Positions 1 through 64,000 of a stretch of 64,000 nucleotides of DNA are shown in pieces. Every line of letters starts with the position of its first letter. The stretch's first letter is position 1. This DNA comes from Microtetraspora fusca (GTDB lineage Bacteria > Actinomycetota > Actinomycetes > Streptosporangiales > Streptosporangiaceae): the NCBI RefSeq assembly GCF_001570365.1, contig NZ_BBYK01000045.1:186001-250000 (forward strand), written 5' to 3'. The notes below the pieces were generated by a model. That model was given only the letters and a program-made list of their open reading frames with translations, was not told the origin of the DNA and did no database searches. Made by a program: the position numbers and the translations under genes.

Positions 1-1
1 C

Positions 2-1120
2 GTCGCCATCTCCATCTGGACCGCCGCCTTCGCCGGCGGTGCCATGCTGGGGCCGCTGATGGGCGGCGCGCTGCTGGAGCATTTCCGGTGGGGGGCGGTG
101 TTCCTGGTCAACCTGCCGGTGATGGCGCTGCTGCTGGTCCTGGCCCCGCTGCTGCTGCCGGAGTCGCGTGATCCACGTCCGGGCAGGTTCGACGTGCTCA
201 GCGTGGCGCTGTCGCTGGCGGCGATCCTGCCGGCCATCTACGGCGTGCAGCACATCGCCCAGGACGGCTTCGGCCCGCTGCCGGTGCTGGCCATCGCGGC
301 CGGCCTGGCGCTGGGGGTGGCCTTCGTGCGCCGCCAGCGCGCGCTGCTCGAGCCGATGCTGGATGTGCGGCTGTTCGGCAGCCGCGCGTTCAGCGCCGCC
401 ATCGGTACGAACACCCTCGGCGTCTTCGCCATGGTCGGCTCCAGCCTCTTCACCACCCAGTACCTGCAGATGGTCATGGGCGCTCGGCCGTTCGTCGCCG
501 GCCTGTACGCCCTGCCCGCGGCGGGCATGGCCATGCTCGCCGCGGCGCTGGCCCCTGTTCTGGTACGGAGGGTCCGTCCGGGGCTGGTGGTCTGCGCCGG
601 GCTGCTCATCAGCGCCACCGGGTTCGCGCTGCTGGCCAGGCTGGACACCGGCGGCCAGGCGCTGACACTGATCGCCGGGATCATGCTGATGGCCGGGGGT
701 GTCACGATCGCCCTGACGGTCTCCTCTGACCTGATCATCGCAGCCGCGCCGCCGGATCGTGCGGGTTCGGTGGCCGGACTGTCGCAGGTGGCCACCGAAT
801 TCGGCGGCGCGCTCGGCATCTCCCTGCTGGGCAGCATCGGCGCCGCCGTCTACCGCGGCCACCTCGCCGGCACCGGCGCCCCCGCGCAGGCACTCGACAC
901 CCTCGGCGCCGCTCTGGAGGTGGCGCGTCGCCTGCCGCAGCCCGCAGGCGACGCCCTGGCGGACGCGGCCCGTGAGGCCTTCACCCAGGGCCAGCATTAC
1001 GCCATGATCGCGGCGGCCGCGGGCTTGTACCTGATGGCGGTGCCGGCGCCGATCCTGCTGTGGTCCATACGGCGTGCCGACCAACCGGAACGGCGTAGCG
1101 GCCAGCACGCGACGCGGTAA
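2..1120 (+). CDS. MFS drug exporter, DHA2 (14-TM) type, 5' truncated by window edge
   Basis: Proton-driven efflux protein of the inner membrane. The open frame runs in from the window edge, so the N-terminal helices are missing. The segment begins with the motif-C region (GGAMLGPLMGGALLE), typical of antiporters and lying in helix 5, followed by WGAVFLVNLP, a QacA/EmrB-family signature. About nine hydrophobic segments follow and the protein ends in a short basic tail. The substrate cannot be told from sequence. It stops 6 bp before the stop of a convergent TetR gene, an unusual arrangement for an exporter-repressor pair, so regulation by that TetR is only a guess. Confidence 0.9.
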   Translation, partial: VAISIWTAAFAGGAMLGPLMGGALLEHFRWGAVFLVNLPVMALLLVLAPLLLPESRDPRPGRFDVLSVALSLAAILPAIYGVQHIAQDGFGPLPVLAIAAGLALGVAFVRRQRALLEPMLDVRLFGSRAFSAAIGTNTLGVFAMVGSSLFTTQYLQMVMGARPFVAGLYALPAAGMAMLAAALAPVLVRRVRPGLVVCAGLLISATGFALLARLDTGGQALTLIAGIMLMAGGVTIALTVSSDLIIAAAPPDRAGSVAGLSQVATEFGGALGISLLGSIGAAVYRGHLAGTGAPAQALDTLGAALEVARRLPQPAGDALADAAREAFTQGQHYAMIAAAAGLYLMAVPAPILLWSIRRADQPERRSGQHATR

Positions 1121-1126
1121 CCCGCC

Positions 1127-1663
1127 TCAGGCGGTGGCCGCCTCGGCGACCGACCGGATGCCGCGGGCAAGGTCTTGGGGAGTCGGGGCGTTGTCCGGAT
1201 CGATGCTCCACCGCACCAGCAGGCCGATGATCAACGTCAACAACACCTGACCACCCTCCTTGTCCTCCTGCGGCAGTCGCTTGCCCAGCTCACCCTGGGC
1301 AAGCGACTGTCCCTCGGCCAACCGGGCCCGCACCTCGGGGAGATGGGCCGCCTGCGCCAGCGTGTCGACGTTGGCTCGCCACAGCGCCGGGTTGCTCTGG
1401 AAGGAGTCGATCAGTTTGCTCCAGAACGCCGCGAGCCACTCTCGGGAATCGTCGGGGAGGGCCTTGAGGATCTCCCCGATCGCTTCGCCGGTCGTTTCGA
1501 TCATCGCCTGGGTGAGGAGGGCGTCCTTGGAGCGGAAGTGGTAGTTGATCGCGGCGAGGTTGCTACCGGAGACGGCGACTATGTCTCGCACCGTCGTGCG
1601 CGCGTAGCCGCGCTCGGCCAGGCACTGCTTGGTCGCGGCCAGCAAATCCTCGGGGACTCCCAT
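1127..1663 (-). CDS. TetR/AcrR family transcriptional regulator
   Basis: DNA-binding repressor of 178 residues. The helix-turn-helix lies near residues 22-53 (TTVRDIVAVSGSNLAAINYHF), with the NYHFRSKDALL ending typical of TetR proteins. The rest is a helical ligand-binding and dimerisation domain. It converges on the MFS exporter with only 6 bp between stops and diverges from the YigZ gene. The 122 bp upstream contain an AAAC/GTTT inverted repeat that could be its own operator. Target genes and ligand are unknown. Confidence 0.88.
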   Translation of the reverse strand: MGVPEDLLAATKQCLAERGYARTTVRDIVAVSGSNLAAINYHFRSKDALLTQAMIETTGEAIGEILKALPDDSREWLAAFWSKLIDSFQSNPALWRANVDTLAQAAHLPEVRARLAEGQSLAQGELGKRLPQEDKEGGQVLLTLIIGLLVRWSIDPDNAPTPQDLARGIRSVAEAATA

Positions 1664-1684
1664 GCGGGGATCCTACCAGCGCGG

Positions 1685-1702
1685 CAAACACTCGTTTCAA
1701 AC
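1685..1702. promoter_or_regulatory. possible TetR operator upstream of the 1127-1663 TetR gene
   Basis: CAAACACTCGTTTCAAAC holds two overlapping small inverted repeats (AAAC-ACTC-GTTT and GTTT-C-AAAC), 22 bp upstream of the TetR start. Placement and AT-richness in a GC-rich genome suggest an autoregulatory site; the arms are short. Confidence 0.3.
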
Positions 1703-1728
1703 ATATGACTGGCGACAGGGGTGGAATG

Positions 1729-1748
1729 AATCTACAACGTAAAGGCGC
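1729..1748 (+). repeat. 20-bp exact direct repeat, copy A
   Basis: AATCTACAACGTAAAGGCGC occurs here and again, identically and in the same orientation, at 41560-41579. Copy A lies between the TetR gene and the YigZ gene. Copy B lies directly upstream of an intact tyrosine recombinase gene. A chance 20-base match within 64 kb is unlikely. It could be a recombinase recognition site, the scar of a small element, or a shared regulatory sequence. Confidence 0.6.
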
Positions 1749-1785
1749 CGGGCCGGTCGCGAGCCGCACTGACTAGGCTGGCCTC

Positions 1786-2436
1786 GTGCCCTCCTATCTC
1801 ACGATCATCGACCCCGTGGAACACGAGACCGACGTCCGCCGCTCGCGGTTCATCTGCGCGCTCGCCCCGGTCGGTACGGAGGAGGAGGCCAGGGCGTTCA
1901 TCGCCGAGCGCAGGAGGTTGTACGGCGACGCCACCCACAACTGCACGGCGTACGTGCTGGGGGACCGGGTGCAGAAGGCCGACGACGACGGGGAGCCGGG
2001 CGGCACGGCCGGGACCCCGATGCTGGAGGTGCTCAACCGGCGCGGCTTCGCCGACGTCGTGGCCGTGGTCACGCGCTATTTCGGCGGCGTCCTGCTGGGC
2101 GCGGGCGGCCTGGTCAGGGCGTACGGCGGGGCGGTGGGCGAGGCGCTCGACCGGGCGGTGAGCGTGCGTATGGTCCCCGCGACGATCATGTCGGTGGTGA
2201 TCGACCACGCGCACGCCGGGCGGCTGGAGAACGACCTGCGCGTCTCGCCGTACCCCGTGCGGGCGGTGGACTACGGGGCGGACGTGACCTTCGAGGTGGC
2301 GGTCGCCGACGGCGCGCGGGACGGCTTCGCCGGCTGGCTCGCGGGCGTGACGGCGGGCCGCGCCATCGCCCTCCCGGGGGAGGGGGTCCATCTCAGGGAG
2401 GACGCGGCGGTCAGCTCTCCAGGGCGTAGCGCATGA
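1786..2436 (+). CDS. YigZ/IMPACT family protein
   Basis: 216-residue cytosolic protein with an N-terminal IMPACT (UPF0029) domain and a C-terminal DUF1949-like domain. Recognisable blocks are RRSRFICAL near residue 19, HNCTAYVLGD, the DDDGEPGGTAG loop near residue 66 and VVTRYFGGVLLGAGGLVRAYG near residue 95. The family is widespread; its eukaryotic member IMPACT binds the GCN2 activator, and the bacterial role is unsettled. Start is GTG. Its 3' end overlaps the convergent isochorismate synthase gene by 26 bp. Confidence 0.9.
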   Translation: MPSYLTIIDPVEHETDVRRSRFICALAPVGTEEEARAFIAERRRLYGDATHNCTAYVLGDRVQKADDDGEPGGTAGTPMLEVLNRRGFADVVAVVTRYFGGVLLGAGGLVRAYGGAVGEALDRAVSVRMVPATIMSVVIDHAHAGRLENDLRVSPYPVRAVDYGADVTFEVAVADGARDGFAGWLAGVTAGRAIALPGEGVHLREDAAVSSPGRSA

Positions 2437-3652
2437 CGCGGAACTTCGCCTGGGCCTCGGCCAGCTCGGCGACCGGGTCGGAGTCGCCCATGATGCCGCA
2501 CCCGGCGAACAGCCGGGCGCGGTTGCCCGTGATCTGCCCGCAACGCAGGGCGATGCCCCACTCGCCGTCGCCCCTGGCGTCGATCCAGCCGACCGGCCCG
2601 GCGTAACCCGCCCGGTCCATGCCCTCCAACTCGCGGATGACCTCGAGGGCGGTGCCGGTGGGCGTGCCGCCGACCGCCGCGGTCGGGTGCATCGCCGCGA
2701 CCACGTCGAGCACGGACGCGCCGTCCGACAGCCGGCCGGTCACCCGGCTGGCCAGGTGCTGCACGTTGGGGAGCACGAGCAGTTCGGGCTCGTCGGGCAC
2801 GTTGAGCGCCGAGCACAGCGGGGCGAGCGCCTCCCGGACCGAGCTGACCGCACAGACGTGCTCGTACCGGTCCTTGGAGGAGGCGTACAGGGCCGCGCCG
2901 CGGGCCAGGTCGTCCGCCTCGTCCTCGCCGCGCGGGGTGGTGCCCGCGAGGACGAGCGACTCGATGGCGTTGCCCCGGTGGCGTACCAGCAGCTCGGGGG
3001 TGGCGCCGGTGAAGCCGTCGACCGAGAACGTGTAGCACTCGGGATAGCGGGCGGACAGCCGGGACAGCAGGAAGCGGACGTCGATGTCGTTCTCGGCGAC
3101 GGCGTTCAGGTCGCGGGCCAGGACGACCTTGTCGAGCCGGCCGTCGTTGATCTGCCGTACGGCCTGCGCCACGGCGTGCTGCCATTCGGGCGCGGTGAGG
3201 GAGCCGTCGCCGTACCGGATGCGGCCGGGCGGCGTCGGCGGTGTCCGGAGGCCGGGCCGGTGGCCGGCGTCGTGATCGTCCTCGCCGATCGTGGTGAGCC
3301 AGGCGCGGCCGCCCCTGCGGGCGAGCACCACGCGCGGGACGACGAGCCTCGATCCTGGAGCGTCGGCCTCGAAGGTGAACGACCCGAACGCGACGGGCCC
3401 CGATCCGGGCGCCTCCACGTCGTCGTCGATGCGCGCGTCCGCGAAGAGCGCCGACATCCAGTCGCGGGCCCAGCGGAACCGGTCCGGGCCCGGCGGCACG
3501 GCCGCGCGGGCGGCCTCGCCCCAGCCCACGAGTCCCTCCCCGTGCCGGATCCAGGCGTACGGCGCGGTGTCGGGAAGGCAGGAGACGAGATCTCCGGGAT
3601 CGCCGACGGGAACCGTGCGCACCACGAGGGGGCGGATGAGAGCGACACTCAC
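2411..3652 (-). CDS. isochorismate synthase (MenF/DhbC/EntC family)
   Basis: Converts chorismate to isochorismate for menaquinone or catecholate siderophore synthesis. The 413-residue chorismate-binding enzyme carries the conserved C-terminal blocks: KVVLARDL, the GATPELLVRHRG loop, AGTTPRG, HLASRVTGRL, the HPTAAVGGTP block at about residue 322, and GWIDARGDGEWGIALRCGQI. GTG at 3652 is chosen because it gives the usual family length; the open frame continues far upstream without coding character. No other menaquinone or siderophore gene is adjacent, so the pathway cannot be decided here. Confidence 0.9.
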   Translation of the reverse strand: MSVALIRPLVVRTVPVGDPGDLVSCLPDTAPYAWIRHGEGLVGWGEAARAAVPPGPDRFRWARDWMSALFADARIDDDVEAPGSGPVAFGSFTFEADAPGSRLVVPRVVLARRGGRAWLTTIGEDDHDAGHRPGLRTPPTPPGRIRYGDGSLTAPEWQHAVAQAVRQINDGRLDKVVLARDLNAVAENDIDVRFLLSRLSARYPECYTFSVDGFTGATPELLVRHRGNAIESLVLAGTTPRGEDEADDLARGAALYASSKDRYEHVCAVSSVREALAPLCSALNVPDEPELLVLPNVQHLASRVTGRLSDGASVLDVVAAMHPTAAVGGTPTGTALEVIRELEGMDRAGYAGPVGWIDARGDGEWGIALRCGQITGNRARLFAGCGIMGDSDPVAELAEAQAKFRVMRYALES

Positions 3653-3802
3653 TTGAACCACTTTACGCAGAATCTGAACATGTTCGACATCAGCCCCCCT
3701 GGTCCGTGCGCTGTCAAGCGGTGATAGGAACTTGGTCACAGAAGGCACGGCTTCCCGAGAGGCGATGGAGCACGCCCGGCGGCCCTTTCTACCTTTGGCC
3801 GC

Positions 3803-4639
3803 ATGAAGATCGCGTCCATTCTCGCCGCCGCGGCTCTGCTGCCGCCTGGCGCGGCCCACGCCCCGACCGCCTCCATGGTGATGGCGGCACTGGGCGACTC
3901 GATCAGCTCCGGGTTCAACGCCTGCGGCTGGTACGTCACCTGCGCGTCGCGCTCGTGGTCCACCGGGGACAGCTCCGACGTGAACAGCCACTACATGCGG
4001 CTGCGGAAGCTCATCCCGGAGATCGACGGCCACAACGTCAACCTCGCCGTCCCGGGCGCGACCAGCGCCGACCTGGTCGGCCAGGCGCAGGAGGCGGTCG
4101 CGCAGGGCGCGCGCTACGTCACGGTCCTGATCGGCGCCGAGGACGCCTGCAAGGCCACGGAGAAGGAGATGACGCCCGTGGACGTCTTCGAGCGGCGCGT
4201 CGGGGAGGCCCTGGCCGTGCTCCGGCCGACCGGCGCGCGGGTCTTCGTCAGCAGCATCCCCGACCTGCGGCGGCTGTGGTCGCTGGGCAGGACGAGCCTG
4301 CTGGCGCGGGGCATCTGGGCGCTCGGGCACGTCTGCCCGACCATGCTGGCCGATCCCACGTCGACCGCGGCCGTGGACCGGCTGCGCCGGGAACGGGTGC
4401 GCGGCCGGGTCATGGCCTACAACGACCGCCTGGAGAAGGCGTGCCTGGCGTACGGCCCGGCCTGCCGTTACGACGGCGGGGCGGTGTTCTCCTTCCCGTA
4501 CACGCTGCGGCATGTGAGCGGGTGGGACTACTTCCACCCGAACGGCGAGGGGCAGCGCGCCCTGGCCAAGGTGACGTTCGAGGCGGCGTTCCCGGTGGGC
4601 GCCGCCTCCCCGGGGCTGTCCGGAGCCGGGGCGGTCTGA
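3803..4639 (+). CDS. secreted SGNH/GDSL-type hydrolase
   Basis: Exported esterase or lipase of 278 residues. A Sec signal peptide (MKIASILAAAALLPPGAAHA) ends in an AHA cleavage site near residue 20. Block I (ALGDSISSG) gives nucleophile Ser33. The catalytic Asp/His pair is in WDYFHPNGEG, Asp242 and His245. Several cysteines in the mature part suggest disulphides, as in Streptomyces secreted SGNH lipases. It is monocistronic, divergent from the isochorismate synthase and convergent with the response regulator gene. The substrate is not evident. Confidence 0.88.
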   Translation: MKIASILAAAALLPPGAAHAPTASMVMAALGDSISSGFNACGWYVTCASRSWSTGDSSDVNSHYMRLRKLIPEIDGHNVNLAVPGATSADLVGQAQEAVAQGARYVTVLIGAEDACKATEKEMTPVDVFERRVGEALAVLRPTGARVFVSSIPDLRRLWSLGRTSLLARGIWALGHVCPTMLADPTSTAAVDRLRRERVRGRVMAYNDRLEKACLAYGPACRYDGGAVFSFPYTLRHVSGWDYFHPNGEGQRALAKVTFEAAFPVGAASPGLSGAGAV

Positions 4640-4732
4640 CCGCGCCGTTCGACCGTCGGCTCCGTCGCGCCGGGCCCAGCCCGGACCCCCTCCGCGGCAC
4701 GTCGGTAGGCCCGCCTCGGCCGCCCGGTGTTC

Positions 4733-5338
4733 TCAGAGCCAGCCGTTGTGCCGGGCCTGCCGGGCCGCCTCGATTCGATTGCGGGTGCCGGTCTTGCCGA
4801 TCGCCGACGACAGATAGTTGCGTACCGTGCTCTCTGACAGGTGCAGCCGGGCGGCGACGTCCGCGACCGTGGAGCCGTCCGCGGCGGCGGCGAGCACGTC
4901 GCGCTCCCGGTCGGTGAGGGGACTCGGGCCGGTGCTCAGCGCCGCTGCCGCGAGGGTCGGGTCGATGACCCGCTCGCCCGCGAGGACCCGGCGGATCGCC
5001 GCGGCCAGCTCCTCGACCGGCCCGTCCTTCACGAGGAAGCCGTACGCTCCTGCCTCCATCGCGCGCCGCAGATAGCCGGGGCGTCCGAACGTCGTGAGGA
5101 TCAGCACCCGGCAGCGTGGGAGGCGGTCGCGCAGCTCGGCGGCGGCGTCGAGGCCGCTCCGGCCCGGCATCTCGATGTCCAGGAGCGCGACGTCCGGCCG
5201 CGCGCGCAGCGCGGCGGGCACGACGTCGTCGCCGTCGGACACCTGGGCGACGACCTCGATGTCGTCTTCGAGGCCGAGCAGCAGGGCGAGCGCGCCGCGC
5301 ATCATGCCCTGGTCCTCGGCGAGCAGGACCTTGATCAT
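4733..5338 (-). CDS. NarL/DesR-type response regulator
   Basis: Cytosolic response regulator of 201 residues. The receiver domain spans residues 1-120, with acidic pair E8/D9, phospho-acceptor Asp54 (ALLDIEMPG) and Lys in FLVKDGPVEEL. The LuxR-type helix-turn-helix lies at about residues 135-200 (LTDRERDVL, VAARLHLSESTVRNYLSSAIGK). Its ATG overlaps the kinase stop by 4 bp, so the two are translationally coupled. It is the last gene of a four-gene operon with an ABC-2 exporter and histidine kinase, the layout of DesK/DesR-like systems that control an adjacent transporter. Confidence 0.93.
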   Translation of the reverse strand: MIKVLLAEDQGMMRGALALLLGLEDDIEVVAQVSDGDDVVPAALRARPDVALLDIEMPGRSGLDAAAELRDRLPRCRVLILTTFGRPGYLRRAMEAGAYGFLVKDGPVEELAAAIRRVLAGERVIDPTLAAAALSTGPSPLTDRERDVLAAAADGSTVADVAARLHLSESTVRNYLSSAIGKTGTRNRIEAARQARHNGWL

Positions 5339-6510
5339 GTGTTCAGCGTCACCTGGAGCCGGAACCCACCGGACGGTGCGGAATCGGCGGACAGCCGCCC
5401 GCCGGCGGCCCGCACCCGCTCGCGGAGGCCCGCCAGGCCGTTCCCCTGCCTGGTTCCTCGTTCCATGCCGGGGGCGGGGGAGTGGCCGCCGCCGTCGTCG
5501 CTGATCCGCAGCTCCATGCCGCCGTCCGTCCCCTGCTCCAGTTCGATCTCGCACCGGGTCGCCCCGCTGTGCCTGATCACGTTCGTCACCCCTTCTCGTA
5601 CGGCCCAGCCGAGGAGGGCGTTCACCTCGGGCGGGAGGTCGACGGACTCCGTCCGGATGGTGAGGCCGATCCCCGCGTCGGCGAGCGCCGTGCGCGCGGA
5701 GTCCAGTTCGGCGGCCAGGCCGCGCCCCCGGTAGCCGGTGACGGCGGCCCGGACCTCGGTGAGCGCCTGGCGCCCGATCCGCTCGATGTCGGCGGCCTGC
5801 TCCGCCGCCGCGTCGACGTCCCTGGGCGCGAGTCGTCGTACGGCCTCGGCCTTGACGACGATGACCGACAGGGTGTGCCCGAGGAGGTCGTGCAGATCGC
5901 GGGAGAAGCGCAGCCGCTCCTCGGTGACCGCCGCCCGGGCGAGTTCCTCGCGGGTGCGCTGGAGCTCCCGGATGGCCTCCCACAGACGGATGATCACAGA
6001 GGGGACGAGGCCGGCGCAGAGGACGCCCCACACGAGGCTCAGGATGGCGGTGAGATCGCCGTCCCGCCATCGCGCGATGGCGGCGGAGACCGCGCAGAGT
6101 GCGAACAGCAGGGGCGGCATCTTCCGCCCTCTGACGGTCACGCCGAGCGCGATCGCCAGCATGACCAGCAGATACAGCCAGTTGTCGCCGAACCCGGCCG
6201 TGCTCGCGCACACGGCGAGGGCGAGCAGGGGCAGCCAGAGGCGCAGCGCCCGGCGGCGGTCGGCGAAGGCGAAGCGGATCGTGACCAGGTAGAGCGCGCT
6301 GGCGAGGGCCACCGCCGTCCAGGCCAGCCACAGCGGGTGGGAGCGTCCCTGTGTGATGTCCCAAACGGGTCCGCCGGTCAGGAGGATCCAGAAGACCATG
6401 CCCTTGGCGTCCGGGCCGCGTTCGCCTTCGCCGAGCGGGTTCAACCAGGGCTCGTCGCTCGATGCCACTTTTGTCGCTGTTTTCAGCTCTTTAGGCCGTC
6501 CTGCCCGCAC
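5335..6510 (-). CDS. DesK-like sensor histidine kinase (HisKA_3)
   Basis: Membrane sensor kinase partnering the overlapping response regulator. The N-terminal half has about five hydrophobic segments (from MVFWILLTGGPVW to CAGLVPSVIIRLW), then HisKA_3 with phospho-acceptor His207 in RDLHDLLGHTLS. A GHKL ATPase domain follows (NALLGWAVREGVTNVIRHS, SDDGGG, GNGLAGLRERV). GTG at 6510 overlaps the permease gene by 20 bp; GTG at 6468 is an alternative giving 377 residues. The signal is likely membrane state or an envelope-active compound, inferred only from the family. Confidence 0.92.
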   Translation of the reverse strand: MRAGRPKELKTATKVASSDEPWLNPLGEGERGPDAKGMVFWILLTGGPVWDITQGRSHPLWLAWTAVALASALYLVTIRFAFADRRRALRLWLPLLALAVCASTAGFGDNWLYLLVMLAIALGVTVRGRKMPPLLFALCAVSAAIARWRDGDLTAILSLVWGVLCAGLVPSVIIRLWEAIRELQRTREELARAAVTEERLRFSRDLHDLLGHTLSVIVVKAEAVRRLAPRDVDAAAEQAADIERIGRQALTEVRAAVTGYRGRGLAAELDSARTALADAGIGLTIRTESVDLPPEVNALLGWAVREGVTNVIRHSGATRCEIELEQGTDGGMELRISDDGGGHSPAPGMERGTRQGNGLAGLRERVRAAGGRLSADSAPSGGFRLQVTLNT

Positions 6511-7216
6511 GGCGGTAACCGTACATCGCGTACAGGCCGAAGACGACGAGCCAGCCGGCCAGGACGGCGGTCTCGCGCAGGCCGGGCGCCTCGCCGGCGA
6601 CGGCGTGCCAGGAGAGGCTGGCGTAGCTGTTCGACGGCGTCCACTCCGCGATCGCGCGCAGCCAGTCGGGGAAGTTGGTGGTGGGGATCCACAGGCCGCC
6701 GACGATGGCCAGGCCCAGCATCGTGGCCAGGTTGGCCATGGAGGCGGTCTGGCCGCTGAGACGGTAGCCGTTTCCCAGGCCGAGCAGGGAGAACGGCACG
6801 GTCCCGACCCACAGCAGCGCGACGATCTGCACCCACTGGGCCGCGGTGAGCGTGACGTGGTTGACCAGGACGCCGGTCAGCAGGACCGCGGCGATGCTCG
6901 GGACGACGCCCAGCACCCCGGTGACCACCTTGCCCGCGACCACCTGGGCGGGCGTCAGCGGCGTGAGCCGGAGCTGGCGCAGCCAGCCCGCCGCGCGGTC
7001 CTCGGCGATGCCGCTCCCGTTGTTGAACGCGCTGCCCAGCGCGCCGTACGCGGCCATGCTCACCATCGCGAAGAGCGCGGCGTCGTGCTTGTCGCCGGGG
7101 GTGATGCCGAGGTTGGTGAAGAGCAGGTACATCACGACGGGCATGATCACGCCGAATACGATGTAGCCGCCGTCCCGCAGGGACCGGACGAGTTCGAGGC
7201 GGATGTAGCCGGGCAT
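6491..7216 (-). CDS. ABC-2 type transporter permease
   Basis: Integral membrane subunit of 241 residues with about six helices, for example YIVFGVIMPVVMYLLF at the N-terminus and AVLAGWLVVFGLYAMYGY at the C-terminus. The EDRAAGWLRQLRLTPL coupling segment is typical of ABC-2 (drug or lipid export) permeases. Its start overlaps the ATPase stop by one base (TGATG), so the pair is co-translated. Exported substrate unknown; DesKR-linked exporters often handle lipids or antimicrobials. Confidence 0.9.
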   Translation of the reverse strand: MPGYIRLELVRSLRDGGYIVFGVIMPVVMYLLFTNLGITPGDKHDAALFAMVSMAAYGALGSAFNNGSGIAEDRAAGWLRQLRLTPLTPAQVVAGKVVTGVLGVVPSIAAVLLTGVLVNHVTLTAAQWVQIVALLWVGTVPFSLLGLGNGYRLSGQTASMANLATMLGLAIVGGLWIPTTNFPDWLRAIAEWTPSNSYASLSWHAVAGEAPGLRETAVLAGWLVVFGLYAMYGYRRAGRTA

Positions 7217-8130
7217 CACGCGTTCTCCTTGAGAAGAGCCGCGCCGGAGGGGGCCGCGGCGGTGGTGAGGGCGACGAACGCGTCCTCCAGGTCGGCCGGG
7301 GTGACCTCGATGTCCCGTACGGCTCCCGCCTGGGCGAGGGCGATCACGGTCGCGTCCGCGTCGGTGCTGCGCAGGGTGGCGCGGTCGCCGTTGATCTCCA
7401 TCCCGGTCACGCCGGGGAGCCGGCCCAGCCAGGCGGCCTCGCCGGAGACGGTCACCCGGACGGTCGTGGCGGCCACGACGCGCTTGATCTCGGCGCTGGT
7501 GCCGTCCGCCGCCACCCGGCCGCGGTTGATCACGATGACGCGGTCGGCCTGCTCGTCGGCCTCGTCGAGGTAGTGCGTGGAGAACAGGATGGTCCTGCCC
7601 CGATCGGCGAAGCCGCGCATGCTCGCCCACAGCTCCCGTCTGGCCTCGACGTCCAGGGCGGCGGTCGGCTCGTCGAGGACGATCAGCTCGGGGTCGCCCG
7701 CGATCGCCATCGCGAACCTCACCCGCTGCGCCTGGCCGCCGGAGAGCCGGTCCACCCGCCGGTCGGCCAGCGCGGTGAGCTGGGCGAGGGCGAGGATCCG
7801 GTTGAGCGGGAGCGGCTCGCGATAGGTCCCGGAGACGAAGGTGAGCAGTTCGCGCACGGTGACCCGCGCGATGATCCCGCCCTCCTGCGGCATGGCGCCG
7901 ACCCTGCCCTGCCGTACGGCCCGCTCGGGGTCGCCGCCGAAGAGGGACGCCGTACCCGAGTCGGGCGGGAGCAGTCCGAGGAGCATGCCGATGGCGGTGG
8001 ACTTGCCCGCGCCGTTGGGGCCGAGGAGCGCCACGGTCCGGCCCCTGGGGATGGAGAGCGTCAGGCCGTCCGCGGCCCGGGTGGAGCCGAACGTCTTGGT
8101 GACGTTCGCCAGGGATGCTGCGATTTCCAT
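7216..8130 (-). CDS. ABC transporter ATP-binding protein (ABC-2 exporter)
   Basis: Nucleotide-binding subunit of 304 residues and first gene of the exporter/two-component operon. Walker A GPNGAGKST, the Q-loop in AMPQEGG, signature LSGGQAQRV, Walker B LIVLDEPTAALD and the H-loop in FSTHYLDEAD are all present. A C-terminal regulatory segment of about 80 residues follows. ATG at 8130 is chosen because it directly precedes the first beta-strand (ANVTKTFGSTRAAD); an in-frame upstream start at 8196 would add 22 non-conserved residues. Confidence 0.92.
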   Translation of the reverse strand: MEIAASLANVTKTFGSTRAADGLTLSIPRGRTVALLGPNGAGKSTAIGMLLGLLPPDSGTASLFGGDPERAVRQGRVGAMPQEGGIIARVTVRELLTFVSGTYREPLPLNRILALAQLTALADRRVDRLSGGQAQRVRFAMAIAGDPELIVLDEPTAALDVEARRELWASMRGFADRGRTILFSTHYLDEADEQADRVIVINRGRVAADGTSAEIKRVVAATTVRVTVSGEAAWLGRLPGVTGMEINGDRATLRSTDADATVIALAQAGAVRDIEVTPADLEDAFVALTTAAAPSGAALLKENA

Positions 8131-8303
8131 GGTTGGAACGCTACGGAGACGCGGCTCGCGGCCGTAGATCGAGGCATCCCGGATTGGGCGGGACAAATGT
8201 CACGGGACCGGCTCGTCACGACCCGGTGGGCGCGCAGCAGACGGAGTGCGTGCGACACCGCCGGCTCGCCGACCCCGGCACGGTGCTCGCGGTACCCGGA
8301 CGG

Positions 8304-8498
8304 TCAGGTCGGGTACGGAGGCTGGTTCTCGGGAGGAACGCCGCCTCCCTTGCCGCCGCCCTTCTTGCCCTTGTCCGTGCCGTGCGGCCGCCCCTTGCGC
8401 GCCTTCCCGACCCCGGACCGCGCCTTGGTCTCCGCCGCGTCCTGCGTGGCGCCCCCGCGACCGGAGCGGCGTGCCTCGGGCTGCTGTGGCTGGCCCAT
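8304..8498 (-). CDS. small basic Gly/Lys-rich protein of unknown function
   Basis: 64-residue protein starting at ATG 8498 behind a very strong ribosome binding site (GGGGGAGGAACG just upstream), which is the main reason to call it. It is hydrophilic and strongly basic, with a tail rich in Lys and Gly (DKGKKGGGKGGG) before a proline-rich end (PPENQPPYPT). No domain recognised. Disordered nucleic-acid-binding or spore-associated proteins look like this, but no role can be assigned. It lies between the exporter operon and the BON-SRPBCC gene, all on the minus strand. Confidence 0.6.
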   Translation of the reverse strand: MGQPQQPEARRSGRGGATQDAAETKARSGVGKARKGRPHGTDKGKKGGGKGGGVPPENQPPYPT

Positions 8499-8653
8499 CG
8501 TTCCTCCCCCACTGCCGTTTTCTCCACGCCGTGGAGCAGGGATCCATCTGCCCTCCGATGGGAACGCCATGCACGGGGGGCCGGAAAGGCCGGCGCGGAT
8601 CGTGCCCTCCCTCATGTCGGGGTCACGTTCCCCCGTCAGGGACCGATCGGGGC

Positions 8654-9877
8654 TCAGGCGTGGGTGACGGCCGGCTGGACGGCCGCCTTCTCGCTCTCCG
8701 CGAACGTCTTCAGCCGCATCAGGTCCTCCCGGAGCTTGTGGACCGGGTCCACGCCGAGCAGCTTGGCCACGGCGTGGCCGATCGCGCCGACCGCCGGGTT
8801 GTAGGCCATCTGCACCTGCACGCGGGTGCGGCCCTCGCCCTCGGGCGTCAGCCGCAACGCGCCCGCGTGCGCGAAGAGCTGCCCCTCGGGCGTCTTCCAG
8901 GCGATCTCGCGGTTCTCCTCGCGCCGGGTCTCCACGGCGTCGAAGCGGACGCACGTCCCGGCGGGGCCCGCGATCACCCAGTGGGACCGGCCGTCGCCGA
9001 GCAGGCGGACCTCGAGGACGTCCGGCATGATCTCCGAGTAGCGCCGGTAGTCGCTCACCAGCCGCCAGAGGGTCTCCGGCGAGACGGCGATGGAGATCGC
9101 GTCCTGGAGGTCGATCGCGCGCCGTCCCGAGCTGATCCCGGTGAGCCGCCGCAGGGACAGGTTCGTCGCCGCGCGCAGGGCGAGGACCGTGCAGGCGGTG
9201 CGCGCCGCCCACGAGAGCGGACGCGGCAGCCTGCCGGTCAGTCCCCACGCCAGCGCCGCGCAGCAGGCGACGAACAGGCGCGCGCTCGGCGACCACCGCT
9301 GCTGCAGCAGCTCGGGCACCGGCCTCCTCGGCCGGGACGTGCCCTGCAGCCCCGGCGTGTCCCCGGCGTCGTCGTGCGCCCTCCAGCGGAGGTCGACCCG
9401 CCGCACACCCGGGACCCGCCGCACCGCGCGCCGGGCCCGCTGCTGCTCGGCGCTCAGGACGTCCCCGGTCAGCGTCACGACGCCGCCGTCCACGTGGACC
9501 TCCACCGCGTGCGGATGCGAGACGTAGCGGCCGAGCTCCGCCCGTACGCGTTCATACAGGATCCGGTCGTCCACGGCGGATCTCGCGCGCAGGCGGTGCC
9601 GGGCGCCCGCGACCGCGCCGCGACCCCGTTTCGGTAGATCGCTGGAGAGGACGGCGACGCCGTTGTACACCTTGTGCGTGGCGTGCGCGGCCTTGTCGCG
9701 CACCCGCGCCCGGCGGGTACGGCCCCGGTCGGGATCGCACAGGTACTGGATCACCGCGCCGGCGCAGACGCCGGCGCCGGCCGCGCCGAGGGTCCGGCGC
9801 AACGGTGTCCGCTCCACGAGCACGATGTCGGCGTAGCGGTCCCGTTGAGGATGAGCGGAAGTACGCATAATGACCAT
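8654..9877 (-). CDS. membrane-associated BON-SRPBCC two-domain protein
   Basis: About 407 residues. An N-terminal hydrophobic segment (TLGAAGAGVCAGAVIQYL) is followed by a basic DPDRGRTRRARVRDK motif of the kind seen after YtxH-like anchors. A BON domain follows at about residues 100-165 (VRAELGRYVSHPHAVEVHV, GDVLSAEQQRARRAV). A second hydrophobic stretch near residues 200-240 precedes an SRPBCC/START-like domain from about residue 265 (SIAVSPETLWRLVSDYRRY), which has a hydrophobic ligand cavity. BON domains bind phospholipid or envelope surfaces, so an envelope lipid role is plausible. ATG 9868 is an alternative start. Confidence 0.75.
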   Translation of the reverse strand: MVIMRTSAHPQRDRYADIVLVERTPLRRTLGAAGAGVCAGAVIQYLCDPDRGRTRRARVRDKAAHATHKVYNGVAVLSSDLPKRGRGAVAGARHRLRARSAVDDRILYERVRAELGRYVSHPHAVEVHVDGGVVTLTGDVLSAEQQRARRAVRRVPGVRRVDLRWRAHDDAGDTPGLQGTSRPRRPVPELLQQRWSPSARLFVACCAALAWGLTGRLPRPLSWAARTACTVLALRAATNLSLRRLTGISSGRRAIDLQDAISIAVSPETLWRLVSDYRRYSEIMPDVLEVRLLGDGRSHWVIAGPAGTCVRFDAVETRREENREIAWKTPEGQLFAHAGALRLTPEGEGRTRVQVQMAYNPAVGAIGHAVAKLLGVDPVHKLREDLMRLKTFAESEKAAVQPAVTHA

Positions 9878-9970
9878 GCCTCCCTCGCTGTGCTCAGCCT
9901 CCTTCGCTTGTTCGTCGCCCTCTACCCGGCCGGTCGCCGACGATTCACCGCGCCCGCCGCGCTCGTGCCG

Positions 9971-11263
9971 TCACCGCGCCGCTTCGTCGTGGGCCCGCGC
10001 GTACTCACCTGCCGGGCCCTGATCGGTCTGCGTCGCGGCTTCTTCGCGGCACAGGCCGTGCAGGAGCTCCTCCCAGCGCGCGCCGATGACCTCCAGGTCG
10101 TAGCGGGCCGCCTTCTCCAGGGCGTTGGCCCCGAGCGTGCGGCGCAGCTCCTCGTCCTCGATGAGGGTGCAGATCGCGTCGGCCATCGCGTGGATCTTCT
10201 CGGGTTTGACGAGCAGGCCGTCGTGTCCGTGGGTGATCAGCTCGGCTGGGCCGGTCGGGCAGTCGTAGCTCACCACCGGCAGACCCTTGCTCATGGCCTC
10301 GAGGATGACCATCGGCAGGCCCTCGCGGCGCGAGCTGAGCACGTAGATCGACGACTGGGCCAGCTCGCCGCCGACGTCGGGGACCGACCCCATGAGCAGC
10401 ACCTTCCCGGTCAGCTCCCGCTTGTCGATCGACGCCTGGAGTTTCTCGCGGCGCGGGCCGTCGCCGAAGATGCGCAGCGTCCAGTCGGGGTAGCGGGCCG
10501 CGACGTGCGCCCAGGCGCGGATCAGCAGATCGTAGCCCTTGGTGTGGGTGAGCCGGCCGACCGCGATGACGGTCTTCTCGGTGAGGGGGGAGCGGCCGCC
10601 CGTCAGCCTGGTGACCGCGTTCGGCACCTGGGCGAGCAGGCGCGGCCGTGTCTTGAGCGCCCGCTCGTACGCCTGGAGGTCGGTCTGGGTCAGGGTGACG
10701 ACCGCGTCGAGCCGGCCGTACCGGCGGGCGATCCGTTTGCGCAGCTCCGGGCCGTGGCCGCTGAGATTTCCGTGCTCCTGCGCGATCGTGATGATCTCCG
10801 GAGGCGCCACCAGGGACATGATCAGATTCAGGCCGGGGCGGGTCCCGATGAGCACGCCGCGCCGCCGCCCCCGGATGTAGCGGATGAGCTTGAGATCGGT
10901 GCGCAGCGTGAACCAGTGGTATGCCGCCTCCTCCTTCGGGACCAGCCTGGTCGGGAAGCGGGACAGCAGACCCTTGCGGCGCGGGAGCCGGTCGTCCAGG
11001 TAGCGGATCCGCACGCCGGGCGGTACGGGGAAGAAGGGCTCCTCGCGTTCCCGTACGACGCTCACGATTTCGACATCGTGTTCCATGGCGAGGTGGCCGG
11101 CGAGGTTGAACACGGTGCGGATGGTGCCGCCCATCCCGTTTGCGTGTAGAAGGAGGATACGTACCTCATGGGTGTTTCGCGGATCTGCGCGCCTAGCGCG
11201 ACTTCTGTCGCGTGCTGAACGCATTTTGACCACAAAACGCCGTAATAGCCCCGTAAAAGACAA
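9971..11263 (-). CDS. GT4-family glycosyltransferase
   Basis: 430-residue retaining glycosyltransferase with a GT-B fold. The N-terminal Rossmann half starts at VRILLLHANGMGGTIRTVFNLA, a nucleotide-sugar/acceptor loop near residue 38. The C-terminal half has AVGRLTHTKGYDLLIRAW, IFGDGPRREKL and the EX7E-type motif in SSRREGLPMVILEAMSKGLPVV. The basic N-terminus (RSARDRSRARRADPR) suggests peripheral membrane attachment. Probable role is cell-wall or exopolysaccharide synthesis; donor and acceptor are unknown. It is not clustered with other sugar genes. Confidence 0.9.
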   Translation of the reverse strand: MSFTGLLRRFVVKMRSARDRSRARRADPRNTHEVRILLLHANGMGGTIRTVFNLAGHLAMEHDVEIVSVVREREEPFFPVPPGVRIRYLDDRLPRRKGLLSRFPTRLVPKEEAAYHWFTLRTDLKLIRYIRGRRRGVLIGTRPGLNLIMSLVAPPEIITIAQEHGNLSGHGPELRKRIARRYGRLDAVVTLTQTDLQAYERALKTRPRLLAQVPNAVTRLTGGRSPLTEKTVIAVGRLTHTKGYDLLIRAWAHVAARYPDWTLRIFGDGPRREKLQASIDKRELTGKVLLMGSVPDVGGELAQSSIYVLSSRREGLPMVILEAMSKGLPVVSYDCPTGPAELITHGHDGLLVKPEKIHAMADAICTLIEDEELRRTLGANALEKAARYDLEVIGARWEELLHGLCREEAATQTDQGPAGEYARAHDEAAR

Positions 11264-11343
11264 AAGATGTCCCCGTCCTATATCAGCTTTTACCCCTATT
11301 TCCTAGGACGAAGAAGGACGCGTTTACGTTGGTGTGATTTGTC

Positions 11344-12057
11344 TCACATCAGGTGCCAGATCGTCGTGCGCTTGTACGGAACGTCCTCAAGGACGGCGGG
11401 GACCAGGTGGACGCCGACCGGCTGGAAGAGGCTCCGCGGCAGGTAGGAGCAGGCGCGCTCCGGGGCGCCCACCAGCACGGTCCGCCTCGCCGCCCCCGGT
11501 GCGGCGCCCGCCCCGTGCCGGTCCGCGGTCTCCTTTTCACCCGTCGCCGTATCCCCGTCCGGCGTCCGAGCGTCCGGGTCGGACCGCGCCCGGAGCAGGA
11601 AGGGCGTCACCCGCGCGGCGAGCGCCGCGTCGTAGAAGGCGTCGCCGACCAGCACCACGTCCTCCCGGGGCGTCGTCGCGAGGATGTCTCCCCGGCGGAC
11701 GGTCACGGCCGCCCCGTTGGCGCGGGCGTTGAGCGCGATGGCCGCCGCCGCGTGCGGATCGATGTCGTTGGCGACCACCGCCGCCGCGCCCGCCACGGCG
11801 GCGGCCACGGCGACCAGGCCCGACCCCGAGGCGAGGTCCAGCACGGTGCGGCCCCTCACCAGCTCCGGGTGGTCGAGCACGTGGCGGGCCAGCGCCTGGC
11901 CGCCCGCCCACGGGTACGCCCAGTACGGCAGGTCTCCGGTGCGCTCCCAGAGCGCGAACACCTCGTCCTGCTCCTCGGCGGGCGCGAGGTGCAGCCGGAT
12001 CTCCGGCACGTACGGCACAGCCACCAGCCGCGTGTGCGCCCGTACCAACCGCTCCAT
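11344..12057 (-). CDS. class I SAM-dependent methyltransferase (PrmA/ETFB-KMT-like)
   Basis: 237-residue methyltransferase. The N-terminal block LPYWAYPWAGGQALARHVLDHP and SAM motif I VLDLASGSGLVAVAAA (residues about 68-83) match the small group of nicotinamide N-methyltransferase/ETFB-lysine methyltransferase-like proteins. Motif II is VVANDIDPHAAAAI. A charged low-complexity insert (DPDARTPDGDTATGEKETAD) interrupts the C-terminal half. The substrate is probably a protein lysine or small amine. It precedes no obvious partner. Confidence 0.82.
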   Translation of the reverse strand: MERLVRAHTRLVAVPYVPEIRLHLAPAEEQDEVFALWERTGDLPYWAYPWAGGQALARHVLDHPELVRGRTVLDLASGSGLVAVAAAVAGAAAVVANDIDPHAAAAIALNARANGAAVTVRRGDILATTPREDVVLVGDAFYDAALAARVTPFLLRARSDPDARTPDGDTATGEKETADRHGAGAAPGAARRTVLVGAPERACSYLPRSLFQPVGVHLVPAVLEDVPYKRTTIWHLM

Positions 12058-12280
12058 GCCCGAGCCCTCCCCGCCGCGTCGCCCGAGACCACCGACATGG
12101 CCCTCGGAAGCGAGAACGCGGATGGCCGCGGACAGGATCCCATCGAAGGGCCGTCCGGCGGTGACACTTCACGTCGCGTCGGCCGCACGCGTGGGCCTGG
12201 ATGGTGGCCGGCCCCTCGGACCACCCGGCTCGACGGCGACCCGGTCGAGATCCGCGGTCTCCGCGCAGGGCCCGGCGAGG

Positions 12281-13312
12281 TCAGAGCAGGGAGAGCTGCT
12301 CCGGCCCCGAGGGAGGCCGTGGCCGCTCCCGCCGGACCGTGCGCGCTGCCCGGCCGGTGGACCGCCCCACGCCGTATCGCCGCGCCAGCTCGGTCACCTC
12401 GCGCCCGATCCGCTCCTGGTACGCCTTCGGAGCGTAGGCGCCTCTGCCGTACAGCTCCTGGTAGCGCGGGACGAGACGCGGGTGCTCGCGGGAGAGCCAG
12501 GTGAAGAACCATTCCCGGGCGCCGGGGCGCAGGTGCAGCACGATCGGCGCGACGTGGGTCGCCCCGGCCGCCGCGATCTCGCGTACGGCCGCGTCCAGCG
12601 CGCTCGGCGAGTCGGTGAGGTAGGGGAGGATCGGGGCCATCAGCACGCCACACGGAACGCCGCGGCCGTTGAGCGTGGCGCAGACCTCCAGCCGCTTGCG
12701 CGGCGCCGGCGTCCCCGGCTCGACCGAGCGCCACACGTCCCTGTCCAGGAAGCCGACCGACACGGCCGTGCTCACCTCGGTCACCTCGGCGGCCTCGGCG
12801 AGCAGGTCGAGGTCGCGCAGGATCAGCGAGCCCTTGGTGAGGATCGAGAACGGGTTGGCGGCGTCCCTGAGCGCGGAGATGATGCCGGGCATCAGCGCGT
12901 ATCGCCCCTCGGCCCGCTGGTAGCAGTCGACGTTCGTTCCCATCGCGATGGGCGCGCCGCGCCATCGGGGAGCGGCCAGCTCCTTGCGGACCAGGTCGGG
13001 CGCGTTGACCTTCACCACGATCTTCGAGTCGAAGTCGCGGCCGGCGTCCAGGTCGAGGTACTCGTGCGTCCGGCGGGCGAAGCAGTAGACGCACGCGTGG
13101 CTACACCCCCGGTAGGGGTTGATCGTCCACTCGAACGGCACGTGGCTCGCCCCGGGCACCCGGTTGACGATGGAGCGGGCGTGGACCTCGTAGAACGTGA
13201 TGCCGCGGAACTCCGGGGTGTCGAACGTCCTGGTCACCGCGCCGCGGGCGAACAGCGGCACGGCAGGATCGCCCTGGCCGGTGTCGTCCAGCCGCAGGTT
13301 GTCCCAGCGCAT
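12281..13312 (-). CDS. Rv2578c-family radical SAM protein
   Basis: 343-residue radical SAM enzyme close to the mycobacterial Rv2578c and SplB-like group. The [4Fe-4S]-binding CxxxCxxC is C70/C74/C77 in NPYRGCSHACVYCFAR. SAM-binding elements follow in IAMGTNVDCYQRAEG and FSILTKGSLILRDLDLL. ATG 13312 (MRWDNLRLDD) is preferred over longer frames because it matches the family N-terminus. Substrate unknown; some relatives are described as DNA-repair-like. The C-terminus is Arg/Pro-rich. Confidence 0.9.
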   Translation of the reverse strand: MRWDNLRLDDTGQGDPAVPLFARGAVTRTFDTPEFRGITFYEVHARSIVNRVPGASHVPFEWTINPYRGCSHACVYCFARRTHEYLDLDAGRDFDSKIVVKVNAPDLVRKELAAPRWRGAPIAMGTNVDCYQRAEGRYALMPGIISALRDAANPFSILTKGSLILRDLDLLAEAAEVTEVSTAVSVGFLDRDVWRSVEPGTPAPRKRLEVCATLNGRGVPCGVLMAPILPYLTDSPSALDAAVREIAAAGATHVAPIVLHLRPGAREWFFTWLSREHPRLVPRYQELYGRGAYAPKAYQERIGREVTELARRYGVGRSTGRAARTVRRERPRPPSGPEQLSLL

Positions 13313-13606
13313 GATTCGATTAGAACAAGATTTCGATATGGATCGCAACTCGGACCCGCGGCTCCCGTATGCGGCAAACATCGCGATCGGTCGTTGATCG
13401 GATGGGCGGCACAAGAAGCTGCAATCAGGTTCAACGGGCACTACCGGCCGCAAAAGTTACGCGGAGTTACTTCTTCTCTGGTGTCAACGACACGCGACGC
13501 CCGTGAGGCCAACGGATCGCAAATACCCGACCAGGAAACGGCTAACGATCTTCATCGTTGGGCAGAACGTCCGCACACACCTTGCATTACCGGGAGGTGC
13601 GCCATT

Positions 13607-13879
13607 ATGGCCTGGTCGCAGGATGAAGAGCGGATGCTGGCGTTGATCGAACAGCACCTCACCGATGAGGATCCGCGGCTCGCCGCCCGGCTTGATTCGT
13701 TCAACGAGCGGGTCCAGCGCCGGCAGAGGGGACGCCGACGCGATGACCACGTGCGACGGCGAAGCATGCCGCGGCGGTCGACGATCATCATCGTGGTGAG
13801 TTGGTTGCTGATCGCCACTTTGATCGCCACCTTGCTCATCATGGCGTTGCACAACGACGCCGCCGCCTTTCCCGCCTGA
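13607..13879 (+). CDS. DUF3040 small membrane protein
   Basis: 90-residue protein with the DUF3040 signature at the start (SQDEERMLALIEQHLTDEDPRLA), a basic linker (RRQRGRRRDDHVRRR) and one C-terminal transmembrane segment (TIIIVVSWLLIATLIATLLI). Good RBS GGGAGG precedes ATG 13607. The family is actinobacteria-specific and has no established function. It is divergent from the radical SAM gene and followed by a hairpin. Confidence 0.85.
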   Translation: MAWSQDEERMLALIEQHLTDEDPRLAARLDSFNERVQRRQRGRRRDDHVRRRSMPRRSTIIIVVSWLLIATLIATLLIMALHNDAAAFPA

Positions 13880-13935
13880 GCCGCCCGGCGCGCCTGCCGC
13901 CTCGCCGAACGCCGGACCCATCACGCCCGTGGCCT

Positions 13936-13965
13936 GACCGGCTCCTTGCGAAGCAAGGGCCGGTC
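13936..13965. terminator. hairpin between convergent DUF3040 and kinase genes
   Basis: GACCGGCTCCTTGC and GCAAGGGCCGGTC pair with one bulge around a GAA loop. The hairpin sits between two convergent genes, so it probably terminates transcription from both sides. No U-tract is present, as is common in actinomycetes. Confidence 0.65.
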
Positions 13966-13971
13966 GTGAGG

Positions 13972-15828
13972 TCAGCGCGCGGCCTCGGGCGACCCGCGCA
14001 TGGTGAAGTTGTCGAAGCCCACCTTGAGCGTCGCCGTGGTCTTCTCGCCGACCCGGGCCATGATGCCGACCAGGCCGCTCGGCAGCGGCCGGGCGTCGAC
14101 CACCGACACGGTGCGGGATCCGTTGACCCACATGGTCAGCTCGGCCCCCTCCTGGGTCGCCCGGCACCTGGCCTGGAGGCTGGTCGGCTTCGACGCGTCC
14201 GTCTGCTTCGCCGGGGACCGATCGTTGCCGACGTCGTTCGCGACCTTCGCGTCCGTCTCCACCGCGGCGGTAAGGTCACCGCCCGCGTCCTCCACGACCT
14301 TCCTGATCCGCGCCCGCCCGGAGGTGTCGAGGAGGAACTCGTACCGGGTGACCTTGCTCCCCTGCGGCTTCTGCCGGCAGTACAGGCCGTACTCGCCGGT
14401 GCCGCCCGTCACCCCCATGACCGTGGTCTCCACGCCCAGCAGGTAGTCATCGGGGACGGTCGGCGTCGGCGTCGCGTCGGGCGAGGGGCTCTGCGGCTCG
14501 GTGGTGAAGGGGATCGGGGCGTTCTCCCACAGGTCGTTCTGGTCCTCGCCGTAGGGCTCCAAGGCGTAGAAACCGCCCGGCGCGTAGCCCTGCCGGTGGT
14601 ACTTCTCGCCGGTGTAGGTGTTGCCCCAGCCGGTGCCGCTCCGGCTGAAATCGTCCTGGTAGAGCAGCGGCAGGTCGGTCGGCGGTCCGCCGGGGGCCAG
14701 CACCGCGTACAGAGCGACGCCGGCCGCGACGGCGAGCGCGGCGGCGCCCGCGCCGGCCATCAGCCGGTTGCGGCGGGTGCGGCGGGTGATCGAGGAGGAC
14801 AGCCGCGTGACGTCGGCGTCGGGCCGGGGGCCGGTCGGCGCCTCCGCCCCGAGCGCGGCCGGCGGGGACCAGGACGGCGGCCGCCCGTCCGGCGCGGAGG
14901 GCCGCGGCGCCTGCGCCGTGTACGCGGTCGTCCGCTGCGGCGCGGCGGGGACGGTCGCGGCGGTCTGCTGCCAGGTCGTCTGCACCGAGTGCGCGGCCTG
15001 CTCCGGCGCGGCGGCCCGGCCCACCATCTGGTCGAGGAGCTGCTGGGAGGTGGGCCGCCACTCGGGGTCCTTCGCCAGGGCCCGGCCGACCAGGTCCCGC
15101 AGCGCCGGTTCCAGTCCGTCGAGGTCCGGCTCGTTGTTGAGCACCTGGTACAGCACGGCGTGGAGGGTCTCGCCGTGGAACGGCGCGCGGCCGGTCGCGG
15201 CGAAGGCGACGAGGCAGCCCCAGGAGAAGACGTCGCAGGCCGGGGTGACCGGCTCGCCGCGCAGCACCTCGGGGGACATGTAGCGCGGGGTGCCGATCAG
15301 CTCGCCCGTGCCGGTGATCCCGCCGAGCGTGTCGCGGGCGCGGGCGATGCCGAAGTCGATCACGCGCGGGCCGACGGGTGAGAGCAGCACGTTCGACGGC
15401 TTGAGATCCCGGTGGATCACTCCGGCGCCGTGGATGGCGGCAAGCGCGGTCGCCACGCCCACGGCGAGGGCGTCCAGGCTGGAGCCGCGCAGCGGCCCCG
15501 AGGACTGTACGGCCTGCTCCAGGTTGGGGCCGGGGACGAACTCGGTGACGACGTAGAGCTGCTCACCGTCGAGCGCGGCCTCGATCACCGCGGCGGTGCA
15601 GAACCGGCGGACCCGGGAGGCGGCGTCGGCCTCGCGGCGGAAGCGCATCCTGAACTGCTCGTGCCGGCTGTATTCAGGGTTGATCACCTTGACGGCGACC
15701 CGCTGGCCGTCCGGGGACTCGCCGAGGTAGACCGTGCCCATGCCGCCCGCGCCGAGGCGTCCGAGCAGGCGATATGAGCCGATGTGAAGGGGGTCTCCCG
15801 GAGTGAGGTCGTTCACCACGCCATCCAA
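13972..15828 (-). CDS. receptor-type Ser/Thr protein kinase
   Basis: 618-residue PASTA-less eukaryotic-like kinase. Kinase domain is at residues 19-275: glycine loop GRLGAGGMG, Lys47 (VAVKVI), catalytic HRDLKPSN with Asp141, DFG Asp158, activation segment GTPRYMSPE. A Pro/Ala/Thr-rich juxtamembrane linker follows (about 280-350), then one transmembrane helix near residues 355-377 and a 240-residue outside domain. Its FSRSGTGWGNTYTG opening, WVNGSRTVSV and final GFDNFTMRG resemble concanavalin-like jelly-roll domains in other actinobacterial kinases. It lies just upstream of, and divergent to, the PknG cluster; a regulatory link is possible but not shown. Confidence 0.92.
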   Translation of the reverse strand: MDGVVNDLTPGDPLHIGSYRLLGRLGAGGMGTVYLGESPDGQRVAVKVINPEYSRHEQFRMRFRREADAASRVRRFCTAAVIEAALDGEQLYVVTEFVPGPNLEQAVQSSGPLRGSSLDALAVGVATALAAIHGAGVIHRDLKPSNVLLSPVGPRVIDFGIARARDTLGGITGTGELIGTPRYMSPEVLRGEPVTPACDVFSWGCLVAFAATGRAPFHGETLHAVLYQVLNNEPDLDGLEPALRDLVGRALAKDPEWRPTSQQLLDQMVGRAAAPEQAAHSVQTTWQQTAATVPAAPQRTTAYTAQAPRPSAPDGRPPSWSPPAALGAEAPTGPRPDADVTRLSSSITRRTRRNRLMAGAGAAALAVAAGVALYAVLAPGGPPTDLPLLYQDDFSRSGTGWGNTYTGEKYHRQGYAPGGFYALEPYGEDQNDLWENAPIPFTTEPQSPSPDATPTPTVPDDYLLGVETTVMGVTGGTGEYGLYCRQKPQGSKVTRYEFLLDTSGRARIRKVVEDAGGDLTAAVETDAKVANDVGNDRSPAKQTDASKPTSLQARCRATQEGAELTMWVNGSRTVSVVDARPLPSGLVGIMARVGEKTTATLKVGFDNFTMRGSPEAAR

Positions 15829-15929
15829 CCGCGTACCGTCATGTTTCGCACATTCAGCGGCAAAGCCTATAGAGATCCCTCCGGGAGGCCGGCGGGCTGC
15901 CGCCCGGAAGCGGTCACGGCAAGGCCGTT

Positions 15930-16082
15930 GAGTTCGTGGTGCTGCGGCATCAGCTGACGGTGGTGCAGCGTCAGGTGACCAGGCCGGCGTTCACGCCGGA
16001 TGACCGGTTCCTCCTCGCTGGGCTGCTCCACCGCCTGCCGATGGACAAGCCGCGGCACCGCGTCACGGTCCCGCTCGCGTAA
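15930..16082 (+). pseudogene. fragment of an integrase-core transposase N-terminus
   Basis: A 50-codon frame ending in TAA reads EFVVLRHQLTVVQRQVTRPA then FTPDDRFLLAGLLHRLP-MDK. This is the N-terminal region of the actinobacterial IS3/IS481-like integrase family, in which VLRHQL and DRFLLAGLL are near-invariant. Homology is lost after MDK and there is no start codon or catalytic domain. It is a relic in the 446-bp gap between the Ser/Thr kinase and the PknG operon. Confidence 0.7.
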
Positions 16083-16183
16083 CCGGGTTCCGCGACATGT
16101 GTACGGTGCACGACTCGTTCCCCGAACACATCCCTCCGGACACGACCGGCGGAGAGGACGGGTGTAGCGCGAGAATCCCGAAA

Positions 16184-16210
16184 TTGTGTAAAGAATGGGG
16201 TGGGAATAAT
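16184..16210 (+). promoter_or_regulatory. possible promoter of the PknG operon
   Basis: TTGTGT and AATAAT hexamers 15 bp apart lie in an unusually AT-rich stretch 65 bp upstream of the first gene of the seven-gene operon. Spacing is short for a housekeeping promoter, so this is only a candidate. Confidence 0.3.
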
Positions 16211-16274
16211 CTTGTCCATCCCACGCTGGGGGGCGCAAGCAACGTTGGCCGTGCCATGGGCCGGTGGCCCGCCG

Positions 16275-17438
16275 ATGAGCATCGACGGAGTCGACTTCGA
16301 GCTGCGTCGCCGTGCCGAGGAACGTGACAGGATCTCCGACGACCTGCTGGACCTCGACTCGCATCCGGGTTACCAGCTGCTCAAGGGTGCGCGGCTGACC
16401 GGTGAGACCCGGCGCCGCTGGGACGAGGCACAGTCCAGAGCGGTGACCCTGTGGTGGCTGTTCGACGCCTACCGTGGCGTGCTCGATCGCGCGCGGGAGC
16501 TCAGGGCCGGCAAGCCCGACCTGGCCGCGCTGACCGGGCTGCTCGCCGGCCCGTCCGTGGAGCTCAAACCGGAGAATGTGCCCGTCGAGAAGCGGTCCCT
16601 GCTGCGGGCCGCGGGCGAGTCGATCACGCTGGACACGGTGGTGGCGCGGATGGACGCCGCCTACCGTGACGTCGCCGAGACGGTCGCGGCCGCGGACGAC
16701 GCCTGGAGTGCGCTGCTCCCGCGGCTTGACGATGCCGATGTCGCCCGCCGCTCGGCTCAGGACCTGCTACGCGACCTGGACGGCAATGATCCGGATCTGG
16801 ACCGCATCGGCGCCGAGATCGATCGGATTCGCGCGGCGGTCACCACCGACCCGCTCGGCTCGACCACCCTGGGTGGTGAGCTCGACGGGTTGCTCGCCGA
16901 GCTCGCCGCCCGTCGTGGGCTGCTGGAGCAGGCCGCGCGGCTCCGGGCGGAGTACAGCGACCGGGCCCGCCGCCTCGGCGACCGCATCGCGCAGGTCGCC
17001 GAGGCCGAGAACGAGGCCCGCTCGGTCCGGGACACGGTGCTCGTCAAGATCGACTCACCCGCGCTGCCGGCGCTGCCGGACCAGGCCGCCGCGCTGCGGG
17101 ACCGGCTGAGCGCGCTGGATACGGCCGGCGACCGCTGGCTGGAGCTGGTCGAGCGGCTGACCGGGCTGGAACGGGCCGTGGACGAGGCGCTGGCGCGAGC
17201 GCGGACCGCGACCGAGGCGATGGCGGGTCTCATCGGCCGTCGTGACGAGCTGCGTGGCCGGCTGGAGGCTTACCACGCCAAGGTGGTCCGGCTCGGGCAT
17301 GCCGAGGACGCCGCGCTCGGTGAGATGTACGGCGAGGCCCGCGCCCTGCTCTGGACGGCACCGTGCGACCTGCGGCAGGCTACCGTCGCGATCACCGCCT
17401 ACCAGCGGGCGATCGGCCGGATCGGAGTGGCGGAATGA
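16275..17438 (+). CDS. coiled-coil protein opening the PknG operon
   Basis: 387-residue, almost fully helical, charged protein without signal peptide or membrane segment. Heptad-like stretches occur near residues 130-260 (LDRIGAEIDRIRAAV, GLLEQAARLRAEYSDRARRLGDR) and 275-350 (ALRDRLSALDTAGDRWLELV, ALARARTATEAM). ATG 16275 (MSIDGVDFEL) is preferred over an upstream frame extension. Its stop overlaps the PknG-like gene (ATGA), so the two are co-translated. No catalytic motif seen; a scaffold or adaptor for the kinase/phosphatase pair is an inference from position and structure. Confidence 0.85.
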   Translation: MSIDGVDFELRRRAEERDRISDDLLDLDSHPGYQLLKGARLTGETRRRWDEAQSRAVTLWWLFDAYRGVLDRARELRAGKPDLAALTGLLAGPSVELKPENVPVEKRSLLRAAGESITLDTVVARMDAAYRDVAETVAAADDAWSALLPRLDDADVARRSAQDLLRDLDGNDPDLDRIGAEIDRIRAAVTTDPLGSTTLGGELDGLLAELAARRGLLEQAARLRAEYSDRARRLGDRIAQVAEAENEARSVRDTVLVKIDSPALPALPDQAAALRDRLSALDTAGDRWLELVERLTGLERAVDEALARARTATEAMAGLIGRRDELRGRLEAYHAKVVRLGHAEDAALGEMYGEARALLWTAPCDLRQATVAITAYQRAIGRIGVAE

Positions 17439-19642
17439 TCAGATGCGCCCAGCCGGGGTGCGGCGGCACGGTGGAGGACGGTTACTGCGACGCCTGCGGC
17501 CTGGCCCCACAGCCGGAGCCGGATCCGGCACCGCCCTCGGCGCCGGCGACCAGACCGTCCATCCCGCTGGACATGTCGGGTACGGCCCGCACCGGTACGA
17601 GCCGGTCGAGCAGCCGGTCGAGCCGGGGCCAGCTCGGGATGGGCCTGGTCGAGGTGCCGGCCGTGCCGTACCGGGACCCGGCCGGGGTGGTGCTGGCCGA
17701 CGCCCAGGTGCCGGAGGACCGGCGTTTCTGCGGCAATCCCGACTGCGGCCGGCCGGTGGGCCGCCGCAGAGGTGACCAGCCGGGGCGGCCGGAGGGGTTC
17801 TGCCCGCACTGCGGCTGGCGGTTCTCGTTCACGCCCAAGCTCGCCGAGGGAGATCTCGTCGGTGGGCAGTACGAGGTCAAGGGCTGTCTGGCGCACGGTG
17901 GTCTCGGCTGGATCTACCTGGCGGCCGACCGGCACCTGGAGGGCCGGTGGGTGGTCCTGAAGGGGTTGCTCGACACCGGGGACGTGGAGGCGCTGGCCGC
18001 TGCGGAGGCCGAGCGGCATTTCCTCACCGCGATGGACCATCCGAACATCGTCAAAATCTTCAACTTCGTCACGCACCCCGACCCGGGCACCGGGACGATG
18101 GTGGGCTACATCGTGATGGAGTACATCGGCGGCGTGTCGCTCCAGGAGATGCTGCGCGCGCGGCTACGGGAAAGCGACAACCGCCAGGCGCTGCCGGTCA
18201 CCCAGGTCATCGCCTATGGGCTGGAGATCCTCAAGGCCTTCGGCTACCTGCACGATCAGGGCCTGCTGTACTGCGATCTGAAGCCGGGCAACGTCATTCA
18301 GGTGGAGGAGCAGCTCAAGCTCATCGATCTCGGTGCGGTGCGGCGGATCGACGATGCGGACAGCGCGGTCTACGGGACGGTCGGGTACCAGGCGCCGGAG
18401 ATCGCCTCCGACGGGCCGTCAGTCTGTTCCGACCTCTACACGGTGGGGCGCACGCTCGCCGTGCTGAGCTTCCCGTTCAGTCCTGTCAGCGGCGGGTCCG
18501 CCGCTCCGCTGCCGGCGATCGACCAGAGGTACGAGTCCTACCGCCGGTTCCTGGAACGGGCAACCGACTCCGAGCCCACCCGGCGGTTCCAGGGCGCGGC
18601 GGAGATGTCCGACCAGCTCGTCGGCGTGCTCAGGGAGGTGCGCGCCGCCGAGGTGGGCGTCCCCCACGCCGCGCAGTCCGGATTGTTCGGCCCGGAGCGC
18701 CGGGCTGTCGGAACCGAGCTCGCCCCGGCGGCCACGGGGCAGGTCTTCGGCCCGCTCGACCGCCTCGCCGCCGCGTCCGCGCTGCCCGTCCCCCTGGTGG
18801 ACCCGCTCGATCCCGCCGCCGGCCTGCTCGCGGGCCTCACCTCGGGAAACCCCGCCGAGCTGGTCACGCTGCTCGAATCCGCCCCGTCCACTCCGGAGAC
18901 CACGCTCGCGCTGATCAGGGTGCTCAGTGAGCTCGGCCGTCCGATCCCGGATCAGCTGCTCGCGGACGCCACCGGGCAGCTGCCGGGAGACTGGCGGATC
19001 TGGTGGTATCGGGGGGTCGGGCAACTGGCCTCGGGGGACCCGGAGCAAGCGGTGCGTATCTTCGACGGGCTCTACTCGTGGCTCCCCGGCGAGGCCGCGC
19101 CCAGGCTGGCCCTGGCATTCGCCCTCGAAGCCGGCGGAGCGGGCCAGGAGGCGGCTCGCCACTACGCGGCCATCTGGCAGACAGACCGGTCATACGTGAG
19201 CGCCGGCTTCGGCCTGGCCAGGCTCCGGCTGGCGGAGGGCGACCGCGCCGGGGCGACCGCCAGCCTGGACGAGGTGCCCGCGACCTCCATCCACCGCACC
19301 GCAGCCCAGGCGGCCGCAGTGGCGGCGGCCGTACGTGGATATGACCCTGCCGCAGGCGAGCTCGTCGCCGCAGGCGAGCGGCTGCGGAGCCTGAAGCTCG
19401 ACGCCCGGGACCGCGACGGGCTGCTCTCGGAGGTGCTGCGGAGCGCCCTTGGCCGGGTCACCACCGGTCAGGTCACCTCATCCGGGCAGGCGACGCTGCT
19501 GGGCACTCCGCTGCACGAGCAGGGTGTGCGCGCCGAATTGGAGCGCGTCTACCGGGCGCTGGCCAGATCGGCGCGATCCGCGGAGGAGCGGTACGACTTC
19601 GTCGATTTGGCCAACTCTGTACGCCCGAGGACGCTGTGGTGA
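17435..19642 (+). CDS. pknG: PknG-like Ser/Thr kinase with zinc-ribbon, rubredoxin-like and TPR parts
   Basis: 735 residues, close to mycobacterial PknG (750). Order: an N-terminal zinc ribbon (C4, C9, C19, C22) that M. tuberculosis PknG lacks; a disordered linker; a rubredoxin-like metal site (C99/C104 and C123/C126); kinase domain about 143-400 with Lys176 (VVLKGLL), YCDLKPGN in place of HRD (Asp281) and DLG (Asp298); then a helical TPR region (about 440-735) with SWLPGEAAPRLALAFALE. In mycobacteria, PknG phosphorylates the FHA protein GarA and controls 2-oxoglutarate use according to amino-acid supply. Here it is coupled by overlaps to a coiled-coil gene upstream and a PP2C gene downstream. 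Confidence 0.93.
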   Translation: MIRCAQPGCGGTVEDGYCDACGLAPQPEPDPAPPSAPATRPSIPLDMSGTARTGTSRSSSRSSRGQLGMGLVEVPAVPYRDPAGVVLADAQVPEDRRFCGNPDCGRPVGRRRGDQPGRPEGFCPHCGWRFSFTPKLAEGDLVGGQYEVKGCLAHGGLGWIYLAADRHLEGRWVVLKGLLDTGDVEALAAAEAERHFLTAMDHPNIVKIFNFVTHPDPGTGTMVGYIVMEYIGGVSLQEMLRARLRESDNRQALPVTQVIAYGLEILKAFGYLHDQGLLYCDLKPGNVIQVEEQLKLIDLGAVRRIDDADSAVYGTVGYQAPEIASDGPSVCSDLYTVGRTLAVLSFPFSPVSGGSAAPLPAIDQRYESYRRFLERATDSEPTRRFQGAAEMSDQLVGVLREVRAAEVGVPHAAQSGLFGPERRAVGTELAPAATGQVFGPLDRLAAASALPVPLVDPLDPAAGLLAGLTSGNPAELVTLLESAPSTPETTLALIRVLSELGRPIPDQLLADATGQLPGDWRIWWYRGVGQLASGDPEQAVRIFDGLYSWLPGEAAPRLALAFALEAGGAGQEAARHYAAIWQTDRSYVSAGFGLARLRLAEGDRAGATASLDEVPATSIHRTAAQAAAVAAAVRGYDPAAGELVAAGERLRSLKLDARDRDGLLSEVLRSALGRVTTGQVTSSGQATLLGTPLHEQGVRAELERVYRALARSARSAEERYDFVDLANSVRPRTLW

Positions 19643-20550
19643 GCGGCGCCTGTCCCGCCTGCGGGGCGCTGGTCTTGGTGGGCGAGGCGTTCTGCGAGCA
19701 ATGCGGCCACGCGCTGGGAGTCGCCGGCTGCACCGCGTGCGGCGCTCCGGCGGTCGGGGCCGACGGTTACTGCGAGAACTGCGGCATGCTCCAGCCCTCC
19801 GAACGCGACCACGTCGAGATCGAGCTGGAGGTCGCGGCCGGGGTGAGTGACCGTGGCCTGCGGCACAGCCGTAACGAGGACGCCATGGCGCTGACGGCGG
19901 TGGGCACGGCGGCGGACACGATGGCCGTGGGAGTGGTCTGTGACGGGGTCTCCACCTCGCTGCGCCCGGAGGAGGCGTCCCAGACCGCCGCCGACACCGC
20001 CGTGGCCGCCCTCGCCCAACAGCTGGGGGAGGGGGCCGACCCCGAGACCGCGACCCGGGAGGCGGTACGGCTCGCCGCCGAAGCTGTCTTCGCCCTGGCC
20101 GAGCAGGACGAAGACGCGCCCGCCTGCACCTACGTGTCGGCGGTGGCCGGCGGTCGGCAGGTCACGGTCGGCTGGGTGGGCGACAGCCGGGCCTACTGGC
20201 TCGGATCCGGCTCCGAGGTGCTGACCGGTGACGACGCCACCCCCGGGACGCACATGCTGACCGCCTGGCTGGGCGCGGACGCGGGCGAGGTCGTGCCGCA
20301 CATCCGTACGTTCACCCCGGACGGGCCGGGTGTGGTCCTGCTGTGCAGCGACGGCCTGTGGAATTACCACTCCGATCCGGCGGCGCTCGCGGCCGTCGCC
20401 CTGAACGCCACCCCCCGCGCGGCGGCACAGCGGCTCGTGCGGCTCGCGCTGGAGGCCGGAGGACACGACAACATCACCGTCCTGGTGATCCCTTTCGGAC
20501 CCGGGGATCAGTCCGAGGCCACCGCGGTCTTCCCGAAGGAGCAATCGTGA
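19639..20550 (+). CDS. zinc-ribbon PP2C-type Ser/Thr phosphatase
   Basis: 303-residue metal-dependent phosphatase. Two zinc ribbons form the first 55 residues (CPACG..CEQCG and CTACG..CENCG). The PP2C domain (about 65-300) has RHSRNEDA with Asp81, CDGVS with Asp102, VGDSRAYW with Asp182, SDGLWNY with Asp238 and GHDNITV with Asp277, so all metal ligands are present. GTG 19639 overlaps the kinase stop (GTGA). Its position makes it the likely opposing phosphatase for the PknG-like kinase and its FHA target. Soluble and cytosolic. Confidence 0.92.
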   Translation: MSGACPACGALVLVGEAFCEQCGHALGVAGCTACGAPAVGADGYCENCGMLQPSERDHVEIELEVAAGVSDRGLRHSRNEDAMALTAVGTAADTMAVGVVCDGVSTSLRPEEASQTAADTAVAALAQQLGEGADPETATREAVRLAAEAVFALAEQDEDAPACTYVSAVAGGRQVTVGWVGDSRAYWLGSGSEVLTGDDATPGTHMLTAWLGADAGEVVPHIRTFTPDGPGVVLLCSDGLWNYHSDPAALAAVALNATPRAAAQRLVRLALEAGGHDNITVLVIPFGPGDQSEATAVFPKEQS

Positions 20551-21836
20551 CCGACTTCACCATGCGCGTAGATCAGAACAAATACCTTCCTGCGGGAGGC
20601 GAGGAGGTGCACGCCATCGTCACGGTCGAGGCGAGCGGCCCGATCGAGCGCGCCCCCACGGTCGAGGCCGCCGAGATCATCATCGTCGACACCTCCGGCT
20701 CGATGTCGTACGACAAGATCGCCGAGGCGAGGAAGGCCGCGCGGGCCGCCATCGACACCCTCCGCGACGGCGTGTACTTCGCGGTCGTCGCCGGCAACCA
20801 CGAAGCCCAGATCATCTTTCCCGACCGGGCGGGGCTGGTGCCGGCGACCCCGGAGAGCAGAAACGCCGCGAGGGAGGCCGTCTCCCGCTTGGTGGCCGAA
20901 GGGGGGACGGCCATGGGCCGGTGGCTGCGTCGCGCCGCCGACCTGTTCAGCGATTACCAGCAGGCGTACCCTGGCGCGATCAAGCACGCCATCCTGCTGA
21001 CCGACGGCAAGAACGAGCACGAGCGCGCTCCGGAGTTCGCCGCGAACCTGGCGTACTGTACGGGGAAGTTCGTCTGCGACTGCCGCGGTGTGGGCGTCGA
21101 CTGGGTGGTCGCCGAGCTTCGCCAGATCGCCTCCACCCTGCTCGGCAGCGTGATGGACATCCGCCGGCCCGAGGACCTGGAGGCCGACTTCCGGGCGATG
21201 ACCCAGGCGGCGATGGGCAAGACGGTCGCGGACGTGGCGCTGCGCCTGTGGACGCCGCGGGCGGCGAAGCTGAACTTCGTCAAGCAGGTCTCGCCGACAC
21301 TGGAGGACCTGACCGGCCGCCGCACCGAGGTGGACGCGCTGACCGGCGACTACCCCACCGGAGCCTGGGGTGGTGAATCCCGCGAGTACCACATCAACGT
21401 GCGGGTGCCCGCCGGGAACGTCGGCCAGGAGATGCGCGCCGGCCTGGTGAGGCTGGTCCTGCCCGAATCCGGGGAGGTGCTGGCCAAGGGGAACATCCTG
21501 GCGCAGTGGAGCGACGACCCCGTCCAGTCGACCCGCATCAACCCCCGGGTGGCCCACTACACCGGCCAGCAGGAACTTGCCTCGCTCATCCAGGAGGGCC
21601 TGCAGGCCCGCACCGACGGCGACCTGGACACCGCGACCGCCCGGCTCGGCAAGGCACGCGGCATCGCCGAGAAGGCCGGCAACGAAGAGACCGCCAAGCT
21701 GCTCGACAAGGTCATCGAGGTCGACCCTGATACGGGAACCGCCCGCCTCCGGCGGGACGTTGACAAGGCGGACGAGATCGCGCTCGACACCCGGTCGGTC
21801 CGAACCGTCCGGATGCGTAAGGACCCGGAGGCCTGA
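20547..21836 (+). CDS. VWA-domain protein of the PknG operon
   Basis: 429-residue cytosolic protein. A von Willebrand A domain at about residues 40-225 has an intact metal-ion adhesion site: DTSGS at Asp48-Ser52, Thr in EGGTAMGRWL and Asp in LLTDGKN. A beta-rich segment follows (VRVPAGNVGQEMRAGLVRLV), then a helical C-terminus (ASLIQEGLQARTDGDLDTATARLGKARGIAEKAG) that looks TPR-like. GTG start overlaps the phosphatase stop (GTGA). Such proteins usually mediate metal-dependent protein assembly; a complex with the kinase, phosphatase and FHA protein is inferred. Confidence 0.9.
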   Translation: MTDFTMRVDQNKYLPAGGEEVHAIVTVEASGPIERAPTVEAAEIIIVDTSGSMSYDKIAEARKAARAAIDTLRDGVYFAVVAGNHEAQIIFPDRAGLVPATPESRNAAREAVSRLVAEGGTAMGRWLRRAADLFSDYQQAYPGAIKHAILLTDGKNEHERAPEFAANLAYCTGKFVCDCRGVGVDWVVAELRQIASTLLGSVMDIRRPEDLEADFRAMTQAAMGKTVADVALRLWTPRAAKLNFVKQVSPTLEDLTGRRTEVDALTGDYPTGAWGGESREYHINVRVPAGNVGQEMRAGLVRLVLPESGEVLAKGNILAQWSDDPVQSTRINPRVAHYTGQQELASLIQEGLQARTDGDLDTATARLGKARGIAEKAGNEETAKLLDKVIEVDPDTGTARLRRDVDKADEIALDTRSVRTVRMRKDPEA

Positions 21837-21838
21837 GC

Positions 21839-22507
21839 ATGGCGATCTGTCCGGTAGGGCACGACTCCGCGGACGAGGAATACTGCGACGTCTGCGGCGC
21901 GCTGATGGAGGGCACCCCAGCCGGCCCGGCCGCTTCGGCTCCGGCCGTACCGCCCGACGCCCACCAGATGGACGACTGTCCCGACTGCGGGGCACCACGT
22001 GGCGGCCGATTCTGCGAGAGCTGCGGGTACGACTTCGTGCTCGGCGGGGGGAACCGGGGGACGCCGCCCTCCATGTCCTCCACGCCGGCCACCCCGGCCA
22101 CGCCCGCCTCCGGCTGGGTCGCGGTGATCGCGGCGGACCGTGACCACTACGAGGCGATGATCGCGCAGGGCGGCCCCGACGCGGCCCGTGTCACGTTCCC
22201 GCCGTACTGCCCGGAGCGGCGGATACCCCTGGCCGGGCCCGAGGTCAGGATCGGACGGCGCAGCCAGTCGCGGGCGCTGACCCCCGAGATCGACCTGGCC
22301 GGACCGCCCGAGGATCCCGGCGTCTCCCACCTGCACGCGGTGCTGCTCGCACAGGCCGATGGGACGTGGCAGCTCGTCGACCCGGGATCCGCCAACGGAA
22401 CCCTGCTCAACGGCAAGACGGTGGAGCACAACGCGCTGATCCCGCTCGGCGACGGGGACCGCATACACGTCGGCGCATGGACCAGCATCACGGTGCGGAA
22501 GAGCTGA
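21839..22507 (+). CDS. zinc-ribbon FHA-domain protein, candidate GarA-like phospho-reader
   Basis: 222 residues. Two N-terminal zinc ribbons (CPVGH..CDVCG and CPDCG..CESCG), a Pro/Ala/Thr linker with possible phospho-Thr sites (TPPSMSSTPATPATPAS), then a C-terminal FHA domain at about residues 120-222. The FHA signature is complete: VRIGRRSQSR, VSHLHAVLL, VDPGSANGTLLNG. GarA of mycobacteria is an FHA protein with an N-terminal Thr motif phosphorylated by PknG; this protein has the same general plan with zinc ribbons added, but no GarA-type ETTS motif is visible. Starts 2 bp after the VWA stop. Confidence 0.9.
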   Translation: MAICPVGHDSADEEYCDVCGALMEGTPAGPAASAPAVPPDAHQMDDCPDCGAPRGGRFCESCGYDFVLGGGNRGTPPSMSSTPATPATPASGWVAVIAADRDHYEAMIAQGGPDAARVTFPPYCPERRIPLAGPEVRIGRRSQSRALTPEIDLAGPPEDPGVSHLHAVLLAQADGTWQLVDPGSANGTLLNGKTVEHNALIPLGDGDRIHVGAWTSITVRKS

Positions 22508-22508
22508 G

Positions 22509-23963
22509 ATGGCCGTTGTCACCCCCACCGCCGGCCCCGCGTCTGCGCCCGTCCCTACGCCCGCGCCTGTAGCCGCGCCTGCCCCCGCCTCATCGCCGCC
22601 GCGCGCTCCGCGGCTGCGAACGGTTCCTGGGCGGATCCGCGCCTGGACCGGTGCCGCCGTCCTCGCCGTCGGCCTGCTGTTCGCGCTGATGGGCGTGGCT
22701 CTGGGGCACGCTGGGGACGGGCTGCAGGCGATCGGGCACACAGCGGGCCCGCAGGTGGTGGCCACCGCCGACCTGTACTTCGCGCTGAGCGACATGGACG
22801 CTCAGGTGGCCACCGTGCTGCTGGCCGGCGAAGGGCGCGGGCCCGGCCGCCAGGCCGCGCTGGACCGCTACGACCAGCGCCGCGCGCAGGCCGACAGCGC
22901 CGTGCTGCAGGCCGCCGACCTGGCTCGCGGCGACCCGACGGGGCAGATGACCGTGCGCGCCGTACTCGACGGGCTCGGCCGCTACGAGCGGCTCGCGTCG
23001 CGCGCCCTGCTCCTGGACGAGCAGTCCCGGCATGCCGCCGGACCACCCTCGCAGCAGGCTCTCGATGTCTACCGCCAGGCCACCGACCTGATGCGGTTGG
23101 ACCTGCTGCCCAAGGCGTACAACCTCACGCTCGACAGCGGGACCGTCGTCAGGCACGCCTACGCGGCCGAGTCGTCCGCCGTGCTGGCGGGCCGGTTCTG
23201 GGTGGCGCTCGGTGGGGCGCTCGCGCTGGCCGTCCTGTTCGCGTTGCAGGTCTTCCTGTCCCGCAGGTTCCGCCGTGCGATCAACCCGGCGCTGCTGGCC
23301 GCCACCGTCGTCGTCGGCGTGCTGACCATCGCGGGAGTGCTCGTCCTGCAGCGGGTGTCCGACGATCTGCGGACGGCCAAGGAGGACGGCTTCGACTCGG
23401 TTCTCGTGCTGTCCCGGGCGCGCGCGATCGGAAACAGTCTGCACGGTGACGAGAGCAGGTATCTGCTCGACCCGCAGCGGGCGGACACCTACGAGCAGGT
23501 ATACCTCGACAAGTCCCAGTCGGTGCTCTACGTCCCCGGCGGGAACCTGGACAAGTACTACGCCGCGGTGGACGTCAGCGTCGCCGCCTTCCCCGGTAAG
23601 GCGGACTTCCTCGGCTTCTACGGCTCGGAGGCCGGTCGTATCACCCTGCCCGGCCAGCGTGAGGCACTGGCCAGGGTGCTCACGTTTTACCAGAAGTTCC
23701 AGCACGATGACCGGCAGATGCGGCGGTTCGCCACAGCGGGCAAGAGCGGGGACGCCGTGCGGCAGGCCACGGGTGCCTCGTTCGGGGCCTACGACGATGC
23801 CCTGGTCGAGTTGACGAAGCTGCACCGCCTGGCGTTCGACGACGCCGTGGCGGAGGGCGACCGCGCCCTCGGTGGCTGGAACCTTCTGCTGCCGGGGGCG
23901 GTGCTCGCCGCCGCCCTGCTGATCCTGGTCGGAGTCCGGCCCCGGCTCGCCGAGTACCGGTGA
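22509..23963 (+). CDS. glnX: GlnX-like membrane protein
   Basis: 484 residues with four transmembrane helices (about 45-68, 230-250, 258-282, 460-479) after a Pro/Ala-rich cytosolic N-terminus. Two large helical extracytoplasmic loops lie between helices 1-2 and 3-4 (ALSDMDAQVATVLLAGEG; DGFDSVLVLSRARAIGNSLHGDESRYLLD). This chemoreceptor-like layout matches mycobacterial GlnX, which with the lipoprotein GlnH senses aspartate/glutamate and activates PknG. Start lies 1 bp after the FHA stop. Best assigned by synteny and topology. Confidence 0.8.
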   Translation: MAVVTPTAGPASAPVPTPAPVAAPAPASSPPRAPRLRTVPGRIRAWTGAAVLAVGLLFALMGVALGHAGDGLQAIGHTAGPQVVATADLYFALSDMDAQVATVLLAGEGRGPGRQAALDRYDQRRAQADSAVLQAADLARGDPTGQMTVRAVLDGLGRYERLASRALLLDEQSRHAAGPPSQQALDVYRQATDLMRLDLLPKAYNLTLDSGTVVRHAYAAESSAVLAGRFWVALGGALALAVLFALQVFLSRRFRRAINPALLAATVVVGVLTIAGVLVLQRVSDDLRTAKEDGFDSVLVLSRARAIGNSLHGDESRYLLDPQRADTYEQVYLDKSQSVLYVPGGNLDKYYAAVDVSVAAFPGKADFLGFYGSEAGRITLPGQREALARVLTFYQKFQHDDRQMRRFATAGKSGDAVRQATGASFGAYDDALVELTKLHRLAFDDAVAEGDRALGGWNLLLPGAVLAAALLILVGVRPRLAEYR

Positions 23964-23970
23964 AGGGAAG

Positions 23971-24801
23971 ATGTTCATGGTCGCGCTGACCAGGAGGGGC
24001 GTTTTGCGGCATATCACCGCCTCGGTGCTGCTTGGGGCCGTAGCGCTGCTGTCGGCGACGGCCTGCGCCGCCAGTTCGTCGATCCTCAACAAGGATTCCC
24101 TGGTCATCGGAGTGAAGCCGGACCAGCCTGGGTTGGGGATGAAGAAGGCGGAGGGTGGGTTCGCTGGTTTCGACGTCGATGTGGCCGCCTACATCGCCCG
24201 CAAGCTGGGGAAGGACGCCAGGTTCGTCGCGGTGCCCTCGTCCGAGCGGGAGAAGGCGCTCATGGACGGCTCGATCGATCTGGTCGTCGCCACCTATTCG
24301 ATCACTCCGGAACGCAAGATGAAGGTGGCCTTCGGCGGGCCGTACTACGTCGCACACCAGGACACTCTCGTACGGGCCCGCGAGAGCGCGGTCAGCGGCG
24401 TGCGGGACCTGAAGGGGCGCAAGCTGTGCCAGGTGACCGGTTCGAACTCCTGGCGTCGGGTGAAGGAGGAACGGAAGGTCGCCGTGGAGCTGGTCGAGGC
24501 CGCCTCCTACAGCGAGTGCGTGTCCGATCTGAAGGCGGGGAAGGTGGACGCGGTATCCACCGACGACCTCATCCTGGCGGGCTTCGCCACCTCGGACCTG
24601 AAGATCATCAACGCGCCGTTCACCGACGAGCGGTACGGCGTGGGCATCCAGGCCGGGGATCTGGACGGCTGCGAGGCGGTCAACAAGGCCATCACCCAGA
24701 TGTACCTGGACGGAACCGCCAAGAAGCTGCTGCAGAAGTGGTTCGGGAAGTCCGGCCTGGCTCTCACCTTCACCGTCCCTCAGTTCGAAGGCTGCGGCTG
24801 A
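23971..24801 (+). CDS. glnH: GlnH-like solute-binding lipoprotein
   Basis: 276-residue type 3 extracellular amino-acid-binding protein. Lipoprotein signal peptide with lipobox ending SATAC (Cys about residue 31). The mature fold shows LVIGVKPDQPGLGM, GFDVDVAAYIARKLG, VATYSITPERKMKVAFGGPYY, LKGRKLCQVTGSNSW and ECVSDLKAGKVDAVSTDDLIL, where Arg and Asp contact the amino-acid backbone in the family. It has no ABC permease or ATPase nearby, so it probably serves as the sensor for GlnX and the PknG-like kinase rather than for transport. The second ATG at 23977 is an alternative start with better RBS spacing. Confidence 0.9.
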   Translation: MFMVALTRRGVLRHITASVLLGAVALLSATACAASSSILNKDSLVIGVKPDQPGLGMKKAEGGFAGFDVDVAAYIARKLGKDARFVAVPSSEREKALMDGSIDLVVATYSITPERKMKVAFGGPYYVAHQDTLVRARESAVSGVRDLKGRKLCQVTGSNSWRRVKEERKVAVELVEAASYSECVSDLKAGKVDAVSTDDLILAGFATSDLKIINAPFTDERYGVGIQAGDLDGCEAVNKAITQMYLDGTAKKLLQKWFGKSGLALTFTVPQFEGCG

Positions 24802-24849
24802 CCCCCGACGACCTCGCCGCAGTCCCCGACCACACTGTTTGATGCGGCA

Positions 24850-26463
24850 CTAACGGAGGGCCTTGAGGAAGGCGGCGGCGACCGGCGCGGCGACCTTCCC
24901 GCCGCCGCCCCCGCCCTCGACGACGACGGCGAAGGCCACGTCGCCGCGGTAGCCCATGAACCAGGCGTGGGAGTCCAGCTTCTCGCCGGTGCCGAACTCG
25001 GCCGTTCCGGTCTTGCCCGCCGTACCGGCGGGAAGGCCGGCGGAGCGTGCCGTGCCCTTGCTCACGACGGCCTTCATCATCGAGCGCAACGGCTCGGCGA
25101 CGCCGTCCGGCAGCTTTTTCGGCGCGACGTTCTGCTTGAGGTCGGGCACCAGGGTCGGCGGGCGCCAGCTGCCGTCCGCCACCGCGGCGGCGACCGTGGC
25201 GACGATCAGCGGACTCGTGGTGATCCGGGCCTGACCGAAGGACTCCGCGCCCAGTTCCGCGTCACTGGTCGCCTTGGGCATGCTCGCCTTGGTGGCGGGG
25301 ACGCCGATGTTGAGCGGCTGGTTGAAGCCGAGGTCGGAGGCGATGTCGTAGAGCTTCTGCGCGCCGAGCTTGGCCGCCGCGAGCGGGGCGAAGGTCGTGT
25401 TGCACGAGTGCGCGTAGGAGTCGAGGAACGACAACGCGCCGAACGCCTCGTGGTCGGAGTTGCGGATCTTCAGGCCGCCGACGGTGGCGGTCTCGGGGCA
25501 GGTGACCCGCGCCGACGGGGTCAGCCCCTCGGCCAGCAGGGCGGCGGCGGTGATGGTCTTGAACGTGGATCCGGGCGGGTAACGGCCGTCCAGCGCACGG
25601 TTGAAGCCGCCCACGTTGTTGACGACCGCGAGGATCTCGCCGCTGGACGGCCGTACGGCGACGAGCGAGGTGGGCTTCTCCACGTTGCGTACGGCGTCGG
25701 CGGCCGCGCGCTGGACCCGCAGGTCGAGGCTGGTCGTGATGTCGCGTCCTGCTACGCCCTTGATCGTCTTCAGCGTCTTGTCGCCGACCCGGATCTCGGT
25801 GGTCGGCGTGCCGGCCAGCCGCCTCTGGAACGTCTCCTGCAGGCCGCCGCGTCCGATGGCGTCGCCGGTCTTGTAGGCCGAGCCGAGAGCCTTGACGTCC
25901 TTGGCCGTCGCCTTGTCGAGGTAGCCGACGAGCTGCGCGACCGAGCCGCCCACGTCGCCGCCGTCGATGCGGTTCCCGGCGGTGTCGGTGATCTTGCCGC
26001 GGGCCGGCCAGGTCGTCTTGAGGGACAGGTGGTTCGTGCCGGTCAGCTCGGGATGCGCGGCGCGCGGGGTCCAGGCGACCTTCCAGTAGTGGTCCTTGAC
26101 CACGAGGTCGATCGTCCCGTCGTAGGCCCACTCGCCGACGTCCTTCAGCGTGGTCGTCGCGCGGTAGGCGGCGGTGGCCCGGTCGTCCCCGGACGGGGTG
26201 ACCGCGCCGAGGGCGACGGCGACGGCGGTCGCGCCAAGGTTCTTGGTGAGCTCGGCGTAGGCCGCGTCGAAGCCGGGCGCCTGCGCGGCCAGCTCCGCCT
26301 TCATCGCGGTCAGATCGCCCCGGGACCAGGCGTCGGTGAACCGCCGCGCGGTCTCCTGCGGGGTGCCTCTGGTGTGCAGGACGTAGTAGGCGCCGCCCGC
26401 CGCGCCGCCGGCCAGAACCACCGCGACGGCGGTTGAAATCGCGATCGTACGTCCTCGGGGCAT
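24850..26463 (-). CDS. class B penicillin-binding protein (transpeptidase) with NTF2-like N-terminus
   Basis: 537 residues. A signal anchor (residues 5-27) is followed by an NTF2-like MecA_N domain (about 33-145), a dimerisation domain and the transpeptidase domain (about 265-537). Catalytic motifs: SxxK at Ser299-Lys302 (PPGSTFKT), SxN at Ser353-Asn355 (SCN) and KTGTA at 484-488. It cross-links peptidoglycan on the outer face of the membrane. The MecA_N-like domain occurs in PBP2a and in many actinobacterial PbpA relatives and alone does not imply beta-lactam resistance. Convergent with glnH. Confidence 0.93.
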   Translation of the reverse strand: MPRGRTIAISTAVAVVLAGGAAGGAYYVLHTRGTPQETARRFTDAWSRGDLTAMKAELAAQAPGFDAAYAELTKNLGATAVAVALGAVTPSGDDRATAAYRATTTLKDVGEWAYDGTIDLVVKDHYWKVAWTPRAAHPELTGTNHLSLKTTWPARGKITDTAGNRIDGGDVGGSVAQLVGYLDKATAKDVKALGSAYKTGDAIGRGGLQETFQRRLAGTPTTEIRVGDKTLKTIKGVAGRDITTSLDLRVQRAAADAVRNVEKPTSLVAVRPSSGEILAVVNNVGGFNRALDGRYPPGSTFKTITAAALLAEGLTPSARVTCPETATVGGLKIRNSDHEAFGALSFLDSYAHSCNTTFAPLAAAKLGAQKLYDIASDLGFNQPLNIGVPATKASMPKATSDAELGAESFGQARITTSPLIVATVAAAVADGSWRPPTLVPDLKQNVAPKKLPDGVAEPLRSMMKAVVSKGTARSAGLPAGTAGKTGTAEFGTGEKLDSHAWFMGYRGDVAFAVVVEGGGGGGKVAAPVAAAFLKALR

Positions 26464-26529
26464 GCGCCGCCTCCCAGCCTCGAAACCGGCACAGAGCCTA
26501 TCGCGGTCAAATCGCCATACAAGCCGCGG

Positions 26530-27180
26530 TCAAGAGGAGTTCTTGACGCTGGCCGCATATTTGTCGACGTACTCCTGGCCGGACAGGTCGCGGATCCCGG
26601 CCATGATCTCGTCGGTGACCCGGCGCCGATCGCGGGCGTTGCCCGGGTCGCCGGTGTAGACGGTCGGGGCGCCGAGCCGTACCCCGATGCGGGTGATCCT
26701 CGGCACGGTGGCTCCCGGGGGCAGCACGCGGTCGACCCCCTTCATGGCGACCGGGATGACCGGGGCGCCGGTGGTGAGCGCGAGCCAGGCCACGCCGATC
26801 TTGCCCTTGTAGAGACGGCCGTCGGGGGAGCGGGTGCCCTCGGGATAGATGCCGAAGAGCTCGCCCTCCTTGAGCACCTGCGCGGCGGCGTCCAGCATGG
26901 CCTGCGCGGCGCCGGCGCTCTCCCGGTCGATGGCCAGGTTGCCCGTGGTGCGCATGAACATCGCCGTCAGCGGGTTGCCGGTGAAGTACTCGTTCTTGGC
27001 GACGAACGTCACCTTCCGCGGCAGCAGCGCCGGGAGGAAGAACGAGTCGAGGATGGACAGGTGGTTGGACGCGAGGATCGCGGGTCCGGTCTGGGGCACG
27101 TGCTCCCTGCCCTCGACCACCGGGCGCCACAGCAGCCGCACGGTGGGCGCGCTGACAATCTTGGCGATGCGGTAGAGCAC
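26530..27180 (-). CDS. plsC: 1-acyl-glycerol-3-phosphate acyltransferase (PlsC family)
   Basis: 216-residue phospholipid acyltransferase. The catalytic HX4D motif is SNHLSILDS near residue 37, and the glycerol-phosphate-binding block is FGIYPEGTRSPDG near residue 105. GTG 27180 is chosen because AAGGAG lies 5 bp upstream and the N-terminal VLYRIAKIV helix is typical; the frame extends further up without conservation. It acts at the membrane in phosphatidic acid or related lipid synthesis. Confidence 0.9.
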   Translation of the reverse strand: MLYRIAKIVSAPTVRLLWRPVVEGREHVPQTGPAILASNHLSILDSFFLPALLPRKVTFVAKNEYFTGNPLTAMFMRTTGNLAIDRESAGAAQAMLDAAAQVLKEGELFGIYPEGTRSPDGRLYKGKIGVAWLALTTGAPVIPVAMKGVDRVLPPGATVPRITRIGVRLGAPTVYTGDPGNARDRRRVTDEIMAGIRDLSGQEYVDKYAASVKNSS

Positions 27181-27319
27181 GGGCACTCCTTCGGATCTCC
27201 GCCGGTCCGGCCTGCGTGGGGCGACGATGCGATCAACCCTAAGCCAGCGCGGGGTGTGACCGCTCTGCGCGCCGCGTCCCAAGGTTCCGTACCGCTTGGC
27301 CTGATCGTCCTTGGATGGC

Positions 27320-27356
27320 GAGAACCCCCACGAGAACGAGTCTCGCGGGGGTTCTC
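27320..27356. terminator. long orphan hairpin
   Basis: Two 16-base arms, GAGAACCCCCACGAGA and TCTCGCGGGGGTTCTC, pair with a single G-T-type mismatch around a 5-base loop, followed by CACGTTT. Stem strength fits an intrinsic terminator, but no gene ends nearby on either strand: plsC starts 140 bp away and reads leftward. It could be left over from a lost gene. Confidence 0.5.
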
Positions 27357-27548
27357 CACGTTTAGGCCGATGTGGTGGTCGCCTCCTCGGCGAGAGGCAC
27401 AACACGGCTCCAGCCGAACGGTATTCCGTGAAGGCGGTAATTGCGGCCCGGGGGACACATCCACATCGGCAGTTCCAAGCCTATAGGACGACCGGCCGTG
27501 GTCATTCCGGCTCCCCCGGATTCACAGCCTCCCCACAGTCAATTCGTT

Positions 27549-27562
27549 ATATAGCGCTATAT
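27549..27562. promoter_or_regulatory. 14-bp perfect palindrome, possible operator
   Basis: ATATAGCGCTATAT is a perfect palindrome within an AT-rich island, 336 bp upstream of the TetR-family gene. Repressor half-sites of GntR or TetR type can look like this. No gene start lies close, so the target is unclear. Confidence 0.35.
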
Positions 27563-27897
27563 CCGCTTTGTCAGGATTTGTCGTGACGAGAAGTGGGGCG
27601 TGGTGTGGCGGTTCTGGACGCTTCGGCGCCGGGGGCGATGCCGTGAAGGGCGGCGTGTCGCCGAGGGTGGTCCCGGCGTTCGCGGGCTGCTGCGCCTGCT
27701 CGGCGGCTCCTCTGGGGGCCGGGCGGGTCTCGTCGCCCGGCTGTGCCGTGATCGGTCCGGCCGGCGGGCTCCTCCTGGGCCGGGTCGGCCTCGCCGGTCG
27801 GCTGTACCCGCTCCCTGATCGACGTGCAAGGCGCGGCGCGCTCGCGTGAATCGGCGCGAAGCCGCAGCCGATCGAACCGGCCGGTACCATCTGCGAC

Positions 27898-28497
27898 ATG
27901 CCGGTTCCCAAGGGCTCGACGATCGACCCGGAGCGCACACGCGCCGCCATCCTCGAAGCGGCCACTTCGGTCCTGTACGAGCGCGGACTCGACGGCATCG
28001 GCGTGGCCGAGCTGTGCGCCCGCATCGGGGTGTCAAAGGAGACGCTCTACCGGCACTTCGGCACGAAGGACGGGCTGGTCGAGGCCATGCTCCAGGCGCG
28101 CAGCGACCGGGTGACGCGCTGGCTCGCCGGGGTGGTCGCGACCGCCGGGGACGACCCGCGCGACCAGCTCAGCGCCGTGTTCGACGCTCTCCAGGAGTGG
28201 TACGACGATCCGGTCTTCCGCGGCTGCGCGATGCTGAACGCGGCCGCCCAGCACCATGTGGAGGCCGTACGCGCCATCACGGCGCGTCATCTCGACCGCT
28301 ACCTCGAACTTCTGACCGGCATCGCCGAGCGAGCCGGAGCCGCCGACCCAGGTGTCCTCGGGCGGCAACTGCTCATGCTGGTCGAGGGCGCGACCGTCGT
28401 CGCCGCGCATCACGGCGCAGCCGGAGCGGGGGAGCACGCCCGCCAGGCCGCGCACGCTCTGCTGTCCGCCGCCTCCGGGACCGCCCCTCACCGCTAG
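27898..28497 (+). CDS. TetR/AcrR family transcriptional regulator
   Basis: 199 residues. Helix-turn-helix at about residues 33-54 (GVAELCARIGVSKETLYRHFGTKDGL); the C-terminal helical domain carries FRGCAMLNAAAQ, seen in the TetR_C group with YcdC/LfrR-like members. No divergent or adjacent co-directional target is obvious. A strong terminator follows downstream at 28637-28677. Confidence 0.88.
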   Translation: MPVPKGSTIDPERTRAAILEAATSVLYERGLDGIGVAELCARIGVSKETLYRHFGTKDGLVEAMLQARSDRVTRWLAGVVATAGDDPRDQLSAVFDALQEWYDDPVFRGCAMLNAAAQHHVEAVRAITARHLDRYLELLTGIAERAGAADPGVLGRQLLMLVEGATVVAAHHGAAGAGEHARQAAHALLSAASGTAPHR

Positions 28498-28636
28498 ACC
28501 ACGACGCCGCGCGAGTTTCCTCCACGTCCATCGCCAGGCGAAGACCTCGGCCGCCCCGCCGCGGGCGGGGTTCGCGGGCGGAGGAGAAACCGCCAGGGCG
28601 CCGACCTGGTCGGGGCCAGGCTCAGAGGGGCGGAAC

Positions 28637-28677
28637 GACGAAGAGCCGCCCCCCATCACATGGGGCGGCCCTTCGTC
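28637..28677 (+). terminator. rho-independent terminator after the TetR gene
   Basis: GACGAAGAGCCGCCCC and GGGGCGGCCCTTCGTC form a 16-bp stem with one mismatch and a short CCATCACAT loop, followed by TTGG. It is 140 bp after the TetR stop and insulates the following acetyltransferase gene. Confidence 0.75.
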
Positions 28678-28812
28678 TTGGAAGAGAGAACGCACCTGTG
28701 TGACGCCCCACCCCCGCGGAGGGTTCACACGGCGGCTCCGCGCCCCCGCCGTCTCGCGGACGGCCCTTCGGGCCCCTCACGCCAGGGGGCGCCGCGCCGG
28801 TACGGTGAACAG

Positions 28813-29376
28813 GTGATCGAGACCGAGCGACTGGTTCTGCGGCGCTGGCGGGAGACGGACCGTGAGCCGTTCGCGGCGTTGAACGCGGACCCCGAGGTGA
28901 TGGAGTACTTCCCGTCCACCCTGACGAAAGAGCAGAGCGACGCGCTCGCCGACCGCCTTGAGGCGGAGTTCGACGAGTGTGGCTTCGGCCTGTGGGCCGT
29001 CGAGCTGTCGGGGGAGTTCATCGGCTTCACCGGCCTGTCCGTACCGCGGTTCACCGCGCATTTCACGCCCTGTGTGGAGGTCGGCTGGCGGCTGGCCCGC
29101 TCCGCCTGGGGCCACGGCTACGCGAGCGAGGCGGCGCGCGCCGCCCTCGACCACGGCTTCGGGACGATCGGCCTGAAGGAGATCGTCTCGTTCACCGCCG
29201 TCGTGAACACGCGGTCCCGCCGGGTGATGGAACGCATCGGGATGCGGCACGACCCGGGCGGCGACTTCGACCACCCGGCCCTGGCGGAGGGCAGCCCGCT
29301 ACGCCGACACGTCCTCTACCGGATCGGCGCGGAGGTTTTCCGCTCGGGGAACGGGACGGTTTCCGCGCGGCGGTAG
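28813..29376 (+). CDS. GNAT acetyltransferase (RimJ/RimL type)
   Basis: 187 residues, starting at GTG 28813 (MIETERLVLRRW, the usual start of RimJ/RimL-like proteins). Acetyl-CoA-binding region: VEVGWRLARSAWGHGYASEAARAALDHGF near residues 90-118, then GLKEIVSFTAVVNTRSRRVMERIGM. Likely modifies a protein N-terminus or small amine. The RBS is weak. The 3' end overlaps the convergent RibD-like gene by 61 bp. Confidence 0.88.
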   Translation: MIETERLVLRRWRETDREPFAALNADPEVMEYFPSTLTKEQSDALADRLEAEFDECGFGLWAVELSGEFIGFTGLSVPRFTAHFTPCVEVGWRLARSAWGHGYASEAARAALDHGFGTIGLKEIVSFTAVVNTRSRRVMERIGMRHDPGGDFDHPALAEGSPLRRHVLYRIGAEVFRSGNGTVSARR

Positions 29377-29939
29377 CTGCACATCAGCACGCCGGAGCCC
29401 GATGTCGCCGAATGGGTCAGCCGTAGTCCGAGCGGGGTGTCACCGCTGAAGAGTCTCTTCCCGCCGCCGACCACGATGGGATAGGTCAAGAGCACGAACT
29501 CGTCGATCAGTGTTTCGCGCAGCAGTACGGGGATCAGGCCGCTGCTGCCCCAGACGCTGATCCGGTTGTGCCGCTCCTTCAGTCGAAGGACCTGCTTGAC
29601 CACATCATCCCCGTTGAGCACCGTGGAGTTGTTCCACTGTGCCGTCCGCAGCGTCCGTGACACGACGTACTTGGGCTGGCTGTTCAGTTTGGCGGTTCTC
29701 GGATCTGCCGGATCGGCTCCGGGCCAGTAGCCGGCGAACAGTTGGTAGGTCCTTCGGCCGAGCAGGAGCGCGTCCGCGCTCAACACCGACTCGGTGGTCT
29801 GCTGATCGACCATCGGATCCGCGTACGGCTGCGTCCAGCCGCCAAGCTCGAACCCGCCGTCACGGTCCTCGTCTTGCAGGCCGGGCGCCTGAATCACGCC
29901 ATCGAGTGTGACGAACGCCGTCACAACGATCTTCCCCAT
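29316..29939 (-). CDS. dihydrofolate reductase/RibD C-terminal domain protein
   Basis: 207 residues of the YyaP/YwjB type. N-terminal GKIVVTAFVTLDGVIQAPG, then LLLGRRTYQLFAGYWP, SVWGSSGLIPVLLRETLIDEF and TYPIVVGGGKRLFSG, the NADPH-binding and fold motifs of the RibD C-terminal family. A reductase of pteridine- or pyrimidine-like substrates is likely; many members are uncharacterised. Convergent overlap of 61 bp with the GNAT gene. Confidence 0.88.
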   Translation of the reverse strand: MGKIVVTAFVTLDGVIQAPGLQDEDRDGGFELGGWTQPYADPMVDQQTTESVLSADALLLGRRTYQLFAGYWPGADPADPRTAKLNSQPKYVVSRTLRTAQWNNSTVLNGDDVVKQVLRLKERHNRISVWGSSGLIPVLLRETLIDEFVLLTYPIVVGGGKRLFSGDTPLGLRLTHSATSGSGVLMCSYRRAETVPFPERKTSAPIR

Positions 29940-29997
29940 CTGGTTCCCTTCTAGGACTTGTCTCCTGCTGCCACGAGATCGCGGGGTCGAGGTGGTG

Positions 29998-30519
29998 TCA
30001 TCGGTCGGCGCCGAGGGCGGCCAGGACAGGGGCGGGCGTTCGTTCCGCGAGCCGCCGCCGGAAGTCGAGCACGCCGACCCAGGTCGGCCGCAGGGCGATG
30101 CGCACCATGCGTAGGCCGGGTTGATCGATCGCCCGGATGTAGGCGGCGCCGGCGTCCTCGCCCATCATCCCGCGCTGCATCGTCGCGTACTCGGGGAGGA
30201 CGCCCTCCGCTTCGGTCAGCGTGACCTGCCCGCGAAGCATGAGTACCTGCGGGGGAGCGTCGGTGGTGTCGATGCAAATGGCGACGTCGGGGCGTGCACG
30301 CAGATCCCGGATCTTGTACGTGCCGGCGAACGCGGCGATGACCAGTTCGTCGCCGGTCCACAGGAAGTTGACCGGGATCAGCCGTGGCGTCCCGTCCTTG
30401 CCGGTGTAGGCCAGGCGCGCCACAAGGGCCGTGGTGAGCAGGTGCTGCGCCGTGGACGTGTGCAGCAGTCGTAGGTCACCTTGCGGCAGGTTCGCGGCTT
30501 CGCTGTCAGGGAGGCTCAT
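29998..30519 (-). CDS. pyridoxamine 5'-phosphate oxidase-like FMN/F420-binding protein
   Basis: 173 residues with a split-barrel flavin-binding fold: VARLAYTGKDGTPRLIPVNFLWTGDELVIAA, then TYKIRDLRARPDVAICIDT and PPQVLMLRGQVTL. ATG 30519 is used; a longer frame to 30555 lacks conservation. It is divergent from an HxlR gene, so it is the likely target of that repressor. A redox or stress-related reductase is the best guess. Confidence 0.85.
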   Translation of the reverse strand: MSLPDSEAANLPQGDLRLLHTSTAQHLLTTALVARLAYTGKDGTPRLIPVNFLWTGDELVIAAFAGTYKIRDLRARPDVAICIDTTDAPPQVLMLRGQVTLTEAEGVLPEYATMQRGMMGEDAGAAYIRAIDQPGLRMVRIALRPTWVGVLDFRRRLAERTPAPVLAALGADR

Positions 30520-30596
30520 AATCCTCAACGTAGGGGGCATACTCCTAAAAAACAAGTAGGGGTCCTAATTAAGGATTATTGCTCTAGGATGGGGGC
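30520..30596. promoter_or_regulatory. divergent promoter/operator region of the PPOX and HxlR genes
   Basis: 77-bp AT-rich intergenic stretch. CTCCTA...TAGGGG and CCTAATTAAGG are imperfect inverted repeats near 30542-30578, and a TAGGAT hexamer precedes the HxlR start by 6 bp. HxlR proteins commonly bind such divergent regions; this assignment is from layout. Confidence 0.45.
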
Positions 30597-31253
30597 ATGA
30601 GCCGTAGCTATGGCGATCTGTGTGGTGTGGCGCGCGGGCTGGACGTCGTCGGGGAACGGTGGGCGCTGCTGGTGGTTCGAGACCTCCTGCTCGGTCCCAA
30701 ACGCTTCAGCGACCTGCTCGGCGGCCTGCCCGGCGTGAGTCCCAACGTGCTGAGCCAGCGGCTGCGCGAGCTCGCCGAGCACGGCGTCATCCAGCGCCGC
30801 GACCTCGGGCCGCCGGCCCGAGTCCACCTGTACGAGCTCACCGAACGGGGTCGCGGACTCGAACCCGTCTTGCTCGAACTCGGCCGATGGGGAAGCCATG
30901 CACCGCCCCCGCCTGAAGGCGTGTTCGGCATCGACTCCCTGCTGCTGGGCATCAAGGCGGGCTTCGACCCGGCACGAGCCGCCGACCTGCGCGGCGTCTA
31001 CGAATTTCGCGTCGGCGCCGACACCTACCTCGCCGAAGTCGCCGACGACGCGGTCAAGGTCAGCCGCGGGTCGGCAACCGGACGGCCCGACGCCGCTCTC
31101 ACCGTGGACGCGGACACGCTCCGTGCCGTGTGCGATCACCGGATGACCGTCGATGACGCCACCCGGTCCGGCCTCATGTGTCTCGACGGCGAAGAAGACG
31201 CCCAGCAGCGCATCCTCGACCTCCTCCTGACACCATTCACCCCCAACCGTTAG
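30597..31253 (+). CDS. HxlR-type regulator with C-terminal SCP2-like domain
   Basis: 218 residues. The N-terminal winged helix (about 8-100) has DVVGERWALLVVRDLLLGPKRF, SPNVLSQRLRELAEHGVI and VHLYELTERGRGLEPVL, a clear HxlR/MarR-like domain. The C-terminal half (about 115-218) resembles an SCP2 sterol-carrier fold (YEFRVGADTYLAEV, DAALTVDADTLRAV, GEEDAQQRILDLL), likely a ligand-sensing domain. Divergent from a flavin-binding protein gene. Confidence 0.88.
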   Translation: MSRSYGDLCGVARGLDVVGERWALLVVRDLLLGPKRFSDLLGGLPGVSPNVLSQRLRELAEHGVIQRRDLGPPARVHLYELTERGRGLEPVLLELGRWGSHAPPPPEGVFGIDSLLLGIKAGFDPARAADLRGVYEFRVGADTYLAEVADDAVKVSRGSATGRPDAALTVDADTLRAVCDHRMTVDDATRSGLMCLDGEEDAQQRILDLLLTPFTPNR

Positions 31254-31348
31254 AAGGTCTTCGGCGCCCTCCGTGCACAGGTGCCGTCAGGCTGCGTTGA
31301 GGTCCGGGCGGGTGCGCATGTCGAGGCGGAACCGTCCGTACGGGTTGA

Positions 31349-31810
<462 letters not shown>

Positions 31811-31891
31811 ACAGCTTCATACACACGCGTACCTCCTGGGCGGGCTTCGCTGTTCAACGCGGCCGCGTCCAGGCCGCCTTATGCACTGTAG

Positions 31892-31907
31892 ATACCCCCC
31901 GGGGTAT
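31892..31907. promoter_or_regulatory. CstR/CsoR-type operator 2
   Basis: ATACCCCCCGGGGTAT, 18 bp upstream of the rhodanese start. It matches operator 1 and marks a separate controlled promoter. Confidence 0.78.
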
Positions 31908-31925
31908 GAGAAAGCGAGGTCACCG

Positions 31926-32516
31926 ATGACCACGAATGCCGCATCCTCCACCGTTGACGTGACCACAGCGCGTGCGCTGATCGAGTCCGATCCCGACGTG
32001 CTCGTCGTCGACGTGCGGACTCCTGCGGAGTTCGAGACCGCGCACATCGACGGCGCCGTCAACCTGCCGCTCGACCAGGTCGACGCCCACCTGCGCCGGA
32101 TCGTCGCCGATGCGGGCGGGACGATGCTGCTGATCTGCCAGTCGGGCAACCGTGCCACCCAGGCGCAGAAGAAGCTCTGTGAGGCAGGGCTGCCCGGCAC
32201 GGCCGTGCTGTCGGGTGGGATGAACTCCTGGATCGCCTCCGGCGCACCCGTCGTCCGCGGCAGGCAGAAGTGGAGCCTTGAGCGTCAGGTGCGGCTCGTC
32301 GCGGGCGGCATCGTGCTGACGTCCATCGTGGCCGACCTGTGGCTGCCCGGAGCGCGGTACGTGGGCGCCTTCGTCGGTGCGGGCCTGGTCTTCGCCGCCG
32401 TGAGCGACACCTGTGCGATGGGCATGCTGCTCGCTCGACTGCCTTACAACCGCGGCAGGGCCGACGCCGCCGAAGCGATGGCCTGCATCGTCACGCCTGC
32501 CCGCTCCCGGAGCTGA
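31926..32516 (+). CDS. membrane-anchored rhodanese (sulfurtransferase, DUF2892)
   Basis: 196 residues. Rhodanese domain at about 10-115 with active-site Cys71 in LLICQSGNRA; two C-terminal membrane helices (about 122-140 and 147-170) with the DUF2892 signature SDTCAMGMLLARLPYN. It transfers sulfane sulfur (persulfide, thiosulfate) at the membrane. Start ATG 31926 follows operator 2. Part of the persulfide detoxification cluster. Confidence 0.9.
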   Translation: MTTNAASSTVDVTTARALIESDPDVLVVDVRTPAEFETAHIDGAVNLPLDQVDAHLRRIVADAGGTMLLICQSGNRATQAQKKLCEAGLPGTAVLSGGMNSWIASGAPVVRGRQKWSLERQVRLVAGGIVLTSIVADLWLPGARYVGAFVGAGLVFAAVSDTCAMGMLLARLPYNRGRADAAEAMACIVTPARSRS

Positions 32517-32560
32517 CCCCTTCTCCCTCGTTTCGTACGGCGGGGCAGCCTGTCGCTTGC

Positions 32561-32576
32561 ATACCCCCGGGGGTAT
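32561..32576. promoter_or_regulatory. CstR/CsoR-type operator 3
   Basis: ATACCCCCGGGGGTAT, a perfect 16-bp palindrome 15 bp upstream of the TauE/SafE gene; third copy of the cluster operator. Confidence 0.78.
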
Positions 32577-32591
32577 TAGGAAGGCAATGCA

Positions 32592-33485
32592 ATGCTCATC
32601 GTGACCCTTGCCGCCGCCGTGGTGGTCGGCCTGACGCTCGGGTTGTTCGGCGGTGGTGGGTCGATCCTCACCGTGCCGTTGCTCGCCTACGTCGCGGGCG
32701 TCCCGACCAAAGCGGCGATCGCCATGTCCCTGTTCGTGGTGGGTGTGACCAGCGCGGTCAGCGCCATCGGGCATGCCCGGGCCGGACGGATCCGCTGGAA
32801 GACCGGGCTGATCTTCGGCGCCGCGGGTATGGCCGGCGCCTACGGCGGCGGCCTGCTCGGGCCGCATCTGCCCGAGGCGCTGCTGATGGCCGCGTTCGCG
32901 CTGATGATGGCCGCCACCGCGATCGCGATGATCCGTGGCCGCAAGACGCCGTCCCCCGGCCGCGCCCGTACGGATCTGCCGATCGCGCAGGTGGTCGTCG
33001 AGGGTGTGGTCGTCGGTGTCGTCACGGGGCTGGTCGGCGCGGGCGGCGGGTTCCTGGTGGTCCCCACACTGGTGCTGCTCGGCGGCCTGCCCATGAGCGT
33101 CGCCGTCGGCACCTCGCTGATCGTCATCGTGATGAAGTCGTTCGCCGGCTTCGCCGGTTACCTGCAAAGCGTCCCCATCGACTGGCCGACCACGCTTTCC
33201 GTCACCGCCGCCGCGGTCGTCGGAGGCCTCGTCGGCGGGCAGCTCGCCGGGCGGATCCAGGCGGACCGCCTCCGCAAGGCGTTCGGCTGGTTCGTGCTCG
33301 TGATGGGCGGGTTCGTGCTGAGCCGGCAGGTGCCGCCGGAGTTGCTCCACTCGGTGTGGGGCCCGGCCGTACTGGTCGCCGTCGCGCTGGTGGCCGTGGC
33401 CGTCGCCGCGTACCTGCTCTTTGTACGCCGGGGACGGCCCACAGGCCGCGCGACGCCGCAGCTGCCGCAGACCGACCGCCGCTGA
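32592..33485 (+). CDS. TauE/SafE family sulfite/sulfur anion exporter
   Basis: 297 residues with about eight membrane helices in two homologous halves. Each half opens with the family glycine motif (GLTLGLFGGGGSILTVPLLAYV; GVVTGLVGAGGGFLVVPTLVLLGG). Likely exports sulfite or a related sulfur anion made by the neighbouring persulfide dioxygenase and rhodaneses. AGGAAGGCAATGCA gives the RBS at ATG 32592, just after operator 3. Confidence 0.9.
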   Translation: MLIVTLAAAVVVGLTLGLFGGGGSILTVPLLAYVAGVPTKAAIAMSLFVVGVTSAVSAIGHARAGRIRWKTGLIFGAAGMAGAYGGGLLGPHLPEALLMAAFALMMAATAIAMIRGRKTPSPGRARTDLPIAQVVVEGVVVGVVTGLVGAGGGFLVVPTLVLLGGLPMSVAVGTSLIVIVMKSFAGFAGYLQSVPIDWPTTLSVTAAAVVGGLVGGQLAGRIQADRLRKAFGWFVLVMGGFVLSRQVPPELLHSVWGPAVLVAVALVAVAVAAYLLFVRRGRPTGRATPQLPQTDRR

Positions 33486-33495
33486 TCAACGCGGC

Positions 33496-33606
33496 GATCC
33501 GAAAGCCGCCTGGTGTGGGCCGTGCCGTCGCTTCGCGCCGGTGTTCGAGGCGGCGGCGGCCCGCGACCCGGACCTCGTGTTCGGCGAGGTCGACAAGGTT
33601 CCGTGA
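33496..33606 (+). pseudogene. thioredoxin remnant
   Basis: A 36-codon frame reads AAWCGPCRRFAPVFEAAAAR then DPDLVFGEVDKVP and stop. It holds the thioredoxin active site WCGPC and the following helix, but the first strand and everything after the third strand are missing and there is no start codon. It lies between the exporter and the metallo-beta-lactamase gene, where functional clusters often carry a complete thioredoxin gene. It is a deletion relic. Confidence 0.75.
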
Positions 33607-33653
33607 GCTCCCCGCCCCGGCTGGGAGCGCGCGACACAACAGAAGGAGATGAA

Positions 33654-35039
33654 ATGATCTTCACGCAGTACTACCTGGACTGCCTGTCCCAGGCGTCGTA
33701 CCTGATCGGAGACGAGACCAGCGGTCGCGCCGTGGTCGTGGACCCCAGGCGCGACGTCTCCGAGTACATCACCGACGCCCAGGCTCATGGGCTGCGGATC
33801 GAAGGCGTGATCAACACGCACTTCCACGCCGACTTCGTCGCCGGCCACCTGGAGCTGGCCGCCCGCACCGGTGCCTGGATCGGCTACGGCCGGCGCGCCG
33901 AGGCCGAGTACCCCGTCCGCAAGCTTTCGGAAGGTGAGCGCATCGAGCTGGGCGAGGTCGTGCTGGAGATCCTCGAAACGCCCGGACACACCCCCGAATC
34001 GATCAGCGTCCTGGTGTACGAGCACGCCGGTGACGCCGTGCCGTACGGGGTGCTCACCGGCGACACGCTGTTCATCGGCGACGTGGGCCGCCCCGACCTG
34101 CTCGCCTCGTTCGGCGTCACCGCCGACGAATTGGGCCGGATGCTCTACGACAGCGTCCAGCGCAAGCTGATGGCGCTCGACGACGAGGTGCGGGTCTTCC
34201 CCGCCCACGGCGCCGGCTCGGCCTGCGGCAAGAACCTGTCCACCGACCGGTGGTCGACGATCGGGCAGCAGCGCCTGGGCAACTACGCCTGCGCGCCGAT
34301 GAGCGAGGAGGAGTTCCTGGCGATCGTCACCGAGGGGCAGCCGTCCGCGCCCGGCTACTTCGCCTTCGACGCCGAGCTCAACCGCAAGAACCGGGTGCTG
34401 CTCGACGCCGACGCGCACGCCCGTCCGCTGGCGACGGAGGAGTTCCTGGCCGCGCGGGCCGCCGGTGCGGTCGTCGTCGACGCCAGGGACGCCCAGGAGT
34501 TCGCGCTCGCGCACCTGCGGGGCTCTCTCAACGTCGCCGCCGACGGGCGCTTCGCCGAGCGGGTCGGTATGGTCGTCAGGCCCGGCAGCGAGATCATCGT
34601 GGTCGCGCCGCAGGGGCGGGAGGACGAGGTCGTCACCCGGCTGGCCAGGATCGGCTTCGACACGGTCACCGGCTATCTGCGCGATCCGGAGGCCGTCTTC
34701 CTCGCCGTGCCCGGCGAGGTCGCCCACTCCTCCAGGGTTACCGTCGCCGAGCTGCGTGAGGCTCTGGGAGGGGGCGAGCCGCCCGTGCTCCTCGACGTGC
34801 GCAACGCCGGGGAGGTCGCCGAGGGCGCCATCGAGTCCTCGATCAACATCCCGCTGGCCGAGCTCGCCGCGCGGCTGACGGAGGTCCCCGCCGACCGCCC
34901 GGTCGTGGTCTACTGCGCGGGCGGCGCCCGCTCGGCCGTCGCGGCCAGCCTGCTCACGCACCACGGGCGTGCGAGGGTGTCCGACCTGCTCGGCGGGTAC
35001 GGCGCATGGCAGCGCGCGCACACGCCTGCCGAGGCCTAG
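33654..35039 (+). CDS. metallo-beta-lactamase/double-rhodanese protein (persulfide dioxygenase-like)
   Basis: 461 residues in CstB-like order. An ETHE1-type metallo-beta-lactamase domain (about 1-245) has H56xH58xD60xxxxH65, TPGHTPES, GDTLFIGDVGRPDL and PAHGAGSACG. A first rhodanese domain (about 260-350) has lost its active-site Cys (VAPQGRE, Ala318-Pro319). A second rhodanese domain (about 370-460) has intact Cys421 (VVYCAGGARS). Expected to oxidise glutathione- or mycothiol-type persulfides to sulfite and thiosulfate. RBS AGAAGGAGATGAA. Last gene of the cluster. Confidence 0.92.
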   Translation: MIFTQYYLDCLSQASYLIGDETSGRAVVVDPRRDVSEYITDAQAHGLRIEGVINTHFHADFVAGHLELAARTGAWIGYGRRAEAEYPVRKLSEGERIELGEVVLEILETPGHTPESISVLVYEHAGDAVPYGVLTGDTLFIGDVGRPDLLASFGVTADELGRMLYDSVQRKLMALDDEVRVFPAHGAGSACGKNLSTDRWSTIGQQRLGNYACAPMSEEEFLAIVTEGQPSAPGYFAFDAELNRKNRVLLDADAHARPLATEEFLAARAAGAVVVDARDAQEFALAHLRGSLNVAADGRFAERVGMVVRPGSEIIVVAPQGREDEVVTRLARIGFDTVTGYLRDPEAVFLAVPGEVAHSSRVTVAELREALGGGEPPVLLDVRNAGEVAEGAIESSINIPLAELAARLTEVPADRPVVVYCAGGARSAVAASLLTHHGRARVSDLLGGYGAWQRAHTPAEA

Positions 35040-35097
35040 ACACTCTCCAGGCCTGGCCGTCGTGGTCGGTTGAGGGCTCGTGTGGTGGGAGAGGCGA

Positions 35098-35875
35098 TGC
35101 CGCTGGAATGGCTGGAGCTCCGATCCCGGCCCGGCAACCAGGGCGCGATCAAGCTGAGCCCTTTGGAGGCTCTGCCTGAGCCGCGCAACCTTGGCCGGCT
35201 GAAGAAGGTCATCATCGGCCGGTGGGGCACCGTGCCGCTGATCGACGTGCTGAAGGAGGCCGTGCTGCGCTCGAACTGCCAGGCCACGATCGCCTCGATG
35301 TTCGGTCGCGAGATCACCGGCCAGATGCTGGAGCGGTTGTCGCTGGTGCTGTACGCCTACGGCACCAACACCGGCATCCGCGCGGTCGCCGCCGGCGAGC
35401 ACGGCCACCGCGAGGATGCCGCGGAGCTTGCCGCGATGATCGACGGGGCGGTGCGCCACGGCACCGCGATGGATGTCGAGGCCAGCTACACCGACACCCA
35501 CGGCCAGTCGATCATCGGGTTCGGCCGCACAAGGCTGCTCGGCTTCGACCTGCCGCCCCGGATCAAGCAAATCAATCGGGTCCGGCTGTATCGGCCCGGC
35601 CACGCCGACGCCTACCCCAATCTCGGGGCCGCGATGATGAGCCGGCCCATCCGCTGGAACCTGATCGCCGACCAGTACGTCCAGATGATCAAATACGCGA
35701 CCGCGATCCGCACCCGACCCACGCAGACCGCGGCGATCTTGCGCCGTTTCCGGCAGACCAACGTCATGCAGATGGCCAGCGCGGCCTGACGCCGCTGTTT
35801 TGGAGCTACTTCGCCCCCTACGGCGAGGTGCGGTTGAACATGAACAACCGGCTCTCGCTCAGCACCACCACGCCA
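35098..35875 (+). pseudogene. Tn3-family transposase remnant with two internal deletions
   Basis: The first frame (to 35789) matches the C-terminal half of actinobacterial Tn3 TnpA: MPLEWLELRSRPGNQGAIKL, LYAYGTNTGIRAVAAGEHGH, then DVEASYTDTHGQSIIGFGRT and RPIRWNLIADQYVQMIKYAT. The stretch between GEHGH and the AAMIDG block is missing, which removes catalytic acidic residues. After VMQMASAA it stops, and the extreme C-terminus (LTPLFWSYFAPYGEVRLNMN) continues from 35783 in another frame. The native protein has about 1000 residues, so this is a dead fragment. No terminal inverted repeats or resolvase seen. Confidence 0.85.
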
Positions 35876-36093
35876 CCGGCCGCGGGCAGCGATGATGACC
35901 ACGAACTTCCGCCCACCACGACCGAGGGACGGCCACGTTGACGTCACACCGGCGTCTACACCGAAGCGTTCCGCGAGCAGCACGGCACCTCCTTTCGTCG
36001 ACGGCGTGGCCGCCACCACAGCCGCCGCCTACGGGCCGGCGAGACCCTCGGCCTGCTCGGGGTCCGGGCGATCTCCGCACTCCGGGGCCGAGG

Positions 36094-36720
36094 TCACCGT
36101 TCCTTGATCGCTGCCTCTACCAGGACACGTGCGGCCCAGGTGATGACGTCCTGTTCGGCTTGGGGGTCAAGGCCGCGGACGTCGCGTAGGGCGATCTGCG
36201 CCTCCCAGCCGACCACGACGGTCAGGGCTGAGACCAGGCGCTGGAACGACTCCTCGCTCAGGGTGCCGCGGAGCGGTTCGCAGGCCTGCTCCAGCCATTC
36301 CACCCGGCGGGGGCTCCGGGGCGGGGTGGTCGGCTCTTGAGTGTCGCTCGCCGGTGGATCGACGGTCAGACGGATCAGTCGGCGGCCCAGGGGAAGCGAT
36401 TGCGGTGAGTGCGCCAGCAGGGTCCGGATGAGGGCGTCCACCCGGGCTGCGGGGTCGTCGGCGAGCGCGGGCTCGGCCAGTGCCTCCTCGACCGGGGGCT
36501 CGTTGAGCGCGCCGGCGGTCGCGTCGATCAGCAGGTGGTCCAGCGTCGGGAAGTACATGTAGATCGTGCGGCGGGACACGTCGGCGGCGGCGGCGATCTC
36601 GTCGATGGACGGCGTCGCTCCACCGGCGCTCAGCCGGACCGCCGCGTCGACGATCGCTTTGCGGGTGCGGCGGCGCTGCGCTTGGCGTCCGCTGCGGCGG
36701 GCTGGATCGTCACTGGTCAT
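36094..36720 (-). CDS. TetR family repressor of the adjacent SDR gene
   Basis: 208 residues. Helix-turn-helix near residues 35-60 (SIDEIAAAADVSRRTIYMYFPTLDHLL). ATG 36720 (MTSDDPARR) fits the family; upstream in-frame starts exist at 36735 and 36783. It is divergent from an SDR oxidoreductase and the intergenic region has a 34-bp perfect inverted repeat, so autoregulation plus control of the SDR gene is likely. Confidence 0.9.
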   Translation of the reverse strand: MTSDDPARRSGRQAQRRRTRKAIVDAAVRLSAGGATPSIDEIAAAADVSRRTIYMYFPTLDHLLIDATAGALNEPPVEEALAEPALADDPAARVDALIRTLLAHSPQSLPLGRRLIRLTVDPPASDTQEPTTPPRSPRRVEWLEQACEPLRGTLSEESFQRLVSALTVVVGWEAQIALRDVRGLDPQAEQDVITWAARVLVEAAIKER

Positions 36721-36800
36721 CGTGCCGCCTGTCATTCCTCGGGTCGGTCGGGTTGGTCGGCGGCTGTCTTGACGGCCGCTCACGGCATGAGTATATCTTC

Positions 36801-36834
36801 ATGCAGTCACTGCACAGCAGTGCAGTGACTGCAT
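36801..36834. promoter_or_regulatory. 34-bp inverted repeat, TetR operator
   Basis: Arms ATGCAGTCACTGCAC and GTGCAGTGACTGCAT are exact reverse complements (15 bp) around AGCA. It lies between the divergent TetR and SDR starts. Each arm contains a smaller GCAGTCACTGC-type palindrome, suggesting binding of two dimers. Confidence 0.8.
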
Positions 36835-36942
36835 CCCTGTGAGGTCTCTGTGGCACAGGTCACGTAGCCGCCTCTGTCGCAGGGATCGGGTCGTCGGGCG
36901 TCGCACCTTCGACAGCCACCAACGAAAGAACGGAAAGACATC

Positions 36943-37794
36943 ATGAGCAAGGTCTGGTTCGTCACCGGTTCGTCGCGCGGTTTGGGCCGCAGCTTCGTCG
37001 AGGCCGCCCTGTCCCGCGGCGACAAGGTGGCCGCGACCGCCCGGAACACCGAAAGCCTTGATGGGCTGGCCGCCGCCTATGGCGACCCGGTGCTCCCGCT
37101 CGAGATGGACGTGACCGACAAGGCCGCCGTCTTCGAGGGCGTGAAGCGGGCCAAGGAGCACTTCGGCCGTCTCGACGTCATCGTCAACAACGCCGGCTAC
37201 GCGCAGGTCGGTGCGATCGAGGAGCTGACCGAGCGGGAGCTGCGCGACCAGATGGAGACCAACCTGTTCGGTGCGGTGTGGGTCGTTCAGGCCGCGCTGC
37301 CCTACCTGCGAGAGCAGGGGTCAGGGCACATCATTCAGTTGTCTTCGGCCGCCGGCCTTATCGCGATGCCGCTCGGTGGCGCGTACCACGCCTCCAAGTG
37401 GGCACTGGAGGGCCTGAACGAGGCCCTCGCCCACGAGGTCGCCGACTTCGGCATCAAGGTGACCGTGATCGAGCCCGGCGGGTTCGCCACCCGGTCCGGC
37501 AAGAACCCCGATCCCCTCGCCAACGGTCACATGGCCGAGCTCAACCCTGCCTACGACGGTCTCCGTCAGCGCCTCGCCGAGGTCGCGGGCAAGCAGCCCG
37601 CCGGCGACCCGGCCGCTGCGGCGCAGACCCTCCTCAAGATCGTCGACTCCGGCAACCCGCCCCTGCGGGTGCTGTTCGGCCAGGGCTTCTACCCGATGAT
37701 CCAGCAGGCCTACGCCGACCGGCTCAAGACCTGGGCCGATGGGCAGGATCTTTCGGCCGAGGCTCACGGCAACCTCGATCAAGAAGATCGGTGA
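36943..37794 (+). CDS. short-chain dehydrogenase/reductase
   Basis: 283-residue classical SDR. NAD(P) motif TGSSRGLG (residues 8-15), Arg39 in ATARN suggesting NADP preference, NNAGYA, catalytic Ser in LSSAAG, Tyr148 and Lys152 in YHASK, and IEPGGFATRSGKN. The substrate is not predictable. Start ATG 36943 follows GAAAGACATC. Probably de-repressed when the divergent TetR binds a ligand. Confidence 0.9.
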   Translation: MSKVWFVTGSSRGLGRSFVEAALSRGDKVAATARNTESLDGLAAAYGDPVLPLEMDVTDKAAVFEGVKRAKEHFGRLDVIVNNAGYAQVGAIEELTERELRDQMETNLFGAVWVVQAALPYLREQGSGHIIQLSSAAGLIAMPLGGAYHASKWALEGLNEALAHEVADFGIKVTVIEPGGFATRSGKNPDPLANGHMAELNPAYDGLRQRLAEVAGKQPAGDPAAAAQTLLKIVDSGNPPLRVLFGQGFYPMIQQAYADRLKTWADGQDLSAEAHGNLDQEDR

Positions 37795-38381
37795 CCCCGG
37801 TCCGAGCTTTTCGAGGCCTGAGCCGAGGTGGCTCTGAAGCCGACCTCAAGTTGGGGGTGCCGGCCTGCAGAATGGGTCCTCCACCGGCCGACCGGGGGCG
37901 GTGATCGTCCCAGGGGTTCCCATTGGTCGGCCATCCGGCCTCGGCCACGGGGGCGAGGTCGTCCCAGGAGGCAGGTTCACCGGTCCGGTGCCTCCTGCGG
38001 CGGCGGCACGGCGATGACCGCCGGCCACGCCGACGGCTGGCTATCCGGTGCCGCTTCCCTCTGGGGCACGCCACCGACGATCCGGAGCAGCTTCGCCACT
38101 GGGCGAGCCGCTCTGACGCCGCCCGCCGCATGGCACGCACGGCATCCGCTTTCCCGCGATCGGATTCAGCTGCCTGAGGCGACAAAGTAAGTCAAGCCTT
38201 ACTTTCGGTCGTTTTCCTCTCTATGTTGGGAGTCGCCGCCCCGAATATGTGCTCGCGGAGGCGCGTCGCCGCCCGTAAACGAGCGTTCGCTTTCGCGCGC
38301 GTGTACACCTGCCACCGGCAGGGCGTGACGCGATTTCGGCGGCTCCGCGTTCGACCGGAAACCGCAAAGGGAGAACTCGAC
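37795..38381. other. 587-bp region without a supported gene
   Basis: Overlapping frames exist on both strands (37724-38185 minus, 37828-38190 plus), but none shows a domain, a good RBS or consistent codon use. It contains an 8-bp-arm inverted repeat at 38184-38205, listed separately. It may be gene debris between the SDR and SnoaL-like genes. Confidence 0.45.
38184..38205. promoter_or_regulatory. inverted repeat, possible operator
   Basis: AAAGTAAG and CTTACTTT are exact reverse complements separated by TCAAGC, in an AT-rich patch 177 bp upstream of the SnoaL-like gene. TetR- and MarR-type operators have this size. The cognate regulator is unknown. Confidence 0.45.
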
Positions 38382-38768
38382 ATGGGGAAGAACATCGGAG
38401 AGAAGGCGATTCAGTGCCTGCGGCGTCTGGAAGCGTATGACTTCGCCGGCATGCGCGCGATGTGCACCGACACGGCCACCGTGTGGCACAACGACGGTAA
38501 CGGCGAGCAGACGATCGACGAGAAGCTGGAACGGCTCAAGCCACTGGTGACCGGCGTCGCTTCGCTGCGGTACGACGTCATCCGCCAGTTCCAGAATTCG
38601 CACGAAGTTCTCCAGCAGCACGTGCTTCACCTGGCCATGACCGACGGGTCCCGCGGCGAGGTCCACGCGGCGATGTACTTCCGGTTCAAGGACGACCTCG
38701 TCGACCGGATCGAGGAGTACGCCTACGCCGTACCGGCCGACGACGACACCGCCGGCGACACCGCATAA
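38382..38768 (+). CDS. SnoaL/NTF2-like protein
   Basis: 128-residue single-domain cone-fold protein: KAIQCLRRLEAYDFAGMRAM, DTATVWHNDGNGEQTIDEKL, HVLHLAMTDGSRGEVHAAMYF, DDLVDRIEEYAY. SnoaL-like proteins are small-molecule isomerases/cyclases or binding proteins. Good RBS (AAAGGGAGAACTCGAC) before ATG 38382. Followed by an alpha/beta hydrolase gene 208 bp downstream, perhaps functionally linked. Confidence 0.85.
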   Translation: MGKNIGEKAIQCLRRLEAYDFAGMRAMCTDTATVWHNDGNGEQTIDEKLERLKPLVTGVASLRYDVIRQFQNSHEVLQQHVLHLAMTDGSRGEVHAAMYFRFKDDLVDRIEEYAYAVPADDDTAGDTA

Positions 38769-38976
38769 ATTCCGGATCGCAATCCGCCCGGGTGCTCCAC
38801 CGCCACCGCTGCGCGGCCGCGGTTTCTCGCCGACTGCCGCCGGGCTCACCTGCCGAGCGAATTCAGCGAATTCAATGCGATCGCGCGTAGCGCTGCGGAA
38901 CCTTTCGGCGGCAATGATGTCCTTTCTATTCTCGACAGAACGGTCTTGAGACGGCCGTTGAATATGAGGTGGGTTG

Positions 38977-39864
38977 ATGGACGGTTTTCGGATCGACATG
39001 GTTGAAGGCGAGATCGACGTGCCCGGAGGCAAGGTCTGGTACCGAAGAATGGGCAGCGGCGGCGTGCCGCTTCTGCTTGTTCACGGCGGGCCGGGCTATC
39101 CGAGCGACCTGTTGTTCGAGGCGTTTGAACCGCTCGCCCTGGAACGCGAAGTCATCTGGTACGACCAGCTCGGGGTGGGGCGTTCGGATCGGATCGACGA
39201 CGCCTCGCTGCTGACGGTGGATCGCTTCCTCGACGAACTCGGCGCGGTCATCGAAGGTCTCGGCCTGGAACGACCTCACGTCTACGGCCACTCCTGGGGA
39301 GCCATGCTCGGGCTGCAGTACGCCGCCGAGCGCGCGCCCGAATGGACGAGTCTGATCTGTGCCAATGGACTGGCCAGCGTCCCCCGGTTCGAAGAAGAGG
39401 TACGAGATCTACTGGCGAAGCTACCGGGCGATGTCCTGGACCGCACCTACGGTCGTGAGCTGCGAGGAGAGACGGATGATCCGGATTACTGGGTCGCCCA
39501 GGGCGAGTACATGCGCGCGTGCGTCGTGCGCACCTCTTCGGTGAGCCTCGACCCGGATCTCATGAGCTTGATCACGTTCCGGACGATGATCGGTCAGGCG
39601 GACTACCACGTGACGGGAGCCCTCAAGGATTGGGACATCTTCGACAGGCTTGAACGGATTCGAGTTCCTACGCTGGTCCTCGGCGGAGAGTTCGACGAAT
39701 GTGTTCCCTCGCATCTCGCGGATATCGCCGGCCGCATCCCGGATTCCGAGCATGTCACGCAGTCCGGCGCCGCCCACATGGGCTATCTCGAGGAGGAACC
39801 GCTTCGCCGCGAGTACGTCTCCATCATTCGGGACTATATGGAGCGGATCGAAGCGCGCCCGTAG
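38977..39864 (+). CDS. proline iminopeptidase-like alpha/beta hydrolase
   Basis: 295 residues. Oxyanion-hole motif HGGPG near residue 35, nucleophile elbow GHSWGAMLGLQ (Ser about residue 106), acid in LVLGGEFDECVP and His in SGAAHMGYLEE. These match the S33 prolyl aminopeptidase group, whose members release N-terminal proline or hydrolyse small amides and esters. ATG 38977 with GAGGTGGG upstream. Confidence 0.9.
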   Translation: MDGFRIDMVEGEIDVPGGKVWYRRMGSGGVPLLLVHGGPGYPSDLLFEAFEPLALEREVIWYDQLGVGRSDRIDDASLLTVDRFLDELGAVIEGLGLERPHVYGHSWGAMLGLQYAAERAPEWTSLICANGLASVPRFEEEVRDLLAKLPGDVLDRTYGRELRGETDDPDYWVAQGEYMRACVVRTSSVSLDPDLMSLITFRTMIGQADYHVTGALKDWDIFDRLERIRVPTLVLGGEFDECVPSHLADIAGRIPDSEHVTQSGAAHMGYLEEEPLRREYVSIIRDYMERIEARP

Positions 39865-40210
39865 CGGCGATCCGCCGGCCGGCCCAGGTGGCCGCCGGAT
39901 GATCGCATCACGGGACCCGTCTGGCCACCCTTCCCGCATATCCACCGGCCCGTTCCGACCGCGCGGTGGATATCGAGGTGGAGGGCGGGAGGCGGTGAAT
40001 GCCCTCGTCCCGCGTACGTCCGCTACGGCCGGCGACGTGAGATCGCCCAGTGGAGAAGGACCGGTCGGCACCGTGACCGCTGCCAGGCCGGGGTCTTGGG
40101 ACTATCCGGCCGGAATTCAACGATAAGCCTCCGCCGCAGGTCAGGCAGGTTGCGAACGAGCGTGGGAGGATGAGGGCAGGCGCGCCCACGCCCACCACCC
40201 GCCGAATCCC

Positions 40211-40349
40211 GATCGGCTGCGCCAGGCCAAGAAGGCCCGCCTGACCGGCGTACGCGGCAAGGGCCGCACCAGCCGCATGGTGTTCCTCGGCCGCGACGCC
40301 CGCCAGGCGCTGGCCGACTACCTGCAGACCGAACGGCCCGCCGACGCGT
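40211..40349 (+). pseudogene. tyrosine recombinase fragment
   Basis: The frame reads ARLTGVRGKGRTSRMVFLGR then DARQALADYLQTERPAD, the strand-turn-helix segment of actinobacterial phage-type integrases (GKGxKxRxVFLG..ARxALxDYL). Neither catalytic Arg/His/Tyr region is present. It abuts a LuxR-type tail in another frame, which shows a deletion junction near 40347. Confidence 0.6.
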
Positions 40350-40553
40350 CTGGAGCACATCACCGACCGGGAACGCGAAGTCCTCACGCTGACCGCCCGC
40401 GGACTGTCCAACCCCGACATCGCCCACCACCTGCATCTCAGTCTCGCCACGGTGAAGACCTACGTGGGGCGGCTGCTGACCAAGCTCGACGCCCGCGATC
40501 GCGCCCAACTGGTCATCGTCGCCTACGAAACCGGCCTGGTCACGCCCGCCTAG
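40347..40553 (+). pseudogene. C-terminal fragment of a NarL-family response regulator
   Basis: 68 codons encode a LuxR-type helix-turn-helix: ITDREREVLTLTARGLSNPD, then HLHLSLATVKTYVGRLLTKL and a normal end (AYETGLVTPA). There is no receiver domain or start codon; the frame emerges directly from the integrase fragment. It is a relic of a recombination or deletion event. Confidence 0.75.
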
Positions 40554-40581
40554 CGTTGGGCCGCCCGTGCGGTGGCCGCAA

Positions 40582-41541
40582 TCAGCGCAGTGGTTTGGCC
40601 GCGGGCATGGACAGCCGGTCCACCGCCTCCCGGCGGCGGCGTTCCGGCCGTCTGTCGTAGCGGGCGGTCGTGGCGGGGGAGGCGTGGCCGACCAGCGCCT
40701 GGGTGGTGGCGAGGTCAACGCCGGCGTCGAGCAGCTCGCCGATGAAGGTGCGCCGGAAGTCGTGCGGGGTCCGCTTGGCGGCGCCCGCGTCGGACAGGCG
40801 GCGGGCGACGATGTCGGAGACCGCCTGCCCGCTCATCCGCGTACGGCGGAGCCGGCCCGCCTTGTTGATCGCGCAGAACAGCGGGCCCGCGTCGCCGCCG
40901 CGTACCGAGAGCCACAGCTCAAGGCGGGCGACGGCGGGGGCGGTGAGGTAGACGAACCGCTCCTTGTCGCCCTTTCCATGTACGCGGAGCGACCGGGCGG
41001 CGGAGTCGAAGTCGGCCAGGGTGAGCCCGGCGAGCTCCGCCCGGCGGCAGCCGGTGGAGTACAGCACGGCGAGGATGGCGCCGTCGCGCAGCCCGGTGGG
41101 GGAGTGGTCGTCGTCGCAGGCGGCGAGCGCGGCGCCCAGGACCTCGGGAGGGACGTGCCGGCCCGCGGGCACCCGGGCGTGCTTGAACGCGGGCAGGTCG
41201 GCGGCGCGCTGGTAGTCCTCGCTGGTCATCAGACCGAGCCGCCACGCCTCCTTGAGTACGCGCCGCAGCGCCACCAGGTGCTTGTTGACGTGGGAGGGGG
41301 ACCAGCCCTGCTCGCGCATCGCCGTACGGAGGCGGATGGTGTGCTCGTACCGGAGGCGCTCCCACGGCTGGCCCGCCCCGATGGCGTCGGGGTCGCCGGT
41401 GATGAAGCGGGCGATCCGGTCGAGGCAGCCGCGCATGGTCCGCTTCGACTCGGCACTGGGGAGGGAGTCCAGGTAGGCGTGGTAGGGATCCGCCTGGGGC
41501 CGGGCGAGAGCGCCGGGTTCCGGCACGGCTGGGACGTTCAT
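40582..41541 (-). CDS. tyrosine recombinase (XerC/XerD-like)
   Basis: 319 residues. An N-terminal SAM-like domain (YHAYLDSLPSAESKRTMRG...EQGWSPSHVNKHLVALRRVL) is followed by the catalytic domain: Arg in STGCRRAELAGLTLADF, Lys in HGKGDKERFVYL, His260 and Arg263 (HDFRRTF), His286 (VGHASPATT) and nucleophile Tyr295 (ARYDRR). All catalytic residues are present, so it should be active. Start ATG 41541 with AGGA 8 bp upstream. It lies among recombinase and transposase debris, with a 20-bp repeat just upstream. Confidence 0.9.
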   Translation of the reverse strand: MNVPAVPEPGALARPQADPYHAYLDSLPSAESKRTMRGCLDRIARFITGDPDAIGAGQPWERLRYEHTIRLRTAMREQGWSPSHVNKHLVALRRVLKEAWRLGLMTSEDYQRAADLPAFKHARVPAGRHVPPEVLGAALAACDDDHSPTGLRDGAILAVLYSTGCRRAELAGLTLADFDSAARSLRVHGKGDKERFVYLTAPAVARLELWLSVRGGDAGPLFCAINKAGRLRRTRMSGQAVSDIVARRLSDAGAAKRTPHDFRRTFIGELLDAGVDLATTQALVGHASPATTARYDRRPERRRREAVDRLSMPAAKPLR

Positions 41542-41551
41542 CACGGCGATC

Positions 41552-42085
41552 CTATAATAAATCTACAACGTAAAGGCGCTGGGGCGTTCGAAAATCACTC
41601 ACCCCTCTCGAAAACCCGCTCCGAAGGGAAGCGCCGCGCTCGTGGTGTGGCTTCGACCGTTCGAGGGAGAAGCCGTGCGAGACCTTCTGAGGGGCGGCCG
41701 GAATACGCCAGAAAGGGGCCGTGGGCTGCTGTAGTCGCAGCTCAGCGGGTTCGGCGGTAGGCGCGACCATCCCCCTGCCGGCCAGCAGGCGGGGCAGGAT
41801 CCGGGCCGTGGGGGTGGCCCAGTGCACGTACTCGATGGCGCCGCCCTTGGAGACGACGCGGGCGCGGCGGAACTCCAGGTCGAGGTCTTCGACGTTGAGG
41901 GTGAGGATTTCCTCGGCGCGCGCGGCCGTGTCATACAGCAGCCTCCAGAGGACCTTTTCCCGCAGGGCGTGCGCAGGGTCGGTGAAGAGCGTCTCCAGCC
42001 GGGTGCGTGGGATGGAGCGGTCGCCTCGGTGACCCGTCGGTTGCCGGTGTGACAGATAATGCACATTCTGTGTCACATGTATCAC
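41552..42085 (-). pseudogene. decayed tyrosine recombinase
   Basis: The first part of the frame (about 41778-42060) matches the middle of the actinobacterial integrase family: RGDRSIPR, REKVLWRLLYDTAARAEEIL, DLDLEFRRARVVSKGGAIEY, PRLLAGR. The N-terminal domain is missing, and after LLAGR the sequence diverges, so the HxxR and Tyr catalytic segments are lost. Only the first catalytic Arg region (ARAEE) remains. It abuts the 3' end of the histidine kinase gene. Confidence 0.75.
41560..41579 (+). repeat. 20-bp exact direct repeat, copy B
   Basis: Identical to 1729-1748. It lies 18 bp upstream of the intact recombinase start, at the junction with the decayed recombinase, and next to a TATAAT-containing AT-rich patch. 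The position suggests a recombination core site or part of the recombinase promoter. Confidence 0.6.
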
Positions 42086-43176
42086 TCCGCTGTTCCTCCT
42101 GCGGGGGATGCGTCCTCGGATCCCGCGAAAACTACGACGAGCTCCAGCCCGCCGCCCGGGTTGGGGTTCGCTCGCACGTCGGCCCCGTGGGCCTTTGCGA
42201 TCGCTGCGACGATCGACAAGCCGAGCCCGGCACCCTGTCCGGGGGTCGTGTGGAGCCGTCGGAAGGGCTTGAAGAGGTCGCCGAAACGTTCCTGGGGCAC
42301 ATGCGGGCCGGTGTTACGGACTGTAAGCGCTCCACGGGAGAGCGTTACCTCAACGGTTCCGCCGGAATGGTTGTAGCGGATCGCGTTGTCGAGAAGGTTG
42401 GTGACGAGCCGGTTCAGCAGGACAGGGTCCCCGTCGACGACGAACGGCTCTGCCCGCCCCGTCACACTGACGCCGTCCGCGTCTCTTTCCGCCAGGGCGC
42501 GCCGTACCACCTGGTCCAGGGCTACCGGGCTCCTGTTGTCCAGGCCGTGTTCCGCCTGGGCCAGGACCAGCAGGGCGTCGATGAGGTTCTCCGCGCGGCG
42601 GTTGTGGCGCAGGAGCGTGCCGCGGATCTCGCCGACGTCCTCGGGAAGCCCGATCTCGATCGCCGCCCGCTGGACGGCCAGCGGAGTCCGCAACTCGTGG
42701 GAGGCGTTCGCGATGAACCGCCGCTGCCCTTCGACGGAGCGTTCGAGCCGGTCGAGCATCGCGTCGAAGGTGTCGGCCAGTTCCTTCAGCTCGTCCTTCG
42801 GCCCGGCGAGCGCGATCCGTTCGTGCAGGGTCGACAGGGACAGCCGCTGCGCGGTGGCGGTGATCCGGTGGATTGGCCGCAGGATCCGCCCGGCGAGCAA
42901 CCACCCGACGGCCAACGAGACCAGTGTCAGGGCCCCGACCGTCAGCGCGGTCACCTGCCACTGGTAGCCGATCACGTTGTTCACCAGTTCGGGCAGCTGT
43001 GGCAGCCGATCGTTCGGCACGCCCCGCGGCGGCGCCGCCCCTCCGCCAGTCAGCCGGCCGATCCGTGCGTCCAGTGTCCGACGCAGCAGGAGGTTGACCG
43101 TGACCAGCAACACAACCGAGGTGAGCAGGAACAGCCCGGAGTAGATCAGCGTGAGCCGTACCCGGATCGTCGTCAC
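42082..43176 (-). CDS. sensor histidine kinase (OmpR-type partner)
   Basis: 364 residues. Two membrane helices (LIYSGLFLLTSVVLLVTVNL and ALTVGALTLVSLAVGWLLAG) flank a short extracytoplasmic domain. HAMP, HisKA with phospho-acceptor His160 (NASHELRTPLAVQ) and HATPase follow (NLLDNAIRYNHSG, GAGLGLSIVAAIAKAHG). GTG 43176 overlaps the response regulator stop (GTGA). Probably controls the divergent S41 protease and ABC transporter genes. Confidence 0.92.
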   Translation of the reverse strand: MTTIRVRLTLIYSGLFLLTSVVLLVTVNLLLRRTLDARIGRLTGGGAAPPRGVPNDRLPQLPELVNNVIGYQWQVTALTVGALTLVSLAVGWLLAGRILRPIHRITATAQRLSLSTLHERIALAGPKDELKELADTFDAMLDRLERSVEGQRRFIANASHELRTPLAVQRAAIEIGLPEDVGEIRGTLLRHNRRAENLIDALLVLAQAEHGLDNRSPVALDQVVRRALAERDADGVSVTGRAEPFVVDGDPVLLNRLVTNLLDNAIRYNHSGGTVEVTLSRGALTVRNTGPHVPQERFGDLFKPFRRLHTTPGQGAGLGLSIVAAIAKAHGADVRANPNPGGGLELVVVFAGSEDASPAGGTAE

Positions 43177-43826
43177 AGCAGGTATCCCGCGCCCGGAACG
43201 GTCTGGATGCACGGTGGGTCGCCCAGCTTGGCCCGCAGGCGGCTGATCAGGACCCGCACCACTGTGGTGAACGGATCGGCGTTCTCGTCCCAGGCCTCTT
43301 CAAGCAGCCGTTCGGAACTCACGACGGCGCCGTCCGCCCTCATCAGTACCTCAAGGACGGCGAACTCCTTGAGTGACAGATGCAGGTGCCGCCCGTCCCG
43401 CGAGGCTTGCAGCCGGTGTCTGTCGAGCACGATCCCGTGCCGCATCAGCACCGGTGGCACCTGCGACTGGCTGCGCCGCCCCAACGCCTGCACTCGTGCG
43501 ACCAGCTCGGTGTAGTCAAAAGGTTTGGGCAGGTAGTCGTCGGCCCCCATCCCGAGACCTTCGACTCGTTCCGGCACCGAAGCCGCCGCTGTCAACATCA
43601 GGATCCGCGTACGGCTCCCGCGCGCCACCAGCTCACTGCACACGAGGTCGCCGTGGATCTCGGGCAGGTCCCGGTCCAGCACGAGAACGTCGTAGTCGTG
43701 CACCGTCAGCCGCTCCACCGCGGCGGCCCCGTCGTACACCACGTCGACGGCCATGGCATGGCGGCGCAATCCCACCGCCACGAGATCGGCCAGGTCGCGT
43801 TCGTCTTCGGCCACCAAAATCCGCAT
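43173..43826 (-). CDS. OmpR/PhoB-type response regulator
   Basis: 217 residues. Receiver domain with E7/D8, phospho-acceptor Asp51 (VLVLDRDLPE) and Lys in LPKPFDY; C-terminal winged helix (LHLSLKEFAVLEVLMRADG, VRVLISRLRAKLGDPPCIQTV). ATG 43826 (MRILVAEDERD) is the family start; the frame to 43856 adds 10 residues. It is 87 bp from the divergent S41 protease gene. Confidence 0.93.
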   Translation of the reverse strand: MRILVAEDERDLADLVAVGLRRHAMAVDVVYDGAAAVERLTVHDYDVLVLDRDLPEIHGDLVCSELVARGSRTRILMLTAAASVPERVEGLGMGADDYLPKPFDYTELVARVQALGRRSQSQVPPVLMRHGIVLDRHRLQASRDGRHLHLSLKEFAVLEVLMRADGAVVSSERLLEEAWDENADPFTTVVRVLISRLRAKLGDPPCIQTVPGAGYLL

Positions 43827-43913
43827 CCGACGTTCATACTCGAACCGGCATTTCAATGGCGTTAACGGATCCGTTCACGACCGTGTAACCCGCTTCAGGC
43901 CACGCTGGCCGCC

Positions 43914-45255
43914 ATGATCAGAGCCCTCTGCGCGGCCGTCCTGGTGGCGGCCTGCTCCATATCCGCGCCCGCGTCCGCGCTCGAAGCGTCCCCATCGGCC
44001 ACCACAGACGGGGGCTGCACCACCAGCACGCCGTCACCGCCGCAATCGGCACCGCCGACATCGGTGAACACGCTCCGGCAGGCGTACTTCTGCGTGCTGG
44101 ACAACTATTACAGCGGCCCTGTCATGGATTCGAAGGAGCTGCTGAAGAGCGCCTTCGCCGCCTATACCCAGAACCTGATGCGGCGCGGCGCGGACCGGGC
44201 CGGCCTTCGGTTGCCCGCCCTGACCGGGAACCGCGACACCGACTGGGCCGCCTTCGCGAAAGTCCTCGGCGCCGACGACCCCGCCGCCCTGCGCGCCGCG
44301 ATCACCGGCATGGTCGCCGGACTGCACGACAACCACGCCCGCGCGGTCAGGCCGGCCCCGTCGCAAGAGGGCGGGCCAACCGGAACGGGCATCGTGGGCA
44401 TATCGGCCCGGCAGGGCCAGCGACTCGACCCGGCAGCCAGACCGCCGTTGTTCATCACTGGCGTCCTGCCCGGCAGCCCCGCCGCCAAGGCCGACATCAG
44501 ACCCGGCGACATCATCGTCAAGGCCAACGGCGTGCCGGCGTTCATCGGGAACACCGTGAACCAGAGCATCGTCGAAGCCTTCGCCACCAACCCGGTAAAG
44601 CTCACGCTCAAGCGCCCCACGACGGGACGGACCCGCACCGTCGAGCTCAAAGAGGGCCTTATCATACCGCAGCGTCCTGCGGTGACCTCAAAGAAGCTCG
44701 CCGACGGCGTCACCTACGTCCAACTGCCCGGATTCTACGAAGGCGCCGCCGACCAGGTCATCGCCAAGCTGCGGGACAAACCGAAGGCGGTGGTCCTCGA
44801 TCTGCGCGGCAACGGCGGCGGGTCACCTCGCGAGGTCACCCGGCTGCTCGGCGCATTCGCCCACGGCAAGGTCACCAGCTACTTCTGCCCGCTCAAAGGC
44901 GAATGCGTGCCCAACCGGACCGACGACAGCGTCCCGCTGCTCGGCTCGCGCCTGATCGTCCTCACCGACCGCGGATGCGCCTCGGCCTGCGAGGACTTCA
45001 GCGCGGCGGTCAAAGACAACGACCTGGGCACCCTCATCGGGACCCGCACCGCCGGAGCCGTCTCCGGCCCGAGCCAGGCATACCTCCTCGACGACGGCAG
45101 CGCCGTGCTCCTGCCCAAGGTCCGTCACCTCGGGCCCGCCCGCGAAATCATCGACACGATCGGCGTGCCAGTCGACCACTACGGCCCCCATGACCGCCCT
45201 CGACCTGGCCACCGGGCGCGACCCGGGTGTGGCCAAAGCGCTGGCGCTTCTTTGA
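43914..45255 (+). pseudogene. S41-family (C-terminal processing) peptidase, frameshifted near the 3' end
   Basis: Exported protease: N-terminal signal with possible lipobox (LVAAC) or AxA site, a PDZ domain (about 160-250, GVLPGSPAAKADIRPGDIIVKANG) and the S41 catalytic domain with nucleophile Ser357 in TDRGCASACEDF and AVVLDLRGNGGG. At five C residues (45185-45189) the frame slips: one C fewer would give the normal ending MTALDLATGRDPGVAKALAL-L and a stop at 45253-45255. As it stands, the frame runs on into the ABC ATPase gene. This may be a mutation, a sequence error or, less likely, a slippery site. The catalytic part is intact. Confidence 0.8.
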
Positions 45256-45443
45256 CGCGCCTGCTGCAGCGGCTGGGCCGGCCGCCCCTCTCACCGTCGC
45301 CGACACCCAGCGCCCCGCCATGGCCGAGCCGGACCCGCTCGACCGCAGCGCTGTTGGCGGAGGGCATCGTGCTCCCGTTTGAGGCGGACCTGCTCCGGCT
45401 CAAGACCCGTAAGCAGAACTGGACCTATCGGAAGGAATGGATC

Positions 45444-46190
45444 GTGAGCAATGCCGCCGACATGCCCGTACTGAGCGCCCGCGGGCTGCGGAAGGAGCAT
45501 GGCGAAGGGGAAGGATTGGTGCGCGCCGTCGACGGCGTCGATCTCGACGTCAGCGCGGGGGAGACGGTGGCGATCATGGGGCCCAGCGGTTGCGGTAAGT
45601 CCACGCTGCTGCACCTGCTCGGCGGGCTGGACCGGCCCTCGGCTGGCGAGGTGTCGCTGAACGGCCGGCGCATCGACAACATCAGCGAGAAGGCCCTGGC
45701 CCGGATGCGGCGGACCGAGGTCAGCTACGTCTTCCAGTCCTTCCACCTGATGGAGGAGCTCACCGCCGTCGAGAACGTCGAGCTGGCGGCGCTGCTCGCC
45801 GGACGCTCGCCGCGGGTCGCACGGCGGCGCGCGGAGGAGCTGCTGGATCAGCTCGGGCTCGCCGGCCGGGCGCGGTTCCTGCCCTCCGCCCTGTCGGGCG
45901 GCCAGCGGCAGCGGGTCGCGGTCGCCCGCGCGCTGAGCAACGACCCGCTGGTCGTCCTCGCCGACGAACCGACCGGAAACCTGGACAGCGCCGCCACCTT
46001 GGACGTCCTCCAGCTCTTCAAGGACCTGCACGAGTCCGGGCAGACGCTGGTCATCGTCACCCACGACGCGCGGATCGCGGCCACCGCGGACCGCAAGTTC
46101 TCGATGCGCGACGGCGCGTTCGTGGACGAGACCTGGCTGACCGGCGGCACCACCGGGCAGCTCGGCGCATTCGTCGGGCTGGAGGATTGA
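45444..46190 (+). CDS. ABC transporter ATP-binding protein (LolD/MacB type)
   Basis: 248 residues. Walker A GPSGCGKST, Q-loop YVFQSFHLMEELTAVENVEL, signature LSGGQRQRVAVARAL, Walker B VVLADEPTGNLD and H-loop VTHDARIA. GTG 45444 with GGAAGGA 7 bp upstream is chosen; the frame is open further up only because of the slipped protease frame. It pairs with the FtsX-like permease starting 6 bp downstream. Confidence 0.92.
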   Translation: MSNAADMPVLSARGLRKEHGEGEGLVRAVDGVDLDVSAGETVAIMGPSGCGKSTLLHLLGGLDRPSAGEVSLNGRRIDNISEKALARMRRTEVSYVFQSFHLMEELTAVENVELAALLAGRSPRVARRRAEELLDQLGLAGRARFLPSALSGGQRQRVAVARALSNDPLVVLADEPTGNLDSAATLDVLQLFKDLHESGQTLVIVTHDARIAATADRKFSMRDGAFVDETWLTGGTTGQLGAFVGLED

Positions 46191-46195
46191 CCGCA

Positions 46196-48019
46196 ATGGG
46201 CCGCATCCTCCTCGTGATCCGTCTCGCCCTGCGAGACGTCCGGCGTCGCCGTACCGAGGCCGCGCTTCTGCTGATCGCCATTCTGGCCGCCACCACGACG
46301 CTGACGCTCGGGCTCGTCCTGCGCGACGCGGCCAGCGACCCGTACCAGAGCACCCGGGCGGCGACCAAGGGACCCGACGTGGTCGCCAACGTCGGCCAGG
46401 CCGACGACCTCGCCGGCCTCGCGGAGCTGGGGAAACTGGCCACCGCCTCCGGCGTCACCGAGCACAGCGGACCGTACCCCGTCATCGCCGGAAAGCTCGA
46501 GGCGTCTGGCCGGACGTCGGATGTCCAGGCCATGGGGCGCGACGCCACCGTCGCGGCGGTCGATCAGCCCGAGGTGACGCAGGGCAGGTGGGTCAGCGAC
46601 GGCGGCGTGGTGCTCGAGGCCGCCTTCGCCGACTCGATCGATGTGGGCGTCGGTGACTCGATCACCCTGGGCAGCAGGTCGTTCAATGTCGTCGGCGTCG
46701 CGGTCACCGCCGCCATGCCGCCCTATCCCGGGGCGTCCTGCATCGTCTCCGTCGGCTGCATCAACGGCGCCATCCCCGACGACCGGAATCTGCCGGCGGG
46801 GTTGCTGCACAATCCCGGGCTGGTCTGGCTCACCCAGGCGGACGTGCTGAACCTCGCCTCGGACCGAAGCTCCCTGTCCTATGTGATGAACCTGAAGCTG
46901 GCCGACCCGGACAAAACGCAGGCATTCGTCGACCGGAACGGCGACGCCATGCCCATGCAGACCTGGGAGAGCATCCTCGCCGACGCCACCGACCTGGCCA
47001 AAGACTCCCAGATCCTGCTGCTCATCGGCGCCTGGCTGCTCGGCCTGCTCGCCGTGGCCAGTCTCTCGGTCCTGGTCGGCGGCCGGATGGCCGACCAGCA
47101 CCGACGCGTCGGACTCCTCAAGGCAGTCGGCGGCACCCCGAGCCTGATCGCTGCCGTGCTGCTCGCGGAGTATCTCCTCGTGGCCGCCGTCGCGGCCGCG
47201 GCCGGTCTGACGATCGGAGCGCTGACCGCTCCGTTGCTCACCGAGTCCAGCGCCGGCCTCGTCGGCAGCGCGGGGACGGCGTCGTTGACCTGGTCCACAT
47301 GCGGTCTGGTGACCGCCGTGGCACTCGGCGTCGCCGTGGTGGCGACCGCTGTTCCGGCCGTGCGCGGCGCCCGCTCCAGCACCGTCAGCGCGCTGGCCGA
47401 CGCGGCACGCCCACCTCGCCGCACCGTTTGGCTGATCACTCTCTCGACGCGACTGCCCGTCCCGCTGCTGCTCGCTCTGCGGGTCGCCGCCCGCCGACCG
47501 CGACGGGTGGCGCTGGGCGTGGTCAGCATCGCGGTCACGGTCAGCGGCATCTACGTCCTGCTGGTGCTCAACGCCTTCCTCGCCGACCAGCCAGGCACCG
47601 GCGCGTACACCGAAGCCCAGGTGGCGGTGCTGCGGCACGTGCTCCTGGTCTGGACGGTCATCCTGCTCACTCTGGCGGCGGTCAACGCCATCGTCATCAC
47701 CTGGGCGACGGTGCTCGACAACCGGCATGCGTCGGCGCTGGCACGCGCCCTCGGCGCCACCCCGCGGGAAGTGACCGTCGCCCTGGCGACCGCTCAGGTG
47801 CTGCCCGCGCTCCTCGGCGCCGTCATGGGTGTCTTCCCGGGAGGGTTCCTGCTGTTCTCCGCCATCAACACGATCACCGGCGGCGACAGCGACAAGGCCA
47901 CGCTTCCCGCACCCTGGCAGCTGATCGCCCTGGTGCTGGCAACCGTGCTCGTGGTGGCGGCGCTCACCTCCGTTCCCGCCCACCTTGGCGGCCGCCGTCC
48001 CGTGACCGCGACTCTCTGA
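46196..48019 (+). CDS. FtsX-like (MacB-type) ABC transporter permease
   Basis: 607 residues with about eight membrane helices in two FtsX-type bundles. A large extracytoplasmic domain lies between helices 1 and 2 (about 45-280), holding a cysteine pair (GASCIVSVGCINGA). Motifs: RRVGLLKAVGGTPSLIAAVLLAEYLL and SALARALGATPREVTVALATAQVLP. Such transporters move lipoproteins, lipids or peptides by mechanotransmission. A TTG at 46187 overlapping the ATPase stop is an alternative start; ATG 46196 has GGAGG upstream. Confidence 0.9.
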   Translation: MGRILLVIRLALRDVRRRRTEAALLLIAILAATTTLTLGLVLRDAASDPYQSTRAATKGPDVVANVGQADDLAGLAELGKLATASGVTEHSGPYPVIAGKLEASGRTSDVQAMGRDATVAAVDQPEVTQGRWVSDGGVVLEAAFADSIDVGVGDSITLGSRSFNVVGVAVTAAMPPYPGASCIVSVGCINGAIPDDRNLPAGLLHNPGLVWLTQADVLNLASDRSSLSYVMNLKLADPDKTQAFVDRNGDAMPMQTWESILADATDLAKDSQILLLIGAWLLGLLAVASLSVLVGGRMADQHRRVGLLKAVGGTPSLIAAVLLAEYLLVAAVAAAAGLTIGALTAPLLTESSAGLVGSAGTASLTWSTCGLVTAVALGVAVVATAVPAVRGARSSTVSALADAARPPRRTVWLITLSTRLPVPLLLALRVAARRPRRVALGVVSIAVTVSGIYVLLVLNAFLADQPGTGAYTEAQVAVLRHVLLVWTVILLTLAAVNAIVITWATVLDNRHASALARALGATPREVTVALATAQVLPALLGAVMGVFPGGFLLFSAINTITGGDSDKATLPAPWQLIALVLATVLVVAALTSVPAHLGGRRPVTATL

Positions 48020-48331
48020 GCCGACCACCACGGCAAGCCTGGTGATGCCGCATAGATCCGTTCCTTGCGCCGCTCACCTCGGTGTACTGACCACGGACGT
48101 TGGGGACGCAAGGACGGGATTCGTGACCTGCCCGTCGAGGATCTCGAAAGGAGTGCGGACCTCCTGGCGTGGTGTGTAGCGACCAAGAAGCGCACCACCC
48201 GCTGGAGGTCCTCTCTGGAGCGAACGCGCGACGACCCGTGCGGGCGCGTATCCGGCTCCGCCCGCCACCGGGTGATCGCCGGGCTAGCGTTATGGGCGGG
48301 TTTCCGAAGCGGGATGTTCGCGGGGAAGGGG
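48020..48331. other. 312-bp region without a recognised feature
   Basis: Between the FtsX-like permease and the class IV aminotransferase. The aminotransferase frame is open through part of it, but coding character begins only at ATG 48332 behind GGGGAAGGGG. I see no hairpin, palindrome or domain. Confidence 0.4.
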
Positions 48332-49105
48332 ATGATCGCCATCAATCGCACGGTGATCGAGGGGCGGGTCGCGGGCGTCGACGTCGGTCGCGCCGTCGAC
48401 GCGAGGTACGGGCACTTCACCGCCATGCAGGTGCGGGATCGCAGGGTGCGCGGTCTCGACCTGCACCTGGACCGGCTGGAGAAGGCCAACAGGGAGCTGT
48501 TCGGCGGCGAGCTGGGGCGGGAGCGACTGCTCGGCTCGATCGAGGCGGTCCTCGGGGCCGACGTCCGCGACGCGAGTGTCCGGGTGTACGTCCTGCTGGA
48601 GGGGGAGAGCCCGCTGGTGATCGCCACGGCGCGGCCGCCGGCCGGGATGGCCGGTCCGCCGTGGAGCGTCCGGTCGGTCGTCTACCAGCGCTTTCTCCCC
48701 CATATCAAGCATGTCGGGGGCTTCCCGCAGCACCACCTCAGGCTGCGGGTGGGAGCCGAGGGGTACGACGAGGCGCTGCTCACCACGGCCGACGGCGTGA
48801 TCTCGGAGGGGGCGATCACCAACGTGGGGTGCTTCGACGGGGAGACCGTGGTGTGGCCGGATGCGCCGATGCTGCGCGGCATCACGATGGCGCTGCTGGA
48901 GCGGGCGATGGAGCGCGAGGGGGTGCGCCAGGAGCGCCGTGTGCTCCGGGCCGGTGACCTGCCGGAGTACGACGCGGTCTTCCTCACCAACTCGCGGGGG
49001 TTGGTCGCGGTCGGCCGGGTGGACGAGGTGGAGCTGAAGGCGGACCCGCCGGCGGTGCGGCGGTTGCGCGAGCTGTACGAAAGCCTTCCCTGGGATCGGA
49101 TCTGA
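48332..49105 (+). CDS. aminotransferase class IV (PLP fold type IV)
   Basis: 257 residues, of the 4-amino-4-deoxychorismate lyase/D-amino-acid/branched-chain aminotransferase family. N-terminal domain ARYGHFTAMQVRDRRVRGLDLHLDRL; PLP Lys in LPHIKHVGGF near residue 128; EGYDEALLTTADGVISEGAITNVG; LRGITMALLERAMEREGV. The YDEALL..G.ISEG..TNV block is the family hallmark. The substrate cannot be assigned. Strong RBS (GGGGAAGGGG). Confidence 0.9.
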   Translation: MIAINRTVIEGRVAGVDVGRAVDARYGHFTAMQVRDRRVRGLDLHLDRLEKANRELFGGELGRERLLGSIEAVLGADVRDASVRVYVLLEGESPLVIATARPPAGMAGPPWSVRSVVYQRFLPHIKHVGGFPQHHLRLRVGAEGYDEALLTTADGVISEGAITNVGCFDGETVVWPDAPMLRGITMALLERAMEREGVRQERRVLRAGDLPEYDAVFLTNSRGLVAVGRVDEVELKADPPAVRRLRELYESLPWDRI

Positions 49106-49176
49106 TTCCAGGAGTGGCGCGTGGGAGGGGTGGCGCCGGTCGCGGGCCATCGGGGGCCGGGACGCGCGCGGTGGTC

Positions 49177-49989
49177 TCAGACCTCCAGCGTGCTCTGTTC
49201 GATGCTCTCCGTGCGCGCGTGGAGGATCTGCTCGTTGATCTCCAGGTTGTTGATCAGCCTCAGGGTGGCCACGAGGGTGTTGCCGAGCAGCCCGCCGGCG
49301 ACCTCGCCGTACTCGACCTGGAAGAGGAGGTCGACGGTGGGGTCGTCGGCGACGGTGCGGCTGTGGTCGCGCCATGCGCTCTCGGCGCACATCTCGGCGG
49401 CGCCCAGCAGGGGCGCGGCGGCGTGGCTCTTGGCACGGGGCAGGGCGAGCGTGAGGAGTTCGCGTTCGACCCGCCTGAGCCGTACGCCTTCGGCTTCGCC
49501 GCCGAACAGGAGGGCGTGGAGCACGTCCTTGGCCTGGCACAGCAGCGCCTCGCCCTGGGAGGAGCGGCAGGACGCGGGGATCAGGTCGGCTCCCTTGGGT
49601 GGCGGGTTGCGCAGGTAGCCCGCGGCCTCCAGGACGTCGCGTTTGAGCGCGGCGTAGCGCTGGAGGTATCGGGGGAGGGACTCCTCGTCGAGGTGGAGGA
49701 GGCGGATGCGGGCGGCCCGCTCGGCGCGCTCCTCCTCGGTCTCGCGTACGGGACGCTCGTGACGGGCCTGGCGCGGGATGGCGGGCGCGTCGGGCCGTTC
49801 GGTCGCGCTCGTGTCGGCCGGTAGGGCGGGGGCGGAGAGGTCGGCGGTGTCGTCGAGGTGGGCGAGCGCCAGGATCTGTTCGACCAGCCATTCGGTGGGC
49901 TGGGCGCGCAGGTGGTCCCGGAGGCGCTCGCGCAGCTCGTCCGCCAGCTCGGTGCGGATCCGGGTGACGATCTGGGCGATCTCTGACAA
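49177..49989 (-). CDS. conserved hypothetical soluble protein
   Basis: 270 residues starting at TTG 49989 behind GGGAGAACGA. Helical N-terminus (IAQIVTRIRTELADELRERLRDHL), a Pro/Ala/Thr linker at about 55-85, then a charged helical body (RAARIRLLHLDEESLPRYLQ, GEALLCQAKDVLHALLF) and a C-terminal VEYGEVAGGLLGNTLVATLR. No signal peptide, membrane segment or known catalytic motif. I recall similar-looking hypothetical proteins in actinomycetes but cannot name a function. Confidence 0.75.
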   Translation of the reverse strand: MSEIAQIVTRIRTELADELRERLRDHLRAQPTEWLVEQILALAHLDDTADLSAPALPADTSATERPDAPAIPRQARHERPVRETEEERAERAARIRLLHLDEESLPRYLQRYAALKRDVLEAAGYLRNPPPKGADLIPASCRSSQGEALLCQAKDVLHALLFGGEAEGVRLRRVERELLTLALPRAKSHAAAPLLGAAEMCAESAWRDHSRTVADDPTVDLLFQVEYGEVAGGLLGNTLVATLRLINNLEINEQILHARTESIEQSTLEV

Positions 49990-50291
49990 TCGTTCTCCCT
50001 GGTGGTGTGGTCGGAGCGCGGCCATTGTGCCAGCCGGGGCGCTTGAGATCCGGAAGTTGCGGATCTGGGGTTCTCGCCTTCCCCGGTGCCCTGTGTCGAG
50101 CGCGGTCCGGCCCCGCCACCGGTCAGGGGTCACCGGGATCGCTTGCTGCGGCGAGGCGCAGAGGCGGCCGATGAGGCCGAGCGGCCCGCGCAGCAAGGAT
50201 GGCGGGCGCCGCCTTTGGTGAGCGGGCGGGCAGGGATGGTGCGATTGATGCGCGGTGCGTGTCTGCACAGGACTGACACGCACCGCGCCTG

Positions 50292-51467
50292 TCAACCCAG
50301 CCTGCCCAGGCTGACAGCCTGCTTGAGGAAGACGACGCCGTCGATCATGTCGAGCTGAGCCGAGTCCAGCGGGAAATAGGCGAAATCTCGGGAGATGCGC
50401 GGGGCGGGCTTCGTGATGGCCTCGGCCAGGCGGCGGGCGTCGACGAGAGAGTGGTCCCACGGGAGCGTGGACAGGATGCCCTCGACGGTGTCCGGGTGCG
50501 GGGCGTCGTCGCCGACCGTGCCGAGGGCTGAGGCCAGGAAGGCGTACCGGTCGCCCAGGTACGTCGCGGTGATCGCTCCCGCGCTCCACCACTCGAGCAG
50601 CTGGTCGCCGAACGACATCACGCTCTTGTTCCGCTGCAGGTGGAGGTTGCTGGAGAAGACCAGGGCCGGGCCCTGCGCGGCGACGGCACGCAGGTTGGCG
50701 GCCATCATCGCGTCCCGCAGGGCCGACAGCTGGGTCCACCGTGCCGGGGACGTGTCGGCCATCCAGTAGTGGTAGCGGAGCAGGCCGGTGGCGGTGCGCG
50801 CGTACAGTTCCGCCCGCTCCCTGTCCTCCGCGCTCAGCTGCGGTGCCTGCGTGTCGAGCAGCGCCACCAGGTCGTCGGCGATCAGTCGCAGCCGCTCGGC
50901 GTCGGCGGACCGGCCGATCGACTGGGACGGATCCATGGCCGTGGCCTCGTTCGACCACCGGTCGTCCGGGCCCAGGAGCGTGTCGAGGGTCTCCCTGGCT
51001 ACCACAGTGCGGGGGAGCGGGCCGTCGAGGAGGTCGTAGAGGGCGGTGAGCGCCTGGCGCGGGCTCGCCGCCCAATATTCCAGAGGGCCGTCGAACCCGA
51101 AGAACCGGAGCTTTTCGTCATGCTCCTCGTTGTACGTCCGCATCCAGCGCACGAGCTCGCGGTTGGCCGGTGACGCGCCGAAGCCGTGGCTGAAGCCGCG
51201 TTCCATGACGTCATCGAGCGTGCCCGTGCCCGTCGTGACGTAGTCGTCCACCGCGAGGCCCATGAGGCAGTCGCTCTCGATGGCGAACGACCGGTAGCCC
51301 TCCTCTTCGACGAGGTGCCGGAAGATCTCGTTGCGCAGCTCGCCCAGCTCCCCCACGAAGTGCCTGGCCTCGCCCAGGCCGAGCAGCAGGGGGCGGGCGG
51401 GCAGCGACCGGAGGAATGCCGAGACGCCCGCGCCGTCGAGCGGACGGGCCGTGTCCTTGATGTCCAT
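50292..51467 (-). CDS. erythromycin esterase-like protein
   Basis: 391-residue member of the EreA/EreB/succinoglycan-biosynthesis esterase family. GLGEARHF (Glu33 and His36, equivalent to the EreB catalytic pair), FAIESDC, VVARETLDT and ALVFSSNLHLQRNKS with the second His. Family members hydrolyse the macrolide lactone or other esters; many chromosomal copies have no proven drug activity. It is divergent from a double-HTH MerR gene, the usual arrangement for an inducible resistance-type gene. Confidence 0.88.
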   Translation of the reverse strand: MDIKDTARPLDGAGVSAFLRSLPARPLLLGLGEARHFVGELGELRNEIFRHLVEEEGYRSFAIESDCLMGLAVDDYVTTGTGTLDDVMERGFSHGFGASPANRELVRWMRTYNEEHDEKLRFFGFDGPLEYWAASPRQALTALYDLLDGPLPRTVVARETLDTLLGPDDRWSNEATAMDPSQSIGRSADAERLRLIADDLVALLDTQAPQLSAEDRERAELYARTATGLLRYHYWMADTSPARWTQLSALRDAMMAANLRAVAAQGPALVFSSNLHLQRNKSVMSFGDQLLEWWSAGAITATYLGDRYAFLASALGTVGDDAPHPDTVEGILSTLPWDHSLVDARRLAEAITKPAPRISRDFAYFPLDSAQLDMIDGVVFLKQAVSLGRLG

Positions 51468-51557
51468 GGCCTCAACGCTATCGTTGAACCTTCGGTGTAA
51501 ACTTTCAGCGGAAATCCCCCCTCTAATCGCGACGGACCTTCAATCGGTGATTCATCC
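51468..51557. promoter_or_regulatory. divergent promoter region of the esterase and MerR genes
   Basis: 90-bp intergenic space, AT-richer than its surroundings. It contains GTTGAACCTTCGGTGTAAAC, the type of element MerR proteins distort. Placement between a MerR gene and its probable target is the main argument. Confidence 0.4.
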
Positions 51558-52241
51558 ATGAGGCCAGTGGACCTGGCGCGTGAGCACGGCCTGTCCACAC
51601 AGGCGATCAGGAACTACGAGGACGCCGGCATCCTGCCCGCCGCCGAACGCACCGTCCACGGCTATCGCACCTATACGCCGCTGCACGCGCAAGCCCTGCG
51701 CGCGTTCCTCGCCCTCGTGCCCGGGCACGGTCACCAGACGGCGACGTCGATCATGCAGGCGGTTGATCGGGGTGCCACCGAGGACGCGCTGCGGCTCATC
51801 GACGAGAGCCACGGCCAGCTCCTCGACGACCGCCGCACCCTCCAGGCCGTCGAGGCCGTGCTCCGCGATCTGGCGCCCGTGCCGCAGGAGCGCGGAGACA
51901 TGTTCATCGGCCCCCTGGCCAGGAGGCTGGGCATCCGCCCTGCCACCCTGCGCAAATGGGAGAACGCCGGGCTGGTCCAGCCGCGCCGTGATCCGCAGAC
52001 GGGCTACCGGATCTACAGCGCGGCCGACGTACGGGACGTCCGGCTGGCCCACCAGCTGAGGCGGGGCGGCTACCTGCTGGAGCAGATCGCCCCGCTGATC
52101 GCTCAGGTTCGCTCCGCCGGAGGCGTCGCCCCGCTGGAGTCGACCCTGCGCGACTGGCAGGCCCGCCTGTCCGCCCGGGGCCGCGCCATGCTGAAGGGCG
52201 CCGCCGACCTGGACGCGTACCTCCGCGCCCGCGAACCCTGA
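51558..52241 (+). CDS. MerR-family regulator with two HTH domains (TioE-like)
   Basis: 227 residues. The first MerR winged helix is at 1-70 (VDLAREHGLSTQAIRNYEDAGILP, GYRTYTPL). A second complete one follows at about 118-190 (GPLARRLGIRPATLRKWENAGLVQP, GYRIYSAADVRDVRLA), then a helical tail. Two tandem MerR DNA-binding domains in one chain are known from TioE-type regulators. Divergent from the erythromycin esterase-like gene, its likely target. Confidence 0.9.
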   Translation: MRPVDLAREHGLSTQAIRNYEDAGILPAAERTVHGYRTYTPLHAQALRAFLALVPGHGHQTATSIMQAVDRGATEDALRLIDESHGQLLDDRRTLQAVEAVLRDLAPVPQERGDMFIGPLARRLGIRPATLRKWENAGLVQPRRDPQTGYRIYSAADVRDVRLAHQLRRGGYLLEQIAPLIAQVRSAGGVAPLESTLRDWQARLSARGRAMLKGAADLDAYLRAREP

Positions 52242-52401
52242 GGCCGCCGCCGGGTTGTTCGCGGTTGTCAGGACTCATGGCCTCAGGGCTGTCGCTGAAC
52301 GATCCCCGGAGACTTTCCGCCACCTGTGCTGCGCCGATGCGTGGAAAAGCCTCAAGCCCCGGTGGACCCGTGCCGCTTTGTCGCCGTACGTGGGTCGGCG
52401 A

Positions 52402-54327
52402 TCAAGGCGACCGCGGGTACGGCCCGGCGCCGCGTGCTGCGGTTTCGGGTTCGGCCGGTGCGTGCCGGGCGGGTAGGCGGAGCGCGAGCAGGGCGATGTC
52501 GTCCTCGTTGTCCTGTGGGCGGGCGCGGGCGATGAGCTGGTCGCAGAAGACGCCGAGCGGTCGGCGGGCGAGAGAGGCGGCGTGGCGGGCGAGGTCGGCC
52601 ATCCCGCGGTCGATGGGCTCGTGCGGCGACTCGATGAGGCCGTCGGTGTAAAGGACGAGGGTGGCCCGGGGCGGGAGGGGGGTGACGGCGTTGGGGCGTC
52701 CGGCGGGCATGCCGATGCCGAGCATGAGGCCCTGGCCGCCGTCCAGGAAGGAGACCTTGCCGTCGTCGGTGACCAGCAGGGGCGGCGGGTGGCCGGCGCT
52801 GGTCCAGTGCAGCCGCCAGGGGCCGCCTTCGGGGCCTTCCACGCGGGCGAACACCAGCGTGGCCAGGGTGGCGGTGGTGATGTGGGGGAGCGCCCAGTCC
52901 AGCCGGTCCACTACGAAGCTGGGCGGCCCTCCGTAGTATTCCCAGGCGTACGCGCGGAGGATGTTGCGGAGCTGGGACATCTGGGCGGCGGCGGTGAGGT
53001 CGTGGCCGATGACGTCGCCGATGACGAGGGCGGTGACGCCGTCGGGGAGGACGAACAGGTCGTACCAGTCGCCGCCGACTTCGGAGGCGTGCGGGGCGGC
53101 GAGGTAGCGGGCGGTCATCTCCAGGTCGTCGATCTCGAGCATCGGCGGCAGCAGATGGCGTTGCATGGTTTCGACTGAGCGGCGTTCCCGTTCGTACAGG
53201 CGGGCGTTGTCGACGGCGAGCCCGGCGCGGCGGCCGATGTCGTCGACGAGGGACAGCTCGCTCGGGCCGAACTCCCGGGGGTCGGCGGCCCGTCCGACGC
53301 TCAGGGCGCCGAGGACCTGGTGCAGGCGGCCCCGCAGGGGGGCGATGACGGCGGAGTGCATACCGGTGGAGGTGAAGAGGTCGCGCTGCACTGCGGCGAT
53401 TCCGGAGTCGGGGACGGTGTTGTACATCTCGGCCGAGACGAACATGGTCGGGGCTCCGAGCAGTACCTGGGACAGGGGCATCCGGGAGTGTTCGGACACC
53501 GGGGGCAGGGGGCCTTCGAGGTCCGAGACGTTCACGATTGCGTCGTTCTCGTGGTGGACGACGCTCACCCGGCGCACTTCGTCGTTGTCTTCGAGGAGGT
53601 CGACGATGGCCCAGTCGGCGAGTCGCGGGACGACGAGCCGTACGAGCCGGCGCAGGGCCTCGTCCATGTCGAGGGTCGAGGTGAGCGCGACGGTGGTTTC
53701 GGCGACGAGGGCGAGGCGGTCGGTGAGGTCGACGAGTTCGGTGTGGTGCGAGCGGTCCTGCTCCTCGTCGGGGTTTCGCGGGGAGAAGATGACGATGTTC
53801 CCGGCGCGCTCGTTGTCGATGGTGTAGGCGCTGCTGACGCAGCGCACGGGCAGGAGGGTGCCGTCGCCGCGGGCGAACCACTCGCTGTCGGCGTAGGTGG
53901 TGCCGCCGGCGAGGAACGCCTGGAGCAGGCGGCATTCGGACCGTTGGGCGATGGTGCCGTCGACGGTGCGGTGGAGCTGGTCGTGGGCGTCGTGGCCGAC
54001 GAGGTCGGCGGCGCTTCGGCGGAGCAGTTGCTCGCCGCGGGGGTTGACGTAGGTGAGGCGTGCCCGGCTGTCGAGTACGTAGACGCCGGCGTCGAGGGAG
54101 GGCAGGAGTCGTTGAAGCAGCAGGTCGCGCTCGTCGGGGCTCAGCGGAGGGCGGAAGGGCGCGGTGCCTGTCGCGTCGCCGGGGGGCGACGGGTCCGCCG
54201 GCTCGGGTGGGGTCCGGTCCGGCTGACCGGTGTCGTGCGGTCGCGTCCCGTGTGGCTCGTCGTGTCGCGGGCCCGGGGGGCGGGGTGCCTCCTGTGGCGG
54301 TCCTTCGTGGCGCGCCGGGTGTGCCAT
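52402..54327 (-). CDS. PAS-GAF-SpoIIE serine phosphatase
   Basis: 641 residues. A proline-rich N-terminus precedes a PAS domain (from about residue 78, LLPSLDAGVYVLDSRARLTYVNPRG), a GAF domain (about 195-390, ending GRRAGLAVDNARLYERERR) and a SpoIIE/PP2C domain (about 405-620) with metal ligands in GGDWYDLF, IGDVIGHD and YTDGLIESP. Typical role is dephosphorylating an anti-sigma-factor antagonist in a partner-switching stress pathway; no antagonist or anti-sigma gene is nearby. ATG 54327 with GGGGAGG upstream is preferred over GTG 54357. Confidence 0.92.
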   Translation of the reverse strand: MAHPARHEGPPQEAPRPPGPRHDEPHGTRPHDTGQPDRTPPEPADPSPPGDATGTAPFRPPLSPDERDLLLQRLLPSLDAGVYVLDSRARLTYVNPRGEQLLRRSAADLVGHDAHDQLHRTVDGTIAQRSECRLLQAFLAGGTTYADSEWFARGDGTLLPVRCVSSAYTIDNERAGNIVIFSPRNPDEEQDRSHHTELVDLTDRLALVAETTVALTSTLDMDEALRRLVRLVVPRLADWAIVDLLEDNDEVRRVSVVHHENDAIVNVSDLEGPLPPVSEHSRMPLSQVLLGAPTMFVSAEMYNTVPDSGIAAVQRDLFTSTGMHSAVIAPLRGRLHQVLGALSVGRAADPREFGPSELSLVDDIGRRAGLAVDNARLYERERRSVETMQRHLLPPMLEIDDLEMTARYLAAPHASEVGGDWYDLFVLPDGVTALVIGDVIGHDLTAAAQMSQLRNILRAYAWEYYGGPPSFVVDRLDWALPHITTATLATLVFARVEGPEGGPWRLHWTSAGHPPPLLVTDDGKVSFLDGGQGLMLGIGMPAGRPNAVTPLPPRATLVLYTDGLIESPHEPIDRGMADLARHAASLARRPLGVFCDQLIARARPQDNEDDIALLALRLPARHAPAEPETAARGAGPYPRSP

Positions 54328-54515
54328 GGCCGTGCCTCCCCTCCGCGAGGACGTCACCGTGCCGTTGTGGCCCTGCTTCCATCATCGACCCCGCTGGTGA
54401 GCGCGCGTCGCGTCGCCCCGGTGTCCGGCACCGGGACGACGCGCCCGCCGTTCCGGCCGCCCGGTTCGAGGCGGCCGGAGTACGGCAGCCCGATCAGAGC
54501 ACGGTCCGGCTGTCT

Positions 54516-55121
54516 ATGATTAGTGAGGTGACTGACTCAACGGTGTCCCGGTCGGCCGACAAGCGGCGGCGGTTGACGACCGCGGCCGCCGACGTCCTCC
54601 ATCGGCAGGGCGTGGAGCGCACCACCATCGCCGACATCGCCGCCGTCGCCGGTGTGCCGGTGGGCAACGTGTACTACTACTTCAAGACCAAAGACGAGCT
54701 GGTCCAGGCGGCCCTGGGCGAGCACACCGCCCACCTGGCCGAACTCACCGGGGAGCTCGACCGGCACCCCGACCCCCTCCACCGCCTCAAGGCCCTGGTC
54801 GCCGCCTGGGTCGAGCAGCGCGACGTCGCGGCCCGCTTCGGCTGCCCCACCGGCACTTTGGCTGCTGAGCTGGACAAACGTGCCGAGGGAGGACTCGACG
54901 AGGAGGCGGGCAAGGTCATCGGCCTCCTGCTGGGCTGGGTGGAGCGTCAGTTCCGCGAGCTGGGCCTGCCCGACCCCGACGGCCTGGCGCTCACTCTGGT
55001 CGCGGGCTACCAGGGCATGTCGCTGCTGGCCAACGCCCTGCGCGACCCGGACGTCATGACGCGCGAAGGAGCCCGTCTCACCCGGTGGCTCGACTCCCTG
55101 TCGCGGAGCGGCGCCTCCTGA
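54516..55121 (+). CDS. TetR/AcrR family transcriptional regulator
   Basis: 201 residues. Helix-turn-helix near residues 36-58 (IADIAAVAGVPVGNVYYYFKTKDEL); the C-terminal TetR domain has RFGCPTGTLAAELDKRAEGG. ATG 54516 or GTG 54528 can start translation. TATGAT at 54515-54520 looks like a -10 box placed for a leaderless GTG message. Convergent with the DrrB-like permease gene; target unknown. Confidence 0.88.
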   Translation: MISEVTDSTVSRSADKRRRLTTAAADVLHRQGVERTTIADIAAVAGVPVGNVYYYFKTKDELVQAALGEHTAHLAELTGELDRHPDPLHRLKALVAAWVEQRDVAARFGCPTGTLAAELDKRAEGGLDEEAGKVIGLLLGWVERQFRELGLPDPDGLALTLVAGYQGMSLLANALRDPDVMTREGARLTRWLDSLSRSGAS

Positions 55122-55170
55122 CCACGCCCTGCCCACGCTGGAATGACCGCCTGCCGGCGCGGCCCGGGTG

Positions 55171-55995
55171 TCAGCGGCTGAGCCGCCGGTAGCGGCGTAC
55201 GGACAGCGGGAAGAAGATCGCGATGAGCAGCGCGGGCCAGGCGACGGCCACGGTGACGGCGTGCTCGGCGACCCAGGAGTCGCCCGTTCCCGGGTTGCCG
55301 AACAGGTGCCGGGCGGCGGCGGCCGCGGCCGAGATCGGATTCCACTCGGCGAGCGTGCCGAGCCAGCCCGGCATGGTGCCGGTCGGGACGAACGCGTTGG
55401 AGAGGAAACCGACCGGCCAGACGAGGAGCTGCACGGCCGCGAGCGACTCGGGCCCGCGCGCGAGGAGGCCCAGGTAGATGCCGACCCAGAGGAACGCGAG
55501 CCGGAGCAGCAGGAGCAGGGCGACGGCGAGCGCGGCGTCGGCGGTGTCGCCGCGCCATCGCCAGCCGACGGCGAGACCGCATCCGGTCATGACGGCGAGG
55601 CCGAGGGCGGAGTGCAGCATGTCGGCGGCGGCGCGGCCGGTGACGACGGCCGAGGGTGCCATGGGCATGGAGCGGAACCGGTCGGTGACGCCCCTGGCGG
55701 CGTCGGTGGCGACGGCGGCGAAGGTGGTCTCGATGCCGAAGAGCATGGTCATCGCGAACATGCCGGGCATGAGGAACTCGCGGTAGCCGCCACCGCCGGG
55801 GATCAGGATGCCGCCGCCGAGGAGGTAGCCGAACATCAGCACCATCAGGACGGGGAACAGGAGGGCGACGGCGGTCTCGCCGGGGCGTCGTCCCCAGTGG
55901 GTGAGGGTGCGGCGGGCGATGGTCCAGCCGTCGGCGGCGGCCCAGCGCAGCCGGGCGGCCGGGGTGCGGGGGACGGGCGGAAGGATGACGGTCAT
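55171..55995 (-). CDS. DrrB-like ABC-2 permease
   Basis: 274 residues with six membrane helices. ETAVALLFPVLMVLMFGYLLGG, the RGVTDRFRSMPMAPSAVVTGR coupling helix, PVGFLSNAFVPTGTMPGWLGTLAEWNPISA and a C-terminal SVRRYRRL. This is the DrrB/ABC-2 drug exporter signature. Start overlaps the ATPase stop (TGATG). Exports a hydrophobic drug or lipid. Confidence 0.92.
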   Translation of the reverse strand: MTVILPPVPRTPAARLRWAAADGWTIARRTLTHWGRRPGETAVALLFPVLMVLMFGYLLGGGILIPGGGGYREFLMPGMFAMTMLFGIETTFAAVATDAARGVTDRFRSMPMAPSAVVTGRAAADMLHSALGLAVMTGCGLAVGWRWRGDTADAALAVALLLLLRLAFLWVGIYLGLLARGPESLAAVQLLVWPVGFLSNAFVPTGTMPGWLGTLAEWNPISAAAAAARHLFGNPGTGDSWVAEHAVTVAVAWPALLIAIFFPLSVRRYRRLSR

Positions 55996-56972
55996 CAGGC
56001 GGCCACCTCCGTGCCGCGCGGGGTGGTGTCGGGGTCGGCGCGTCTGCCGGTGAGCTGGAGGAAGACCTCGTCCAGGGTGGGACGGCGGACGGCGATGTCC
56101 TCGGCGGTGACGTCGGCGTCGTCCAGGGCGCGGACGACCTCGGTGAGGGCGGCGGCGCGTTCGCGTACCGGTGCGCTGACGCGGCGGGTGTCCGGATCGA
56201 CCTCGGGGTCGGCGGTGGCGACGCGGGCGAGGGCGGCCGCGGCGGTGGGCAGGTCGCGCGGGTCGCGTACGGTCACGTCGAGGCGGTCGCCGCCGATCAT
56301 GCCCTTGAGCTCGTCGGGGGTGCCGTCCGCGATGCGGTGGCCTGAGTCGATCACGGAGACGCGGGAGGCGAGCTGGTCGGCCTCTTCGAGGTACTGCGTG
56401 GTGAGCAGCACGGTGGTGCCGTCGGCGACGAGGGCGCGGACGGCGTCCCAGACCTCGGTGCGGGCGCGCGGGTCGAGCCCGGTGGTGGGCTCGTCGAGGA
56501 ACAGCACGGGCGGCACCAGGATCATGCCGGCGGCGAGGTCGAGGCGGCGGCGCATGCCGCCGGAGTACTGCCCGGCGGGCCGGTCGGCCGCGTCGGTGAG
56601 GGAGAACCGCTCCAGCAGTTCGAGGGTGCGGGTGCGGGCGCGGCGGGTGCCGAGGTGGTGGAGCCGGCCGAACATCTCCAGGTTCTGCCGGCCGGTCAGG
56701 ATTTCGTCCACTGCCGCGTGCTGGCCGACCAGGCCGATCCGGTGGCGTACTTCGGCGGGCCGGGTGGCGACGTCGAGGCCGGCGACCTCGGCACGGCCGG
56801 CGTCGGCGCGCAGGAGCGTGGTGAGGATGCGCACGGCCGTGCTCTTGCCCGCGCCGTTGGGGCCGAGCAGGCCGTGAACGGTGCCCTGCGTCACGGCCAG
56901 GTCGAGGCCGGCGAGGGCCTCGGTGTCGCCGTACCGCTTGCGCAGGCCCTCGGCGACGACGGCGAAGGTCAT
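55995..56972 (-). CDS. DrrA-like drug exporter ATPase
   Basis: 325 residues. Walker A GPNGAGKST, LVGQHAAVDEILTGRQNL, signature YSGGMRRRLDLA, Walker B LFLDEPTTGLD, H-loop TTQYLEEADQLA, and a C-terminal DrrA-type domain ending RRPTLDEVFLQLTGR. First gene of the drrAB-like pair, directly downstream of a TetR operator and divergent from the TetR gene. Confidence 0.93.
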   Translation of the reverse strand: MTFAVVAEGLRKRYGDTEALAGLDLAVTQGTVHGLLGPNGAGKSTAVRILTTLLRADAGRAEVAGLDVATRPAEVRHRIGLVGQHAAVDEILTGRQNLEMFGRLHHLGTRRARTRTLELLERFSLTDAADRPAGQYSGGMRRRLDLAAGMILVPPVLFLDEPTTGLDPRARTEVWDAVRALVADGTTVLLTTQYLEEADQLASRVSVIDSGHRIADGTPDELKGMIGGDRLDVTVRDPRDLPTAAAALARVATADPEVDPDTRRVSAPVRERAAALTEVVRALDDADVTAEDIAVRRPTLDEVFLQLTGRRADPDTTPRGTEVAA

Positions 56973-57002
56973 GTGGCTTCTCCCCGAGTCGGTTCAGTAC
57001 GC

Positions 57003-57025
57003 CGTACCGTACACCATACGGTACG
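57003..57025. promoter_or_regulatory. operator between drrA-like and TetR genes
   Basis: CGTACCGTA and TACGGTACG are exact reverse complements around CACCA, placed between the two divergent starts (30 and 24 bp away). It is the expected autoregulatory and target site of the TetR protein. Confidence 0.75.
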
Positions 57026-57049
57026 AGAGGGAAGTAGACTTCGCAGACC

Positions 57050-57865
57050 ATGACGACCGAGTACACCGGCCGGGGTGATCCGGCCCGCAGCCTGGCGCTT
57101 CTGTGGCGGACGGGGGAGCGGGCCAGCCGGAAGGGCAAGCCGGACCTGAGCGTGGACCGCATCGTGCGCGCGGCGATCGAGGTGGCCGACGCCGAGGGGC
57201 TGGCCGCGCTGTCCATGCGCAAGGTCGCCGAGCGGCTCGGCGTCGGCACGATGTCGCTCTACACGTACGTGCCGGGCAAGGCCGAGCTGATCGACGTCAT
57301 GCTCGACACCGTGTACGGCGAGCTGCCCATGTCCGGCGGCGAGGAGGCGGCCGACGTGGCCGCGGAGCCGGGCGGCGGCTGGCGGGCGCGCCTGGAGGCG
57401 ATCGCCCGGGACCACAAGGCGCTCTACCACCGCCACCCGTGGATGTTGCAGGTGGGGACCAGCCGGCCGCCGCTCGGCCCGAACGTGACGGCGGTCTACG
57501 ACTACTCGCTGCGGGCGGTGGACGGCATCGGGCTGAGCGACACGGAGATGGACGCGGTGGTGACGCTGGTGACCGGGTTCGTCAACGGCGCGGTCCGGGG
57601 CGCGGTGGAGGCGGAGCAGGTCGAGCGGCTGACCGGCATGACGGATGAGCAGTGGTGGTGGGCGCACGCCCCGTTCCTGAGCAAGGTCATGGATCCCCGC
57701 CGCTATCCGATCGCGGCGCGGGTGGGGGCGGCCGCGGGGGAGGCGCACAACGCGGCCTACGACCCCGAGCACGCCTTCGAGTTCGGCCTGGCGCGGGTGT
57801 TGGACGGGGTCGAGGTGTTCGTCCGCTCCCGTGCCGGTTCCGCGTCACCGGAGGGCGGCGCCTGA
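57050..57865 (+). CDS. TetR family repressor of the DrrAB-like exporter
   Basis: 271 residues, with an N-terminal extension before the helix-turn-helix at about residues 55-80 (SMRKVAERLGVGTMSLYTYVPGKAEL) and a long TetR_C-like ligand domain (RLEAIARDHKALYHRHPWML, TGFVNGAVRGAVEAEQ). This class, close to tetracycline-repressor-type proteins, usually represses a divergent exporter. Confidence 0.92.
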   Translation: MTTEYTGRGDPARSLALLWRTGERASRKGKPDLSVDRIVRAAIEVADAEGLAALSMRKVAERLGVGTMSLYTYVPGKAELIDVMLDTVYGELPMSGGEEAADVAAEPGGGWRARLEAIARDHKALYHRHPWMLQVGTSRPPLGPNVTAVYDYSLRAVDGIGLSDTEMDAVVTLVTGFVNGAVRGAVEAEQVERLTGMTDEQWWWAHAPFLSKVMDPRRYPIAARVGAAAGEAHNAAYDPEHAFEFGLARVLDGVEVFVRSRAGSASPEGGA

Positions 57866-57935
57866 CCGGCGCCCGGTTTGCCGCTGGGTCGACGACAACG
57901 CAGCGAGGCGCCATCTGGGCCGCGCGCAGCAGTTC

Positions 57936-59099
57936 CTAGTGGCGTGCGGCGCGTGGGGCGAACGGCTGGGCGAGGGAGGCCCGGACGGCGGCGAAGCCGT
58001 AGGCGAGCATGTCGGCCTCGTAGCGCCGGATCACCTCGGTCAGTGGGGCGCCGGCGGCGGCCGCGGTGACGGCCCGGCACAGCAGCGCGGCGTCCCTGAG
58101 CGCGACGTTGGCGCCCTCGCCCCGGCCGGGCGACATCGTGTGGATCGCGTCGCCGAGCAGCGTCACGTTCGTAGTCTCCCAGTGGCGGACGGGCCGGGCC
58201 GAGCGCAGCCGCACCGGGAACGTGGCCGCGGCGTCGGCCTTCTGGACGATCCTGCGGGCCGCGGGGTGGAACCCGTGGATCGCATCCAGGGCCAGGCGGT
58301 GCAGGGTCGGGCCGTCGGAGCGGTGGAAGCCGTCGCCGCCGGGCGGCCGCCCTTCGTCTCCGGCGACCGTCCAGGCGAAGTAGCCGGGGACGTCGGTGAG
58401 CCGGGCGTCCGGCGCGTACGCGGCGGCGGCCTCGGAGGGGGCGCGCAGGGGGCGGCAGGTGGCGAGGGACATCGCGGCGCCGCCGGGGGCGGTGAGGCGG
58501 TTGAAGCTGTCGATCAGGATCTCGGGCGTCTCGCGCAGCAGGCCCGGCGTGATCGGGGTCCGTCCGTAGACGAAGCCGCCGATCTCGTCGAAGTCGGAGC
58601 CGGGGACCAGGAGGCGGCGCACGGCGGATCCGGTGCCGTCCGCCCCGACGAGCAGGTCGGCGTGCGCGGTGGTCCCGTCGGCGAAGCGGGCGCGGACCCG
58701 CCCGTCCGGGGTGTGGCTGTAGCGGGCGAAGGTCGCGCCGAAGCGCACGTCGAGGCCGGTGAGGAGGATCTCTCGCAGGGTCAGCCGGTTGACCCCGAAG
58801 ACGGTGTCGGCGGGCGGTGCGGGGATGGGTTTGGTGAACGCGGGCGTGAGCCGGTGGTCGAGGAACGCCATCTGGGTGGCGGGGCGGATGGCGGTGGCCA
58901 CGCAGAGGTCGAAGAGCGGGGCGGGGAGGCATTCGCGCAGGGCGCGGCTGCCGTCCTCCTTCAGGGTGATGCGCCAGCCCTGGTCGCGGGCATGCGGTGA
59001 GGGGTCGCGTTCGTAGACGGCGACGCTGACGCCGGATTTGGCCAGGCCCTGGGCGAGGCAGAGCCCGCCGAGCCCGCCGCCGACGATCACAACGCGCAT
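57936..59099 (-). CDS. FAD-dependent monooxygenase (group A)
   Basis: 387 residues. FAD-binding GGGLGGLCLAQGLAKSG at residues 7-23, Arg in NRLTLREILL, LLVGADGTGSAVRR and the flavin ribityl-binding LLGDAIHTMSPGRGEGANVALRDA. This is the para-hydroxybenzoate hydroxylase/aromatic-ring monooxygenase fold, frequent in antibiotic modification and tailoring. Divergent from a MarR gene with an operator-like repeat between them. Confidence 0.9.
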   Translation of the reverse strand: MRVVIVGGGLGGLCLAQGLAKSGVSVAVYERDPSPHARDQGWRITLKEDGSRALRECLPAPLFDLCVATAIRPATQMAFLDHRLTPAFTKPIPAPPADTVFGVNRLTLREILLTGLDVRFGATFARYSHTPDGRVRARFADGTTAHADLLVGADGTGSAVRRLLVPGSDFDEIGGFVYGRTPITPGLLRETPEILIDSFNRLTAPGGAAMSLATCRPLRAPSEAAAAYAPDARLTDVPGYFAWTVAGDEGRPPGGDGFHRSDGPTLHRLALDAIHGFHPAARRIVQKADAAATFPVRLRSARPVRHWETTNVTLLGDAIHTMSPGRGEGANVALRDAALLCRAVTAAAAGAPLTEVIRRYEADMLAYGFAAVRASLAQPFAPRAARH

Positions 59100-59132
59100 A
59101 TGGGGGTCCTTTCGATGGGGCGCTCACCGTAG

Positions 59133-59157
59133 CATTTCACTGTCGTGACAGTAAATG
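59133..59157. promoter_or_regulatory. MarR-type operator between monooxygenase and MarR genes
   Basis: CATTTCACTGTC-GT-GACAGTAAATG is an inverted repeat with a perfect ACTGTC/GACAGT core and a one-base gap in the outer arms, midway in an 80-bp divergent region. Confidence 0.65.
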
Positions 59158-59179
59158 GCGGAACAGCTATTGTTGCGGC

Positions 59180-59674
59180 ATGGAGGATCGATCACCCGGC
59201 GGCGTGCCCGTCGAGCTCGTGCTCGGCGGCGGCTCGCTCATCAACCAGGTGGGGCGCGACCTGCGCACGGCGGTGGAGGGGATGCTCGCCCCCTACGGGG
59301 TCACCTCCCAGCAGGCGGCGCTCCTGATGCGGGCGGCACGCGGGGAGAGCAGCCCCAACCGGCTCGCGTCCCACCTGGGCACCGACACCGCCGGCATGAC
59401 GCGGCTGCTCGACCGCCTCGAGGCCAAGGGGCTGGTTGGGCGGCGGCGGAACCCAGGCGACCGCCGCTCGATCGTCGTGGAGCTGACCGAGGAGGGCCGG
59501 GCGCTCGTGCCGCGCCTGGCGCCCGTGTTCGGGCGGGCCAGCGTCCGGCTCCTCGCGGGGTTCTCCGAGGAGGAGGTGCGCGGGCTCGCCGGGATGCTGC
59601 GCCGGATGCTGGAGAACCTGCACGCCGCCCCGGGCCCGGACGCGGAGGGTCAGGCGTCCGGGACGCCGAGGTAG
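59180..59674 (+). CDS. MarR family transcriptional regulator
   Basis: 164 residues. Winged helix: PNRLASHLGTDTAGMTRLLDRLEAKGLVGRRRNPGDRRSIVVELTEEG split over about residues 58-105, with the wing DRRSIVVEL. It probably represses the divergent flavin monooxygenase through the repeat at 59133-59157. Its 3' end overlaps the narI remnant on the other strand by 25 bp. Confidence 0.9.
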   Translation: MEDRSPGGVPVELVLGGGSLINQVGRDLRTAVEGMLAPYGVTSQQAALLMRAARGESSPNRLASHLGTDTAGMTRLLDRLEAKGLVGRRRNPGDRRSIVVELTEEGRALVPRLAPVFGRASVRLLAGFSEEEVRGLAGMLRRMLENLHAAPGPDAEGQASGTPR

Positions 59675-60291
59675 GGTCGGGCGCTCTCCCAGGAGCCGTC
59701 CACGGTCACCGTCTCGTCCGCGTCGTCCGCGCCGACGCCGGCGTCCTTGAAGCCGCCGGAGGTGGCGACGCACACGACCGGGCCGTCGAAGGACGCGCCG
59801 AGCGTACGGTAGCCGGCCAGGCCCGCCGCGCCGGACAGCTCCTCGTTCGCGTCCACCGTGGCGGTCAGCCCGAGCAGGATGGTCAGCGTGAGCACGACGT
59901 ACATGAGCTTGTCGTTGCGGGTGGTGGCGAGGAAGACCGGGCCGACCGTGCGGCGGCGGTAGATCAGGAGCGCGATGCCGATCAGGGTGCAGGCGCCGGC
60001 GACGGTGCCGAGCGCCACGGCCAGGAAGTGGTAGGCGTTCTCGGACAGGCCGATCGCGGCGGTCCAGCTCTGCGGGATGAGCAGCCCGACGATGTGGCCG
60101 ATCAGGACGATCAGTATCCCGAAGAGGAACAGCGGGCTGGCGACGCGCAGCAACCGCCGCTCGTAGAGCTCGGAGGAGCGGGTGGTCCAGCCGAACTTGT
60201 CGTAGCGGTAGCGCCAGGTGCTGCCGATGATGAACGAGGCGAGCGCCACGTACGGGACGGCGCCCCACAGGAGGACGGCCGCGGTGGTCAT
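59650..60291 (-). pseudogene. narI: truncated narI (nitrate reductase gamma subunit) with foreign C-terminus
   Basis: The first 130 or so residues match NarI: VLLWGAVPYVALASFIIGST, WRYRYDKFGWTTRSSELYER, LFLFGILIVLIGHIVGLLIP and VGPVFLATTRNDKLMYVVLT. After LGLTATVDAN the family sequence ends, so the last membrane helices and their heme-ligating His are gone. The remaining 60 or so residues (GPVVCVATSGGFKDAGVGAD, VDGSWESARPYLGVPDA) are unrelated. The start overlaps the preceding narJ-derived stop (ATGA), as in intact operons. Confidence 0.8.
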
Positions 60292-60902
60292 CGCGGATCT
60301 CCCGCCACACGCGGTGACGGCGGGATGAGCGGTCCTCCCGTCACCGAGCACGGGTCGAGGCCGACGTCCTCGGCCGGCGGCCCTTCGGCGGCCAGCCGCA
60401 GCGCGGCGGCGCGCTCGCGCGGGCCGGGTGGGGGGAGGGTGGCCAGGACGGCGGCGACGACGTGGGCGTAGGGCGAGTCCTCGGCGACGTCACCCAGCCG
60501 GGCTCGCGCCTCCCGGTACATCTGGACCAGCGCGCCCCGGGCATACGGGAAGCGCACCCGGGTCGGCGAGTAGGTGTACTAGGAGAACGCGGCGCCCCGC
60601 GGGCACCCTCGCGGCTCGTACTCGGGACGATCCGGGCCGACGCTCGGGTAGTCCGTCTGCTGTGTCTCCCAGGTGATGATCCCGTCCTTGACGAACACCT
60701 TCCAGGAGCAGGAGCCCGTGCAGTTCACCCCGTGCGTGGAGCGCACGACCTTGTCATGGCTCCAGCGGTCGCGATAGAAGACGTCGCCCTGGCGCCTGCC
60801 CACCTGGTGGAGGCTGCGCAGGTCGGCGGAGACGGTCCCGGGGTGGAGGTAGCGGCCCAGCCGCACGAGGGCGTCGCTCACCGGCCCGTCGATCCCCGCC
60901 AT
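60288..60902 (-). pseudogene. narG: narG-narJ deletion chimera with nonsense codon
   Basis: The N-terminal 107 codons are NarG: DRWSHDKVVRSTHGVNCTGS, the FS0 cluster region, to PEYEPRGCPRGAAFS. There TAG (60579-60581) replaces the conserved Trp. The same frame continues with YTYSPTRVRFPYARGALVQM and YREARARLGD, still NarG. It then jumps to a NarJ C-terminus (YAHVVAAVLATLPPPGPRER, AAEGPPAEDVGLDP). All of narH, most of narG and the N-terminal part of narJ are therefore deleted. Nitrate respiration from this locus is impossible. Confidence 0.82.
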
Positions 60903-61131
60903 GGCCCCACTCCCCGTTCCCTCTGGTCACATCAGGGATGCTCCGTCACGGAGAGTGATAAACCGTGCGATTCGGAGTGACGGCGCGGCCTCGATGTGAC
61001 GGCGGGCCCCGCCTCTCGGGACTTTGGTCACTACAGGAAGATCGCCAGGGGCCGGTTGACTCGTCCCGCACCCACTGACGTGCCCGGACCGCGCACGGGT
61101 CCGGCACGCCACCGAGCAGGAGGTTCTCCCC

Positions 61132-62613
61132 TTGACCATCGCCGAGCGGCCGGTTCGCGGCCCGGTACCGTCCGCGCCGGCCGTGTCCGGGGGTGGGCTG
61201 CCCACGCTCATCCAGGGAGGAATGGGAGTAGGCGTGTCCGGGTGGCGGCTGGCGCGGGCCGTCGCCCGGACCGGACAGCTCGGCGTGGTGTCCGGGGTGG
61301 CGCTCGACGTCACGCTGGCCCGGCGGCTCCAGCAGGGCGACCCGGGAGGGCACCTGCGCGCGGCGCTGGCCGCGTTCCCGGTTCCCGCGATCAGCGAGCG
61401 GATCCTGGCCAGGTACTACGTGCGCGACGGGATCGGGCCCGGCGTGCCGTACCGGCCGGTGCCCCGGCTCGGTCTGCGCCCGAACCGGGCGCGCGACGAG
61501 CTGGCCGTGGTCGCCAACTTCGCCGAGGTGTTCCTGGCCCGGCGGGACGGCGGCCTGATCGGGATCAACTATCTGGAGAAGATCCAGATGGCGACGCCGG
61601 CGGCGGCGTACGGGGCGATGCTCGCGGGCGTCGACTACGTGCTGATGGGGGCGGGCATCCCGTCGCAGATTCCGCGGCTGCTCGACCGGCTCGCCGCGCA
61701 CCTGCCGGCCGAGGTCTCGGTCACGGTGGTGGGAGCGGAGTCGGGGGAGCGGCACACGGTCGGCGTCGACCCGGTCGCGCTGCTCGGGCGTGCGCCCGAG
61801 CCGCTGAAGCGGCCGCGCCTGCTGGCGATCGTCTCCTCCGACGTGCTCGCCGGCTATCTCGCGCGTACGCCGGAGACCCGGCCGGACGGGTTCGTGGTGG
61901 AGACGCCGGTGGCGGGCGGGCACAGTGCGCCGCCGCGCGGGCGGATGCGGCTGGACGAGAGCGAGCAGCCGGTGTACGGCCCGCGCGACGAGGTGAACCT
62001 GGGAAAGGTGGCCGCGCTGGGCCTGCCGTTCTGGCTGGCCGGAGGGTACGCGAGCCGGGACGGGCTGGCGCGGGCGCGGGCCACGGGCGCGGAGGGCGTC
62101 CAGGTGGGGACGGCGTTCGCGCTGTGCCGGGAGTCGGGGCTGGACGACAAGCAGCGGCGGCGGCTGCTGGAGCGGGCCGGGGCGGGCGCACTGCGGGTGC
62201 GCAACGACCCGCACGCCTCGCCGGCCGGGTTCCCGTTCAAGGTCGCCGGGCTGGAGGAGACCCTGGCCGAGCCGGAGGTCTACGAGCGGCGGGCCCGGCT
62301 GTGCGACCTCGGCCACCTTCGCACTCCGTACGTGCGCCCCGACGGCGGGGTGGGCTTCCGCTGCCCGGCCGAGCCGGTGGACGCCTACCTGCGCAAGGGA
62401 GGGCGGCCGGAGGAGACCCAGGGGCGTCGGTGCCTGTGCAACGGCCTGGTCGCCGCCATCGGTCTCGGGCAGCACCGGCCGGACGGCTACGCGGAACCGC
62501 CCCTGCTCACGCTCGGCCAGGATCTGGACTTCCTCGGCGACCTGCCCGAGAGGTACGGCGCGGCGGACGTCGTCGCCCACCTGCTCGGGGACGCGCGGGA
62601 GGGGCGGGGCTAG
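61132..62613 (+). CDS. nitronate monooxygenase-like FMN protein
   Basis: 493 residues with the 2-nitropropane dioxygenase/FabK TIM barrel. LIQGGMGVGVSGWRLARAVA at the start, GINYLEKIQMATPAAAYGAM, GVDYVLMGAGIPSQIP, VETPVAGGHSAPPRG, LPFWLAGGYASRDGLARARA and GAEGVQVGTAFALC (phosphate-binding). A C-terminal extension has a Cys-rich patch (RRCLCNGLVAAIG). TTG 61132 has GCAGGAGG 9 bp upstream. Oxidises alkyl nitronates or acts as an enoyl reductase; substrate not settled. Confidence 0.88.
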   Translation: MTIAERPVRGPVPSAPAVSGGGLPTLIQGGMGVGVSGWRLARAVARTGQLGVVSGVALDVTLARRLQQGDPGGHLRAALAAFPVPAISERILARYYVRDGIGPGVPYRPVPRLGLRPNRARDELAVVANFAEVFLARRDGGLIGINYLEKIQMATPAAAYGAMLAGVDYVLMGAGIPSQIPRLLDRLAAHLPAEVSVTVVGAESGERHTVGVDPVALLGRAPEPLKRPRLLAIVSSDVLAGYLARTPETRPDGFVVETPVAGGHSAPPRGRMRLDESEQPVYGPRDEVNLGKVAALGLPFWLAGGYASRDGLARARATGAEGVQVGTAFALCRESGLDDKQRRRLLERAGAGALRVRNDPHASPAGFPFKVAGLEETLAEPEVYERRARLCDLGHLRTPYVRPDGGVGFRCPAEPVDAYLRKGGRPEETQGRRCLCNGLVAAIGLGQHRPDGYAEPPLLTLGQDLDFLGDLPERYGAADVVAHLLGDAREGRG

Positions 62614-62790
62614 GGTGTCGTCCCTCCCGCGCGTCCGGTGGCCTCGCCCGGGGCCGATCGCGGGGCTTCGGACTCGCGAATGGGGAACGGGCGGTCAGGC
62701 GATCCAGGGCGGCACGAGCCGCTCGGCGCCCTTGGGCGCGAGGTCGCACGCGTCGGCGGCCGAGACCCCCACGGATGACACGGGTTCGTC

Positions 62791-63123
62791 ATGCGGGCGA
62801 TCGGCGTGGACGGCACCACCGCCGTCGAGCTCGGCCGCGCCCTCGGAGTCTCCAAACAGGCCGCCGGCAAGACCGTCGAGACGCTGGAACGCCTCCGCTA
62901 CGTCGAGCGCGCCCGCGACCCGCGCGACACGCGACGTAAGATCGTACGGCTGACTCCGCACGGCCTGGACGCCCTGGCGCTGTCCGCGCGGATCTTCGAC
63001 GAGCTGCGGGCGGGCTGGGCCGCGACGCTGGGGGAGGACCGGCTGCGCGCCCTGGAGGCCGACCTGCGGCGCGTCACGCCGCACGACGTTTTCCGCCTCG
63101 ACGTCCCCGGCTGGTTCGGCTGA
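62791..63123 (+). pseudogene. N-terminally truncated MarR-family regulator
   Basis: 110 residues. Only the winged helix and C-terminal dimerisation part remain: TTAVELGRALGVSKQAAGKTVETLERL, DPRDTRRKIVRLTPHGLDAL (two segments). A stop codon lies four codons before ATG 62791, and the helix that begins MarR proteins (about 40 residues) is absent, so function is doubtful. The upstream 180 bp hold no obvious start or RBS. Confidence 0.6.
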
Positions 63124-63408
63124 CCTCCACACGCCCGGGAGGGGCCGGCCGGATCCCCGGCGGGCACGGCGGCGTTGCCCGGGGCAGGCTGGAGCTGAAC
63201 GGGCGCCGCGACACGCCCCCTGATGGGACGGGTTCGCCGAGGAAGTGGGGGAGGTCGTCCTCAGCCCGTGGCACCCCTACCGACGCTGCCGCCCGGGATG
63301 GCCGGGGCCATGGCCGGCGCGGCGGTCACACCGCCGTGGGGGCCGACCGAGCCGAGGAGGACGGGCCGGAGGCGGCGGCGCCGAGCGGTCAGGAAGATCG
63401 GGGGCGGC
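63124..63408. other. 285-bp gap, no gene seen
   Basis: GC-rich space between the truncated MarR gene and the convergent acetyltransferase. No convincing frame, hairpin or repeat. Confidence 0.4.
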
Positions 63409-63864
63409 TCAGTCGGTGGCGGAGAGACGGAGCTCCAGGATGTCCTCATCGCCGAAGACCTGCCCAGTGGGGACGAACCCGGCGGAGGTGTAGAGGGCCT
63501 TGGCCGCGACGTTGTCCGTGCGTACGCCCAGCCGCAGCACCGGCGCGTCGAACTCGTCCCGCACATGGGCGATTACCTGCTGGAGAGCGGCTCGGCCCAG
63601 GCCCTTTCCCTGGTGATCCTTGTCGATCATCAAGCGGTAGAGCCACATCTGACCGTCGTCGGGATCGGGGCCGTACATCGCGAAGCCCACAGCGCGCTCA
63701 TCGTGCGTCACCGCACGGGTCACGAAGCCCGGCAAGAAGTGACTCTCCGCGATCGAGTACAGGTTGGACGCGATGAGGTCGCGCTGGTCGTCGGCCACCG
63801 TCAGGTCGGCCACCTCCTCCCAGGTCTCCCGGGACAGGTCGTCAAGGCGCACACGAATCGGCAT
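63409..63864 (-). CDS. GNAT acetyltransferase (diamine/spermidine-type)
   Basis: 151 residues. The acetyl-CoA pyrophosphate loop is LYRLMIDKDHQGKGLGRAAL near residues 74-93, then LRLGVRTDNVAAKALYTSAGFVPTGQ. N-terminal VADLTVADDQRDLIASNLYSIAES resembles the SpeG/PaiA-like diamine acetyltransferases that dampen polyamine stress. ATG 63864. Upstream there is a TGTGAA/TTCACA inverted repeat. Confidence 0.88.
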   Translation of the reverse strand: MPIRVRLDDLSRETWEEVADLTVADDQRDLIASNLYSIAESHFLPGFVTRAVTHDERAVGFAMYGPDPDDGQMWLYRLMIDKDHQGKGLGRAALQQVIAHVRDEFDAPVLRLGVRTDNVAAKALYTSAGFVPTGQVFGDEDILELRLSATD

Positions 63865-63899
63865 GGGGTATCCCTAGCCGATCTCTGCACGGGCCGTCA

Positions 63900-63913
63900 T
63901 GTGAATTTTCACA
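63900..63913. promoter_or_regulatory. inverted repeat upstream of the acetyltransferase
   Basis: TGTGAA-TT-TTCACA, 36 bp upstream of the start. It resembles half of a CRP-type site, but the spacing between TGTGA and TCACA is 4 rather than 6. A second pair, CACAGGA and TCCTGTG, overlaps it further right (to 63940). Confidence 0.35.
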
Positions 63914-64000
63914 GGATCATGTGCCCGGGCCGGTCCTGTGAGGTCTCAAGGGCTGCCCTCTCGCAGACGCTTCAGCGACCGCGTCGGGGTTCGGGTCGGC

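Follow-up and report, generated by a model that had tools for sequence, protein, structure and literature searches.

Few bacterial Ser/Thr kinases have been studied as thoroughly as PknG, whose signalling has been modelled on a three-gene operon, glnX-glnH-pknG. In the 64,000-nucleotide stretch of DNA from the soil actinobacterium Microtetraspora fusca analysed here (the window), genes of these three types are clustered with four others. This raises the questions of whether the additional genes joined the classical module or were lost from it elsewhere, and of what they might contribute to PknG signalling. In the literature retrieved, part of it as excerpts, we found no description of PknG, PP2C, VWA and FHA proteins together.

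A seven-gene pknG locus

The locus contains seven open reading frames on the + strand, and the family identities that an earlier note on this DNA had assigned to them are borne out by Pfam, and by NCBIfam for the GlnX subfamily. The junctions are also as the note described them, with ATGA, GTGA and GTGA overlaps followed by gaps of 2, 1 and 7 bases, a spacing that suggests a single transcript. A sigma-70 scan of the operon predicted 0 promoters, and one terminator-like site was found, on the opposite strand and below the shuffled mean; both results are uninformative on transcription in this GC-rich host.

The first gene (16275..17438, + strand) codes for an all-helical protein of 387 residues, for which no Pfam or NCBIfam family scored over the cut-off. 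Its AF2 model (pLDDT 92) consists of long helices and has no structural match in the PDB at E<=0.001; the protein recurs beside pknG in relatives. The second gene (17435..19642, + strand) codes for a protein with an N-terminal zinc ribbon followed by rubredoxin, kinase and TPR domains. It exceeds the Pfam cut-offs for PF16919, PF00069 and PF16918 (PknG_TPR, 274.2 bits; PknG_rubred, 87.7 bits) and matches structure 2pzi with 521.9 bits, and its catalytic columns K176, D281 and D298 are identical in 154 of 154 aligned sequences. With its rubredoxin domain, Hanks-type kinase, PknG-type TPR and intact catalytic residues, it is, as judged from sequence, a bona fide PknG. The third gene (19639..20550, + strand) codes for a PP2C Ser/Thr phosphatase with an N-terminal double zinc ribbon (Pfam PP2C_2 and DZR), and the Asp columns of its metal site are conserved in 127 to 129 of 129 sequences. 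We considered the SEATAVF stretch of its tail as an OdhI-like phospho-motif. Besides the window, it was seen only in the closest genera (L012, L013, L024, L032 and partly L027) and in none of the other PP2C tails viewed, and this candidate was dropped.

The last two genes code for the sensor pair. The GlnX-family signal-transducing membrane protein (22509..23963, + strand) scores 292.9 bits with NCBIfam NF058618, above the subfamily cut-off of 250, and lies outside the mycobacterial and corynebacterial equivalog NF041460 (52.6 versus 780 bits). The GlnH-like amino-acid-binding protein (23971..24801, + strand) is a family 3 solute-binding protein (SBP_bac_3, 109.9 bits) that matches the solved GlnH 6h1u with 110.4 bits. 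According to the residue roles given in the excerpted structural report (PMC6069109), it keeps five of the seven Asp-contact equivalents (R147, T162, S164, R169 and D250), with K161 changed to Ala and W232 to Tyr. Among downstream-type GlnH proteins (n=74), the position of W232 is occupied by Tyr in all 74, and that of D250 by Asp in 63 and Asn in 11.

Conservation of the gene set and the mycobacterial form

The exact seven-gene order was found in 24 of 40 PknG loci sampled from Streptosporangiaceae, the family of the window, and also in 39 of 80 named loci picked by VWA; by the models used, 15 of the 40 own-family loci lack at least one of the seven genes. The same gene set with the sensor pair moved upstream occurs in other families of the class, including Streptomyces. 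This upstream position was observed in 24 of the 80 VWA-picked loci, 19 of which belong to Streptomyces and its kin. Because the order recurs across many genera, the cluster is more than a chance association. The earlier note had named conservation of the order in relatives as a test that could refute it. The exact order holds in much of the family, and the view that sensor, writer, eraser and reader are encoded in one tight conserved cluster is supported.

The locus resembles the mycobacterial and corynebacterial glnX-glnH-pknG operon by its PknG-family kinase with rubredoxin and TPR domains, its GlnX-family protein and its GlnH-type sensor. In contrast with that operon, it contains four extra genes (those of the helical, PP2C, VWA and zinc-ribbon/FHA proteins), its sensor genes are located downstream, and its PknG harbours an extra N-terminal zinc ribbon. 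Among 19 Mycobacteriaceae-like loci, glnX-glnH-pknG is found alone in 13 and pknG alone in 4. In the PknG tree, those 17 reduced loci form one clade nested among the seven-gene PknGs, and the textbook operon is therefore probably reduced. The seven-gene form is probably older than the mycobacterial one, and the nesting suggests that the three-gene version has lost parts. The earlier description of the module as 'fused' here with other genes probably has the events backwards. If the three-gene operon is indeed a reduced form, Streptomyces and related bacteria, antibiotic producers among them, would have a second PknG branch that is as yet unstudied.

The VWA protein, its proposed FHA partner and the zinc ribbon of PknG

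The VWA protein (20547..21836, + strand) matches VWA_3 and VWA_3_C in Pfam, and the families VWA_3, VWA, VWA_2 and VWA_3_C are common to all 17 VWA members analysed. In Foldseek searches, its structure model best matches 4fx5 (TM 0.92/0.93), followed by the ArnAB complex 8s05 (8s05_A; E 4.8e-21, TMq 0.65). The model thus predicts an ArnB-like fold, with a vWA domain inserted in a beta-sandwich and a C-terminal helix bundle; the structure search indicated that this fold is also common to Sec23/24 and ITIH. At the sequence level, the link with ArnB is not significant (8s05_A, E 0.43), and no ArnB-named family is present among the 14 Pfam families matched at E<=10. The MIDAS residues D48, S50, S52, T121 and D153 are kept in 120 of 120 sequences.

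The protein ends with a conserved tail (residues 413-424; 21783..21818, + strand) that contains a T-x-S-x-x-T motif and is ordered in the structure model. We propose that this tail is a phospho-acceptor. S417 is conserved in 118, T420 in 119 and T415 in 107 of 120 distinct sequences, and our claim is built on S417 and T420 because T415 is missing in 13 of them; for the same reason, the tail does not reproduce the OdhI site, [DE]-T-x-S, exactly. The tail is not the most conserved stretch of the protein either, ranking 96 of 416 windows, no higher than the core. It was found by pattern in 123 of 126 VWA loci with an FHA gene, and in two more by eye. The remaining locus (L020) codes for a natural fusion of the beta-sandwich and bundle to the zinc-ribbon/FHA protein, devoid of both vWA domain and tail. 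The tail is retained at two loci (L029 and L120) that have no FHA or PP2C gene. The VWA protein is the likeliest PknG substrate of the extra branch.

The adjacent gene (21839..22507, + strand) codes for a double zinc ribbon and FHA protein (FHA, 47.3 bits; DZR, 20.6 bits, below its cut-off of 27.3). The zinc-ribbon residues C4, C16, C19, C47, C50 and C59 are conserved in 104 to 107 of 108 sequences, and the FHA residues G139, R140, S163, H166 and N186, predicted to bind phosphothreonine, are invariant (108/108). A zinc ribbon followed by a phosphothreonine-competent FHA domain, encoded 2 bases from the VWA gene, amounts to an ArnA-like make-up.

The presence of the PknG zinc ribbon, scored with alignment columns and with a pattern that was broadened after misses had been seen and that matched 7 of 2920 shuffles, agrees with that of VWA in 139 of 146 loci (both in 119, neither in 20, mismatched in 7). 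One of the seven mismatches, L137, does possess a PknG ribbon, and L019 keeps the ribbon without VWA. VWA, FHA and ribbon are jointly absent from the scored Mycobacteriaceae-like rows of the 17-row clade, L064/L065 and L172/L173. On the tree (87 of the 146 rows, identical cores collapsed), pairing was possible for only five independent VWA changes, and the phylogenetic sign test of ribbon against VWA was not significant with any ribbon pattern (median p 0.25 with the broadened one), nor was that of FHA against VWA (median p 0.125). Two narrower patterns, unsuited to Streptomyces spacing, left 32 and 38 VWA loci without a ribbon. The ribbon counts exclude contig-end loci, loci whose VWA gene is distant from pknG and paralogues on long branches (L034, L178, L067, L071, L084, L121, L130, L054, L056 and L070), loci without a 500-bit PknG match, and L154, whose kinase start was unrecognised; L053 was additionally excluded from the first comparison of ribbon and FHA with VWA.

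Proposed signalling and related systems

From the genes, their families and residues, the fold match, the gene conservation and the co-variation of ribbon and VWA, we infer every binding and phosphorylation step of the following model, as well as its signalling direction and downstream target. GlnH would sense extracellular acidic amino acids and signal through GlnX to PknG, which would have two outputs, GarA, encoded elsewhere, and the operon's own switch. In the latter, the VWA protein would serve as a platform whose T-x-S-x-x-T tail is phosphorylated by PknG; the zinc-ribbon/FHA protein would bind the tail phosphothreonine, tightening the complex, and PP2C would reset the phosphorylation. 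By analogy with the ArnA zinc finger, which contacts ArnB at its beta-sandwich, the zinc ribbons of PknG, PP2C and the FHA protein may attach to the VWA protein, with the beta-sandwich of the latter as the probable docking site, and the helical protein may be a further scaffold. We give this whole explanation, a full-length actinobacterial PknG operon with a GarA output and an in-operon VWA/FHA/PP2C switch, an even chance of being correct. Such a system is not a 'phosphorelay', as previously proposed, because its parts are a Ser/Thr kinase, a PP2C phosphatase and an FHA protein, and none of the seven is a His-Asp relay protein.

PknG might instead phosphorylate a Thr residue in the N-terminal half of the operon FHA protein, with PP2C reversing the reaction and VWA acting only as a MIDAS-dependent scaffold. 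The linker of the window FHA protein contains Thr-Pro repeats, and PknG acts on an FHA protein recruited through its N-terminal segment, as described in the excerpted report (PMC8546545). However, the operon FHA protein is not GarA/OdhI, the metabolic regulator that PknG is known to phosphorylate (21.9 bits versus an equivalog cut-off of 200), and no N-terminal ETTS-type motif was seen in it. Moreover, its zinc-ribbon-to-FHA linker is unconserved in a 17-row alignment, and a conserved Ser/Thr cluster is found in the VWA tail. We consider this alternative unlikely. As the FHA protein is not GarA/OdhI, the idea that the operon 'tunes metabolism' through it is also unsupported.

It is likewise improbable that GarA is the only physiological output. 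In that case, PP2C would dephosphorylate GarA, and the VWA, FHA and helical proteins would have no target of their own but would bring PknG and PP2C together below GlnX at the membrane. As in mycobacteria and corynebacteria, where GarA/OdhI is encoded outside the operon, a GarA-like protein with an FDTTSTIS stretch is encoded elsewhere in the genome (L008; OdhI model, 189.3 bits versus a cut-off of 200, positions 3-129 of 130), and glnX-glnH-pknG is retained in lineages without PP2C, VWA or FHA genes beside pknG. Nevertheless, this reading leaves the invariant phosphothreonine reader and the nearly invariant VWA tail unexplained, and two genomes have the seven-gene set and, beside it, a PknG operon of the three-gene type (L155 beside L152, L157 beside L156).

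VWA-PP2C-kinase triads of stress or conflict systems occur with TerY. That such a triad, of the TerY or GTPase-system kind, lies beside PknG by chance or through shared regulation is very unlikely: zinc-ribbon kinases, PP2C and vWA proteins are found in actinobacterial GAP1-N2 GTPase systems (PMC7159879, excerpts), and at L171 PP2C, VWA and FHA genes form a trio with no PknG-like kinase in the vicinity, but 101 of the 105 genomes with VWA_3_C (among 393 genomes of the class) also have PknG_TPR, and the kinase is a genuine PknG with its sensors. In a PADLOC scan of the helical protein, PknG, PP2C, VWA, FHA and GlnX, the last three had no match, the kinase domain matched generic kinase models, and the helical protein and PP2C matched weakly (18.8 and 18.3 bits, respectively); these results do not indicate a defence system.

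The operon was also compared with other known systems. The GAP1-N2 systems do not have PknG, GlnX, GlnH or FHA named in the excerpts of that report, and there is no GTPase among the Pfam families of the operon. The Pseudomonas H1 type VI locus (PpkA-PppA-Fha1) also combines kinase, PP2C, FHA and vWA. In that locus, according to the excerpts (PMC3224232, PMC1262709), the kinase itself carries the vWA domain and secretion is the output, whereas the two flanking genes scanned here with Pfam code for a kinase and a penicillin-binding protein.

The archaeal Arn module (ArnB, ArnA, the kinases ArnC and ArnD, and PP2A) is a nutrient phospho-switch with a TPR-like kinase, in which the ArnA zinc finger makes contact with the beta-sandwich of ArnB and the FHA domain binds C-terminal phosphothreonines of ArnB, as described in excerpts of two reports (PMC12852372, PMC6509490). 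Common to both systems, as far as the excerpts go, are the tripartite VWA fold, an adjacent zinc-ribbon/FHA partner, a kinase with a TPR-like part, a phosphatase, a C-terminal Ser/Thr cluster and a nutrient input. In contrast, the phosphatase is PP2C here and PP2A there, there is no archaellum here, and no sequence link is significant beyond the FHA domain; in ArnC, OB and TPR-like parts are described as preceding the kinase domain. We put at slightly less than even the chance that a bacterial Arn-type switch controlled by an extracellular amino-acid sensor, with PknG driving it and PP2C resetting it, belonged to the ancestral actinobacterial PknG operon and was lost in most mycobacteria, corynebacteria and their kin, in which only kinase, sensor and GarA branch remain. 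If so, an archaeal nutrient switch would be linked to a bacterial one, raising the question of whether pairs of VWA and zinc-ribbon/FHA proteins have an ancient, common origin or evolved on two separate occasions. The protein family of 4FX5, an orphan VWA structure from actinobacteria, would then also be placed in the context of an operon, at the level of the family and not of 4FX5's own neighbours. From these parts, a particular phosphosite can be predicted together with its reader, its eraser and a docking element, and all four could be tested with a few purified proteins.

The operon and the conservation of its gene order

Seven open reading frames on the plus strand (16275-24801) encode, in order, a helical protein, the kinase PknG, a PP2C phosphatase, a VWA protein, a zinc-ribbon/FHA protein and the sensor pair GlnX and GlnH, with all the overlaps and gaps that the earlier note had described. 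Pfam and NCBIfam searches assigned six of the seven products to families and matched the helical protein to no known family. The unit is bounded at either side, as both flanking genes lie on the minus strand: an AfsK-like Ser/Thr kinase gene (13972-15828; Pfam/NCBIfam) on the 5' flank, transcribed away from the operon, and a penicillin-binding protein gene (24850-26463; MecA_N-type N-terminal domain by Pfam) adjoining its end. ARAGORN predicted a tRNA-Ala (cgc) at 15036-15128 (+), within the opposite-strand AfsK-like kinase gene; this call is probably spurious. Elsewhere in the window, a single ORF at 43914-46190 (+) matches an S41 peptidase with PDZ plus an ABC transporter ATPase, and an FtsX/MacB permease gene comes after it.

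Three genome draws were searched with PknG_TPR, which gave matches at E<=0.001 in 64 of 396 genomes for the phylum, 91 of 150 for the window's family and 151 of 393 for the class (47, 86 and 149 genomes, respectively, above the cut-off). We hand-picked 60 regions among the matches, taking between one and four per genus and largely avoiding contig ends, and scored gene order with profile models made from the same loci. Conservation of the order, whose absence in relatives the earlier note had named as a refutation, was exact (helical-pknG-pp2c-vwa-fha-glnX-glnH) in 24 of 40 own-family loci and in 39 of 80 named loci retrieved by VWA alignment, where VWA is present by construction. Among the remaining own-family loci, 15 lack one or more of the seven genes by these models, and L017 has the same order in one scoring and is split by domain coordinates in another. 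The sensor pair lies upstream of helical-pknG-pp2c-vwa-fha in 24 of the 80 VWA-picked loci, of which 19 are from Streptomyces, Kitasatospora, Streptacidiphilus or Actinacidiphila and the others from Kibdelosporangium (two), Saccharothrix (two) and a metagenome bin. Incomplete sets account for 17, five of them without PknG within the stretch. The larger gene set is also present in Nocardia seriolae (L143), and a locus from outside the class (L168) carries the core genes, its glnX and glnH matches lying on the opposite strand. Given this recurrence across the sampled loci, the seven-gene unit is a widespread actinobacterial operon. Separately, locus L171 carries a PP2C-VWA-FHA trio (7091-9622), and no PknG-like kinase domain was found in its 19.5 kb region.

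Likeness to the archaeal Arn switch

The earlier note read the parts correctly, but its interpretation as a mycobacterial amino-acid-sensing module fused with further genes has changed: the operon is probably ancestral, its FHA protein is distinct from GarA, and the additional genes resemble an Arn-type VWA/FHA phospho-switch. The window VWA protein is 96% identical to that of Microtetraspora malaysiensis and 95% to that of M. glauca, which places the genome with Microtetraspora. Its AlphaFold2 model (17 aligned sequences, pLDDT 89.1) gave as top Foldseek match the Catenulispora structure 4fx5 (53% identity), followed in positions two to four by the archaeal ArnAB complex and vWA2, an ArnB paralogue. 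The ArnAB authors had already remarked on the likeness of ArnB to 4FX5; in the available portions of their papers, we found no mention of its gene neighbours (PMC6509490; PMC12852372). As described in the latter, ArnA combines a zinc finger, which docks onto the ArnB beta-sandwich, with an FHA domain, which binds phosphothreonines of the ArnB C-terminus, and the state of the pair is set by PP2A and a kinase with a TPR-like part in response to nutrients (PMC12852372).

In the window, the VWA gene lies two bases from a gene whose product joins a double zinc ribbon to an FHA domain, beside those for a TPR-bearing kinase and a PP2C. The last ArnB phosphopeptide and the VWA tail share Ser-x-x-Thr followed by a basic residue at the same protein end, as a pattern match only. 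By sequence, the link between the VWA protein and ArnB is not significant (E 0.43), so we say that it works like ArnB rather than that it is ArnB. The same authors describe the ArnB blueprint as widespread and mostly unconnected with multi-site phosphorylation (PMC12852372), which counts against reading a switch from the fold alone. The chances are about even that PknG would act on the VWA protein, with the FHA protein reading the result and PP2C resetting it.

Among 120 distinct VWA sequences (score at least 400), the MIDAS residues are conserved in all, and the tail residues S417, T420 and T415 in 118, 119 and 107, respectively; tail conservation is about equal to that of the core, not above it. 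The PP2C metal-site and PknG catalytic residues are intact. FHA residues G139, R140, S163, H166 and N186, of types with an established role in phosphothreonine binding by FHA domains, are invariant among 108 sequences. An FHA gene is present at 126 of 134 VWA loci (score at least 200), and 123 of these have the tail pattern; Ser-x-x-Thr is visible by inspection in L031 and L119, and L020 is without a tail. At the eight loci without FHA, the tail is kept in L029, L120 and L130 (the last at a contig end), L037, L043, L048 and L167 have no tail match, and the match in L054 falls outside the tail.

Natural variants and the zinc ribbon of PknG

In L020, one ORF (~6963-8180, minus strand) fuses the VWA beta-sandwich and helix bundle to the zinc ribbon and FHA, and the vWA domain and tail are both absent. 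The vWA domain (window residues 46 to ~221-226) is missing in three genomes of one genus (L026, L175 and L176), with the alignment continuing beyond it to residue 424; Ser-x-x-Thr is kept in L175, and the tail region is eroded in L026 and L176. In L174, a fourth genome from this genus, the VWA protein is full-length. Two relatives of L020 (L172 and L173) keep PP2C and have a PknG without its N-terminal zinc ribbon; VWA and FHA were not found at these loci.

Across 146 loci, the PknG ribbon and VWA were both detected in 119, neither was detected in 20, and the two were mismatched in seven. In L137 the ribbon is in fact present, clipped by the search window; L069 and L167 have variant ribbons; L093 possibly reflects a frame error; the fusion in L020 preserves the VWA beta-sandwich and bundle, of which L035 has a degraded remnant only; and L019 is an outright exception. 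Pairing on the tree yielded only five independent VWA changes, the ribbon being concordant in 2.5 and opposite in 0.0 on average, which is not significant. This co-variation and the natural variants suggest, but do not prove, ribbon docking on the VWA beta-sandwich.

At four loci (L043, L048, L054 and L167), a divergent PknG-like kinase and a VWA protein occur as a paralogous pair; in place of the C-terminal tail, the VWA protein ends in a cysteine-rich segment resembling a zinc ribbon. PP2C and FHA were not found there.

Three-gene loci, GarA and the GlnH sensor

The 19 sampled loci of group f4 (Mycobacteriaceae-like from gene content; taken in two rounds) comprise 13 with glnX-glnH-pknG, four lone pknG genes and two larger sets (L155 and L157), selected for VWA_3_C matches in their genomes; both first-round loci of group f11 are three-gene. 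We built a PknG tree of 68 hand-picked proteins by a quick method (SH-aLRT only, midpoint root), labelling rows seven-gene wherever PP2C or FHA was found. The 17 three-gene and lone f4 rows form one clade (support 100) inside the seven-gene rows, nearest to L155 and L157 (support 88), whose seven-gene sets share their genomes with three-gene copies. Other three-gene-labelled rows, L064/L065 and L070 (glnX/glnH matches on the opposite strand), are placed elsewhere. On this midpoint-rooted tree, the simplest reading, which we consider quite likely, is that PP2C, VWA and FHA were lost in the three-gene and lone lineages; the seven-gene unit would then probably be the ancestral PknG operon. In the class sample of 393 genomes, VWA_3_C occurs almost only alongside PknG (101 of its 105 genomes), and 36 of the 50 PknG genomes without it belong to f4; as the genomes are not independent, the Fisher value for this association serves as description only. 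The two f4 genomes of L152-L158 have four PknG_TPR matches each, with a seven-gene set and three-gene operons, and lone PknGs in one.

GarA as the identity of the operon FHA protein is ruled out by its OdhI-model score of 21.9 bits (cut-off 200). The highest score in the genome, 189.3 bits and so slightly below the cut-off, belongs to a gene of the window's own contig, ~27 kb ahead of window position 1 (L008, 1390-1893; contig C44). Its product combines Cys residues in a zinc-ribbon-like arrangement with the stretch FDTTSTIS and, as C-terminal half, an FHA-type region. Since GarA/OdhI is phosphorylated by PknG, according to portions of two papers (PMC8546545; PMC9769921), the GarA branch is probably also retained in this genome. 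By eye, a MerR-type gene apparently lies 3' of the GarA-like gene. The C-terminal tail SEATAVF of PP2C (19639-20550) resembles the OdhI motif ETTSVF and was observed in the closest genera only.

Window GlnH retains five of the seven Asp-contact residues of solved GlnH, whose roles are taken from part of PMC6069109, and acidic amino acids are its likeliest ligands. All 142 aligned sequences have R at the R147 equivalent. At the W232 position (W in mycobacterial GlnH), downstream-type proteins have Y (74 of 74), upstream three-gene proteins W (14 of 15) and upstream seven-gene proteins, from Streptomyces and others, Q (24 of 41), so ligand specificity may differ in the Streptomyces-type loci.
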